Assembly: GCA_027596035.1 (NCBI GenBank)
Contig: JADGJA010000004.1
Coordinates: 38,068-102,067 of the forward strand
From: Thoreauomyces humboldtii
Lineage: Eukaryota > Chytridiomycota > Chytridiomycetes > Spizellomycetales > Powellomycetaceae
Direction of reading: 5' to 3'
Length of the DNA: 64,000 bases
Shown: piece after piece, positions 1 through 64,000 of the stretch
Layout of the letters: each line of letters starts with the position of its first letter
Position numbering within the stretch: the stretch's first letter is position 1
Notes under the pieces: model-generated
The model's input: only the letters and a program-made list of their open reading frames with translations
What the model was told of the DNA's origin: nothing
Databases searched by the model: none
Program-made: the position numbers and the translations under genes

Positions 1-739
<739 letters not shown>

Positions 740-1195
740 AGCTCCAGCCCTCTGCCTTCCCAATGCAATGGTCAAAGGATGCTCAGATCGTCGTATATCA
801 TGGACTTAGCCGAGCCCGAAGGGCAGCAATGGGCGTGGCACGTGCTTGTATGACCGAGGAGAGAACTCTCTGTAGGTTATCGCTACTTCCGGAACCTCCT
901 TTCGTATAGTTATCTTGCCTTCGAGTCCCCTAGTTATCCTGGAGCGATCGAAGGGTGCAAAAGATGTGCGGGGCAATGCCTGTCGAAGGGGGCAGTTGCG
1001 CGTCGTTCCCCCCAGGACGCTCTGCATGCTCAACCGTCGCGATCGTCTTCCTTACCCCGAATTCCCATCACCCCCACCGCTACACGCAAGGAACACAGCT
1101 CTCCCCCGTCTCTACTCGATAATCCTGACATATACTCCATCTAAGCAGTTGATATTACAGTACACTACAATCGGCCTCTGAAAAAACGCGAAGCA
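740..1195. other. Intergenic region between RPT1 and RPN8
   Basis: These 456 bp hold the RPT1 3' flank and the RPN8 promoter. The last ~100 bp are pyrimidine-rich with no clear TATA box. I see no gene, tRNA or repeat. Confidence 0.6.
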
Positions 1196-2394
1196 ATGCC
1201 GTCTGCAACAGCCAAGAGCGTGGTAGTACATCCTCTGGTCCTCCTCTCCGTCGTCGACCACTACAACCGTACCGCGCGAAACACAAAGAAGCGTGTCGTG
1301 GGAGTGCTACTTGGACAGGCGGTTGGGGAACGTGTTAATGTTGCCAACAGCTACGCCGGTCAGTGGGGGCTTGGGCCGCGTGCCAAATGCCGGCAGTGTA
1401 TCGGGAGTTGGAGGAACGACATGAACTGACGAGCGATGCCTTCCGACTCTTCAGTACCGTTCGAGGAAGATGAGAAGGATCCGTCCATCTGGTTCCTTGA
1501 CCATAACTACCATGAGGCGATGTACGATATGTTCAAGAAAGTGAACGGTATGCGTAGCTGGAATGGGGTCGACTTGCCGCACCCTCTCAGCTTTCTCATG
1601 CGCGCGTTTTGAACTAGCAAAGGAAAAGGTGGTGGGATGGTATCATAGCGGACCCAAGCTGCGGGCATCCGATTTGGAAATCAACGAGCTGTTTAAGCGG
1701 TACATCCCAAACCCAGTCCTGGTCATCATTGACGTCAAACCAAAAGATCTGGGCATCCCGACCGATGCTTACTACGCCGTCGAGGAGATCCACGATGTAA
1801 GGACGAACTATTCTCAACATGGTTGCACCGTTCTCATCCAGAATTTAATTGCAGGATGGTACGGCAACGACCAAGACGTTCAACCACATGCCCTCGCTCA
1901 TCGAAGCCGAGGAGGCCGAAGAGATCGGTGTTGAGCACCTCCTCCGTGATATCAAGGACACGTCGGTTGGAACGCTTTCGACAAAGATCACGGCTCAGCT
2001 CAACTCCTTGAAGGGATTGCAACTGCGTCTCGAGGAGATCCGCGACTACCTCTCCAAAGTCCTCTCCAACGCCTTGCCGGTCAATCATCAGATTCTGTAC
2101 AACCTTCAGGACATGTTCAACCTCCTCCCCAACCTTGCCCTTCCACCCACCGTCAAAGCGTTCGCCGTCAAGACGAACGACGAGCTCCTCGTCCTGTACC
2201 TCTGTTCGCTCGTCCGCGCCGTGATTGCGATGCATGGGCTCATCGAGAACAAAATCACTCTGAGAGACGCGGAACGCAAAGAGGAAGCGGGACCTGCATC
2301 GGATGCCAAGAAGGCCATCGAGAAGGGTGGGGAGAAGGACAAGGAGGCTGTCGAGGGAGACAAGCCCAAAGCGAAGGACGGGGAGAAGAAGTAG
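1196..2394 (+). CDS. RPN8: 26S proteasome lid subunit Rpn8
   Basis: MPN-domain subunit of the 19S lid; it pairs with Rpn11 in the deubiquitinating module but is itself inactive. Exons 1196-1358, 1455-1547, 1618-1796 and 1855-2394 join in frame to 324 residues. The N-terminus carries the MPN fold ([14 protein letters not shown], then VVGVLLGQ), followed by the family blocks [19 protein letters not shown] and NPVLVIIDV. The middle ([20 protein letters not shown], then LRDIKD) is near-invariant in Rpn8/PSMD7. The tail is rich in Lys, Glu and Ala, as in other Rpn8 proteins. It lies head-to-tail behind RPT1. No JAMM zinc ligands are seen, as expected for Rpn8. Confidence 0.95.
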
Positions 2395-2784
2395 ATTCGG
2401 TGGAGCCCATCATGTTCCTCTTTGATCTCACCATCGCAATATGAACCTACATTGAACTCTCGAGCTGCCTGCCAGAGCACGAAGTTTGAGCTGTTGAATT
2501 TCCCATCAAGTGCACAGCCCTCCTGCCAGCTCTCTGCCGACCCCTCTTCCAGCGCGTAAGCCTTTGGTCCAAAAAATATCCAACCTGAAGGAGGACGTTG
2601 TGTGATATCCCGCCCATTCCCCACCTGGAGATCACTCCCGACCTCGCAGCAGCAGCTCGTGATCGTCCTAGCCTTACCCAGTCTGAAACGGCACGTCCAG
2701 TCTTCCAGCGTACCTGCATTCGTCGGCCCCTAGTACAAGTACACAAGAACTGCAGAATCTCTACTCAAACCCGAAAGACCGGAA
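2395..2784. other. Intergenic region between RPN8 and RSM23
   Basis: These 390 bp hold the RPN8 3' flank and the RSM23 promoter. I see no additional gene, TATA box or repeat. Confidence 0.55.
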
Positions 2785-4642
2785 ATGATCTTCTCAGCAG
2801 CTCGCTCTGCGTCGGCAGCACTGAGGCGCTCTGCCTCTACTTCCGCCGGCGGAAGCGTCTCACGCAAAGCTTCCGTTACCGCGATGACATCTCAGCTCCG
2901 ACGCTTCGTGGTGTCACCCCATGCAATGGCAGGGAGTTCTTGGAAGAAGGAGAAGGAAGTGAAGGTGCGCTCGGCATGCAATTGACGGAGCCTTGATGCT
3001 TCCATGGACTGAGATATGTGATCGATCAGGCCCCTCGGAGTGAACTGCCAACTTCCACCGCCAGCTATTCCAGTTCCAAAGCAGCGGTCAAGTGGGCACA
3101 TCCCGAGACCCTTCTCGGAGAGTTTGGACCGGTACGGCGCAGAAGAGCGAATCTTCCCAGCTGTTGATCATCAGCTGATGCTCATCTCGGCCTTGCTCAG
3201 AAAAAAGCTCTGGTGGAGAACCTCGGAGAGGTCCTACGACTTCCAGCCAAAATGCTTGAAGCAGCGACGACGAATCCGAAGGGCCTCTACCCGCTCGCTC
3301 TGGCAAAGGAGGGACTATCATCGTTTATGCTACGACAAGTAACGTTGGACGTTATTGCGGCGGCGGGAAAAGCGGCTAGGGAATCTCACTCGAAGGGTGT
3401 CATTGCGATCGGTGCGAAACATAGTGTCAGAGCCCACTTCTGGGCTGTATGTGCTGAACTCCAATCCCATAGACGGCGTTCGTGGGGTGGGAAAAACTGT
3501 GACCATGCTGCAGACGGTCAGCTACTACGTGAGCGAGGGGTGGATCGTATTTTACCTGCCACAAGGTGCGAAACGGCAACTAGTTGCTGTAGTGTCACAA
3601 AGATTACGGAGCTGATATAGGATTCCTTGCAGTATCACAATGGGTAAACGGTATCGAACCGTTTGAATTCGACCCAAAATCATCCACATACCAACAACCA
3701 GCTGTGGCCGCGAGGATACTTGAGCACTTTGTGAACCTCAATAGCTCCAAAGTACTGGGACAGCTCGTGACGAAGGACGGAAAGAAGGTAGCCGATGTCG
3801 CGCGAGATGGCGCTGAGAACCCGGAGCGCGCACAAACAGCTTTGGATGCTGTGCTGGCAGCGCTGGCTGGAACATCGACGGAAAGGTATTGAGTTTGGTT
3901 ACAAATACCTTTGAAGTATGCCGCAGTTCTAATTTCAACCTTGGTATAGGCCATCCGTCCTCCTCGCCGTTGATCAGGTCAATGCTTTTTACTGCAAAAC
4001 TGCGTATCACAACACCGATAGCCAAGTTATAACAGCCAACCAGCTGGCAGTTGTCAGGTCATTTTCTGACATCCTCAACCAACAAACTAAAATCGTAAGC
4101 TCGTATCGAACAGCTTCACGCTAGAATTGTTCTGACCCGTCCCTGTTGCAGCCCAATTCGGCGGTCATCTGCTCCGTAGATCGAAGCGACACACAGCACA
4201 GCTCTCCACTGATCAACAAGCTCTTCAGCACCACCGAGGCTGCCGAAGTTACGAAACAAACCCCCAACGCGAATCCGCAATTGGAAAAGCGATACCATGA
4301 CCTGGCCGCTGTCGACGAGTTTGGCGTCCTCCTCCCCGAGCGCCTCGCACCAGCGAGCTACGACCTTCTTGCCACCACCGCTTCTGAACTGCTCCCCAAA
4401 ATCTCGCAACTCGTTAAAGTCCAACCGTACAGCCTCTACGAGGTCGCATCTGCGGCTTCTTACTACGTTGATATCGAGGCTTTGGCCACTGGTGAGACTA
4501 GAGACATGATGCTTTCTTCAGTATGTTTTGTTCTGACTCCATCATTATTTCAGCGCAACTCACGCGGGAGTACGTTGAAAAGGAGCTGGTGCTCACGGGA
4601 GGAAACCCGCTCAGGTTGCACAGGCGGTGCTTGTCTCTGTAG
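2785..4642 (+). CDS. RSM23: Mitochondrial small ribosomal subunit protein mS29 (Rsm23/DAP3)
   Basis: GTP-binding protein of the mitochondrial small ribosomal subunit. Eight exons (2785-2964, 3030-3131, 3201-3411, 3473-3565, 3633-3885, 3950-4094, 4152-4491, 4554-4642) join in frame to 470 residues. The N-terminus is Arg/Ser/Ala-rich with almost no acidic residues for ~30 positions, typical of mitochondrial import. The P-loop is DGVRGVGKT (codon 1 of the Asp is split by an intron), followed by the DAP3 blocks VFYLPQVSQWVNG, YQQP and a Walker-B-like LLAVDQVNAF. The end, LTGGNPLRLHRRC, resembles the GGNP..L segment near DAP3 C-termini. The last exon's donor-free run to a TAG at 4640 sets the end. 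Confidence is high for the family and moderate for the exact third intron. Confidence 0.87.
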
Positions 4643-4958
4643 GCAACAATTATCTAAACTATACATAGAGGCGTCGAGGCACCTGTGCGTAAGGGAATCA
4701 GCTTTGTCGGGGAGGCTGCTGTCTCGTACATTCGATAAAAACGGAACGTTCCGGTACACCGGGTGCAAACACGCTACGTAAAGCTGTTGGCTCGAACGAC
4801 TTGCGCCTTCGACGAGACTAGCTGCGCCAGTCAAAGCATGTTTAGTGTTGGAAGGCCTTGGACTTCCATGATGTGATGCAGCAGAAATATATTATGATAT
4901 TGGGGCATTGTAAAAGCATATCACTTTTTGTTCCGAACACAAGCTACCTTGGCCCGAT
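4643..4958. other. Convergent intergenic region containing a Tmc-gene 3' remnant
   Basis: This is the gap between the ends of RSM23 (+) and the kinesin gene (-). It contains the ~99 bp repeat at 4842-4940, described separately. Nothing else is seen. Confidence 0.6.
4842..4940. repeat. Dispersed repeat copy A (matches 9225-9316)
   Basis: The + strand reads AGTGTT, then AAGGCCTTGGACTT, CATGATGTGA, GCAGCAGAAATATAT, GGGGCATTGTAAAAGCATAT and CACTTT, ending TTCCGAACAC. The same blocks occur in the same order and orientation at 9225-9316, with small indels and a few substitutions. In copy B the last ~20 bp are the final codons of the TmcB/C-like gene on the minus strand. Copy A read on the minus strand also encodes an almost identical end (VRNKK-stop versus VRKRK-stop). 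Copy A therefore looks like the 3' remnant of a duplicated Tmc-type gene. Confidence 0.8.
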
Positions 4959-6506
4959 CTAACCCCACCTATCCTGCGGTCTACTACCGCGTATGAACGT
5001 CTCCTGACCATACCACGAAAAGCCATTGACGTCCTCGATGGCCGCCGTTTCTCGTTTGGCGGCGGTTCCGTTGACGGCCTGAAGCACTTTTCGATTCGGA
5101 AGGACGTTCCCCGTTACCTTTACCGTTGGCTTGAAGGCCTCAGCATATCTGAAAGCAACGACAAAAAGGAGACAGTGTGAGGCGCCAAACATTCGATTGG
5201 TAAAAAGGTGATGAGAATGCAGCGTTTCGCACCGAAGGGTATTAAGGGAATGGCTCCAGTCCAGGACGGACGGCGCAACGCACGCAATCAGCACAGCAGC
5301 GCGCTCAGTTGATCCGCCGGACAAACACAGCTGCGGTCTCAGGTATCGCGTCAGGAGACTATCGCGCCACGGCCCCGGTTTGCCGGCAGCGAAAGCCACC
5401 AGACACGCCTTCAAACTCGCCAGCGCCTTGTTATTGTCAATCGTCTCCTTCCTCCGCTCCTTTGAATGCAAAGCCGAATCGGCTGCGCGCTCGGATCCCG
5501 CAAGATCGACCACAGTCACGGTCCATGCGGCTCCTCCGGCCCGCTCTCCACGAACGTGTACGATGCAATGGGACCGAGAGGACGTGTCGTTCTTGGCGGT
5601 TGAGGCAGTAGCGCGTAGGGCCGAGACCTCCGACAACAGGGATGCAAGCTCCGTGGGCGAACTAGCTGTTCGGTTGACGAGGCGGGATGCGGACACACCC
5701 CCTCCAGGACCCAGTCCGCTGGTGCCTTTGTCCAAAAGGTCCTTTGCATTGGATCCCATAATCTCCAACGCGCTGATGGTGACCTTCCCTGACGCGCTAC
5801 CATCAAGCAAGTGCGGGATCATCTGCGAGTAGATTCCAGCAACGGTGTGTGTCTTGCCGGCGCCCGTTTGACCATAACTAAGTGCCCCGAAAGGCGATGA
5901 GAACTGCCCTGGCTGGCCTCCGCAAGGGTTCAGACTACAAGAGGACACTCACGCGAGTAACAGGAGACTCTGGAGCGATCCCTCAATGACCCGAGCTATT
6001 TGCGGCGAGATGCGGTGCTGGTAGATCTCACTGTCGGTGGAGTCCGGCCCGAAGGACGCATCTAAGTGGAATTCGTTGGAAACAAAGGTCGGTCCGGTAA
6101 ATTTCACAATCGGTTGATACAGTCGAGTCTCTTGAAGGTTCAATGCAATATGAGCTTTGATGACATTGGAGCCGGTGGAGGAGCGGCATACCGCTGGCGT
6201 GGACGTCAATAACTCCATAGTGAAGGGCGTCGTTCTCGCGAGGCAGCAGAGGCCGCGTTCGGGCGCAAACTAGCAAACAATCAATTTCCTTTTTGACCAC
6301 TGGCAAAACATGAATCTTGGTTGATATGCGAGACACATCTGTTCGTTCTCTCGCTTCTTTCAAGCGACTGAAGGAACAAAGGTGGTCAGTAGGTGAGGCC
6401 CGACAAGTATGGGGGCGGCGATGGCGATCACTTACGCGGTGTAGGCGGAGCGAAACTTCCCTAGAATGCTTTGGGCCGTCAGCAGCTCTGGTGAAGGACC
6501 GGACAT
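4959..6506 (-). CDS. Kinesin-like motor protein, compact
   Basis: Microtubule motor ATPase. Exons (minus) 6506-6436, 6367-6192, 6154-5953, 5877-5233 and 5148-4959 total 1284 nt and give 427 residues in frame. Motor motifs appear in order: VCARTRPLLPREN (beta1), AYGQTGAGKTHT (P-loop, formed across a 75 nt intron), NDTSSRSH (switch I), VDLAGSER (switch II), NNKALASLKACL and LNTLRYAEAF (neck side, formed across an intron). The protein is almost all motor; only ~60 residues follow and no coiled-coil stalk is visible. The upstream KKEIDCLLVCARTRP and the short length recall kinesin-13, but subfamily is unsure. One intron (6191-6155) would be only 37 nt; it is needed to keep frame. A frameshift there is the alternative. 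Confidence 0.85.
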
Positions 6507-6987
6507 GTTCGCTTGCCGTGTGCATACTGTAAGACGGCAATTGGTAGGGTAGGTTCACTATATACTGTATGCGCTCAGGGTGGGATGCGGGCGTTCGATC
6601 TTCCAGATCCCCTACTGTACACATGTACAGCGGAAAGTGAGCGGACTCGCACAAAATATGTTGCTATCCCACCCCGCCAAAATCTCGCCTGCAGAAAAAC
6701 CACGACTTCTTGTACGAGGCCGTTCACGCTTGGGTTGGTTACACAAGCTGTCTGGCGCCAAGAAGATGGAACACCGGATGGAACAATCCTTTGAATATTC
6801 CTTTCCCAGCTCACCACTGTCTAAACCAGTTTTCGTCTTTCGTCAGTCTTTCGAAAATGACACAGGCGACGAGATCGCTTGTCACCTCTTTGCCTCACCT
6901 GTAACTAACCCTCACCCATCCTTCACGTACAAATGGACTCTCCTAGACTTGCCAATCAAGTTGAATTCAAATTGAAAAGGGGTTATG
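6507..6987. other. Intergenic region, kinesin start to UstYa-like end
   Basis: Both flanking genes are on the minus strand, so these 481 bp hold the kinesin promoter and the 3' flank of the UstYa-like gene. Short open frames here have no recognisable content. Confidence 0.5.
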
Positions 6988-7730
6988 TCAAGCTTGAAAG
7001 GGGAAACTATTCGCAGTATCGTATAGGACAGACCAATCTCGGCATGTATGAGTGATATTAGCGCCGATCGCAGGCACGTAAGGCTCTAGGGTGGAGTCCG
7101 CCCCGCAGAGTATGGCTTGCCGTATGTAGTAAAAGCAGTGGTCTATGTGATCAGGCGTGCTGGAAGTATGGTCTTGATCGTTCCTTGCGTCGCGGTGTGG
7201 ATCCGACTCGCTGCTCTTCGGACCGGAACCCCCATGGTAGGGAAGACCCGCGACGTGCTTGCGAATGGCGTCAAGACAATGGAGCTGGTGGAACATCGAG
7301 ATTCCGTAATGCAAGCTCGTTGGAGGTATGGTGATGAAGCCGCCACCACGGGGGAAGAGCTCCAGCCATTCGGACTCGCGCAGAGGCCCGTGCTTGGCAA
7401 AGGACCCGACGTCTTTGAATGTAAGTGATCTGAGGCGCTCCTCAGAACACTTGTTTCCTAAGCCGCAAAAGAAGCAACATCAATAAAACTGTACGTTTCG
7501 TCTATGTCAATATCACCAACCATACCAAGATTGCCAGCCAGTACAAAGGTGATGAGCATGGTACCCACCAAAATAATGGCAAGGCACGACGCCAGAGTGC
7601 GCGCGACGCTGCTCTTTGTGCCGCTGTGATTGCTCAAGCCTACATTTTGGGCGAGCAAGGCTTCTGTGGACTCCATGAAAGGGGGAGGTGGGGGCGGGAA
7701 AGAGGAAGAGAAAAGACTTCCCATCATCAT
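6988..7730 (-). CDS. UstYa-family (DUF3328) oxidase-like membrane protein
   Basis: UstYa-type proteins are copper-dependent-type oxidases that install cyclising bonds on fungal ribosomal peptides such as ustiloxin, and also act in some mycotoxin pathways. Exons 7730-7495 and 7429-6988 (65 nt intron) give 225 residues. The short cytosolic N-terminus is Pro-rich, followed by one membrane helix (LASCLAIILVGTMLITFVLA). The lumenal domain has PRGGGFITIP, then both diagnostic HxxHC motifs, FHQLHCLDAIR and HIDHCFYYIRQ, and the family block LCGADSTLEPY. Size and layout are standard. The start is the first ATG (7730) of an ATG triplet; the upstream open frame lacks an ATG and runs into the foldback element. 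It is divergent to the repeat-peptide precursor gene at 8806. Role by context: tailoring enzyme for that peptide (inference). Confidence 0.88.
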
Positions 7731-7830
7731 CTTCCGGAGACGACAACAAATGTATATGAAGATATGTGTACTGAGTCGGGCGCGGAAAGTCAGCCGGACC
7801 TGTACGGTCGTATGGACGCCAGCGGCCACT

Positions 7831-8350
7831 GGAAGGAATTCAATGGAATCCAACGCACCCTAACACCAGTGTCGTTTCCGTGAAACCGCATGTGCCTGTC
7901 CGCTAAATTACAGGTTGCATATGGTGCAACGTTTGAGACCGTCCCTTTCCGTCAAATTACTGTACATGTTATACAAGGCGCAACCTGTGGGACCCGTCCC
8001 TTTCCGTCAAATTACAGGTTATACACAAGGCGCACGCGGTAAGTTAGAATGAGGAAAATTCTACAGTCGAGCGTAGAAAGTACAGTAGGTGGACTGTCAC
8101 AAGAAGTTGTGGTCGTGATGCAGGCACGATTTCGGCAGAGTGGTCCTTGTCCCCCTATACTGTTTTTACGCTCGACTGTAGTAGTCCCGAGGCAAGAAAC
8201 TGCGGGATAACCTGTACAGTAATTTGACGGAAAGGGACGGTCTCAAACGTTGCACCTTATGCAACCTGTAATTTAGCGGACAGGCACATGCGGTTTCACG
8301 GAAACGACACTGGTGTTAGGGTGCGTTGAATTCCTTTCCTTGAATTCCTT
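7831..8350. mobile_element. Foldback/MITE-like element with ~120 bp inverted arms
   Basis: The left arm 7851-7970 and the right arm 8209-8328 are inverted copies with only about two mismatches across ~120 bp (for example GCATAT versus GCATAA in the middle). Weaker similarity continues outward through GGAATTCAA blocks to about 7831 and 8350. Inside lie a partial direct copy of the arm (about 7987-8036, sharing CCGTCCCTTTCCGTCAAATT) and a perfect inner 15 bp inverted pair (8062-8076 and 8167-8181). No transposase frame is present, so the element is non-autonomous. No convincing target-site duplication was found. It fills half of the shared upstream region of the UstYa-like gene and the peptide precursor gene. 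Confidence 0.85.
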
Positions 8351-8722
8351 AATTTGCTTCATCGATGTGAGGACCAGCAAGGTGATCAACCTCGAGTGAT
8401 ACAGTACGTACTGGTACGCAAATGGTGGTGCACGGATTGAGAGAGAGGGGGAAAGAGTGGAAAGGGGCGTTGCAAAGAATGGCGGTCAGGGTGTGAATAC
8501 TGTATGACTGTCGGGAAGCAGTCCGGAAACAGCGGGATTAGGAAACACGAACACCCATGCTGCCAAGAAGACTGCAATGCGATAAAACAAATCACGCATT
8601 GAAACAAGACGCCCAAGTGTCTCCATCATTGTCCGCACCCATCAGCTGTGCGACGAGCAACCCGCAACAATTTGGCGTCCGCTACGCTGTTTACAGTCAA
8701 AGGGACTGCACTCTGTCAACTG
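8351..8722. other. Upstream region of the repeat-peptide gene
   Basis: No gene is supported here. A minus-strand open frame at 8386-8616 is low-complexity and lacks conservation cues. The region leads to the TATA box at 8723. Confidence 0.5.
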
Positions 8723-8729
8723 TATAAAA
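8723..8729 (+). promoter_or_regulatory. TATA box of the repeat-peptide precursor gene
   Basis: TATAAAA lies 77 bp upstream of the ATG at 8806, followed by a pyrimidine-rich stretch. A start site ~30 bp downstream would give a ~50 nt leader. This is one of the few clear TATA boxes in the window and fits a strongly or conditionally expressed gene. Confidence 0.6.
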
Positions 8730-8805
8730 TCAGCACAATATACTGATTCCCCAGACCTCCCCAGTTCATCGGTCAACCCGCAACCATTCTTCAAAACAAG
8801 TCAAA

Positions 8806-9214
8806 ATGCTTCTCAGCATCGGTCCTGTGTTCCTCGCTCTCGTTACCGTTTCTGTCGCACTTCCAGCACCTGCCCAAGTCAAAACTCTGGACAAACGCTG
8901 TACGTGACACTCTTTAATGTGACAAACCCTCGCTTCCTGTGTTCATTTTTATAAACAGGCTTTGCACATGAGAATGGCGGCATTTTTACCCACTGGTGCC
9001 CTTTCGACAACAACCCCCCTGTCGAAAGCGATGGGACCGTCAAAGCTCTGGACAAACGCTGTACGTGACACTCTTTATGTAACAAACCCAGCGCTTCGCG
9101 TGTTCATTTTTATAAACAGGCTTCGCACATGAGAATGGCGGCATTTTTACTCACTGGTGCCCTTTCGACAACAACCCCCCTGTCGAAAGCGATGGGACCG
9201 TGCAAGCCGATTAG
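8806..9214 (+). CDS. Secreted Kex2-type repeat-peptide precursor (RiPP-like)
   Basis: Exons 8806-8899, 8959-9060 and 9120-9214 give 95 residues. A signal peptide (MLLSIGPVFLALVTVSVALP) is followed by a short pro-segment ending KTLDKR. Then come two near-identical repeats. Repeat 1 has 34 residues: it starts CFAHENGGIF, continues THWCPFDNN, and ends KALDKR. Repeat 2 is identical over its first 28 residues and ends VQAD-stop. Each repeat follows Lys-Arg, a Kex2 site, and holds two Cys 13 apart plus Trp, His and Phe. Both introns are 59 nt and split the codon of the first Cys in each repeat. The layout matches Kex2-processed precursors of dikaritin RiPPs (UstA type). The divergent UstYa-like gene supports that reading. 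A mating-type peptide pheromone or other secreted signal is the alternative. Confidence 0.85.
8880..9202 (+). repeat. 161 bp tandem duplication (intron plus peptide module)
   Basis: From the KR-coding end of exon 1, a 161 bp unit (spacer end, 59 nt intron, peptide exon) is repeated once directly in tandem. The two introns share length, donor GTACGTGACACTCTTTA, acceptor-side TTCATTTTTATAAACAG and most of the middle. The exons differ at only a few positions. The similarity of introns as well as exons indicates a recent genomic duplication. Confidence 0.9.
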
Positions 9215-9224
9215 TCCCCATACC

Positions 9225-9316
9225 TAGTGTTTAAAGGCCTTGGACTTTCATGATGTGAAGCAGCAGAAATATATCATTGGGGCATTGTAAAAGCATATCA
9301 CTTTCTTTTCCGAACA
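9225..9316. repeat. Dispersed repeat copy B (matches 4842-4940)
   Basis: See the copy at 4842. This copy spans the 3' flanks of the peptide precursor gene (+) and of the TmcB/C-like gene (-), and includes the latter's last codons and stop at 9298. It is probably the intact source. Confidence 0.8.
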
Positions 9317-12300
9317 CCATCGTCAGCGAACATCCCGCCGCTTTCGATGAAACGTTTGATTTCTGGGACCGCCTGGATGACTGTTTCTGGAATGCCAAAG
9401 ACAAGTGTTACGGCGCACTCCATCTCCACGAGACGAGCCTTGACAGTGGCGTGGAAAAGGAGCAGATACACCAGGAGGGTTCCGACGAGAGTGAGTGCAA
9501 AAATGATGGTCATCGCCGTTTGACCAAGCGAGTTCCTAGATTAGAAGACGAAGTGATCTTAGCGTATGTATGTGTGGTCTCACATAGAGGAAGCTCGGAG
9601 CCGTACCCGTCCAAGATGATGGATTGGAAGCTGGTATCCATGTTGTTCAGGTTATCCACCACACTATTCAGCATCTCGTTCATGAACAGCATATTGCTTT
9701 GTGCAGTTGCCGCTAGCGCCAACGGGCTGCCTTGCGCCAAGTACCCTCCAAGGTCCGTCGCGGCCGTGATGAACATGCTTATCTGGGCGTCGATGCCCGC
9801 GGTAATATTCCCGCATGCGGGTTGACAGGGGGCCGAGACCAAGGTCACTTGTTTGAGAGCCCCGATAGAAGGCGTTGCAATACAGTTCGTGCCTGTGATC
9901 GAGTCTGATTGACGGCTAACAAGGGACGAGAGACGATCGCGATAGTTCATGAGGGGCTCGTAAGGGAGCCAGGTCGTGTTGTCATATATCAAAGACTGCA
10001 AGGAACGCAAGCGATCAATTGAGAGTTTTCCGCCACAGCGTGAAGGACAACTTTCCCACCTCTTTGCCCAGGAACACCACTGCTTGAGCAAGGGACCGCC
10101 GCTGATTCGTATAAGACATGGTTTGCGCGTAGTTAACCGAATCGACTGCTCTCAACTGTGGCGGAAGTTCGTAGAAGGTGAGAAGAGCTAATCTGTCGCC
10201 TTTTAAATCCCACGGAAAACTTACGATCGGTGCAAGCAGCAAACTGATGCCTGGCAAAGCCAATACAACGAGACCTGAAGCGTAGCGTACGACATGTTTC
10301 TTGATCGAAGATTGTTTGACCAAATCGTCAGGATCCATGTTCCGGTTGATCATGCGGTTGGCCGCCATCGCCGCTGACTGATTGTTGACGTTGGCGCCCG
10401 AGGAAGAAGCTGGGTTCTCAAGTCCATTCTCGTCTACGCCCTGTGACGCAGCCGTCATCTCGTCGGAGATGGACTCAATCTACCATGGGAAAGCACTGGT
10501 CAGCGAAAAGGCGAGCTATGCAAGAAAAACATCCGCAGGTGCTCACCTGCTCCTCGATTTCCGTTAGCATGCTCATCAATGCCTTTTTGGGTATCATGGC
10601 GTACATCTTCAACGTTCTGGTCTGCTCGTCAGAAGAATGCCTAATCATGGGCCAGAAGACAAGGTACGCCCATCCAAGCATGCTCAGCACTAGAAGACAC
10701 AAAAGTCCGTAGAGCACGTAGACATTTTGCATGGAGGACTGGATCCAGGTTTCCTGGCCCGTCGACATGGCATCGTCGAAGCCCGCCGCGATGGTGAGGA
10801 CGTTGTCCAGAAAATATCGCACTGTATTGTCCGTCTGGAGAACGTTATTTTGAAAGTACGAATAATCTGGGAGAAAAATCAGATTAGATTCCGATTGACA
10901 TATGGATGGAGGCGAGGCGCCGACTGCGACCAAAAGCACTTACCACGCCCTTCAATGGTTGTCCCATACTGATGGATTGTTTTCGCAACTTCGTAAGCGT
11001 TCGTGTGAGCCAAGTCCTTGTAAGGCACAGGGTAGCTGGATGTCTATAGCACAGAAAACAATGAATCAGTCCGAGAAATTGATGAGATAGGTCTCTATAA
11101 TCCGACTTACCTCTAGAGTAATGGAATCAGCTGCCATGTAGAACTGTGCCAGATAAGGCAAGTAAAACGTGGTGTAGTTTGTCATCAGACTTGACAATGA
11201 CGCCATCGACGAATCATACACATCGCGACTCGCTACAGGGTCGGTCGAACTAGAGATCTGAGTCAGATCCCTTACAAGTCCAGCGAGGAAAATGGCGGTT
11301 TTCGAGAGACGAGTCCCGCGCACGAAACCGTTGATGGAAGACTCGGCGGCTGAGAACGACCATAGACCGATGGAAAATGCTACAACAATATTGGCTAGGT
11401 AAAAGCAAGTGGTAAGCTTTTGATTCCGATCAAGCTCGACCACGGGTGCTTTTAAGCGAGTTTGCAGCTGCATCTTGTTGTAGACCTGCAACAAAAATGG
11501 ACGCATAAGACAAAAACGATCACAGGAATGAGTGCATTCATTACCTTGAGCTTGGCCTCCCTTTCGGATGATTTCGTGCTTCCTCCCGCGCTTTCACTCG
11601 GCATTCGCCCTTCTAGTCTGGTTGTATCATCCATGTCCGGAGAGATGTTAAACCCGACACCTTTCGCCTCCCCACTGCCAACTCTTTCCAAATTTCCCAT
11701 TCCCTCATCATCCTCGTCGGTCCGCGGTTGCATACTCATTCGACGCCGCAACTGCGAGGTGTTTTTCACAACGGGAAACTCTCGGGAAGGCATCTCGTCC
11801 TGGTCGTTTCGTATGCTCGATCGGCTCAGAACAATTTCGGGAACCGTCACGACTTCGTTGGCAAGGGAGTCATCCGAATCCTCTCGGGTCTCCTTGACAC
11901 CAGAAGCACCAGCTATCGCATCCGACCGCGTGCCCGTATCCATCTGTGCATGCATGCGACCACCGGCCTGCTGAGCCAGGGAAGCCCCGACTTTCGTTGA
12001 CGGAGAAGATCGCATGGATCCATGACGTTGAATGGGTGCCGAGCTGGTCATGCGCATTTCGATCTCTTCAATCTCTTCGGCCATCATCATGTACTTTGCG
12101 GCCGTTTCTTTCTCGTTCTAGAAATCAAGCGCTGAGTGAAGGATATTCGATAGATAACGTGCCAGGAGCGCCTACCTTGATCTGAAGCAGGAAACTCCCA
12201 TACATCCGGAGCAGCACCTTGCTTTTTGGCCACCTGGCAATAAGCTTCTTATAGTAATCCGTGGCCCTCTGCTCAGCCTCACTGATCCGCTGCAAAAAGA

Positions 12301-14368
12301 TTGGATAGGTCTTCGGATCGCGCCCGCGCTGTCCGCTTCGAACATGCGACAGGAATGCCCGAAGTTCGATGAGCGTTGCGAGGTGATCGCGCCTCGCACC
12401 GTTTTGCATTGTCTGGAACTCCACATATGACGAGCTGAGAAGATGTTGATATATCAGCGTAAACTTGAACTGATGTACATGTCTTTACGCTCGTACATGT
12501 TGAGAGTCGATGAGTTGAGTCCCTCCGTTCTCTTGGACTGCTCCAGGATTCGATCCTGAACAACCCGTTAGTTTTTTCATCACGGAACACAAGCCCTGCT
12601 CAACCTTCGTACCTGCATAAAGATGAAGAATCGAGCATCAAATGGCGGTTTCAGAGACTTCGCTAGATTTACAAAATAGACTGGCTCCTGGCTTTCGGAC
12701 GTATAGGTTTCTAGATAACCGGCATAACTGCTCGGAGGTTAACGCAGGTCAATTTAATACTACAACTTGGCACTTACATTAGCTTGAGCATCGAATTCCG
12801 GGGGAACTGGTCGAACCCTTCCCCGAAAATCTCTTCCATGATGTAGAGGGCTTGCGGGGTACGGTTATCGTGGACGAACCGACAAGCGAGCTCAACTTCC
12901 GCGGGATGAGTGAAGACCTTGATTGTCTGCAAATGCGGAAGGCCGTTAGTGAAAGCTTTCTCATAATGGAAGCAAGACTGACCTTTGGTCTGGTCCGCGT
13001 CCCAGTGATGGTATGAAGATCACGCATGGCTTGGATCCCGTCAAAGCCTTCTCCTCTTTCCGCCTTATCTTCCAGCGATTCAGTGGTCTGACGATTTGGA
13101 CCACTCGTCACCCCTAGGTCCTGCATGCTCTTCCCGAGCCCCTTGTGCTTCATCTGTATCCGGTTGTAAACCCTTCGAACTGTGATTCGGAAAATGGCGC
13201 GGCAGGTGGCCGCACCCGTGATGGCGCCGACCAGCACGCTGACAACCGCAGCGATGGGAAGCGTTTTACCAGGGCTTTTCGTGACGTGGGACACTAGAGC
13301 TACGACGGCTGCGAAAGCCGAAGCCATGAAGAGTGCGGCCCGGAGCTCGTTGTGAGATCGAATGTAGAAGGGTTGATACCGGATTATCAGAACGGAAAGC
13401 AGCGCCGTAACCGGGATCAGAAAAGCTATTCGGAGGACAGCCGAGCTTGACAGAGTAAAAACGAGAGTAACGAGAATTCGAGATATAGCATAGATGGTGT
13501 CTAGTCTTCCGATAGGAACTCTCGCCGTTTTGTTGCTCCTGTTCGGACTGGTGTCGAGGTAGATGGCTGACATGCACACATTGTACGGTACGAAGACCAT
13601 CAGCACGAATAAAACGATGATGGTCAATGCGCTATTGCTTCCGCTGAAGCATTCATGGTTCGGATACTCGACGAGTGTATTGTTTGGTCCCGAGCAAGTC
13701 ACGGCGACGAAAAGAATTTCGATGACGGGGATGAAAAGAATAGTGCCCAGAAGCTGCGTGAGCAGTCGTAGCGTTTTGAGCGCATACAAAGAGATCCCGG
13801 CGAACTAGACACGGTGACAGAATAATGTGGCATCTGTCAACATATGTCCGATCACTACCTTAGGACACTGCTGCTAACCCAATACCTTTCCACTTCCGAA
13901 GCTCATAGCAACCTCCACCGCAGAAACAACCGCAAGCATGACAAGGCCAATGACCACACCAAGCAATACTAAAAATCCACTGTAGCTGTGCGGTCGATAG
14001 CTCAGCGGATTGGTGATATACGGCGCCCAGTCCGGCATGTCGTCATAAAAGATCGGGTTGAAGGCAAACGAAATCAGCTGCATGTCCTCGAACAAAGTGA
14101 TAAGAACTGAGAGCAGGGAATTGACGTCGTTGTCGTGCACCCTTTGTTCGAGCAAAGACTGCAATGTTAGATCAGGGCGAACAAGGTCAATGGACGATGT
14201 GTCATACATCGAGTACAGCACGCTGAAGGTGACATCTTCGACTTTGCTCTGAAATGAGCAATAAGTTGAATACTTGCTGCTATCCAATGGAGTCTCTCGT
14301 TCACTTCCTCGACATACCGCAAACGACGTTGCCACGTGCTTTTCAGCATTTCCTTGCTGATTGACCAT
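9298..14368 (-). CDS. TmcB/TmcC-like polytopic membrane protein with TPR region
   Basis: It resembles the tiny-macrocysts B/C family known from Dictyostelium and zoosporic fungi; its function in fungi is unknown, probably sensory. Fifteen exons join in frame to 1387 residues: 14368-14318, 14248-13886, 13804-12983, 12926-12778, 12727-12613, 12555-12497, 12434-12176, 12117-11545, 11485-11111, 11043-10944, 10866-10547, 10479-10225, 10155-10060, 9995-9607, 9535-9298. Order: N-terminal membrane helices (LVLLGVVIGLVMLAVV, then a block of about seven), and the TmcB-type TPR stretch (HPAEVELACRFV, FPRNSMLKL, PPFDARFFIF, then KKLIARWPKSKVLLRMYGSF). A disordered acidic/Ser-rich linker of ~190 residues follows, then a second membrane half with helices at YLANIVVAFSIGLW, YGLLCLLVLSMLGWAYLVF and IIFALTLVGTLLVYLLLF. 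The start is the only ATG in frame before the first intron. Confidence 0.82.
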
Positions 14369-14850
14369 GATTAGTTCTCAGTTTTCAGAGTCGTTCGGCG
14401 CCGTGCCCCTGTATAAGAAGAAGTAGGCGACCGATGTCACGTCTTCCTTGGAAAGAAGCCCGCCCGGCCATAGGACGACATGAAGCAGAAATGGCGGGAA
14501 GCACAGTAGAAGTGGGGCTTACTACCGTGGAGCCCAACTGTGGGGATCGGCACCACCCACTTGGATATATATAGGCAAGTCCCTCTGCTCCCCTGCTGCC
14601 TGGCCTGCTGCTCCTTTAACGGCAGCTCCGACAGCTCCAGCGGAGTGACGGCGGGTCGCTTACCTAATCCGTCGCGGTGGAATCGAGTCAGTTCCACGCT
14701 TCGGGGAGCAGCTCACTTCCAGGGGTTGACAAGAATCTTTAGCGGCGTGAAAGCTTGCAACAGCAGTCATCAAGCTGTCATCGATGGGTCCGCATTTCCG
14801 AATTGAATGAGCAAAAGCTGCTTAAAGCATGCATTAAATAAATTCAATAT
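14369..14850. other. Intergenic region upstream of the TmcB/C-like gene
   Basis: These 482 bp hold the promoter of the Tmc-like gene and the 3' flank of the helicase gene. A TATATATA run occurs near 14566, but it is not correctly placed for either gene. No coding content is seen. Confidence 0.5.
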
Positions 14851-17800
14851 CTAGTAATCCGAATCCCCATCGCTATCACTAACTGCTCTAGCGGCCGCGC
14901 TCGCCTTCTTCCTGGAACCCGCCCCTGAGTCTGCCATCTCTGACACGCTGCGGACCATCTCGCTGCATCGTATCGCATCTCGCTCGTCGTCGTCGTCATC
15001 GGGATGAATCAGAGCCGCCGGTGGCCAGTACTGCGAGAGGGCGGCGTGGAAGGCGTCGGGGGCCCAGAGCAGATACGACGTCAGAAGAAACTTCGGGTCC
15101 TTTCGCCACTGGGCAAGAAGCTTTTCCCGAGTGTCGACTTGGGCCGAAACGAGGGCGGCGACGAGGGTGCTGACCTTCTGCTGCGTCTGACCCCACGGTT
15201 TTGTGATGGTGACGGTTTTGGTGTCGAGGAAGGGAAAGAGAAGTGGGAAGATCTCGACGGGACCATTCTTTTTGCTGGATTTCTTCGCCTTCTTCTTCTT
15301 CTGTTGTGGCTGAGCGATCCGAGCGACAAGGGGTTCTTTCGGGGGTGCCATCAGCGGAATCTTTCCTTCGATAAGACTCCTCGCTAGCCACCTACACCGG
15401 TCGTCGAGACGGGGCAGTTCCACCTCTCGAGTGGGGAGCTCCCACATCTTGGGACCGTAAGTGGGTACGCAGAACCCGAGGACGCAGTCCTGTACAGGAT
15501 CCCATCTAGGTTCCGGTTGGTCGACCACCTTGCCGGTTCGACAGAGACTGCGAGGTGCGACGGGAGCGATCCACGCTGCATCGACGGCTGACACACCCTT
15601 GAGCCAGACGCGAGTAAGGTCAGTTCCGTCTGCCGCCTTGACTTGCGCGTTGAGACGGGTGGCCACGACGCCGCTGTTGTCCGCCGCCATCTTCTCTTCC
15701 CTTCCCACAAGCTCCTCGTAAACGACGAAGCGAGGAGCGGGGCGCTCACGATTCAAACAGCTGGATGGATGAATCTGACCGACTTGTTCCTTTCCGCCCC
15801 AAAGTGTTCGATATACAGGAACGTACTTCTGTCCTGCGTACCCTTTGCTCGTCGCTTCGTCCAGCTGCGCCACGCGGTCAGCGAAGCCTGCAAGTATTAC
15901 CTGCAGAATCGCTGCGGAGTCACGTGCGGACGGCGGTGGAAGTCCTGGATCAACGCAGAGACCCGCCACAGCCGGGTAGAGCTTGTTGTTCCCGCTTAGG
16001 CTGAGTTTGACGAGATTGGTGAGCTGCTGACGGAGCTTGCGCATTTCCTCCATAGCCTTTGGCCGTAGGAAATTGGCATCGCAGAAGGCAGTCGGGTCAC
16101 CTCCTCGTCGGTTCGATTCTGCAGTATGTGCGCCAATGGCCGTGAGGAGTCGCAGAGCATCTGACGTAGGTGGATTGCCTGAGAAAACAAGCATCGTCTT
16201 GTAAAATGATGCTCGTTTGGTGCTTCGCTTGTCCTTTTCGTCCGCGTCTACGTCTTCATCATCTGAGTCGCTCTTGGGACGCCCAATGATATCCTCGTCA
16301 CGAATGAAGGGATCCCCGACAGAAAGACCCGATACGATGGCGATGACATATGCCAAGATATTCCCTGGCTGCGACGCTGCGACGATCACCATCTTAGCGT
16401 AACGAGGCGAGACAGGGAATTTTGACATGACACGTCCGAGCTCGGTGATCTTGAGCGTGTTAGATTCGTGGTCTACGGCGCCGAGATAGGTCAGGAGCTT
16501 CTCTGCAGCTCGCAAGTTTGCTTTTCCAGGTGGTGTTGGGAACGGGAAACCGACGACGTTGTTGATCCCCATGCTCTTCATCGAGAGTACGACGCCTTCG
16601 ATAGGGATGCGAAGGATTTCCGGTTGGGAAAACTGCTCAAAATAGTCATTGAAGACCGCCGAGCTGAAGAGTCGGTAGCAGTGACCAGGTCCGACACGAC
16701 CAGCACGACCAGCACGTTGATCTGCCGAGGCTCGGGATGTCCAGCACACCTGGTACGTCTGAACGCCAGAGTGCGAGTCAAACTTTCGCTCCTTCACCTT
16801 GCCGCAGTCGACGACATATTTGATGCCGGGGATAGTCAGAGAAGTCTCAGCTACGTTGGTGGCAACCACGACGAGACGAGTTCCTGGGGGTGGCGACTCG
16901 AACACGCGCATCTGCGCGGCTGTTGGCAAGAGCGAGTAAAGAGGCAGGACGTGAAGTGGTAGAGCTTCATCTCTACTCGAAGGCTGGAACTTCTCGAGCT
17001 CGTCGTCTTCGTCTCCGCTCAGGCCCCCAAGCACATCGACGTCCTCTTCTTCGGAGTCACCTTCCGAGTCGCTCCCGTCTTCCTCCTGGTAGTCGTCGTT
17101 TCCGCCGCGTCCAAGCTCGACGTCCGCTTCAGCAGTCTCGTCAGCCTCCCCGAAGAGGGCGTCAGAACGATCCGCAGCCGAAGCTTTCGAGTGTTCCTCC
17201 AAATCATTGCGTTCCGCCTCCTTCGCTCTCCGCAGCGGAAAGGCCTTGCGCAGGTTCCGCACAAGGACTTGAATCTCCTGCTGACCAGTCATGAAGACCA
17301 AGATGCCACCTGGGGGGAGTTGTGTGTGGATCTTCGTGATCTTTTTCAGCGCTTCGCTGCCATAATCGATCTCAGGAGTCTTTTTGTTATAATGAATAAC
17401 AACCTTAAAACCGCAATCGTTCAGTAAAGAAAACTCTTCCCCGCAGTTACTCGCAATTGATCCCACCTTGTGCTGTCGGCCATCGACCTTTACAACCGGT
17501 GGGCGCTGCAGAACTGGGAACAGTGTTTCGTTCATAGTGAAGTCCTCCACCCGGAGAGTCGCAGACATGATAACCAGCTTCAGAGGTTTTACGCCAACCA
17601 CCTTCCCAGAGTTCCGCAACGAAACGATCCTGGTGAGCCAGCCGATGAGAACATCGGTTCCGATGGTTCGCTCGTGAGCTTCATCTATGATGATGCAGGA
17701 GTACTTCTGCAAGAGTATGTCCGGTGGTCCGTCTTTACTGGCCGACGGATGTGACTCCCCTCCCGCCGCAACGCTCAGCTCTCGTAGCAGAATACCATCC

Positions 17801-19351
17801 GTCATGAACTTTATACGCGTGTTCTTGCCCGTTCCACCCTTATCGTATCGAATTTGATAAGCGACCTCTCCGCTCTTCAGCGCCATCTCGTCCGCGACAC
17901 GTTGCGCCATGGATACCGCTGCGACTCGACGCGGCTGGGTAATGCCAACCATGCCTGGGAATTGAGGGTGCGCGGGATCACCGAATCCAGATTCGTACAG
18001 GAACTGCGGTACCTGAGTCGTCTTTCCGGACCCGGTCTCGCCACACAGGATCGTGACGTCGTTCTGGAAGATGGCTTCCATGATTGGCTGTTCTTCCATG
18101 ACGACTGGAAGCGATATTCGAGCAAGCTGGATAGACTCCGGGCGGTTGACCGGCACGTGGAACGCCGACTGCGCTGCTATTCGCGGACCTTTTGCCTTCA
18201 TAGTGGGAGCAACCACCGCTTTCTTCTTCGATGGAGCGGGAGCCGGCAAGCTTTCTCCATCCACGACATCGGCGGCCCAGATATCTTTCCTTCCGCGCTG
18301 AACAACGACCTCCTCCTCCTCCTGCTCCATGGCTTCATCGTCAGTGTCATCCAAGTCGCTGTTGGAGAGATCAGAGTCCGAGGCAACCATAGGGGCAGCC
18401 TTCTCCTTCTGTTGCTTCTTCTTCTTTCGCTTCGGAATGGCGGTGTCGCCAACAGCGTCGTCTGCCTTGCGTTTGAGGGCTCCTCCAAACACCGCAGGTG
18501 CCTCCTCCTTCCGAGCGTGCTCTCCAAAAACCTGCACATCCGCTGGACCAGCCACGGCTTGTCCAAACGCTTGCCCTACCAATCCCAGCGAAGAGTTCGC
18601 GGCGCTCGGCTGAGCGGCAGCCATCAAGTCCTCGCCATCATCGAAGTCGTGACCGTCGTGGTCGCTGCCGGCGCCGGCGGGCACGTAGAGCTCCGCGCCG
18701 TCGTCCTCGTCCTCCATATCCTCCTTGTACTCCTGGGCATCCTTCTCGACTACCAAGCGGCCCGAGGCATCAGCGTAGGACGATGCGATGCCAGCTCGCT
18801 CCTCCAACAGGGCTTGACGCATGCGCTCTCTTGCAGTGAGTTTCTAGAGGGGAAAGAGTCCTGTCAGATCTGCAGTCCGGGCGCCTGAATCTGCCACGTG
18901 CGCCCCCTCCCACCTTCTGCCCGAACGCTTTGCTGGATCGAAGGAGGCCGGAGGAGAAGGTGGTCTCACTCAGCCTCTGCAGTAGATTAATCCGTTCGTC
19001 CTTCTTCATCTGCTTCTCGATGAACTTTTCCAGACGCTTCTTCTTCTTGGAAGTCATCTTTCCCGTCGGTTCCTCGGGAAGCAACGTCGTGTCGAGCGTT
19101 CGGGCCTTGTCCTTGGGTATGATGATGTCCGGGATGGATGAAGAGGATGCATTGTATGCGACTCCATCGTCTGCCAGGGACGATACTGCTGGCGGTAGCG
19201 CGGGAGACGGGTTCTGTGCGGTTGTCGCAGGACGTTTCCTTGCCAGCTGCTTGAGGCCACCGTCGCGGGCCGACGGATGTGGCTTTGCTGTCTTTGCCAG
19301 ATGCGAGCCGGCCCTTGCCTTCTCGTTGTACCGAGGCCTGAGCTTCCCCAT
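14851..19351 (-). CDS. ECM16: DEAH-box RNA helicase Dhr1/DHX37
   Basis: Nucleolar helicase that releases U3 snoRNA during 18S rRNA maturation. Exons 19351-18914 and 18843-14851, split by a 70 nt intron, give 1476 residues. The N-terminus is Lys/Arg-rich (MGKLRPRYNEKA, then TSKKKKRLEKFIEKQMKK). Helicase motifs appear in order: GETGSGKTTQ (I), a DEAH box (IIIDEAHERT), MSAT (III), TNVAETSLTIPGIKYVVD and QRAGRAGR (VI). Helicase-associated and OB-type regions follow. Two acidic stretches (DDGAELYV region near residue 190 and EEDGSDSEGD near residue 780) resemble the acidic insertions of Dhr1. It is longer than yeast Ecm16 (~1270) because of these insertions. The start is the first ATG after stops in the leader. 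Confidence 0.93.
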
Positions 19352-19759
19352 CTTGTATGCGGGGAGTAGGGAGAAAGGGTTGCAGTGCTGTAATGCTCGA
19401 GAAATGGCGGGTTCGACCAACTTTTGGGACGGGGGAACAAGTTTGCCAAAAAAGAAGCATAACCATTCGACAGTGTGGAAAATGACATTTACCGGTAGCC
19501 CCGCAACCCCGCCCCCAGATTTCGCCGGACGTCTGCCAGACCGTCCAGACGTGGGAGGTTGCACGTGGGGAGTATACCGTAATACCTGACCCTCCTGGAG
19601 GACGCCGGGGAGGACGAAGACCTGTCGCGGATGATTTGATGCATATGATTCAGGGAACGACTTATGACTACGCTTCCCGTTTACGAAAGCCCGTACGCAA
19701 ATGTCTAGTGTGAGTGAAAGCTTGCAGAAGTGCTTGCGCATGGGGGGCTTTCAGCCCTC
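19352..19759. other. Intergenic region upstream of the helicase gene
   Basis: These 408 bp hold the helicase promoter and the 3' flank of the next minus-strand gene. I see no gene or repeat. Confidence 0.5.
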
Positions 19760-20767
19760 TCAAGGGAGGGACGCGACCCAGTGTCCAGCAGTCCCAGGAG
19801 GGTACTGTTGGAGGTTCTGTTCCTTCAGTGCCCTTTCGGCGGCTTGATCCTTTAGAACACCGTCCATGATGGCGCTGCGGAACGCTCGTTCTTCTTCGTG
19901 GCTGACGAGAGGCTTGCGCATCTGCTCGTCGAACATGCTCCATACGTGCTCATCCGAGTCATCGACATGAACAAGGACGCGTGGAGTCTCACGGTTCTTC
20001 TTGTTGATGGACTGGTTGGGGTTGAACCTACGACCATCGTAGATCAAACATCAGCGCGTGAAGAAGAGGCTACGCTATAAGGGCATCTGGCAAACCGTTT
20101 CAAGAGCAGCTTCCTGTTGCACGCCCTGATGTCCAGGTCATCGATGCCATACTCGATGCAGCGGGGCACGAAGTTGGTGGTGTCGCCTGTTCGAGAGAGC
20201 TGGAGTTAGCTGGCGATCCTCTGCTGGGGACCAAGGCTTCGAAGGCCCTGTTGTGCCACTTGCCATCCTCCACAGCCTTCTCCACGACCGCGGTCAGCTT
20301 AGTGTCGCCTGCCCAGAGCAACAACATTTCAGCGTGCATGCATTCACTGACAAGAACAAGAACAAGGACACCCACCAGAAGTGTACTCAAACGTATCGTC
20401 TACGGCTAGCTCAAAGACTGCGTCGAAACGGCCGCTCTTGGTCGACTTGGGTTTGAGTTCTCCCTGCCTGAACGCCCACGGCTAGTGCGGGAAGCTGAAG
20501 TTCAACATACACGGCGAGAATTCCGCGTACCCTTGAGTTGGTCCAACCTTTTTGTCGATAAACGTATCGTTCGTTCCAGGTTTTAAACTGTACTGAAGCA
20601 TCCTTTGCCATCACGGACGTGAGCAGGGCATCTCATGTCACCAGGTGAGCGGGAGAGGCTAACCTGTGGACATTGTAGAGCGTGAAGGATCGCGGAAAGA
20701 CGAGTGTTCGCGAGAGCTTGTCCGAGGTGACGCGAATCTGCAGCAAGGGTCCTGATCCTTTTCTCAT
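19760..20767 (-). CDS. Hypothetical six-exon protein
   Basis: Exons 20767-20664, 20587-20548, 20481-20376, 20308-20264, 20186-20096 and 20027-19760 join in frame to 217 residues. I do not recognise the family. The start MRKGSGPLLQIRVTSDK followed by FPRSFTLYNVH faintly resembles the first strand and helix of pRiA4b ORF3-like domains, but the similarity stops there. Later parts are charged (GELKPKSTKSGRFDAVFELA, then NFVPRCIEYGIDDLDIRAC) and end in an Ala/Glu helix. The intron 20263-20187 would be a GC-AG intron with donor G-GCAAGT. All other introns are GT-AG. Intron phases agree across every junction, which is the main support that this is one gene. Confidence 0.6.
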
Positions 20768-21378
20768 GATGTGTACGGTATAGTTGTCTTGGGTATGTCA
20801 AACGAAGCTATCCTACGCTTGCTCGCCATCCCCAGGGGAACCGGTCAGACAGTCGGGCAGCAGCAGCACGCGTCTCCCACCCTCGGCTTGTAGTCCGGAT
20901 GGTCCGAGAGACGGTGTGTCTTTCTGGATGAGGTTAAGGTCGACAGGAGACTCTCTTTCGCCCTATACAATACATCATCCTCCTTCTCATCCGCTTTTTG
21001 GACAATACATCATGTAGTCATTCCGGCCCTTGAGGAATACAGCCTTGATCGGGTATAGCTTCGAAGAAAATAGTAAATTTGTCCTTAGCAAATCGGTGCT
21101 TTATTATGGAACCCAAAGCTACTTGCCCAAAAATATGCCCCGACCAGCGATACGCCCTGGGGACCGACTTGGCTAGACACTAGACCCGCTAGACGATGAA
21201 CACCAAGCCAAAGTAATTTTCCCAATGGTCAACGGAAGGGCGCTGTGGTTCAGACTGCATCAGACTGCGTGCCCGTTTTGAACCCGAGGCGCTTCGACCC
21301 GGCCCGGCTCGAGAGCCAACAGGTTCGGGCGTCTTCGGCGAATGAAAGAAACTTGGCAGGCCAGATGCCCGCGAAATC
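20768..21378. other. Intergenic region before the palindrome
   Basis: These ~610 bp include the promoter of the six-exon gene. Plus-strand short frames here show no conservation cues. Nothing else is seen up to the palindrome arm. Confidence 0.5.
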
Positions 21379-21649
21379 GCCCCAGGAACAAGTGGTTCTT
21401 CGACAAGTTCTGATGGGATCAAGGCCATTGACAAGCCCAGCGGCGGAATTTGTCGCGCGAAATGCCAAGGACGTGACGGTCATCTCGACGTCTCGACGGT
21501 GTCGAGTCTCCCACTCCGAGTACTCCTGGAGCGTCGACGCTGAGACGACCGTCACGTCCTTGGCATTTCGCGCGACAAATTCCGCCGCTGGGCCTGTCAA
21601 TGGCCTTGATCCCATCAGAACTTGTCGACGAACCACTTGTTCCTGGGGC
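21379..21649. repeat. Large imperfect palindrome (108 bp arms, ~55 bp spacer)
   Basis: Left arm 21379-21486 and right arm 21542-21649 are inverted copies with about three mismatches. Both arms read from the outside GCCCCAGGAACAAGTGGTTC inward through CAAGGCCATTGACA to CCAAGGACGTGACGGTC. Because of this symmetry, open frames on both strands contain the same peptide (QVLMGSRPLT, then AAEFVARNAKDVTV). Those frames are by-products and are not called as genes. Confidence 0.9.
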
Positions 21650-21779
21650 AATTTCGTTTGCTTCCTCCAGACGTTGACTTGACCTCTCCACGAACGAGCT
21701 AGAGAAATGGATAGTTGGGCGTGAGCTGCCGCAGGCGAGAGGACACAAGCGCGCGACTCGCGATTCGAGCAGCGTTTTC

Positions 21780-22540
21780 TATACGCTTACATTCAGGCGC
21801 AGCAGGATTGCGTGCAAAAGCAGGCAAAAAGAATGTGGTGTCCTTTGACTGACGTCCATGTAAACGACGACAATTGTGTCTGTCAGCCCTGCCGCGACGG
21901 CGGCAAACTGACAAACAAAAAAATGCCAGGATCGTTGTCAGATGCGGCAAACGTGTTGGGATAAAATGTGAGTCCAATAAACTTACGTTTGAGATTTCCC
22001 GACGCCTCGAATGCCAGTCAGAATTACAGAGGCATCGTGGTGCTTGGCTCCGATGTTCAAAGGGGAACAAGCCAAGGCATCTACAACCGGGCGAGCGGGG
22101 CTGTTTGCGGGGAACCAGGTGTTTGGCGCCTGGCTGAACTGGGAAGGCATGTATGTTCTGAAGGACGTTTTTCTTGGGTCGAGGAGGGCGGCATTGGACT
22201 GGTAGTCCGGCGCTTTTGCAGCGGCGGGGGGGAAGACTTTGAGATAGCCCGCCTCCTCCCACTCGGGTATAACAGACACGAACTGCTGGATCAGGTTTTC
22301 AGACGTGCGCTCGGGAAGCAGCCAACGCAGTTGGAGGCGGGTGGTAAAGGATAGCTTGATTGCATGAGACAGCTCGTCGATATCGGCGCGGCTGAAAAGA
22401 GAGGCAAAGTTGAGTATAGTCGGCCCGGCAGGTGGTGTTGCGAGTCGGGGCGGAAGCGCGAGGCGGACGGCGGTATAACGGTCTGGCGTTGGCAGGTGTG
22501 GTGGGTGGTGGTGGGTGGGGGAGTATGTCTCAAGTTTCAA
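21780..22540 (-). pseudogene. P-loop ATPase fragment (remnant)
   Basis: A minus-strand open stretch has a helix-rich segment (ADIDELSHAIKLSF), then DPRKTSFRTYMPSQFSQ, then a Walker A motif ILTGIRGVGKSQT ending at a splice-donor-like GTAAGT (~21983). A second open stretch at about 21912-21790 reads TDTIVVVYMDVSQRT and LLLHAILLRLN, suggesting the next beta-strand and helix of a P-loop ATPase. The obvious donor (after two bases of a Thr codon) and acceptor (TTTGTCAG) do not join these two in frame. No in-frame ATG is seen at the 5' side, and the 3' side runs into the palindrome. I read this as a broken remnant of a STAND- or effector-type ATPase; the family is not assignable. Confidence 0.5.
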
Positions 22541-23459
22541 CTCGGTTTAACCGTTTAGTGTGTGTGGGTGTTGATTTGGCCCTATTCGGGTTAATGAACT
22601 CAACGCTTACGGCATACGTTCAGGTGTTCCGTAGGTTTTTTTTTTTCTTCTTCTTCTTCTTCTTCTCTCTCCGGACGGAAGTATAAAAGGGACGCGATGC
22701 CCCGCATGCCCGCTCCCGTTTTCTCTACTTTGGGCGTGCCGTAAAACGTACGTCCTTCGTAACAAATTAATACACATATCACCCGATGATGAGAACTCAC
22801 GCTAAACAAGGGTCTCCTTGATCCCCGTGGCAGATAACGGAGGGTGCATCACTTCTTTTCTCTTTGGTAACGTATCATGGCATGCGAGGACTCCGTCGTG
22901 CTCGCCATCGTCTCTTGCGCTGGGTCCTGCAGATGGGTTCCACCGCACGAACGGATTTCGGACCGCGGCTGTAGGCTCCTCTCACCTTTCATCATTTTCA
23001 CCCAGCCCTTTATGCGGACCCGCGCTCTTCCTACGCGCGGGCCACCCTGAGAGGGCTAAGACGCGAAACGACGGCGTGGATCACTGGGCGTCGGAACCCG
23101 GCCCATGCCTGGGGCTTTACAGCACGTGCTTTGTTATTTGATACGAAGTGTGTCTAGAGAGTTTCAGACATAACTTTCAATCCAAGTGCTATCGTACTTA
23201 GCATCACATGTTAGCCGCTGAGATTTAGCTACCTCGAAAGGAGATAAAGACCTGCTTATTTGTGTAATTGCTGAAGGGGACCCTGACTGCCAGCAGCCCG
23301 CTGTTTGTTGTTTGGTTTGTTCGGATGCGCTAATGCTAAAATGGCTTACGCGACGCTTTTCCTCCCTTTACCGTCCCGCCGTCTGCTGGCTGCTGCCGGG
23401 ATCGCGAACACTTGCACTTGCGCTCACTTCAGTCCACTTCAAAACCAAGTGTTCACAAC
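22541..23459. other. Intergenic region with a TTC microsatellite
   Basis: About 0.9 kb without a supported gene. A T tract followed by a (TTC)n run lies at 22637-22672. The rest is GC-rich in the middle and AT-richer towards 23280. I see no tRNA or repeat shared with other parts of the window. Confidence 0.5.
22637..22672. repeat. Simple repeat, T tract plus (TTC)n
   Basis: An uninterrupted T run is followed by about seven TTC units on the + strand. Confidence 0.85.
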
Positions 23460-23845
23460 ATGCTATCAACAACCCTTGCTCCAGCGGCCGAGACTGCTCA
23501 CGGCCAGCATCCACATCACCCTACTCCGTCCATTCCGTTCGCCACCGCCTGCGGTCGACTGGGGAGAGTAGGCAACAACTCTCGAAATGCCAGCGACAAT
23601 GTCTTCGCCTTCGGTGGATGCATGGAAGGTAAACGCAGGCAACGGCGACGGGCCCGAGGGATGTAAAAACCAACCTGACGGATTCGAGTGATGGCATGGT
23701 AGACGTGACGCGATACAGGACAGACGCAGCAAAAGCAGAAACCGAACGACGACTGGCGGAACGGGATAGAAGGAGTCAGAGAGTGGAAGTCCGTCGGTTG
23801 GTTGCAACTCTCGTCGCTGGTCGCTTCCACACTGCTCGAGTCTGA
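23460..23845 (+). CDS. Possible small hypothetical protein
   Basis: A two-exon model (23460-23628 and 23730-23845, 101 nt intron with GTAAAC donor and GACGCAG acceptor) joins in frame to 94 residues. Exon 1 encodes a Pro/His-rich start and FAFGGCME; exon 2 encodes a charged helix (KAETERRLAERDRRSQR). A second frame is also open over exon 2, so coding is not certain. No family is recognised. Confidence 0.32.
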
Positions 23846-24016
23846 TCCCGAAAACTGTGGGATCCACCATAGGAATTGGCTGTCCAACATCGAAACGGCG
23901 CGGTGGGATCGCATGGCGGCCGAAACAGAGAAGGGCGCCGCTCTTTTGCAGAGCAAGCAAGGTCAATCGAGATCGGGGATCAGCACGTAAGATTAATCAG
24001 AGTTTGGCGACTCTTC

Positions 24017-24512
24017 ATGCACGGAAGACCAATTTCCTGGGCCTACAGCTCTGGTTATAACCCGATCACGAACGGCTACGCGAGTACTGCAGAGGGGGCT
24101 CAGCTAGCACAGCGAGATGCGGAAGACAGGGTGAGTTCATCCAATCTTTCCCAACATCTTTCCTCCTGCAAGCTTTGAATGCTCATAGCTCTATCCTCGT
24201 CAGCGGAGACTAGCGAAACGAGCGACTACGAATTACCTGAGGTCAAACACGTTCGACCCGATCGTGGGACAGGACGTTCGACCAGACCTTCCGGTCAGGA
24301 CTGTACCTTCCACAGCGTCGTCATCAACCGCGCCAAAGAACCCCAAGTTCCCACGAAGAGCAACCTCCGATTTGATCAACCACATTGTACCGAGTGAGCC
24401 GATGCCGTTCAGGGAAGGGTTCGAGGACGCGCTGCGGGGCGCCGCTCAGAATCCGACTATTGCGGGAACGAAGAGAAAGGAGGGAGGAAAGAGGAGGGCT
24501 ATGTGGTCATAG
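24017..24512 (+). CDS. Small hypothetical protein
   Basis: Exons 24017-24130 and 24204-24512 (73 nt intron, phase 0) give 140 residues. It opens MHGRPISWAYSSGYNPITNG, then a charged helix across the splice (AQLAQRDAEDR joined to RRLAKRATTNYL) and RSNTFDPIVGQDV. The tail is basic (GTKRKEGGKRR). The repeated Asn-Pro-Ile-Thr / Asp-Pro-Ile-Val motifs around a helix are protein-like, but I cannot place the family. The frame is open upstream of the ATG, so the start could lie further 5'. It precedes RRP46 on the same strand. Confidence 0.5.
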
Positions 24513-24802
24513 GCGATGGGTACTGTTCGACGCTACAGCTAGGAGGGTCTCGATATGCATTATGAATACAAATAAGACTCTTCGTCGTGCCCACTGACGC
24601 CCTTATTATCATTCCCGTCTTAGCTTCAATGTCTCAGTCAGAGAGCTTGTGGCTAGTCTGCTGCAGCTGTGCTTCCAGGTCTTCCTTGGTACAGAGGATT
24701 CGCCAGCGAATTTTCGGACTTCTGCTTCGTCTCTGCTCTGTCTTCGTTTCTCGCCCAGCCTGACATTCCAGAGATCGTTCAAACCCACATACCAGCAACA
24801 CA

Positions 24803-25767
24803 ATGACAACATCATCCACAGCAACTCGGCTTCGGCCAGACAAGCGAAGGTCACCTTTAGAGATGCGGCCATTTCACTGCAGCGCGGCGCTTCTCTCCCG
24901 ATCGGACGGTTCGGTCCGGTTCAAGTCTGGTGAGAAAGCTGAAATGCGTTGATACCCCCCTTTGACTTCTCGAATAGCAGTTCGCTGAACCCTCAACAAC
25001 TGTACAAAAAATTAGGTTCCAGTGCGGTTTTGTGCTCAGTTTTCGGTCCAATCGAGGTCAAAATCCGCGACGAGAAGTTGGACAAGGCGACCGTAGAAGT
25101 CGTCTTCAAATGCGCGTCAGGACAGTCAACGACGACGGAACGACTCTACGAACGTATCGTGCGGGAGACTCTCGAAGCGTCCATCCTCACCGCCCTTCAC
25201 CCTCGTACCCTCATTCGGATAACCCTGCAGGTCTTGACAGACGACGGAGGGGTAAGCTTTCCATGACCTCGTGCTTATGGTCATGGTCGAAGTAGCCTGG
25301 ATTCTCAACAAAAACGGGAATGCATCTTTTCGTAGATTCTCTCCACCGCCCTTAACGCAGCCATCCTCGCACTGGTGGATGCCGGAATACCCCTACGATC
25401 CCTTCCCGCCGCCGTGACGTGCATGATGGATCGCGAAGGTGTCCTGTTCCTCGATCCCACGACCGTGGAGGTGGAAGGGTCGCAGTCTTCTCACGTGTTT
25501 GTGTTCGACGATGCCGGGGAAGGAACGTTGGCCAACGTTTCCACAGGAGCGTTCACCATGGATGAGGTATGGAAACCCTTGAGGATCAGAACTTGGCCTC
25601 TCGGATGCTGGATCTGGGTGCAGGAGTCCTGACCCCTGCTTCCCTTGCATTTTTTGTCTTAGTACACGAACTGCTATGATCAGTGTCTCTCGGCGGCAGC
25701 TACTCTTCAATCATTGTTCCGCTCCTCGATAGAGGGAAAGGTCGTGAGGGAATACGGACCGATCTAA
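24803..25767 (+). CDS. RRP46: Exosome complex subunit Rrp46
   Basis: RNase PH-like ring subunit of the RNA exosome; it holds RNA-processing partners and is catalytically inactive. Exons 24803-24929, 25016-25251, 25336-25566 and 25663-25767 join in frame to 232 residues. Family blocks: the N-terminal SRSDGSVRFKSG (glycine across the first intron), SSAVLCSVFGPIEVKIRDE, then ILSTALNAAILALVDAGIPL, and a C-terminal helix with YDQCLSAAATLQ. The third residue block VFVFDD matches the RNase PH core strand. Length is normal for Rrp46/EXOSC5. Confidence is high, based on the complete domain and consistent splicing. Confidence 0.92.
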
Positions 25768-26546
25768 GGGGAATCGGAAATCGGAAACATCTGTCTCCAG
25801 GCTCCTCCTCCACGACGTATGCAACCACCGTTCGCCGATTCGCGCGCGCACGTGGCGCTCAAGAAGCATTGGATACCAGATCGTTCTTGACGCGCTGCCT
25901 TTATGGCCTCCGGTGTCCCCGAAGTGGAGAGGATGGAGCGAGTCTGTTGCGATGAAAGCTCAGACGGCGGGTACCATAGGGTAGTACCAAACTGCGCGGG
26001 ATTAGTGGTCGCACCCTCGTCATCCCGTTGCTTCGCTTTGGGACAGAGCGAGACCTAATTCGCTGTGCATTCGTACCAATTGCGGACACGGCCACCTCCC
26101 TGTCTTCCAGCATAAGCAGAACAGCTGCCGGCCAGCCCCTCAGATCATAACAAATGGGCGTTTATGTCAAATCAAATAAGGGTCCAGGTCAGAAAAACAA
26201 AGCAAAAGGAAAGCAGGAGTAGGAGGGAAGGGAAAGGAGCAGGGAGAGAAAGAGAGGGTGTGTGAAGGGGTGTGATGATGGGTGATGATGGAGCAGAAGG
26301 AAAAAGGGGAGAGTGGTGACGAGAAAAAGAGGTCCGCGAGAAAATGAACGCCATGAAAGGTCGGTTGCGAGAGGCCTAGGTTTATTTTTGTCTTGATGAA
26401 TATTTTCTGTAGGATGTTCGGGTTTGTGTTCTTTTGTCGGAAGCATTCCTCTAGAGTAGGTGGAAGTTTGATGGCTTGCAAGGCACCGGTAGGATGGGAG
26501 GGCGCGAGGATGAACCGGGGTAGCAAAGAATGAAGAGGAATCTCCA
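25768..26546. other. Convergent intergenic region between RRP46 and trehalase
   Basis: These ~780 bp hold the two 3' flanks. The half next to the trehalase gene (26170-26400) is strongly purine-rich on the + strand, hence pyrimidine-rich in the trehalase 3' UTR. No gene is seen. Confidence 0.55.
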
Positions 26547-29500
26547 TCACAGGACAAGCGACTTGATGGCGGCCACGGCGCTGTCAACGACGGAAACAGG
26601 CTCGTCCGCCTTTTCGTCTTGGTCGTCGTGCGGTGGCGCGACATTGATGCTGGGCTTGGGAGCGGAGTGAACGAGGGAGGGATCGCGAGCGAAGAGTTGC
26701 TCGGGAGGAGTGAGAGTACCGAGAGCGCGCTTCATGCCGCGGGTGAGGTGTCCCAGGCCGAGCTGAAAAGATCAGATTGCATGTCATCAGCATCCAGACG
26801 ACAAAAAGCAGCGATTTGAACGACACCAATGGAGCTTACCTGGAAGCTAGCGTTCATCCATCCGAATCCTTCGCGGACCACAAACCGGAAGTCGGCGCCG
26901 ACGTTTCCGTACTCGACTTCCACCTTATGGGTCATGCTCACGACGTCGAACTTCTCGGGTACCACACCGTTAAAGTCGACGAACGACTTTGTGATGGTGT
27001 ACATCCATCGGTAAGCGACTCGACGGGCCTCTGCCTCGTAACCGTACTTTACCAGGCCGGGCCAGGCGAGGATCTGGTGGGGCGCCCATCCGTACGGGTA
27101 GTCCCACTGCCTGTTGGGTCGATCCAAGCCGATACGACCACGGGATTCTTCGGTCCCCGAAACGAGGCCGCCAAACACCTCAAAGAGCTCGAGAGAACGA
27201 GGCACCATCAGGTCGGCTTGCTCCTGCGACGCACAGCCGGCCCAAAGTGCCCAGAGGCAGGTGACTGTCTCGTATGTCGACATCTCCTGCACGGCGCAGT
27301 CGTAATCGTAGAAGAGACGCTCCTTCTGATTCCAGAGGTATTTGTCGATGCACGCCTGCATTCGGGTGGCGAGCTGCGTGAAGAAGTCGGGGAAGAACCA
27401 AACGGTGAAGAAGGTGTCGCCGACGGTGTACACGGGGTGGGATTTGGGACCGGGTGGCGTTGGTGGATAGAGCGAATCGCCGCCGTCCACCCACGCGCGG
27501 TATTCGCCGTCGATCTGCTCGTCGAAAACGATGACACCTTTTGCCCAAACAGAATCCCATCCGCCCTCATCTCCGACAGACTGCTCCACGCCGCCTTTTG
27601 CTTCAAGGTTCTTCATCCACGCCTGGAATCCGTTGAGAAATACATCCTCGGGACCCTTTCGAACACGGAGTTTGAAGCTACCACCGAACTCCTCCTTTAC
27701 TACACGCGCCAGGTCCACGTCGTACTTGAAGACGAGACTGTTAAGATCGATGGTGGCCAAATTGGCGCAGCGCTTCTCATATCGATACGTGGTGTCGTGT
27801 CCACTCTCACGAACGGCGCGGTCGTGCACAAAGTACTGGTCTAGCTCTGGTTCCTGGATCTCGTCCTCGTCGTACATGCGCATGTAGTCGTCTAAAGGAA
27901 TGCCTGCACGCAGCGCGTACGGTTCGAGGATGTGTGTGAAATGCGATGCTTCAGTTTCCGGGGGCATTCCGATGCCTTCGGGATGGAACTTGATGAGACC
28001 GGTGCGAGCATCCAGTCGGGGCGCCGCCATCCATACGCTCAGCAGTTCCTTGACAGAAGCACGGTATCCCTGCGCGTGCCACACTTTGGTGTCTGCTGGC
28101 TTCCATCCCTTCTCAGGGAGCTTGAGACCAACTTGATGAATCATATCCGTGAGGAAAGGTGGCTGTGAACGTGTTAGGTAGTACGATCGGTTGGCGTTGA
28201 GGATCTTGCCGTAGTGTTCAATCTCGTAGTTGAAGTTCTCCACCATTCCTCGAGCAAGCTCGACGCGGCCATCTACAAGGAGTCCAAGAGCCTCAAAGTA
28301 ACTGTCCCACCCGTACATCTCGTTAAACCGGCCTCCAGGTACCACAAAAGGAGTGCCTCGAATGACCTGCTTCTTCGTCCGCGGGTCGATGGACTTGCGA
28401 AGTCCCAGAGACAGAATCCCCGGGTGCTGGTTCAGCGACTTTACGTATCGCGGAGTGATGATTTCTGGAAGACGCACGACCTGCAGGTTCATGTGTGGGC
28501 GGGCCTTTGCCACATCAGTGTAGTACTCCATAGCTAAAGGGTCGTGGAAGGGAACGTAAACCCTTGGGCGTTGGTCCGTCGAACGGTTCTTGGGATCGGC
28601 GCAAATAACCTCAAGGCCTGAGAGGCAGACATGAGCGCTGCCAGTTCAAAAGAGATCGTAGGCCACGCGATATCTGTCTTTACCTTCAGCATCGATTCGT
28701 CGCGTGAGACCGTCCCAGAAATGGAACTTGATTAACCTGCTCAGTCGGTCCAGAGGGTTCTCGTTCAAACGGTCCTCATCCAACACAATGAACTTGCGTC
28801 CGTAATCCGCAGCAAGCGCAAGCTCCTGAAGCAGGTTCGAGAGCATGTAGGTCCCGCGGATCTCGTACTTTCGGTATCCGCTCGAATTCGCGGTACCGAG
28901 TTGAAACGACTTCGGGCCAGAGTCCTGAACGGTGATCTGGAAGTCGCCGTCCGTGTCCTCTTGCGCCAAGATCATGCGCTGTGTCTCCTCGACGTCAATC
29001 AAAAATTTGCGGGCTTTTCCCACGACCTTCTCATCGTGCGATCCACGTCGCCGTCGTTTGAAGGCCGCGTCCTCCTTGTCCGAGTCTGAACCTGCCGCTA
29101 GACCAGCTTGTGTCTTGCTGCCTCCGTAGATGCTTGAGGAGGACTGCGAAGATTCAAAAAAGCTCAGCATCAGCAAGCGGCGGAAAACGTTATCCTTCTC
29201 TATGGACATTTTGTCGCGAAGCGTCATAAGACCGCAAGCGAGCTTTTGTTCGGTCGCGCGCAATCACCACGGCATCGGTGAACAGAAAGGTAGTCACTCA
29301 CGATGCTCAATGTTCTGTTTCTCTGAAGAGCCTTGGCCCCTGCGTCGGGCATCAGGAAACCGTTGGCCCCTTTGTCGACTCCACCTTGATCGCCGACCGC
29401 TCCGCCGTCGCCCTTTCTGGCACCCTGCCTCTTCTTAGGCTGGTCATCGTAGTGTCCGTGAGCCCTGGAGTGATCCCTATCCTCGTAGTGCAGCTCCTCC

Positions 29501-29625
29501 TCGATGTGGATGTTTTCAACCTTTTTCACACCGTTGAGCAGCTGGTCGCGACGCGAGGTGAATCTGGGCTCCACGTGGATGGAGGTGACTGATGAGGCGG
29601 GGAGGAGAGGATGCTGCGAAGACAT
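26547..29625 (-). CDS. NTH1: Neutral trehalase
   Basis: Cytosolic enzyme (GH37) that splits trehalose into two glucose units during recovery from stress and germination. Exons 29625-29302, 29242-28684, 28617-26840 and 26762-26547 give 958 residues. The N-terminal part has the regulatory segment [10 protein letters not shown], a basic stretch before Ser that fits PKA/14-3-3 control in Nth1. Then comes the calcium-binding loop [18 protein letters not shown]37 blocks follow: [28 protein letters not shown], and [13 protein letters not shown]. The catalytic region is complete. It is about 200 residues longer than yeast Nth1, mostly at the N-terminus and near the centre. Calcium- and phosphorylation-dependent activation is likely from these motifs. 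Confidence 0.95.
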
Positions 29626-30383
29626 GCTCTCTGACGCCGACTCTCCTTTGAGAGGAGTCTGTGTATGATACCGAGGTTAAGCCTGCTGCTGCCAAATGTC
29701 GACAAGATGCCCTTGCGCCGAGAGCGGGTGTCTGCTGCTTGTGTGTTCCGCGCGAGTAAGGGAAAGACAGAAACTTTGATAGAGTTTACTCAGTGGCAGA
29801 TGTGATATGCTGTGCTGCTTCAGATACAATGATCTGCTTATTCTCGTGGGGTTTTGTTCTGGGAAGTGTGAATGTGCTCCTGATGATGATGGGAGGATGC
29901 CAAAGCTGTTTGCTGCAGAGGGAGACGCGGGGTGGGCCACAAGACCTGCAACCGGTCATCTACGGTAACAAATCGTCGCTGTGGTACCCGGTACCATCCA
30001 CATGTGGGGGTGATGTCATCCACTGTTATATCCCACACCCTTCTTGCCATCGTATTCAACACTCCGTGTATCCCAGGACCGCATATGCCATAGTGTAGTT
30101 TTCCGGTAGTCAATCCCATGTAATCGCGCTCGTCACGAGCTACCCATGATACTAAATCAGGAAACGATCACCACCAAGGCTCGCGTGATCCTATACATGC
30201 GCCCACCTCGGCGATGGCTCCGTTAATAGAAAGAAGCCTTCCGGTTAGATGCCTCCGTGGGCTTACTTGATCAGCTTTCATGCCCCAACGCGGACTGCGA
30301 TCTTGCGCATGGATAGCCTCCCACAGCTGGCATGCAAAAACAGATGCACCCTCGAAAATTACATCGTGGATTCAAAAAACCTT
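29626..30383. other. Intergenic region upstream of trehalase
   Basis: About 0.76 kb holding the trehalase promoter. GAGGGG-type stress elements cannot be asserted with confidence. No other gene is seen before the tRNA. Confidence 0.5.
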
Positions 30384-30455
30384 CTTCCCATCAGGGAATC
30401 GAACCCTGGCCATGTCGGTGAGAGCGACAGATCCTAACCACTGGACCAATGAGAA
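30384..30455 (-). tRNA. tRNA-Glu (anticodon CTC)
   Basis: A 72 nt cloverleaf on the minus strand. The acceptor stem TTCTCAT pairs with ATGGGAA (one G-T pair). The D-arm region is GGTCCAGTGGTTAGGA, the anticodon stem TGTCG/CGACA encloses loop CTCTCAC (anticodon CTC), and the T-arm is CAGGG TTCGATT CCCTG. The discriminator base reads G. No intron is present. Internal A and B boxes are intact. Confidence 0.95.
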
Positions 30456-30839
30456 ATGGATGAAGCGTGGACGAAAACGTTGAAATATAACACAAATTTT
30501 GGAGCCCATACGTAGATTCTACGACTCTTACTGACAGCAACGTGACGGTGGGATCTCCGCGTACGAATCTATGAACGGCTAACAGGTCATGACGGATAAT
30601 CACTAGCAACACATCCGAAGGTTTCGACGCCTACAGTACATGTGTACTGTACCTTGTGGGCCAGCAAGTCCCATGTTGCGGCGATAGCAAAAACGCGTTA
30701 TTCTTGCCGTTCGACAGAGCGTCTGCTCCACCGAAATTTCCCCATCCCCAGGTGCGATTTTTATAAAAGGCTACAGGCCTGCCCCCCCAGTATTGCCATC
30801 CCTCTCCGGCCCGAGCATAACCGCCAACCTTCTTCTACA
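30456..30839. other. Intergenic region between tRNA-Glu and the GNAT gene
   Basis: 384 bp. A TATAAAA-like stretch (TTTTTATAAAAGG near 30760) lies ~80 bp before the GNAT start codon and probably serves as its TATA box. Confidence 0.55.
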
Positions 30840-31913
30840 ATGACTCTGTCAACCTCTCTTCCGCTGGCTCTCGAAAAATGCAAACCGGAAACATATTCCG
30901 AATTCCTTGATTTCGCCGCTTTGTACAACCACGACCGAACATCCCAATTCTGCATGATCGTCGATGAATTCGCCGAAGGCATCAAGAACGACTTGAAGCA
31001 GTACGAGGTGGATCCATTCGAATCATGGTAAGATCTTAAAACTCGTACTTTCATTCACAGCAAGCATACTGACATGTTCATCAGGTTCGGCGCTCGCGAC
31101 ACGACGACCGGAAAGCTCGTCTGCGTGGTAGGGTTCGAGCTCGGCAAAGACAAGACCCACATCCACGGTCCGTGGGTGTCGACGGATCCCGCTGATCCGA
31201 AGAACAAGATCCGAAGGTGGACGATGCACAACGCCATCACGGCCCTTCCATCGTCGACGGCGAACGATTTCACCACCTTCTACGACCTACGTAGCAACAG
31301 CACCGTCGGAATCGCCATGGAAGACATGGGCTTTGTGCGAGAAAACGATTACTCTCTCAGCATGATGTTGAAGGCGAAGGATGTCCGAGGAAAAAAAGGC
31401 GAACTCAATGAGCAGGCAGCCCGAGCTTCCAAGCTCTTCGACGTGCGGATCGTGAGTCTGGAGGAAAAGGACACGGTCGCTGCCATCACAGTGATACACA
31501 ACCTCGCTTTCCCAAAGTACCCCCTCAAGGAGCTGAAGGACGACCCGTCAGCTCCCTGTTGGCTCTTCGGTGTCTTCCCCAAGGGCACCGACGCGTCCAA
31601 GCCCGTCGGATACGCCCTCGTCAACGGACAGGGCGTGCTTCCAGCTGCGTATCTTGCGAGCGTCGGGATCTCCGAAAGCCTGCGTGGACAAGGCGTCGGT
31701 CGTCTTCTGCTGGCCACCGTCAGGAACTGGTTCGCGGAGGAAACGAAACTCGAGTCGATCGGGTTGACGGTCAGAGCGGTAAACGAGGGGGCTAAACGAA
31801 TCTATGTGGAGGCGGGTTTCGTAGAGATCTGTACGGCGTATGGCCATTCGGCAAAGCGAAAGGATATATACGCCTACGACGAGGAGGAGGCCAAGACGGG
31901 CGTGACTGCATGA
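30840..31913 (+). CDS. GNAT-family N-acetyltransferase
   Basis: Exons 30840-31027 and 31085-31913 give 338 residues. The C-terminal half carries a GNAT acetyl-CoA fold: strand LASVGISESLRGQGVGRLLL holds motif A (R-G-Q-G-V-G), followed by SIGLTVRAVNEGAKRIYVEAGF, the usual motif B. The N-terminal half also shows a GNAT-like arrangement (GKLVCVVGFELG and a helix ending EDMGFVREN), so the protein may be two GNAT-like domains with only the second keeping the CoA loop. The substrate is unknown. The first exon starts with the first ATG after a pyrimidine-rich leader and an upstream TATA-like stretch. Confidence 0.8.
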
Positions 31914-32118
31914 ACGAAGTTGTAGAGGTGGCATAATGCCACTTATAGAACCCGATAATAGATGCGGCATTGCCGAATTGCAATCCGAGGGTAAGAACCT
32001 TTTGGAGGTGAAAGGTTCCGTTTTCCTCGATCCATTGCGGGGCCGCAGCCCACAGCCTTCCCTGTCCATTTGCAGACTTTGCCAGATAAAGGTGTTACAC
32101 CATATCACAGCTGCAAGG

Positions 32119-33625
32119 ATGACCACCTCAGATCACGACCAACCCCTAGACCAACCCCGTCCTCTCACCTCGGCTTCCATCAATGTTCGCAAACGCCCTC
32201 GTTTTGACTTTTCTCAAATCCGTGAATCCATCAAAAAGGGCGGAAACCGATCTTTAGCTGTCAAAGTACAACCACGCCAGCATGACGGTCATGACCAGCA
32301 CCGCAAGAGCGGAGAAGCAAACCCACGAAAGCGAGGAAACATGAGTTCCAAGAAGACGAGCTCTCTTGCCGACGGAGCGATACAAACGACCGCAACTGGA
32401 CAACCATCACGTACGTCGGCTCGACCTCTGGAGATCATCTTTCTGGGAACAGGTTCGCAATTCCCCTCTTGACATGGCACTATGGTGTCCATTCTCCCTC
32501 GAGTTCGCAAGACTGACGAGGCTTACCGCAAGGGCACCAGGAACATCCGGGAACGTCCCCAACATATATTGTCTGACGCAGGAGAAACCGGACTGCAAAG
32601 TATGCCTCGCGGCATTGGAAACCACCGTGGACACGGCGCGTGAAAGGAGGGCGGGCGTGGTACCGCCGACACCCGACTTTGGGAAGAACAGGAGGAGGAA
32701 CACGAGTGCAGTCGTGCGGTACATGCACTCTGACGGACGGATGCGGTGAGAGGGGGAAGAAAGGACGGGGATGCACCGACAAGTCCCGAGTGAAACTTAT
32801 CGGCGTTTCCCCTCAGAACCATACTGATAGACTGCGGGAAGAACTTTTACGAATCGGCCCTGACGTGGTTCGTTCATCACAACCTCCGTCGTATCGACGC
32901 CGTGATCCTTACCCACGGTCACGCCGATGCCGTCCTCGGCCTCGACGACCTACGACAATGGACCATCGGAGCCACGCCGGAAACTCGCGTTCAGGATCAC
33001 GTCCCCGTTTACCTCTCCCGATCCACTATGGAGGTTGTGTCAGGCGCGTTTCCTTACCTAGTGGATCGGAAAAAGGCTACGGGAGGTGGGGACGTTCCCA
33101 GCGTGGTGTTTCACGAGCTCCAGGAGGATGGAAGGGATCAGGCGAAGCCATTCTGGATCGAGGAGATGAAGGTGCAGCCGTTGGTGGTGGAACATGGAAA
33201 AGGAGAGGGTGGGAAAAGCCCTTTCATGAGTCTTGGATTCAGGTTTGGGGATCTGGCGTACGTCAGTGACGCGAGCGCGATACCCGATCGCACCAGGGAG
33301 CTCATTAAGGGCACGAAAGTGCTTGTCATGGATGCTTTGCACCGTAAGTCTCTCGGTACCAATGCAGGATCCTCTCCGCTGCACCTACTGATTGTACCTG
33401 GATGCGTGTTCTGTAGATACGTCGCACGCGTCTCATTTTTCTGTCACCGAGTCAACAAGAGAGTGCGCTAGCCTCCTTGCGCCAGGGACCAAAGCTTATC
33501 TTACCGGGTTTTCCCACAAGGTGGATCACGGCGATCTCACGGAACAGCTGAAGACAGATCCAGCACTCAACAGTGCTGGAGTAACCATATGGCCAGCTTA
33601 CGATGGACTTAAAGTGAAGCTATAG
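32119..33625 (+). CDS. MBL-fold metallohydrolase
   Basis: Exons 32119-32452, 32541-32745, 32817-33343 and 33417-33625 join in frame to 424 residues. After a basic, disordered ~100-residue N-terminus the metallo-beta-lactamase fold begins at LEIIFLGTGTSGNVPNIYC. Metal motif 1 is LTHGHADAVLGLDDLR (H-x-H-x-D). The later blocks AYVSDASAIPD and VMDALHHTSHASHFSVTE supply the remaining Asp/His ligands, and TGFSHKVDHGDL carries another. A Cys-rich insertion (EKPDCKVCLAALE) follows the first strands. This resembles the PhnP-like cyclic-phosphodiesterase branch found in fungi and plants. The substrate is not known. Confidence 0.85.
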
Positions 33626-33741
33626 GTCGATCTATTCACCCCTTGTATATAGCGAGATGGAGGGCGCCGGCTTTTTGATAAAAAAGAATATGGATAGCGA
33701 GATGTAAAGAAACAAAACCCCCACCCTTTATATCGTCCGTT

Positions 33742-36720
33742 TCATCGCAGATGAGAGAAAACGGTCAGGTCCCTGATTGTCTCGCGCACCACCACACCGA
33801 CCTGACCCGCGGACCGCTTGAGATCTTCGAGCGTGTTGGCAACGTCTCGGAACTCCCCGTTGCAAGCTCGACATCGCTGCATCCTGTTGGGGAAAGGGAT
33901 CGTCAGCTTCATCCCAGACAAGTTGAAGCGTCAAGTTCTCCCTACCGATCGTCGCGACTGATGTCTACCCCTGGGGATGGCATTGCGTCCGAATCAAGGG
34001 TTGTCACAATGAGCTGGGAGAAGCTCTTGGCCAGTAAGCGAATGGTAGTGCAAGCTGTTACAATGTAGCTGCGAGATGATGGTGTCAAAGACCGAAGTCG
34101 CGACGAAGTTTCAGTCTCACGGTGAAACTTACTCTTCGTAGACCTCGAAGAAAAGCTCATGCAGCATGGGCAGCAAAAGATGCGCGATTTCCAATGTCAA
34201 GAGCCTAGGCCTTAAGTTCAGTATCCGTAGGGTATCGACCAGTACCGCATTGTCCTTTATTTGTGCCAGGTGTTCCACGGCGGGTTTGACGTTGGTCCCG
34301 TCGTCCCAAGCACTGCGGATGGCACGGATGGACTGTAGCCTTGAAGTGAGGATGGAGGTAACCGAGGCATGTCGGAAGAGAAGAGCATCCAGGATGTCGG
34401 GGTCCGTCTGCGGGGGAGGCACACCGGGCGACGATGGGGATAGAGGGAGAGGTTGCAAGCGACGTTGCGCATTCTGATTGAATAATGTGGATTAGGGCTC
34501 TGCAATCCGGCAGATAAGGATCGAAGACAGTGGAAAACGAACCTGTATGAACTTCGCAAGATCCAGGTTGAGAGGTCGCTCGCCTGTACCTGCGGGTACG
34601 AATGAATTTGAACTTTTCTGGGGCGGTTGCTGTTGATATTGCTGCTGTTGTGGTGGTGAAGAGTGAAAATCCTCGAACGTTCGCGGCGTCGGCGCCCGGC
34701 TATGATTTGTCGAAGCTGACGAGCGGGAAGCAGGGAGGGGCTGCTCATCGCGATCGTAATTTGCGGAGACGGACCGACTGAGGGATCGCGGTTCCGACTG
34801 ATCCCCGGCGAGGTGTGCATTTGATGAAGACCTGCCGAAACCGTATGGAGGGGTCCGTCCTTCACCTAGCAGACAAATGGGTCTCATGAGCCTTCGATCT
34901 CCTCGACCGTCTAATAGTACCCTAGCAAATATCCTACCAGCATTCGGTTGTTGCGACGAGGAGGCATCGCGATGGTCGCTTTTGGAGGGTTGTCGATCTT
35001 CACGGAAGGTAGAGAAAATATGCCGCTGGTCAGATACTCGGCATTGATTGAATCGGGCGAGTCTCCTCATAATACACATACCAAACTTACTGCCAGCACC
35101 TTCGCCAAGATCCGCCATGGAGCCGCGAGGCGTTGACACTCGGGAAGAATTTGCACTATCGGAAATGTGGAGACGGGCTATGCGCAAGAATGTTTTGTGA
35201 TCGGCATGGCGAACAACTACACACTCACATGGCAGGCAACTTACCGATGTCAGGCTCGCCTGGATGGGCGGATTGCGGATAGCTCCGCGTGCTGGTGAGG
35301 GGACGTTTCTCAACAGGACTCATCCGTGGCTGCCATGGGAGTCAGAAGCAGATCAGACTGTGTCATAGAGGAATAGCTCAGAAGGCAGGAACGAACATTG
35401 ATATCGACGCCCCACATGCTAACGAAGTTCTGATCCAGTGCCCCAGCGAGGACCTGGCCTTCTTCAAGCATTATGCGCATATCGGTGATATTTGACCAGC
35501 TAACCGGAATCACGTCATGACAGACGGCTGGCTCCCACGTCCATATCTACGAAGAGAATGTGTTCCGCGGAATTTGATCAGCCACCAGCCAGCAGTCTTC
35601 CAATCCAAAATTGCCAAAAAATCCGTACTTGCAAAGAATCTGAATTGCCAACATACAGCTCCTGGCCTTCCGCATCAAACTGGAGGGCTTGTGGTCGGCC
35701 GGTGCTGGGCGGACTAGATGATATACAGTCGAACGATTGCAGATCGTAGAACCGTAGCACATTATCCGTTGCCGCGCTGACCATCATAAACTCGGAGGGA
35801 TTGAACGCAAGAGATGTGATCGGACCGGTGTGATCCGAGTAGGAGTGCAAAAGTTTCCCAGCGGTCATATCCCATATCTTTTGGCAATAAAGCATAACGA
35901 CGTCGGCGAGCGTCATAGTGAGGCCGTGTTCTAATCACGAAAACATACCTTCACAGTTGCATCGCCTCCTCCCGTTGCGATCCACCGCCCATCCGGAGTT
36001 ATGCGGAGCACGCTGACACCGTCGTGATGTCCCTGGTAAGTCTGTATACAGCCTTTTCGCCGTACGTCCCAGATTTTGACCGTCGAATCGACAGACCCAG
36101 AGGCAAAGAATTCTCCAAACGGATGAAACTCGACGCATCGTGCAGCGCTTTTGTGCCCAGCCAATGTTCGGATGACTGCCATTTGCGGAGAAGAACGCGT
36201 TTAGCTCAGTATTAGACCGAGCCTTGGTAGAGAGTACGCGCCCTGGAGGCCGTCTTGTAACCAGACTCGTACCTTTGGCGTGCTCAAGATCCCACAGCTT
36301 CAATGTCCCGGATGTCGATCCGGCCACCACGATCTCTTCGGGCCAGTCAAGAGTGACGCACTCGATGGCGCTCGCATGTCCTCCGAGACTCTACGAACGG
36401 GAAGACAAATTGTCGGCATTTCTGATTTCTGATTTCAACGACAGAACTCTGACCCTGTGTCGCTTCGAAAGACGCACGAACCAGGATGGGGGCCGTCTTT
36501 CCCACGGCCCAGAGGTTGACCTTCCTGTCCTCTCCGCCGGTCACCATCACGCGTCCCGACTTCGCCCCGATCTTCAAGCACGTGGCAGCCGCATCATGAG
36601 CCACGAAGTCATCTGCGCCCGCAAACCAGAGTATAGTTCAGTCTGAATTGCCTTGGCAGAGGGTGTCCGCCAGATGGACGACAGTCACGTACGAATCTTT
36701 GACGCGCGTGAGTCCCCCAT
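33742..36720 (-). CDS. KATNB1: Katanin p80 WD40-containing subunit B1
   Basis: Regulatory subunit of the microtubule-severing enzyme katanin; it targets the p60 ATPase to centrosomes, basal bodies and axonemes. Thirteen exons join in frame to 687 residues: 36720-36693, 36612-36482, 36390-36273, 36175-35949, 35877-35629, 35546-35397, 35329-35245, 35177-35091, 34997-34938, 34865-34543, 34473-34133, 34068-33946, 33883-33742. The N-terminal WD40 propeller holds [55 protein letters not shown] and [10 protein letters not shown], nearly diagnostic for p80. A disordered Ser/Gln-rich linker ([11 protein letters not shown]) follows. The C-terminal con80 domain ([37 protein letters not shown], then VDISRDDR) binds p60. 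Every intron phase agrees. Its presence suggests a flagellated fungus. Confidence 0.95.
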
Positions 36721-38086
36721 GGCAACCCGTCGTCCCAAGGAGAGTCGTTTCAAAGAACACCGTGAGTCTTCCCGAGAAATCCTCTCCGCTATGGGATGAA
36801 GCGGGTGCGAGCTTTGAACGGAGCCGTGCTTGGGTCAATGTGGAGGTCTCGATAGAAGCACTCGTGGTAGGTTCGATTTTTGAGGATGACCGATTGCGGG
36901 GCGCTCAAGGGCTTCTGGGCTTCGCAATTCGCCGGGAATGAGTGCAGAGACTATGCCGTGGGCTGATACGTGGCTGTTGTGGGTTCGGCGTCTCTTCAGT
37001 TTAACGTGGGAATGGTGTGTCTGCGTAGATAGGAGGATGAGCGCGCGTTGGGACGAGGAAAGATTTCGATAAGGATGACGAGTGATGAGTGATGAGAGAC
37101 CATGAGTCGGACCTCGAGCAGGCTATCGAAAAACCATGGCGGGGACTCGACGCAACCTGTATAACTGGACCTCGTCTCGACGCTGTTCAGCCTAAGAACG
37201 GACATTGGGAACACAGCTCCAGGCTCTTATCGAGCGATACTGCGCCACCAGGAACTCCGAATCTGCCACGAGGGCCATTACCCAAGAAATCACAGGGCAA
37301 GTAACATGCTTTGAAGTGCCGCCGCTTGCTGTCGTCATCAGGTCTTGCAGAAGTGCCGGTCATCATGTCTTGCCTGGATGGGTTGCTAACGTGTGACCTT
37401 TGCCGACATCTCTGAATGAAGAGACCGCTTATCACCGGATCGCTTCCTAAGGGAGCACTTCCACCTCATCCACACTTTTACTGTGCAGGATAAATACCTT
37501 GGCGGTTGCAAGCTCCAGCTTGTTACTGGCTGCGTGGAAGCAGCCACCTGAACACCTTCAGAGCCTTCAGAGCCTTCAAGGTGCAAGCCGCGGTGCATTA
37601 GAAGTAAGCTTTCACATATAACTTTGATGCCGCCAAGGCTCACAACACAGTGCAAATGCGCTGGTCAGACCGAGCCGATCTGCGAACAGAGCACAAAGGT
37701 GCAGTTCTATGCGACGACTTCCGGGTATTTGGGAAAGGGGATACTTTGCGGTGCTGGGCGCGGTAAAGCAAACGTGATTTGGCAGGGCAAGCCGGATTTT
37801 CCCTTTCCCCCGATTTAGACAGGCCCGGGTTGCTGCGAGGGGGCCCGAAAAGACGCGAAACATGCTTGGGGACGCTTCTTGGGTGCGGCAGGGGCGACCT
37901 CGTCGCTCTCATATCCGAATCTCCAAAGGGAAGGAAGGCACCATGGGAGACGTCTCAAACAAAAAAGAATGTTCGTTCAAAATTCGAGGAGGCATGCTGT
38001 TTGTCGAATATATCCTGGTCCCTGCCCTCATCACCCCCTCTTTCCGTTCGTTGATCAGCCATCACCGTTCCGGTCCTTGAGCAGTC
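36721..38086. other. Divergent intergenic region between katanin p80 and DUF5672 genes
   Basis: About 1.37 kb. It contains the katanin promoter and the promoter of the DUF5672 gene. Open frames here are short and lack family motifs. A short GAGCCTTCA direct repeat occurs near 37560. No tRNA is seen. Confidence 0.5.
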
Positions 38087-39009
38087 ATGACGAAACATGC
38101 ATCAGAAGGAACCGTAAGTCTTCTCATTCCCACGAGCTTTCATTCCAAAGGAGGCCATTAGCATGCATTTTTGTCACTCATGATCCTTCCTGGTAGACTT
38201 TACGGGCACCGTTCCCACGGCGCAAGATCGTGGCATTGATCGCGCTGATCGTGATGACGCTCATCTTCTTTTTCCAATCAACTAGCTGGTCTACGGAGAT
38301 GGAGGGTCGACGGGCGGTTACGAAGGCACCCCTTGCAAATCTACCAACCTTTAATCGCACCAAAGTCGCTCTGCTGGTCGAAACTCGCGAGAAACCGACC
38401 CTCATCCCGATCCTGCTTCATTACATGGCAACGACTCCACCGGATTGGCCGTTCCACGTCATGCACAGCACAGAGAACGCGCATGTCTTTTCCTCTCGAG
38501 CACTTCGACCCTACATCGCCTCGGGAAGGCTATCGACGTCGGTGATCCCGCCGACCGTGGTGCTCAACAGTGCACAGACGGTCAGCCAGTTCCTGACCTC
38601 TCGATGGATCTGGGAGCAGCTGGAAGCGGAGCACATCTTTTTTTGGCAGCTCGACGCCATGCTGTGCAGCAACTCGGATCAGTCCATCGATTCCTACCTG
38701 CACTACGATTGGGTGGGCGCACCGTGGCCTCATCGCCGAAAACTCCGGGGCGGGAACGGCGGATTCTCCATGCGAAGAAAGTCTCGGATGCTTCGATGCA
38801 TCGACTCGCAGACTTGGCAGAAGGGAGGACCGAACGAGGATGTTTGGTTCTCACAATGCATGGCCACGTTTCCAGATGCCGTGCTGCCGACTTACGAGCA
38901 GTCGATGGAGTGGGCCATCGAGGCTCAAGAAAGCCCTCGATTTCTGGGAATACACAAGCCATGGGGTGCAGGTCAGTGTCGGGACTTATCCCAGCGTATC
39001 CCAGCCTGA
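38087..39009 (+). CDS. DUF5672-family type II membrane protein
   Basis: Exons 38087-38113 (nine codons) and 38197-39009 give 279 residues. A basic start (APFPRRK) precedes a membrane anchor (IVALIALIVMTLIFFF), giving a type II Golgi/ER topology. The lumenal part has the family features of fungal DUF5672 proteins: FFWQLDAMLC, a DWVGAPWPH block, GGNGGFSMRRKS, PNEDVWFSQC, and a HKPW near the end. These proteins have a glycosyltransferase-like fold; the acidic residue in the LDAML strand and the NED motif would be the likely donor or metal site. The donor and acceptor are unknown. The tail after HKPW may include an unspliced intron. Confidence 0.8.
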
Positions 39010-39667
39010 CTGAACCGACACCGTCCGGTCCCTTCGCTCCATCAGTCAAGGTTGCCGCGCATCTGGATTTCTGTCCAGAAGCAGCCATGCTGTTTTTGCC
39101 GTGATATAGGAGCCGCCTCGCCCTCCGTGCATGCCCACCAGCTGCGCTCGATCCTTTTTCCCACAACAAAAGATTACATTTGGATGTGTGCATAAGCCCT
39201 TTAGTTGTACATGTATCGATGACCGAAAAGTGTGGTTGGGTTGCACGAGGTGATGTGGGCCCGCTTCTGGTGACACGCGAGAAGAAGCCCTCTTGCCCTC
39301 CCTCCTATCCCGCAGGCCACCTCGGGCATCACTTGGACACAGACACCCAAGCAATCTCTTCGAACCTCATATGCCTCATGGCCTTACTGCTCTCTTCGAT
39401 TCGTCTCATCATCTTCAACACGCAACCTTACATCCACCGTCCATTCAGCAGCAGCAGCAGCAGCGGCGTCATCTAGACTCACCACTCTCGAACAGCCTCC
39501 CTCACCTTCATCCATCTGGTTGTCCAGCTGGTCACCCATTCCGGCCTCCTACTAAAGCAGCTCAAACGTCTAAACGATACTTCTTTCAGTGGATACAAAA
39601 CCCATCTGCCGGGATCTTGCGCTCGGCCCAACGCTTACGTCCAGGAGCATCGACTACGAGCCTTTGA
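39010..39667. other. Upstream region of the PP2A B'' gene, with a (CAG)n tract
   Basis: About 0.66 kb. A (CAG)n run lies near 39449-39466. A frame from 39293 encodes a Gln/His/Pro-rich peptide that ends at a TGA immediately before the ATG at 39668, in the same frame. It could be a 5' exon of the PP2A gene joined through an unseen splice, or untranslated leader. Confidence 0.5.
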
Positions 39668-41878
39668 ATGCTCCTTGTGCCGGCAGGGACAATAGCGTGG
39701 GTTGCATCAGCGGCCGTGGCCGCAGTTGAGGACACCCCTCCGATGGAGGTTTCGAAAGCCAGCCATCATGAACAAACCGTAGCTTCTTTACCTTATTTCA
39801 CGACGATATACGCTGCAGCATGGGGAGCAGCGGAGGTGCTTGGCGGCTATGCACAGATTGCCGTGCAATTGCTGCCCGAAGCCGTCGGCCATACAATAGA
39901 GGCCGTCGCGCCCGTGGAAGTCACGAATCTGTATCGATCTTTGATGCCAGCGGCTTCCCCGGAGGATGTTAGAGATCCCTTACCTGCTGCATCGCCCCTT
40001 CCGACCGAACCTTCCTCATCATTCAACACCGACATTTCCGCATCATCAATACCCTCCGTGTGTGCGTCCCCTCAATCCTTCGAAACTCTAAGTAACACCT
40101 CATCATCACCATCACCCGAAAGTTCTCAATCGCGCACGATCAAACACTCAATACGTCGGATAGCTCCTTCAAGCCAGCAGCTCCAGGAGATCGTGGACAA
40201 TTTCCTCCAGTCTGCCAACAGTCTCGCCTTTGGGAGCTCTTCCCAGACTGCTGTAATATCGCAGTCACAGCTGCTGATTGTCACACGGCTGGCGGGACTG
40301 CCATCGTACCTCAACGGATCACTCTATAGATGCTGTCCGGAAATGATTGATTCCGTTGTCGAGTTCGACGGCGAAGAGGAGGATCCTGGGGTGATTTGCT
40401 GGTCCGACTTCAAAACGTGCGTGGCCTCCTATCGTTTTCTTTCCGCAAAATACTTGACTGATGGAGCTCAATGTGGACTTTCCAGAGTTTGGACAGACCT
40501 ATTCCTAGAGGCAGCTGGGAACCTCGACACAATCGCGTATCGTATTCTCACGGCCGGCTCCGAACATCCGACGTATATGGTCGCCAAGGAATTGGAACTT
40601 GTCGTTCGGGGTGCGTAAGGCATTGGAAGTTTGTGTTGCGAAGTACTCAAGTACTCAACCCTCTGGTGTCCAATAGAGGTCGTTGAGTTTCATCCAGCCT
40701 TTGAATTCTTGCGAGATCCCAGCTCATTCCAAGATCGCTATGGTACGCGCATGGGTGTCCTCGCTAAATGTTGGCGATTTGACTGATTTGGTCCTTGAAG
40801 TGGATACGATCGTGTCTCGACTTTTCTCCAGCAATGCCATGCACTCGCGGCGATTGTCCCTTCCTGCTTTCCGCAAACTCTCGTTGCTGCATCTTCTTTC
40901 CCGCGTCGAGCGGTCCGTCAATTGCCTCGACCTTTCCATGCCACCGGTCTTTTCCTACAAGGATTTCTACGTCATATATTGTCGCTTTTGGAAAATGGAC
41001 ACAGACAGGGACCAACTTCTTACTGCATGCGACCTGGAGCGCTACTCTGATTCCGCACTCACTAGCATCGTATGCCAGCGCGTGACGGACCTTTATGGTT
41101 CGGCGAAAATGGACAGCGATGATCCCGACGAGGAAGCGGATGGCGACATCTCATCATCCCCCGTCAAGGCTCTCGCGTTTACGGACTTTGTCAGATTCAT
41201 CATTGCGGCCGAAGACAAATCGGCATTGACATCGATCGAGTATTGGTTCCACGTGTTGGATCTCGAGCAAGATGGCCTGATATCCTTGTTGGAACTGGAG
41301 ACAGTTTGGGCATGGCAGGAGGATCGAATGGCAAATCTTGAAGAGTACACCTTCCGTACTCTTCTCACCGTCATGTATGCATACTCGCTAGCGATCTTTC
41401 GGACTACTTTTTGCTGCGAAACTCATGTCCGTCTTTCTCCAGATGGGATACCTTACAACTGGACCCGGACGTGACCAGCATATCCCTCGCAGATCTGAAG
41501 CGAAGACCGATAGCAGCGGCCATGGTCTTCGATCTCCTCTTCGACGCGAAAGCCCGCGAAAACTATCTTCGCCGGACAAGCGACCCACACTTCCGTCTCG
41601 CTGAGGCGGTTTACCTGGACATCGACCTCGTTCCAGGAGACGCGGACGCACCGACCAACGCGCTCTGCGACGAGTACAAGTACTTGGAGGCAGAGATGAA
41701 CAGGGATGCCGACAAATTGCGCGTCCAGCTCACGTGAGTTCTCCGTGAAAAGAGGGCGTAGTCTCTTCGATGCTCAGATAAACTGACGGTCTATGATTTT
41801 CTCAGCGGATGGCCGAGGTTCGTCGATGTGGCGTATCGTGATCTTCTGCGTCAGGAATCGGTCGAACAGAACGCGTAG
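39668..41878 (+). CDS. PP2A regulatory subunit B''-like
   Basis: Regulatory subunit of protein phosphatase 2A with calcium-binding EF-hands; it directs PP2A substrates. Exons 39668-40610, 40677-40742, 40801-41374, 41443-41733 and 41806-41878 join in frame to 648 residues. The N-terminal ~170 residues are Ser/Pro-rich and not conserved. The B'' core follows: RLAGLPSYLNGSLYR, VVEFHPAFEFLRDPSSF with DRYVDTIVSRLF across an intron, FYVIYCRFWKMDTDRDQLL (first EF-hand), then SIEYWFHVLDLEQDGLISLLELE (second EF-hand). It closes with GWPRFVDVAYRDLLRQE, the C-terminal B'' block. EF-hand acidic residues look intact. Start position is uncertain: an in-frame open stretch ends just upstream. Confidence 0.9.
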
Positions 41879-42333
41879 CGAAAGGCGACTTCCCTGGCTG
41901 GACACCCCCCCGCGTATGGGAGATTCCCGTCGGACGTAGAGTTCCCATTTTCACGGACTTTTGTTTTTTTTTGCCTTTCTGGCCCTCGAATCAAACTGGT
42001 TTTTGCTTCGCTGCGCGCAGAGCATCGGCTTGGACTCGAGAGCGGGTGCGAGCTGCACAGGGTCAGCCACATCCCTTTTTAGTCGTAGTTTTTCGACTGT
42101 AGGTGTAAGTTTTGCTATGAAGCACACAAGGGATCTCTTCTACATCCACAACGAAAAGCTGACAGACTGGGCGGGCCGGCGGGGGTCACTGGTGACTGGT
42201 CACAGACCGCTGGCCCCGAAAAACACAACTGACGCCCACTTCAGGTGTGGGGTACAATACGGACGGCGGACATAAAGGCGGGTCCTACAGTGCAGTAACC
42301 GCTTCGTCGCTTTCTCTGTGCAAGTCCCTCATC
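41879..42333. other. Intergenic region upstream of the GPI-type protein gene
   Basis: 455 bp. It holds a T-rich stretch near 41963 and the GPI-type gene promoter. No gene is seen. Confidence 0.5.
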
Positions 42334-43147
42334 ATGAAGTTTACCCTCGCATCCATCGTTCTCGCATCGACCGTCCTGGCTCAGAACGCCACGGATTTGA
42401 ACCCAGCTCTGCCAGCGTCTTGCAAGACGTCTGTGTTGGCGACCGGCGCTGAAGCTTTTACCGCATGCGGTATCTCCGAGGTACTTACAGACGGGGGCGT
42501 CTTGAATTTTGTGTTGGAAAACTCACACTTTTGACAACGCATAGGCCTTCGCAGATTTCACTTCCCTTTCCGGCAATGTGAACCAAGGCACGGCCATGGC
42601 CGTGTTTGCTAAACTGGCCAACAGCCCCACCTTCCTGCCGGCTCTCTGCAGCAACGCGTGCTCGACGATTCTCACCAACACTTCCGCGGTCGCTGCCACC
42701 TCCTGCGGAACCGTTCCGGCGCTGGCGCCGAACAGCACTGACGCCAAGACCCTCGGAGCGTATGGCACCTGGGACATGGCCCAAGTGCTCAACGCCACGA
42801 TCTGGGGTCGTAATCTGATTTGCACCAAAGATGCGAGCTCCGCTTACTGCCTTCCCGCGATCTTCAACTCCAGCGGCCAAACCCTCGAGTCCATCTACGA
42901 GAACCCCGCGACCGCTTGCTCCCCCTGCGGCCTTGCCTTCGCCTCCAGCCTCAACAACACCAACGGTCTCGACGCTAACGCTGTCCAGGACGTGCAGAAC
43001 TTCGTGGCCGCCAACGTTACCTCGAAGATCGCCAACTGCTCCTCTGCAACCACGGGCGCTGCCGGCTCCAAGAGTGGAGCAGAGAAGGTCGTCGCCGGAA
43101 CCTTTGCCGGTGTCGTTGCCTTCGCCTTCGGTGCCATGTTTGCCTAG
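42334..43147 (+). CDS. Secreted, probably GPI-anchored Cys-containing cell-surface protein
   Basis: Exons 42334-42480 and 42545-43147 give 249 residues. A clear signal peptide (MKFTLASIVLASTVLAQ) starts the protein. The C-terminus has a small-residue site (AAGSKSGAE) and a terminal hydrophobic helix ending at the stop (VVAFAFGAMFA), the pattern of a GPI attachment signal. The body has about eight Cys and many NxS/T sites (NAT, NTS, NST, NSS). Codon use is strongly C-biased, typical of a highly expressed gene. No enzymatic motif is visible; a wall or surface protein is likely (inference). Confidence 0.82.
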
Positions 43148-43543
43148 ACTAGCTAGCACCTTCCCCATATGACCTCATATAGAATACAACACGAGTCAGG
43201 ACCATGGGTCGGATATAAGCGAGCGTTTGCAGTCCTTGGCCTGTTTTGAGTTGATGCAAAACTCGCACGACTTACCGCTCGATGCTCACCGTGCAAAGCC
43301 CTGGAGATGATTGATGGATGCCTTCTCCTCGAACTGCGTCCTGCCTTCTGGACCTTCTGGTCCTCGCCCACCTTGCCGAGGCTTTGTCTGTCGAACGGCG
43401 TCCATCTGCTTCTATTTTCCTATTTTTGACGCGGTTTATTTAACGGGGTTTACTTCGAGGCCGACGCCACCTTCCAAGGACGACGATTGCAGAAAAGGAA
43501 GCGATCCCTATTACCTTCCACTTTGCATACCAAACCAAACGAG
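43148..43543. other. Intergenic region upstream of the cortactin-like gene
   Basis: 396 bp with a T-rich stretch before the cortactin-like start. No gene or repeat is seen. Confidence 0.5.
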
Positions 43544-43904
43544 ATGTGGAAGTCTACGAGCGGAGCAGCGCCGAAAGCGCCCACCAAGTCCGACGACGAC
43601 TGGGACACAGACCCAGACTTTGTCAACGCCGTAGACGAACGTTCCCAGCGATGGGGAACGCCTCACGCTGCAGACGAGGATGGAAGTGCAAAGACCGATG
43701 TGGACATGGATGGTGAGCCTGGGGCGAGGAAGAAAGGGGGCTCAGAAAAGACGAGGAAAACTTACGATCTCCATCGTTGCAGATCTGAGAAAGGGTGTGG
43801 TCGAAAACCACGATCAGAAAAGTCGGGCCGACTGGGAGAAGCGAAATGGAGGCAGTGTCAAGGAGAGCTACGGCGTTGGAAGCGGGAATACCAAGAAGAC
43901 TTGA
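43544..43904 (+). CDS. Mini cortactin-like protein (NtA acidic domain plus one partial repeat)
   Basis: Exons 43544-43712 and 43783-43904 (70 nt intron, phase 1) give 96 residues. The start MWKSTSG, then DDDWDTDPDFVNAVDERSQR and WG, is the N-terminal acidic domain of cortactin/HS1, including the DDW motif that binds Arp2/3. After the intron, DLRKGVVENHDQKSRADWEK and ESYGVGSG match the linker and the first few residues of the first cortactin repeat. Then a stop follows; no further repeats, helix or SH3 domain are seen downstream. It could be a genuine Arp2/3-binding micro-protein or a truncated gene. The DDW motif and intron are intact, arguing for function. Confidence 0.75.
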
Positions 43905-44224
43905 CCGTCTGGAAACTCACTTTCCCAGGAATAAGATTTGCGCGGCTCTGCCCTCCAATATCCATGTTTTATATACGATTCACTCTCCTGTTGTCATCCC
44001 GAACGAGGTGAGGAAAGCGTCGTTGCTGTGTTTCGAAGACCGCGGGCACAGCTCTCCACTTGGAAGCGTCGGCGACAGAGTCAGCACCTAATTCGACGGA
44101 CTCGTTTCGTAAAGACCGATGCATTATCTTCCTTGAAGGAGCAACGAAGATCCAGTGATGGTGGCGTCGAGGGCTTTGCATAGTTCTAAGATGATTGTAC
44201 TTAATGCTACCCTATGCGAGAACG
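43905..44224. other. Convergent intergenic region
   Basis: 320 bp between the cortactin-like and MET10-fusion stops. No cortactin repeat or SH3 coding is seen here in any frame. Confidence 0.55.
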
Positions 44225-47200
44225 CTAGTACACCTCGAGGATGTATCTCTCCCGTTCCTTCAGATCCTCTAGCAGCTCCGCGGCTGCATCCAAAGGTATG
44301 TCTCCGTCCGCCGAGAAAGCGTTGACGAGGGCATCGCGAACGTCCGGCACGGGCCATGTCGGTCCACAAAGGTAGAATGACCCCCCACCAACGCCCTGAC
44401 TGCCATGTTCCGAGTCCAACATCCACTCCTTCAGCATGGGTCCATCCTGCGCTATCCGATGCTGGATGTAGATCTTCTCCTTCTGGTCCCTCGAGAAGGC
44501 CAGCCTCAGATGCGTCAGAACACCGTCGGCGTGATAGGCCTCCATCTCCTCTCCGTACAGATACTCCATCCCTCGGAACCTGGCTCCAAAGTAAAGCGTC
44601 ATGGGACCGACCTCGTGACCTAGGGACTTCCAGTGGGCTCGTTCCTGGATGAAAGCTCGGAAGGGAGCCATGCCGGTACCGAGTCCCGACATGACGACGG
44701 GAGCCGTCAGGGACTTTGGAAGCTTCATGACCGACGGTTTGAGGGTCACGGTGATCGTGTCCCCCACCCGGGTCGAGAGAAGGTACCTCGTGCATTGACC
44801 GTATCGGTCCGACCCGGACTTTGTCTTCCAGTCGACGAGGACGACGAGGAGGTGGACGCTGTCGGGATGCATGCTCTGAGCAGAGGAGATCGAGTAGTGA
44901 CGGGGCTTGATGGCTGGGATGAGGTTGAGGAGTTGTTCCACGGTAGGACGAGCCGAGGTGAACTTTGCGAGAAGGTCCGCGTAGGTGGGTGTCTCCTCCT
45001 CGACGAAGCGCGTCATGAGCTCAGAGTTCGAAAGAAGGTTGTGGACCTCTTCGTGCTGTAAAGGATCACGCGTGTGGCCCAGAAGAGCTTGGTAGAACTT
45101 TCGACCAGGACGACCAAAGACATCCACGATCTGCGTGAACATCTGTGCTGCCGTTCGGATCTCTGACGACTGTTCGTCCCTGCGATCAACGTAGACGATG
45201 TGGTTGGGATTCACACCATACTCTGTCAAAAACTTTTCGACGGCGACGGGATCGTTGTGGCCGTGTACGCCGAGAGCCTCTCCGATTTCATACTTCATCC
45301 CGGTACCCTTGATGTCCATCTCGAGGTGGAATACGTTACGATCGTAAGTGTCGGGGGTCAGACGTCGGTTCTCGGTGACCTTGACCTTAAAGGCGCCAGG
45401 TATATCGGGACGGAGGTTGACCGTTGTGTTGTACGCTTCGGGAAACAGAACAGGCCAGATGCCTTCGTGCGGTTTGGTGACGCGAGACTGGATATCCTCC
45501 TCGTTGTCGTCTTCCTTGAGAGAAAGCTTCTCGAATGGTACGCTGTTTCCGACGATGGCAGGGAGGGGTTTCGCGTCCGCGGACACCGCGGCATGCTGAA
45601 ATTTGCCCACATCTCTGATGCTTGCAACTCCGGTTCGAATGGCGCCGAGCTTGGTGGCCAGGATGCTTCGATCTGGCTCGGTCGAGGCGATCGTGTTTCC
45701 CAGTCGTCGCATGGCAGCAGGGAAATCCACCTCCGGCGCAAGCTTTAGGAATACGGCCGTGAGAATGAGCGTCACGTACTGATGAACGGCGCCCTTGAAG
45801 AGTGTGAAATCTGTTGCCGTTCCCGTCGCGTCGACGGTCTTGACACGAAGCTTTTTGTGCATGATCTCAGCCTTGACTTCATCCGGGATCTCCTTTTCCA
45901 AATTTTCGCCCGTGAGATGGGTGTTCAGGACAAGGATGCCATTGCTACGCACGCTCTTAGCCACGTTGTACCGCTGGAGGAGAGACAGATCGTGTACTGC
46001 CGCATACTCAGCGGAATGGATCAGGTAGGACGACGTGGGGGGCTGCCCAGCTGTCGTTCCCTGAGCGTACCGGACGTGTGAGACGCTGACTGGATCGATC
46101 TGAGCATCATCATGCGAGACATGGACCTGCGTGAGTCTGTCTTCGGCAAGGTATCCGACAACTGCCTGCGCTACGTCCACTGTGTCCGTCTCCTGAAGGT
46201 CCCAGAGAACGGCTTGATGAATTCCATCCTGAGAGTAGCGAGCATCGGCGTCCGTGTCGACCGTTTCAGCGGTTATCAAGTAGTCGAAATCGGGGCGAGC
46301 TAACGCAGCGTTGAGAAGGAGGCCTTCGACAGCAGCGGGATGGTAACTTCCGGGTTCTTCCGAGAAGCGAGCAGTGAGGATGACGGGCGTGCGACCAGTC
46401 CAGGCCTTGCTGTAGAAGCATGCTGTGACATCGAGGAACAAGGGCCCGTGACCACCATTGCCGCCAGCTTGATCGATGACAACTAGCTTCTTAACAGAAG
46501 TTGGGAGAGCCGCAATAAAGTGCGCCGCGGACCAAGGTCGTAGCAGGCGCACAGTCAGCACGCCGGTGCTGCCTCCGATATGCTTCGCTGCCTGTTGAGC
46601 GAGTTTGGCAACGGGACCGAGCGCTACAACAATGATCTCTGCATCTGTGGGTCCAGCATATTCAAAGAGATCGTAACGGTGGCCAAATGTAGCTGCCAGG
46701 AGGCTCATGGCCTCGTCCGTGGCGGTTGCTGCGTCAAAATGCTTCTTTTTAGGCTCCACAACAGACCTGCGCACAAGCGTTGCCAGCTTCTGATAGTCCA
46801 GGATCTTGGAGCTGGTGACCTCCGATGCAATTCGAGCCCCATCGAAAAAGTGAAGAAAAGGGGCTTGAGCGATCTGGGCGGCGACATGAGCAACGAGCGC
46901 AAGATCATGAGCCTCCTGTACGGTTCCAGAGCTGAGGAGCGCGAACCCAGTGTAAACGGCTGCAATGACGCTCTTGATATCGGGCACGATACTGAATGTG
47001 TCGGCTGCGATAGCCTGGGCTGAGACATGGAAGACGACAGGCTTGCGGGCTCTGGCAATCTCGTACATGGACGGGATCATGAGAGTCAGAGCGGTAGAAG
47101 AGAGAACGGCGGTGACAGACGATCCAGTGGAGAGAGCTCCGTGTACGGCGCTCGCGGCACCCGAGCGGGTGCTCATGCTGACGACCTTGTGAGAATTGCC

Positions 47201-48566
47201 GAATGCGTTGGAAACTCCGGTTTTCTCCCACTTTTGCATGACCTCCCCGACCTCGGCTCCAGTGGTGACTGGATAAATAAATGACAGGTCGCTCAGACCG
47301 TAGGCGACATGCGCCGCGGCAGTTTGACCATTGATTTGCTGAACCGTTCCGGCATGAAGGGCGAAAGACTGCGCTGAGACATCGACATCCGCCGAGGTGT
47401 TAACACTGGGCGGGATACTGGAGCTGTGGAGTCCGATCTCGAACACCGGACCGCTCGAGATAACTGCGGGGAAGGCGTGAACCGCGTAACCGCCGTCACG
47501 GAAAAGCTTCATCTCTTCGAGAATAGCTGGGTTCGAAGTCAAGGCATCGCGGGCAAGGAGGCGGACCACCTCGTCGCCCTGCTGGAGGAACGGCAAGACG
47601 AGGTCTTCCAACTGCGAGCGACCCGTGCTGTGCTGCAAGACGACGAGTTCTCCGCCGACAAGATCAAGGATCTCCTGAGGGATATCCGCGTCCCCGATGA
47701 CGAGCGCTGCTTCGAGTAGGCTTTTATAAGCCCCCCGAACGAGAAGCTCAGGATCGCCCGAACCTGCGCTGACGTATGACAGGATGCCGCTGACGCCTCG
47801 GCGCTTCGGGGCAGGCAAGTCCCCGTCGGCAACAAAAGCATCACCGAGCCTGTCGATATCCTCCTGAGCGATTTTTGCCAGGGATTCGAAAGACCAGCTT
47901 TCGGAAAGTCGGGCAACAAAGTCGGCACGCCGAGAGTCCTCAGATGGTGCTACGGAGCGAAGGTGCTGACGGATCAAGCTCAGGTTTTGGATGGCTAGCC
48001 CCGCTTCGGCAGGAAGCGTGTTGGCGATGGTCTGACGGATCCGTGTGGCAAGCTTTGGGCCGTTCCCATTGGTGGAAACAGCGACCTGCAGAGCATGATC
48101 GCGGTAGGTGGACATGAACCAAAAGTCCGAGAGCTCTGGGATGTCGGCTACGTTGACAGGGATGCCTCTTTCCCTGGAGAGGGATGCAACTCGTCGAGAC
48201 AAGGCTTCCTCTCCTCCGGCGACCATAACCAGAGCTTTGTTCTTCAGATCCTTGACGGTAAACTCGCGAGCATGCCACGTCAGCTCGCCTCGACTGATGC
48301 GACTTCGAAGGGCAGAAGTGATAGAGTTGGAAGGCGAGACGAGAGTCACGCGAGCGTCGGCCTCGAGTGCATAGAGAACCCGTTCGGAAGCGACGTTTGT
48401 TCCGCCGACGATGAGGACATCCCTATCACAGCGGATCAGTTCGTCTGATCTAAACTGGCATCCAAAACAGCGCCTGTAAAGTAGAGACTCACTTTCCGGT
48501 GATGTTCCAAGCAAGGATGAGGGAAGCGCCGCCGCGAGCAGGAGGAGCTTCTTCGGCAGAGGCCAT
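44225..48566 (-). CDS. Siroheme synthase (Met8 plus CobA-like) fused to sulfite reductase flavoprotein Met10
   Basis: Exons 48566-48493 and 48422-44225 join in frame to 1423 residues. Residues ~1-215 are Met8-like: SLILAWNITGKDVLIVGG (NAD-binding), then NVADIPELSDFWF and AVSTNGNGPKLATRIR, the core of precorrin-2 dehydrogenase/ferrochelatase. Residues ~235-390 look like a shortened, degenerate uroporphyrinogen-III methylase (SYVSAGSGDPELL; the later GGDP loop is replaced by LLARDA). From ~400 comes a complete Met10: the pyruvate-oxidoreductase-like domain (INGQTAAAHVAYGLSD), then FAD/NADPH domains with KPRHYSISSAQ, MSGLGTGMAPFRAFIQER and a C-terminal Tyr. Siroheme is the cofactor of sulfite reductase, so one polypeptide joins cofactor synthesis and electron supply. 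No break is seen over 4.2 kb of exon 2. Confidence 0.9.
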
Positions 48567-49103
48567 GATGGGGTGTTGGCGAACGACGAGTGAGATTGCT
48601 TGCCAGGCTAGGAAAGCTTGAGGGCGGCTACACAGGATTATATAAAGAGGAGAGTTCCCTAGCGCGTGCGGAGGAAGAGATTGAAGACACGTCGGAAGGT
48701 CGAGTCCACCATGATGTGTGTGCCCCCCTTGGCTCTCGTCGTGCGTGCATGTTGCGAGATTGGGTGTCAAATGGCGTTCAATCGGACAGCGATGGCGTCT
48801 TCGGATTGTCATCAGAAAGAGAGAGGGCTGAGCTGTTCATTAGGAAGGTCAGCCATCCATCAGAGACTGCGCCACCCACCTCGCTGCAGTGTTCGACACC
48901 TCCAAACACTGACTCCAATCCGTTATCGTGGATGCGGACGCTTCTCCGAAAGTGTCGGTTGTCGAGTGCAGTCACCGGTACGATGCCGATGGATCTTTTT
49001 TAGGTACACGATCACAAGCAAGAAGGAGTAGCAGTAGTAAAAAAAAAGAGAGGAATGGAAAAAGAAGTGCACAAAGAAAGGGAAGAAGGAAAAAAACAAG
49101 AGT
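48567..49103. other. Intergenic region between the MET10 fusion and NOT1
   Basis: About 0.54 kb; promoter and leader of the sulfite-reductase fusion and the NOT1 3' flank. A purine-rich stretch lies at 49017-49100. No gene is seen. Confidence 0.55.
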
Positions 49104-52100
49104 CTACTGCGCAACCTGCATGAGGGACTGGTTGATGGACTTTGCTACGCTTGCAAAGAGTCGCTCGATCTCGGGCGCGCAACGGATGAAGTTGTTGTGG
49201 TCCCAGAAGTTGTAGCGAGGGTTGCGGATGAGCTCGATGAATGTGATCAGGAGGCCGTACGGGTGTGGGCGATTGACGACCAGGCGCTCGATCAGGACAC
49301 TGATTTTAAGAGGATGTCGAGAGAAAGTTGTGAGCCCCTCGAAGAATAGATGATGGAACAGTGGTTCCTCTAATGGCTTACCGAGTGATCTGCTCCTGGA
49401 CGACTTCCTGCGTCGCTTCTGCGAAGAGATACAACAGCACGCAGCTGAAGTAGTGCGTGTGTGAATTAGGGTACCGCAGCTGGTTAGCGATGGCGCTGAA
49501 CAGCAGGTAGCGCCCTAGGATAAACAAAGGGGAAGCGTTGTAAGCACAAAAAGCGCACGAATGAACTCTGAGGCGCACGCAGTTCTGCTGTACCTTCCGT
49601 ATCCAGGTCTCCCGCGAGCTGCTGGAAGATATCCATGGGAGCGCTGTGCGTGACGGGCGGTGCGCCCACGACCGGTGGCTTGTTCTGCGTCTGAGTGATG
49701 GCCTGAACTCCCACATAGAGCACGAGGGAATTCACCGCTGGTACGTTGTAGGTCGAACTCTCGTTCTCGGATGCTTCGGTCGTGGAAGAGCCCGTTGATG
49801 GCGCAGCGAGCTGGAGTCGGCTGCCTAGGTCCACAAGGAAAGACGCTGGACCCCGCGTCTTCAGGTACACGTCGATGTCGTGCTTCAGATTGTGCGGGAT
49901 GAGGTTGCTAGTGTAGTCGGAAAGCACGTGTGGGGGCTGGTTGATCTCAGGGAGTAGGTCAACCTTGAGGTTGGGTGTGAAGGGATCGGGCAGGCGCATA
50001 GTTCGTGGGAATGCAGACAGGATCAGGTTGCGGAGCTGGATGCACGTGTGCGGGATCACGTCGACAAAGCTGAAGTGGTAATCGCAAAGGAACTCTGGGA
50101 AATCATGCAGAAGGACCAGTAGGATTCGAAGTGCGGCGCGATAGAGGAGACGTGTAGTCTCCGTCATTTCAGCTTGTTTAAGGAATGGTCCCAAAAACTT
50201 GAAAAGATCCACCAGCAGACGCTGGAAGAATGGCCAGTACTGCAACAGATTCATTCGATCAGCGACTGCATTTTGCCATTAACCCATTTTTCAACCTCAC
50301 CTTTTGGTTCTCAGCGAGCAGCAACTTTGGCATGAAGAAGCGATGAGACACAAGCTGCAGCCACGAGAGCGTGAAGCCAGGCAGGAATGACGGTTGCAGC
50401 GTGTGGAACGTGTTGCTACAAACATACGTTCGCAAAGTATCAGCGCGCAAGAACACAGGCACAGACTGCAAACGCCGGCGACATACCTCATAGCCGACAA
50501 GATCTGGATGTAAATTGGTTGCAGGTCCCACTCGAACTTGTTCAGATCGTTCAGCAGGGTCGAGAAGAACCTGAAGAACGGCCGCTGGTTGAACTGCGCG
50601 CGCTGCTGTTCGTGGGCGTGAACGAGTACGAGCACAATGATCGAAAGGATCTTTGCCGTCAAGTTCAGACGCGCGTGATTGTCGTCCACGCCCGCGGGGT
50701 CGACGTGGTAGCGCACGAGCAGCACTACGAGACGAGCGAATGCATCGACTGCCTCAAAAGGTGTGGCGCTGTTCGGGGCTGCGTTCGCGCTCGACGTCTC
50801 GTACGCTTCCATGCAAATCTCGGTGCACACGCGGAAGAACAACGGCGAAATGGCTTCGGCGCGAAGAATGCCTTGTTGCTGAAGCTGAGCAACAGAAAAG
50901 ATTGAGTGAGCATAGATAGAGTATATAAGAGAGCTATACTTGATGTTACCTGCTGAATGAAGAACGCATGCGACTTCTCATTGGAAGCCGGGTGGTAAAA
51001 CGTCCGCACCCACTCATGGAAGAGTGCAGCAAGGTGTCTCCGCAGTGTCGCTGTCTCGTTATCTTTCGTGGTGAGATCTTTTACCGAGAACAGGGGCATC
51101 TTGCTTTTGACGGCGACCAATCTTTGCGTCCATCTACAACCAGGCCCATGGAATATGAACTTCTATTCAAAGCAGAAATCACATATATCTCGTCGTAACA
51201 TACCCTTCTGGAACCTTGTTCCGCGCAGCTAACTTATTGAGCATCTCCAGCGAGCTGAAAAACTCGCTCTGCACCGCAATCGGTGGCTCCGCAGCAACAA
51301 ACTTTTCAATGAGCTGAATGGTATACTCGGTGGCACGCCCCGAGTCCATAAGGCGCGCCAATTGCATGTCTAGCTCCGACACCGCAAGGAAACCAGCAAG
51401 CACCAGTGCCACAGTAACCTCGACGTTGAATTTACGCTGAAAGTTATAATAGCTTCGGTCAATACATGTAGGAAACAAGCATTCGATCTTTCGAATCTAT
51501 ACCTCGTCGTCGTGGTACAGCAGCCATTCTCGAACCTCCTTGGTCAAACGAGTAGATGCTTCGCACAGCTTCTGCAGAAGCATCACGCAGACACCCCTTG
51601 TCAAGGCGGTCTCGCTAGCGTAGAGCATTTGGACGATCTTCTGTGCGAACAGCAGGGCCATCTCGTCCCGGTTGAAGGGCTGCGAAAATACAACCAGAAT
51701 GTCCTGCAGCGCAATCCGGATGGGATGAGGGTTGGGAAGGGCGCTGACAGTCGATACCTCTGCCTGAGGAATCAGCTTTTCCAACTCCGCGATGTGATGA
51801 GCAAACTTGTCGAGAGACTGCTGGATGGCGTTCGGAGCAGCGCTGTCGTTATTAGGAGATCGCGCTACTACGGGAACCGCAGGTGATCCGACGTCGATTC
51901 GCATTTGCTCGGTGCGAAGAGGACCCGATCGAGGAAGATCTTTGCTGACGGCGTCCACTTGCTCCATCGGTGGGGCAGCGTTTTGTCCGACACGAGAGAA
52001 GTCCTCATACACGCGAAGCTGCTGACCGTTGAGTCCACCGATCTTCAGCCGCAGAGGATCCGGAAGGGTGGAGGGGTATCTGGACGCAGCGTAAACGGCC

Positions 52101-55100
52101 ATGTCATAGAACGGCTGGTTGCTGCGTTCTCGGTGCTTGCGACGGTTTACGAACGACGTTGACAGGGCCTCGTCAATATCCGGAAGGGCCTTCTCCGCGG
52201 CCGCCTTCTCGAGGACCGAGCACGCGAGGTCGAGGTTGTCGGCAACGATGATGTAAACAGCTTGTTCAGGCATCGTCTGCTCCGTGAACCCGTTTTGCAC
52301 GAGCAGGCTCCTCAGGTGCGACATCATGCTCACACGTAAAGGCTCGCGCGACGATACGGATGCTAGGCTGCCTGCAAGACTTGATACCATAAGGTGGGCT
52401 GCCTTCCGCATGCGGCCTTCGTCGGGTTCAAGGGCAAAGTCCTTAATTACGAGCTCCCGAGTGGCTATGCCAGCGATAGTGATACTACGCTCGACCACGG
52501 GGGAAATGATCTCTCGGATCGCTCGATCGATGGCAATATGCACAATGCGTTTCAAGGATGGTTGCGCGCTGAAGATTGGCAAATTCGGGTTGAACGTGAT
52601 GAAGGCGGCGAGGTTGGGAATCCCGACACCAGTGTCGTCCACTTGCGACAAAGACGAGAGCGCGCCGCCGGTGGACTCTGCGCCAAACCCTGGCGCCAGA
52701 CCCCCGCCATTCATGGCTGAAGGTCCATTCCCTCCAGTTACTGAAGCGGATGCAGTAAGCGGGCCGGAAGTGGATTTCGAAGAAGCAGCAGTCAAGGCCT
52801 CCGGTCCTTCTGCTGACTGCTTCTGAGGTCTGTTTTGCAGCATACTCGTCGGTTCGATATCTACGAGAGCACATGGTTTAGTATATTAGCTCCGCACTTG
52901 GTGAGCCACGGAATTTTTGTAGCGTATACCTTTGATGGCCAGCCTTAAGTTCTTGCATAGCACCTCGATCTCGAACTTCAGGTTTAACTTCAGGTCCGCG
53001 AACCGGTAGAGTTCGGCTAGCAGCTTCATGATCGCCATGAGCCAAGGATTTGGGGGCTTGAAGACTCGGCTCTTTGGGTGCTTAGAACCTTGTTCAAGGA
53101 CTTTGCAGACGAAGGGTATGACAACAATGAGCCGGCTGCTGTCATATCCTTCCAGCAGCAATTCCTGTGAGGGAAAAAGGTGTCAGGTAAGTGAGAAAAC
53201 GTTTTGCGGAAAGGAAACACGAAATCCTACCTTGACGCCCAAATTCTTGTGCTTTATTGGCCTGTTCTTGCCCAAGGTAATCCCACCAAGCCACGTGCCC
53301 AGATTCTTCAAGAGAGATCGCTCTTGCGACGACGTCACGGTCTTCTCCGAGTTCAGCAAGATACGAATATTGGAGTAAGTCTCGTGCAAAATATGGCGAT
53401 GCAATCCGGGGCTCTCCAAGGCATCAAGGAACGCGATATAAAGTGTGTGGAAATTGGGTTCGATGCTGGCGCGCTTCACGACGATGTAATGACTGAACCA
53501 ACGGTAGTGCTGAGCTTTGAGGATGTTCTTCATCTCGGCAACCTTCGTCTCAAGATTGGCGATCGAGACATTGTTGATAATAAATAGGATCTTGTCCTGC
53601 GTCGCTTCGTTTGGAACCTCAAAGGGCTCGCGACTCGCCGCATCCAAAAGCGTGTCCAGCCTCAACGCCGTGAAAACGGGAGCCTCGGTCACTCGGCTCA
53701 CACCTTCCGTGTTCTGAGGAATATCCTTCGAAGTAAGGACGAGACTAGCTTCAGCGCTCAGCTGCTCCGTGGGAGTCTCAGCGCCGGGCCCGCCGGCTTG
53801 AAGAGTTTTGATGTACTGAACGATCTCGGGATGAGCCTGGTACAAATGAGCAATCTGCAGAAGAAGAGAGCAGTACTGTGGCCACTCTCCTAGACGCGCC
53901 TGGAACTGGCTGAGCGCTTGAATGCCGAACTTGAAGAGACGGGAGCCAACAGCCTGGCGTAAAGCGTCCAGAACATAGCGGAGGGCCATGCCAAGTGCTC
54001 GGGACGTGACGATCTGGTTCTGGATCATTGCTCCAAACAAGACGCTGGTGATGGCAAGCTCCTTTTCCGGGTAACGAGGGAAGAACTTGTACTCGTCAAA
54101 TAGGTTGTGCACCATACACCTGTATGTGTCCTGTTCTCGTGGATTCTCCGAGGTTTTAAAGCGCTGAAGCAGGTCCATCACTTGGTTGATGGTTAACTCG
54201 CTCTTGTAAATACGCTCATAGTAGGAGTTGGCCTCTTCTTCCACGTCATCCGAGAATGTACTTCCTTCCGTGGATAAGCCCTCTCCGAGCGTTGGGATGT
54301 TGGCTAATCGTGGGTATGTTTGCAAACACGAGCTCGAAACTTCTTTCAGGTAACTCGCACTCGTGGGAGTCAATCTGAGTAAAAGGAGACATCGGTCAGA
54401 GGCGTGCTGAATGAGACACCGCCGAAACCCGGGACTTACGGAGTGTGTGCATGCAGAACGCGGAGAAAGATAGCAACTACATCCAAGGAGAGTGGCACCG
54501 AGCGCTTGGCGTTGGTGGCATCTACTCGTGTAGACTGGCTTGCCATCTTTTCACACAAGAAATCGAGACATGCAACGACGAACACGTCACCCTGTTCTCG
54601 AAGGTGGTCTTGCAGCCACTTTTCCAAGTTCAGATAATCCCTCCGGGAAGCCAATGCTGCCAGATCTATGGAGAATGAGAAAGGCTTGGTTTCGAGTATT
54701 TGCGAAAGTGCCTGAACGAGCCGAATCGAGTGAGCAACTTTGACGATGATTGGCTTCTATTTGATAAATTAGTTACCCTCATCTCTTGAGCGACATCCAG
54801 AATCCGTGAGAGCGATGAAGGATCTTTTGTGTACATATGCAGGAGACCAGATATGGACAGATTTTGGTTGAGCTGCCACAGTCGTGGAAGGACGAACGTA
54901 GAATTGGGGTGCCCGGTCAGAAAGAGCATCACTAAGCCCGGGGTAAGCTCCTTCATAGCATCGTTCCACGGCGCCTGGAAGAACGACGAGGTGAGAGCTG
55001 ATTCGGGTGACGGGGTGGATAACACAGTTCGGCTTACCGTCATTTGCGCGAACGAAAGGAGCATGAGCTCTGGCGATTGTTGAACCGCATAGTCCAGAAT

Positions 55101-56615
55101 AGGCTTCACTTCGGCGTAAAGATGACCATCGGACAATGCCAGCAGAGTCTCGATCAGCTCCAAGCAGTTGAAGCATTGAGTGGCCAGAGAAGGAGCTGCG
55201 GTACGGGCCGATGCGCCTTCCAACGGTACAACATGCTTTGTGATCGTTTCATTGATGCTGAAAAGTTCCGGGATGGACTGGATAGCTTGCCTTAGGAACG
55301 ATAGCTGTCCGAGCTCATTCGTCCATTTGCCGAAAAAGGCGCCTACGGGGAACAAGTATACATCCTGGTGCAATACACTTAAGACTTGGAAATTTGATCT
55401 TGGCCAAATCGTGAAAAGCAACATACCTTCAGCACGACTTTAGAAGCGTTCAGCAGAATGGCGAGCGCAGGAGCATCCATGATAATAAAGTCAGCTTGAT
55501 CGCACGCTCGCATGGTTCCAAACCAGTCCAGTGCCGGAACCTATCGGATACGAAGTCAGCGTCTCGTTCGAAAGCGACTGGGTGTTTCGGAAACTGACCA
55601 GTTCTACGATTGTTCTGATGAACACTTCCACATTCCATGACGTAGCCTGCGATCGCTGCGCGCCATCCTGTAGAATGCTAATTCGCACGTCGTCGTTGAC
55701 ACTTTGTGCAAGGCCAGTATGCGTGCGGACCATCATGCACAAGACGTCGGCCACCAGGCGTTCGGTAACCTGGGCTCGGGTGAGCTGAGCATGTTTCAGG
55801 ACGCGTCGCACCGCATCCGGGGATGATGTGGAACTGTAAGCGAGCTCTCGCATGAGCTGCGCCAGTTTGGCACCATGCTGGTTCGGGGGGCTCTGCTGAG
55901 TTGGGTCCGACGACATGTTCGCGCCGGGCTCTGTCTCCCTGAGGATGTGGACGGCGTCCCGAAGCTTGACGACGTCGAAGAGCTTCCGGCTAGACAAGCT
56001 ATCCAGCGTATGAACTGTGAAGCGGCTTCCTCTTGTTTCAAGAGGAAGATCCGCGCGTTTGCTGATTGCTAGTAGAGCTTCGGTGATGGCCTTTTCCCAG
56101 ATTCCCTTGACTGCGTAGACGGATGAGTATGCCCTCCAAGTTTTACGATGACAGAAAGCGTTCCTCACCTTGATTATCCACAAGCCACCCAGTAAAAGAC
56201 AGGAGAAGTCCGCAGAGTACAAGCCGTTGAACCCAACTGAAGCTGCTGTCCTCGAGAGCCTGCCAGGTCGCGAGCGGAACTGATCGACTGTTTCCGCCTT
56301 CTGATTCTCGTGTATCCGAAGCTGTTCCAGGAAACCCGAAAGTGACAAGGAACTGCAAGCTCGCGAACGTTTAGATTTCGCAGATCGCAGATTCCGAGAG
56401 AGTATGGTAGAAGGTACCTCGAAAGCGTCGGCAAGCTGCGAAACGAGTTCGGGGCTAGGTCGCCCGCAGATGAGATCCGCAACTACAAGATCGAACGCTC
56501 GTTGCGCAGGGACGTGGGAAAAGTGGACGAAAGGCTGTAAAGACGCCTGGTTTGGCTGGGAGTGTTGCTGCAGGTTGTGGTTGGAGCTGGGATTAAGAGA
56601 ATGGACTGGATGCAT
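49104..56615 (-). CDS. NOT1: CCR4-NOT complex scaffold subunit Not1
   Basis: Central scaffold of the CCR4-NOT deadenylase, which removes poly(A) tails and represses translation. The gene covers ~7.5 kb of minus strand with many introns of ~60-80 nt; I did not resolve every junction. In order: the HEAT-repeat N-terminus (56615-54400); the TTP-binding region ([31 protein letters not shown], ~54100); the Caf1-binding MIF4G domain ([35 protein letters not shown], ~53400); the region after it ([19 protein letters not shown]); the DUF3819 Not9-binding domain ([19 protein letters not shown], ~52550); and the NOT2/NOT3-binding C-terminus ([18 protein letters not shown], then [14 protein letters not shown], ~49200). 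The stop is at 49104-49106. Confidence 0.92.
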
Positions 56616-57463
56616 TGAGCGGATCCGCCCGAGTCCTATAAGGTGATCACGGCGTCGTCCAAGACGTAACGACCTATCAGCTGTTGCTTCCTCCTGTTGA
56701 CCGCTCTGTCACTGCTGTAGGGGGAATGGGAAAGTGCTCAGGTTCAGGTCGCAGCGTACGACACTTGCGCGAGGGACAGCAGCAGCAGAGGGAGAGAGAT
56801 CCGTCCAGAGAAGGGTTAGGGCTACCAACCGTTTGCCTAGCCCTGTCCGTCCGACACTGCAACGCTCGAATTCGCAGTTGTCTCGCTCGTTGAGCCCATT
56901 TCACCCTTCATCTGCCCTGGTCTGCCAAGGAGGACCTTGTTGAGCAGCCGGCAACTCGCAGAGAAACAATCTAATCCTGTCTCGTCATGCTGTCCAATGA
57001 ATTTTGGCGGCAAGTTGCCGAACTCGTCTATCGGTGAAGTACAAGGACAGTAAGCTGGGAATACACAGCTCCGCGAGTCGATGAACGACTCGGCATGTCC
57101 TCAAAGATGGTATCTATCAGCGGGAGAGGATGGGCCAAGAACTGCGTCGAGCGCGGTAGGTATAGCTCCCAAGAAGCCACTACAGGGACTGCTCAGCGGA
57201 GTGCCTCAAGCACGACCGCATTGGCAAGCCAGCAATGGGGCGCCCAAACGATCACAATGTGTTCCCGCTGTATACAGCAAGCCTGCTACTTGCTCTGTCC
57301 AGATCAAAAAAAGAAGGTTTTCCCCACCGATGAGTCATGCTTCGACACGGCGTCGTCGGAACGACCAATCCATTACGGGACACCTCATACCAGTTCTACC
57401 TTCAACAAGCACCCAAGATACATCTTGCCAGGACATCGTTCATTTACTCTGGGAGAGTCCGTC
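56616..57463. other. Divergent intergenic region with dispersed repeat copy 1
   Basis: About 0.85 kb between NOT1 (-) and the phospholipase gene (+). It contains repeat copy 1 (56850-57120). An open frame in phase with the phospholipase continues upstream to 57095 inside the repeat, but the mitochondrial-type N-terminus supports starting at 57464. Confidence 0.55.
56850..57120. repeat. Dispersed repeat copy 1 (matches 62585-62881)
   Basis: About 270 bp with high similarity in the same orientation to 62585-62881. Shared blocks include TCCGACACTGCAA, CATCTGCCCTGGTCTG, GGCAACTCGCAGAGAAAC, AATTTTGGCGGCAAGTTG and CAGCTCCGCGAGTCGATGAA. Near the 3' end a hairpin CGAGTCG-ATGAA-CGACTCG is conserved in both. 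No protein is encoded consistently in both copies. Confidence 0.88.
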
Positions 57464-59718
57464 ATGATCTTCTCAAGAACTGCGCTTTCCCTTGCCAGTC
57501 GTCAATCATGTGCAGCAAATGCTCGGGGATTGTTCAGTAACGCGCATCGCTCGCTTTCTTCCCGGGTATCCGTTCGTTCAACAGCGTTACTTCTCGGAGG
57601 GGCGGTTGTCGGAGTAGCCGGCGTAGTCAACCTGACTGGACGTCCTACCTATGCCGAGGCACGACAGATACATACATCTGGGCCTCCCATTGTTGAGAAG
57701 GCAAGAGAGGCAGCCCAGAGAGATGCGGATAACAACGACTCTACTCTTCACAAGGTCGCTTCTGCGGCCGAAAACCTCAAAGACCTCATCGGCTCGTATG
57801 CTCCGCCGAAACCTCACCTACCGTCCTCGACAAAGGAGGTGACAGATCAGCTCTCGATGGTTTCCTCGAAACTTCGCGACGCTGCTTCCTTGAAAACGCT
57901 CGCAATGGAATCGGCGGAGTTGGTCAAGAAAATTCCATCTTCGAAGGACTTACAAGACTTGTCGAGCACAACGGCTCGATTGGTTCAAGACCTCACCGAG
58001 AGTCTATCACCGAAGGCAATGCAGGACCATATATCGCACCTCACGTCATCCATCAATCTTTCCGGCGCGGAGTGGACACAGAAAGCCACCAAACTGTGGA
58101 CCGATGCTATTGCAGACTCGGTCGCACGTATCACTGAGGGAACACTGGTTGCGCGTTTACAGGAAGTGATGAGCGACAAGGAACGAAATCCGGAGCTAGA
58201 CTGGGACTCTGGTGTTCGAATCGGGAAAGGGCTCTGTTTGGGCGAGGAGAAGTTTGTGGAGGGCAGAAGGACCGCGGTTGCTAAAGCGGTCGGCGAGTTG
58301 ATCGGCGAGAAAGTGGATCCACGGGACGTACCGGTCATTGCAATTGGCGCGAGTGGAGGAGGCTGCCGAGCCATGGTATCAACACTTGCGTCCCTGTCGG
58401 CGCTTCAGAAGCTTCACTTTCTACCCGCCGTCACCTACATCGCCGGCGTTTCTGGATCAACATGGGCGATGGCCTCTCTCTACACCCATGGACCTGATTT
58501 CCGGAAGCTCCACACGCGACTTGCAAAGCAGTTGTCTTCAAACTATCTTTCCATGGCGGAACTCGTAGCGGCGGTCAACTCTCCGAACGGAGTGGCTATC
58601 CTCGCGGGTATTGCGGGTAAATACTTCGGAACAGATGGAAAAGGGGAGTTTAGCACGGTCGACGTGTTCGGAACTCTTCTTACGGCAAGACTTCTTGTCC
58701 CGGAGATCGCGGACGACATGAAAGATTACGGGAAGCTGTCTCACCAAAAGCTGACCGCAGACCGGCACTCCCTTCCCTTGCCCATCTACACTGCTGTCTC
58801 GCACGATGCTGACGATGGTGGATACCGATGGTGGGAGTTCACGCCGTATGAGGTCGGGTGTTCCGTCGCAGATTCGGGATCCTGGGTTCCGACTTGGGCT
58901 TTCGGACGAAGGTTCGAGGACGGCGAGTGCTGCGAGAAGCTTCCTGAGCAGAGCTTGGGACTTCTCCTGGGAACTTTCGGCTCGGCTTTCACCGCCACGG
59001 TGGCTCACATATGGAACGAGGTGCAGGACGTCATCCCCAAACCGGTCCGTGACAGAGTTCTCCCAATGCTGGAGAACGTATCGGTGAGTAGGTCGGCGCG
59101 CAAATCCATGCGGGATGACCCTGTCTGATTTTGCAATGTCGTTTGTTTCAGCACCTCCATCCACTATCCCCGGCAACCTTCCCAAATCCGACACACAACA
59201 TGGCTTGGGACTCACCGTTCCCCACATCCCCGGAAACTGTGGCTCTAATGGATTCTGGCATGGACAACAATATCCCTTTCGTCCCACTCCTCCGACCCGA
59301 ACGTCACGTCGACATCGTCCTAGCTCTCGACGCCTCGCAAGACATCGGCGCCGACCCCTGGCTCCGTCGGGGATCCGAGCACGCCAAAAAGCTCGACCTG
59401 CCCTTCCCGGAGATCCCAGAAACCCTTCCCACCGGAACCTCCACGTACGTGTGTCCCGATCGAACCGTGGTATACCTCCCCCTCGTCAAGAACGAAGGAT
59501 ACGATCCGGAATTGGATCCGAAGAGCACAGCGTGGTGTGCTACGCATAACTTCACCTTTGAGGAAGGGCAGACGGAGAAGCTGTGGGGGTTGGCGGAGCG
59601 TGGGGTCGACGAGGTCGCTGAAGACCTGAAACAAGCCGTTCGAGAGGTTTGGAAACGGAAGCGGAATGCGAGGTTGGGGAAGGAGAGGGATGAGAGGGGT
59701 CCGCTTGAAGAGTTCTAG
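57464..59718 (+). CDS. cPLA2-type lysophospholipase with mitochondrial-type leader
   Basis: Patatin-like cytosolic phospholipase A2 that hydrolyses acyl chains of phospholipids. Exons 57464-59083 and 59152-59718 give 728 residues. The first ~70 residues (MIFSRTALSLASRQSC, then RSLSSRVSVRSTALLL) are Arg/Ser-rich without acids and precede a hydrophobic stretch (GGAVVGVAGVV), fitting import into mitochondria with an inner-membrane anchor. A helical region follows. Catalytic features: the oxyanion GASGGGCRAM, the nucleophile GVSGSTW (Ser), and the catalytic Asp in DSGMDNNIPFVPLLRPER. The C-terminus is Lys/Glu-rich. Similar enzymes occur in other fungi. The start at 57464 is chosen over the in-frame upstream extension because of the leader. 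Confidence 0.88.
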
Positions 59719-60195
59719 GATAGAGATGGCGTATATGTTCCTCATTTTTGGCTGTTGCACTAAGGCGTAGGATCGACGCCCTTTCCATAGTAATTACTTC
59801 GACCTATGAGTCTGTTTTGGAATTGAGGCCTGTCGATCTCATCAGCAGGTCGTAAAACGAGTACTTCAACTGCTCGACAAGCAGCCGAAGTCTTTGGAGC
59901 AGCGGGGCACGGAAGATCCTTTGATCATAATGGCGGTCATCCCGCCTGATGATGCATGGCGTCTGAACCATCTGAGGAACGCGTGGAGTCAGCATTCCGT
60001 CGGTCAATGTAAGGTATCAGTCAAGGCTCGTGACTGCATTCAAGTAGGACTCATTTTACCTCTTGTATCGCCACGTCGTCTCAGATGCATCGGGTCGAAA
60101 AAGTCGATAAGAACTTTACGGCGGACATATAGGCCGTAGGTGTATTATGTATGTCACTGTTCCAAATCCATCTCATCGGCAGCGCAGTCCATCTT
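59719..60195. other. Convergent intergenic region
   Basis: 477 bp between the phospholipase and the PH-protein stops. Nothing recognisable. Confidence 0.5.
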
Positions 60196-62151
60196 TCACG
60201 CAACGGCAGCAACCGGCTTCCTGTTCCCTCTCGCCGACGCCGCCAGCTTGCGAGGCGGCGGGACGGGAGTCCTTGCACCTGCCATCCGAGCCTTTTGTCG
60301 TGCGATCTTATCCATCCAACCTCGCATGCGGTCGGAAGCGTCAGCTGTGGCATATGCCACCACTTCAGGCGAACCAGGCTTCTCGTGTAGGGCCCCTGAG
60401 GACCATCCTCCCACGCTGTCCGAAAAGTTGGCGGACGGAGATAGTGTCAGCTCGATGCAGTTTGGCGCGCAGATGAGCTCGGGATCTGCTGGATGTATCT
60501 GGGCTATGTCGGGTAGCGAGATTTGAGACACAGGCTTTGTCTGATAAGGGTGTTTTGATCAGATTTTGCGATCGTCCGAGAACTTTCTTACTGTCGTTAC
60601 GTTCCTACCTCGCGGTACTCGAAGTCATAAAGTCTCAGCTCGTTCTCACCGAGCACACACCAGTATTTGCGCCAAATCTACATCAGAAAGAAAATCGATC
60701 AGCCAGTGCTGGATATAGTTGCAAAGAATAGGTTTAGCTTACGGAAGCTCCAGGGGTGTGGATCAAGAAGTTCAAGAAATCCCCAAACTCAGGCTCTGGC
60801 GGCGTTGGCTCGACCTGATTCCAAAACTCAGTTAAAAACATGATAGATGATAGAGGCAAGAAAGGCCAGCTGCGCCTTCTACCTCTGGCTCTAGGGAGTG
60901 ATCTTCATCCACGTATGCGCCAATTTGAAGCGAGAGCTTTGCAATCTCCTTTTTGGCGTTGCTTGACATGACCATGTAGTCCCCAGTGATTTTGTGCTGA
61001 GAAGCATGAGGAGGGATGTTGAACATGACCTCTCCGAGCAATGGCCCAGCTTCCACGGTAGCACTCGTAGGAACCCTAGCCGGCGGCGTCGAGCTACCGC
61101 TTCCCGCAGCCGATGTGTCGAGCTTGAACGAAGAGAGGGTTGGAGAGCGTATGAGGTTGCCAAGGATGCCGCCGAGCTTGGGTCGCAGGCTAGCAGCGTC
61201 AGCTCCGGCAACGTTGTCGTAGGAGGGAGAGGAGGAAAGGTTGGAGTAATTGGAGGACAGGCGGGAACCGGCGGGGATTCCATGCACCCGGATGTACACT
61301 CGAGACTCGTGTTCGTCGGTGTCGCTGCAGGAAGCATTCTGTGTTGGTCTGGAGCGATGGGTGGGTTTTCTAACCACGGCTGGGCTGCACTTACAACACG
61401 AAGCCTTCTTTGGGGCTAACAACAAGACCAAAGCCCTTGCTGGCTTCCTTGCGAAGATGGAGCACGGAGCTGCAAGGTCGTTGACTTCCAATCTGGATTC
61501 GGCAGACCACCGATTGGGCTGTCCAAAAGAAAAAGGGGAATATGAGCGCCGACGAACACCGGACAGCAAGAACCCATCGGGAAGAGATTTACCGTTCGTG
61601 CTGCTCTTCAACCGTAAGTCATCCAGCTGCAGATACACCCGACGCACCTTGTTCCCCTCGTTTGCATCGGGAGTCGAGAAGACGCCGGCCACTGGTCGCC
61701 GATTAACCCTGCTTCCGCCTTGGATGCTTCCGTACCCGTTGAGCGTGCCTGGCTTGGTCAACCCGGGGAGCGCCCTTCCCCCCACAGGTCCACGTTGCTC
61801 GTTTTGAGAGATGAGGTCTCCTACGTCCCTCAAATGCTCCGGAACTTCCACTTGCATGCCGTTAGATGCAAATACGCGGGTGCTGGCCACCGCGAGGTAC
61901 ATGGTGTCAGGATCCACATTGCCGTTGCCGGCCGTGTTGGCCCATGTCCAGAGTCCTGCTGACAGTGTATCGGCAGTAGGAAGGGAGGGAGGTAGGTGCA
62001 AGGCCTTCAAGGTCGGCTCTGTACCGCCGGCGGAAAAGGATTGAGCGAAACTCATGTTGGATGGAAACAAGTCGGGGTTCGAGTTGTTGGTGTCACGCAG
62101 CAACGATTTGATGGAGCGGACGGACCGCTGCTTTTTTATAGACGTCAGCAT
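60196..62151 (-). CDS. Anillin-like PH-domain protein
   Basis: Exons 62151-60883, 60814-60743, 60677-60609 and 60534-60196 give 582 residues. The N-terminal ~200 residues are basic and disordered. A C2/anillin-homology-like region follows: LLGEVMFNIPPHASQHKI and KLSLQIGAYVDEDHSLEP. A C-terminal PH domain starts across two introns: FGDFLNFLIHTPGAS, then IWRKYWCVLGENELRLYDFE, and ends with the capping helix DASDRMRGWMDKIARQ. This order (homology region, then PH at the very end) is that of anillin, Bud4 and Mid1-type proteins that organise the contractile ring or septin collars. No myosin- or actin-binding segment is recognisable. The start is the first ATG of the long frame; the ATG at 62055 is an alternative. 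Confidence 0.7.
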
Positions 62152-62584
62152 ATTCAGGTTGGTTCAGGGTCTCGTTTGTTGTTTGGCAGGTATGTATAAA
62201 GAACGGGTTTGTTCGACGGTCAGATGTTTGTTGGGAGATTGACGCGCTTTTCCACCGTCGCGTCCATGTCACGGTGCGTACGGGTTCGGCCCTCTGAGGG
62301 CCAAAAGTCACATTTGCAAACACTCGGCGCACAACCAGGAAACCGCCATCACAAGCGAGAAGCCTGAGCAAAAGTGAATTCTTCGGCTCCTTGTTCCTAA
62401 ACTTCTATGCGGTCTCACCATCGCAAAGCAGGGCGGCAGGCAGGAGAATGCGTTCGACAGCGACGTGATAGATGCGAGCCTGTGCGAAAACGTTCCCGTC
62501 TGAATGGAACTACATCACCGGGAACTACATCACCGGAAACGACTAGGGGAGAAAATTGATGTGGAGGTAGGAAAGCGGAGTTTA
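62152..62584. other. Intergenic region upstream of the anillin-like gene
   Basis: 433 bp with the promoter of the PH-protein gene. A short duplication GGAACTACATCACCGG occurs around 62502-62535. No gene is seen. Confidence 0.5.
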
Positions 62585-62881
62585 TCCGACACTGCAATGC
62601 TCCAATGCGCAAGGGACAATCCATTTCTTCCCAGCTCTTCGTTTGGCTCGTTGATTCCATTTCACCCTCCATCTGCCCTGGTCTGTCAAGGAAGACCTTG
62701 TTGAGCAGTCGGCAACTCGCAGAGAAACGACCTAATCCAGTCTCGTCATGCTGTCCAGTGAATTTTGGCGGCAAGTTGCTGAACTCGTCCGTCGGTAAAG
62801 TACAAGGAGAGTAAGCTGGGAATACACAGCTCCGCGAGTCGATGAACGACTCGGCATGTCCTCAAAGATAGTACATATCAG
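62585..62881. repeat. Dispersed repeat copy 2 (matches 56850-57120)
   Basis: About 297 bp; slightly longer than copy 1 because of an insertion near 62610-62635. It contains the same conserved hairpin. The tandem array begins ~45 bp downstream. Confidence 0.88.
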
Positions 62882-62926
62882 TGATGCACTATTGTGCTGG
62901 TAAAGGGGATGAGCAGGATAAAGTAC

Positions 62927-63440
62927 GATTACCGTCTGTAAGTCCAAGTTATCAGTCGAGACAATCAAGTGCCTCGAGTGGTACTGACAGGACAGTGATC
63001 CGCAGCTGTCCAGGCAGGTAAAGAGGATAAGATAAGCACGATGAAGAAGGATTACCGTCTGTAAGTCCAAGTTATCAGTCAAGGCAATCAAAGTGCCTCG
63101 AGTGAGAACCTGGTACTAACAGGACAGTGAACCACTCGTTAATTGATGATGCTGGAGGTGGAGCGGGAAGAGCACGATACGGGACAGGGTTACCGTCTAT
63201 TAATCCAAGTTATCAGTCCTGGCAGACGTGCCATGAGTGAGAACCTGGTATTAACAGGACAGTTATCCGGCCGTATGGTGCGGGAACGAAGGCGTGCGCG
63301 TCGAAGGATGGTTGCAGCAGTCCCTAGGGAATTACCGTTTCTACTTCCAAGTTATGCGTTTGGCCAGCTCAGAGCGACGAAAGCGTTTTGAATGCGTAGC
63401 TGGCCAAGGCAGAACCTGGTAAGGAGAGACCAGTGAAACC
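62927..63440. repeat. Decaying tandem array, four units of 120-145 bp
   Basis: Unit starts at about 62927, 63050, 63188 and 63330. Each begins TTACCGTCT (TTACCGTTT in the last), then CCAAGTTAT and, in the first three, CAGTC; the first two also share GTGCCTCGAGTG. The first three close with ACAGGACAGT. Units 1 and 2 have GTAAGTCC after TTACCGTCT, and unit 2 has TACTAACAG near its end, so each resembles an intron. Units 3 and 4 are diverged (ATTAATCC, CTACTTCC). The segments between the intron-like parts carry stops in each + frame. Confidence 0.8.
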
Positions 63441-64000
63441 GTTGGGAAGTTGTGCGATGGAGGGATTGAGGGAAAGACGAGAGAAGAAGGAAGCCTTTTA
63501 TTGCAGCGAGCGGAGTTTCCCGCTTCGCCTTCTCAGTCGCGGCCCAGGGCGGGCCGACATCCCAGGTTCCCATACACGGCCAAATGAAGTAAGGCCCTTA
63601 CCTGGTGCCGAACCGGCAGAAGAACAAGGAAAACGCAAAAGCAAAAGCAGCTCCGAGAGGAGGGTGCTCGTTCTGCCCGCGTCCACCTGTCGACGCGTTC
63701 CATAGACTAATCGCTGATCAGACAAGTATACTGAGTGACGAGCAATTCCTGGCGCACACTCAACAGGCTTACTGAGTGAAGAGATTGTGACCACCGACCG
63801 GGACCTCGACATTGCGGCGCGCCTCAACTCTTTCATCCGCAGGGACGGTCGGGTCGAGACAACCCAGCTTTAGGTTCGCTGGGGAAACTCCTTTTGTTTT
63901 TGTAACAATAATCAAGTGGGTGTTATCTCCAGTCGGCTTTGATCTCCTGCTACGTTGCCGTCCACCAGTCAAGTCGCCAGTCATCGCCCGAATCAATTAT
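63441..64000. other. Right-end region without a recognised gene
   Basis: 560 bp. Short open frames occur on both strands but none shows a motif or consistent splice structure. A gene could begin beyond the edge. Confidence 0.45.

Follow-up and report, generated by a model that had tools for sequence, protein, structure and literature searches.

A peptide precursor gene beside a ustYa-like gene in the chytrid Thoreauomyces humboldtii: a probable minimal UstYa-type RiPP locus

Whether chytrids carry loci for UstYa-type RiPPs is the question raised by a small gene of the chytrid Thoreauomyces humboldtii (Chytridiomycota, Spizellomycetales, Powellomycetaceae). Enzymes of the UstYa family close peptides into rings in moulds and mushrooms. 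A survey of 1,461 strains (Umemura 2020) counts 1,647 precursor-DUF3328 pairs in Ascomycota and 103 in Basidiomycota. Its 19 chytrid strains have 178 Kex2-repeat proteins (9.37 per strain), none of them so paired, and DUF3328 proteins are missing from its list for the six other phyla (PMC7329392). Among the listed titles and abstract openings of open-licence papers, none describes a UstYa, DUF3328 or ustiloxin-type RiPP in chytrids or early-diverging fungi. The gene lies in a window of 64,000 nucleotides, the whole stretch of DNA analysed, whose positions are used throughout, and a first-pass annotation had proposed it as the precursor of a new fungal RiPP.

The precursor gene (8806-9214, forward strand) comprises three exons and two introns. 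Exon 1 (8806..8899) encodes a signal-peptide-like hydrophobic N-terminus, judged by hydropathy alone, and a pro-segment that ends in VKTLDKR, a Kex2 site. Intron 1 (8900..8958; 59 nt, GTACGT...CAG, phase 1) splits the first Cys codon of core repeat 1 (CFAHENGGIFTHWCPFDNNPPVESDGTVKALDKR), which is carried by exon 2 (8959..9060). Intron 2 (9061..9119), also of 59 nt and 90% like intron 1, precedes exon 3 (9120..9214), which encodes core repeat 2 (CFAHENGGIFTHWCPFDNNPPVESDGTVQAD) and the stop codon. Both introns start with GTACGT, end in CAG and interrupt the first Cys codon of their repeat in the same phase, and the unspliced frame meets an immediate stop (KRCT and then the stop codon). At 102 nt, exon 2 is frame-neutral, so that its skipping or duplication leaves the frame unchanged. 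A putative TATAAAA box (8723-8729, forward strand) stands 83 bp 5' of the ATG. The spliced CDS of 291 nt gives a product of 96 residues plus stop, where the first-pass annotation had counted 95; its coordinates, three exons and 59-nt introns agree with the spliced CDS and the GTACGT/CAG borders.

The product has the architecture that had been described for it, namely a signal peptide (by hydropathy), a pro-segment and two near-identical repeats, each preceded by Lys-Arg; the Kex2-type KR sites fall at residues 30-31 and 64-65. The repeat units are 34 and 31 residues long and share 28 identical residues, CFAHENGGIFTHWCPFDNNPPVESDGTV, which are followed by KALDKR in unit 1 or QAD in unit 2. Each unit holds two cysteines 13 residues apart (Cys1 and Cys14), and there is no Tyr anywhere in the precursor, core included.

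The earlier suggestion of an undescribed peptide family is upheld as far as searched, and the predicted core appears to have no relative within that scope. No homologue of the precursor was found at E <= 10 in 5.8 billion proteins (27 candidates shared words), no match in Pfam, mating-factor families included, and none in the PDB. NCBIfam returned a chance match only (13.3 bits against a cut-off of 442), and in the 20.67-Mb genome the precursor matches itself only. A small, apparently secreted, cysteine-containing product with no homologue found would suit an effector or antimicrobial peptide, disulfide-folded and used in microbial competition or in contact with a substrate or host. This reading is nevertheless highly improbable: the units have just two cysteines each, none of the Pfam, PDB or NCBIfam searches lends it a family, and it leaves unexplained the UstYa-like neighbour described below.

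At the DNA level the two repeats form a tandem duplication with a unit of 161 bp, intron included, and 94% matches, and Tandem Repeats Finder gives just one further row in the whole window. Because the duplicated unit contains the intron, the gene has one exon per peptide, each in the same phase. Across the 28 shared codons the copies differ at three bases, all three silent, whereas introns 1 and 2 align with 54 matches, 4 mismatches and 2 one-base gaps (6 of 60 aligned positions differ). The contrast between codon and intron divergence is not significant over 28 codons (p = 0.16), nor with substitutions only (p = 0.44); dropping the last codon, at the boundary, gives p = 0.07 for 27 codons, and running the comparison beyond the end of the repeat gives p = 1.0. 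Selection on the peptide was therefore rejected as a conclusion from the copy comparison, the silent-only differences being too few.

On the other side of the start codon, 1,075 bp from ATG to ATG and in divergent orientation, lies an intact ustYa-like gene. Its two exons on the reverse strand encode a protein of 224 residues: exon 1 (7526..7730) provides the N-terminal part with a single transmembrane stretch at about residues 46-64, and exon 2 (6988..7457), beyond a 68-nt intron picked by eye (7458..7525, GTATGG...TTAG), provides the UstYa domain (PF11807, E = 4.3e-20). The Pfam profile is matched at 72.9 bits (cut-off 25) over positions 123-214 of 220. An N-terminal membrane anchor is typical of the UstYa/DUF3328 family, and here the stretch at residues 46-64 has a mean Kyte-Doolittle value of 2.58. 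Two HxxHC motifs have been suggested as a mark of RiPP-related UstYa/DUF3328 members (PMC12048977). The chytrid protein carries both, HQLHC at residues 125-129 and HIDHC at 172-176. Across this protein and 23 aligned relatives, no change is seen at H125, Q126, C129 or C176, and H128, H172 and H175 hardly vary.

These 23 relatives, confirmed among 180 candidates, share 29-41% identity with the chytrid protein. Fourteen of them bear an organism name, and all fourteen we take to be Ascomycota or Basidiomycota. PDB sequences gave no match at E <= 1 to a profile built from the UstYa alignment. No relative was confirmed in viral contigs (0 of 154 pattern matches) or in prokaryote genomes (0 of 39). 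To test for a horizontal origin, a tree was built from 23 of the aligned sequences, omitting the 24th, P0025, whose C-terminal part is unlike that of the rest. The tree has good support on 4 of its 20 inner branches and leaves the chytrid row long and unplaced.

Searched in six frames with the UstYa profile, the 20.67-Mb genome gave at least one match, and the sole one found is this gene. That the genome's only UstYa/DUF3328 match found adjoins the precursor makes the RiPP idea much stronger. The chance of a given precursor falling within 1.1 kb of the ustYa-like gene is about 1e-4, rising to about 1e-3 if the genome holds as many Kex2-repeat proteins as the survey gives per chytrid strain, namely 9.37 (PMC7329392). 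In the same survey, the directly adjacent position is where DUF3328 genes are most frequent around Kex2-repeat precursors (PMC7329392). The odds of a UstYa-type RiPP locus rest on the gene pair, and a minimal, secreted locus of this type in a chytrid is, in our judgement, its likely explanation.

The same chance figures bear on the simplest competitor, in which Kex2 cleavage of the precursor releases an ordinary signalling peptide or pheromone, either linear or closed by a Cys1-Cys14 disulfide and untouched by the neighbouring enzyme. Kex2-repeat proteins are common in chytrids, where the surveyed ones all lack a DUF3328 partner (PMC7329392); a spacing of 13 residues suits a disulfide, and the core is without Tyr. 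Tyr is described as present in 65.6% of the repeated sequences of DUF3328-accompanied Kex2-repeat proteins, against 38.2% in the others (PMC7329392). Against a plain peptide stand the low odds of chance proximity to the genome's sole UstYa match found and the habits of pheromone genes: Kex2-repeat genes annotated as mating factors or pheromones lack, with three exceptions, a nearby DUF3328 gene, and pheromone genes are almost never near one (PMC7329392). We consider a plain peptide unlikely, if the most serious of the alternatives. The chytrid precursor resembles ascomycete alpha-type pheromone precursors in its Kex2-released repeated peptides and in a Trp-Cys pair, which pheromones of filamentous ascomycetes also contain; it lacks a mating-factor Pfam match.

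A UstYa-type RiPP locus invites comparison with the dikaritins ustiloxin, phomopsin and asperipin-2a (UstA, PhomA and AprA with UstYa, UstYb and AprY). Shared features are a signal peptide, repeated cores separated by Kex2 sites, a precursor gene beside a gene for the class-defining DUF3328/UstYa enzyme, and two HxxHC motifs in that enzyme. The chytrid locus differs in its host, in its two repeats, in Tyr-free Cys/Trp/His/Phe units of 31-34 residues and in the lack of a recognised classical tailoring gene nearby. Precursor units are given as 13 residues for ustiloxin, 14 for phomopsin and 8 for asperipin-2a (PMC7329392). The first-pass idea of a RiPP, drawn from the shape of the precursor alone, has gained from the adjoining UstYa gene. 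Its strict dikaritin form has evidence against it: the core is Tyr-free, the repeats are two, the units long, and the usual tailoring genes were not recognised in 56 neighbouring ORFs. Asperipin-2a likewise has a single DUF3328 gene; this gene, aprY, is described as essential for its making (PMC7329392, PMC6514808), and the cluster is described as having four genes, without a tyrosinase or methyltransferase (PMC6514808).

Other Kex2-processed families help to place the precursor. With the Kex2-repeat proteins, or KEPs, of two surveys (Le Marquer 2019, Umemura 2020), which also occur in chytrids, it shares a signal peptide and Kex2 sites between near-identical repeats; unlike all 178 surveyed chytrid KEPs, it is accompanied by a DUF3328 gene. 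Both surveys define KEPs by at least three repeats between Kex2 sites (PMC7329392, PMC6339444). Since the chytrid precursor has two, surveys with that criterion can miss such loci. Victorin and the epichloecyclins are likewise Kex2-processed multicore fungal RiPPs, with ascomycete hosts and other cores. Victorin is described as cyclised via a Phe side chain (PMC9233826), which shows that residues other than Tyr can react in such RiPPs.

Tailoring genes were sought with Pfam in 56 neighbouring ORFs, 47 in the window and 9 in its 20-kb left flank; the scan took in every ORF of 110 aa or more in 1-14,400 (two antisense ORFs and the two of the UstYa gene itself excepted) and picked ORFs further out. 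No P450, FMO, tyrosinase, S41 peptidase or transporter family was found in these 56 ORFs, and the sole methyltransferase-like match among them is a sub-cut-off TP_methylase in the siroheme-synthase ORF (44-49 kb). The absence of a recognised classical tailoring gene nearby suggests a minimal pair of precursor plus oxidase. GNAT acetyltransferases at 31.0-31.9 kb and in the left flank, and a phosphopantetheinyl-transferase-type ORF in the left flank, are too distant to be linked with the pair. Neighbouring genes that were recognised encode a Rpn8-type proteasome subunit (identified by its JAB and MitMem_reg matches), a kinesin, a protein with a TPR_TmcB match, DHX37, a trehalase, a siroheme-synthase fusion and Not1. 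The fusion, a long ORF at 44228-48607, joins siroheme synthase with pyruvate-ferredoxin-oxidoreductase-like and FAD/NAD-binding domains, as a fused sulfite-reductase-type protein. Elsewhere in the genome there are five tyrosinase-domain matches, on contigs C36, C58 and C122, none near the precursor, and two loci with a Kex2/furin-type P_proprotein domain.

The surroundings also bear on where the pair came from. A direct repeat bounds the block of kinesin, UstYa and precursor genes: its left copy (4843..4940, forward strand, 98 bp) is 88% alike to its right copy (9225..9317, forward strand, 93 bp), which begins just 3' of the precursor's stop codon, and the repeat is matched nowhere else in the genome. 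It is possibly the trace of an insertion, a local duplication or a rearrangement. Between the two genes lies an inverted repeat (7833..8350) with arms of about 140 nt, 94% alike, and a MITE-like 121-bp element inside (8061-8181). A shared promoter of the pair is not evident because this 518-bp inverted repeat separates the genes. Together, the flanking direct repeats and the inverted-repeat and MITE-like DNA could mark an insertion or local rearrangement. A multi-copy mobile element between the genes was considered and rejected: the full inverted repeat was found once in the genome, and the MITE-like core alone recurs, in short repeats resembling it on five other contigs (C480, C182, C574, C174, C426). 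A fragment at 6669-6713 resembles this core as well. Also rejected was an older precursor copy 5' of the left direct repeat (4000-4842), where similarity is no better than chance. Further repeats of the window are a self-palindromic segment of about 285 bp (21372-21656), 88% alike to its own reverse complement, and a 236-bp direct repeat of 92% identity (56885-57120 and 62646-62881).

The bounding direct repeats and the intervening inverted-repeat and MITE-like DNA would suit a decaying remnant, an unexpressed locus left by a mobile or horizontally acquired segment. Decay accords poorly with two intact reading frames, clean splice sites and preserved HxxHC motifs; the silent differences between the repeat copies point the same way, too few for significance. 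GC3, at 0.62 in the UstYa gene and 0.58 in the precursor, comes close to the values of three neighbours (0.63-0.67). A remnant has, of all the readings weighed, the slightest chance of being right.

Contamination from Dikarya was rejected, as the pair sits between genes of a contig whose DHX37 has its best matches in chytrids, first in Thoreauomyces humboldtii (95%) and next in Geranomyces, Powellomyces and Spizellomyces (75-68%). The DHX37 affinity and the presence in the genome of IFT46, a flagellar transport protein, bear out the earlier description of the host as a flagellated fungus. Contig C502 carries a second DHX37 copy, 95-98% alike, which suggested a second haplotype without the locus (a diploid with an empty site). 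This too was rejected: C502 and the window share one 4.76-kb block with DHX37 (14731-19488, 96%), their sole similarity, so C502 is better taken as a segmental duplication and is silent on the presence or absence of the locus.

In favour of a RiPP were counted the PF11807 score, the neighbourhood, HxxHC conservation, the transmembrane stretch, the chance odds and the P_proprotein loci; counted against it were the Tyr-free core, the two repeats, the missing tailoring families, the non-significant silent differences and the intervening inverted repeat. What we infer for the pair, its expression, modification and chemistry, release and biological role, would run as follows. The precursor would enter the ER by its N-terminal signal, and in the Golgi a host Kex2/furin-like protease would cleave behind both Lys-Arg pairs, releasing two near-identical peptides of about 31-34 residues that start with Cys. 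The monoisotopic masses computed for these are 3516.55 for repeat 1, its KR removed, and 3403.43 for repeat 2. The membrane-anchored UstYa-like oxidase would act in the same secretory lumen. UstY enzymes are described as using O2 at a dicopper site (PMC12186524), and the chytrid enzyme is probably like its relatives in this. It would oxidise the core, most likely linking two side chains within CFAHENGGIFTHWCPF, where Cys1, His4, His12, Trp13, Cys14 and the Phe residues are candidates. As the core has no tyrosine, ethers of the Tyr type known from ustiloxin, phomopsin and asperipin are impossible here, and a crosslink, if there is one, would be of another sort. The peptide would then be secreted, perhaps as a signal or defence compound.

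A more specific proposal is that chytrids make UstYa-modified RiPPs and that here the crosslink of the Tyr-free core joins Cys, Trp, His or Phe of CFAHENGGIFTHWCPF, for example as a Trp-Cys or His-centred bridge. In this full form it is a tentative idea, which we think somewhat doubtful. If true, the Tyr-free crosslink would, to judge from the literature consulted, add a new reaction to the DUF3328 family, carried out outside Dikarya by a locus of two genes with one exon per peptide.

Its single precursor and single oxidase would also make the locus a small test bed for dicopper UstYa action on a Tyr-free peptide. It is apparently a UstYa-type RiPP locus of two genes only, in a phylum where the 19-strain survey found none. 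A chytrid precursor-oxidase pair would either place the system nearer the root of the fungi or point to its transfer between distantly related ones, and UstYa-type peptide chemistry may extend deeper into the fungal tree than the published survey showed.
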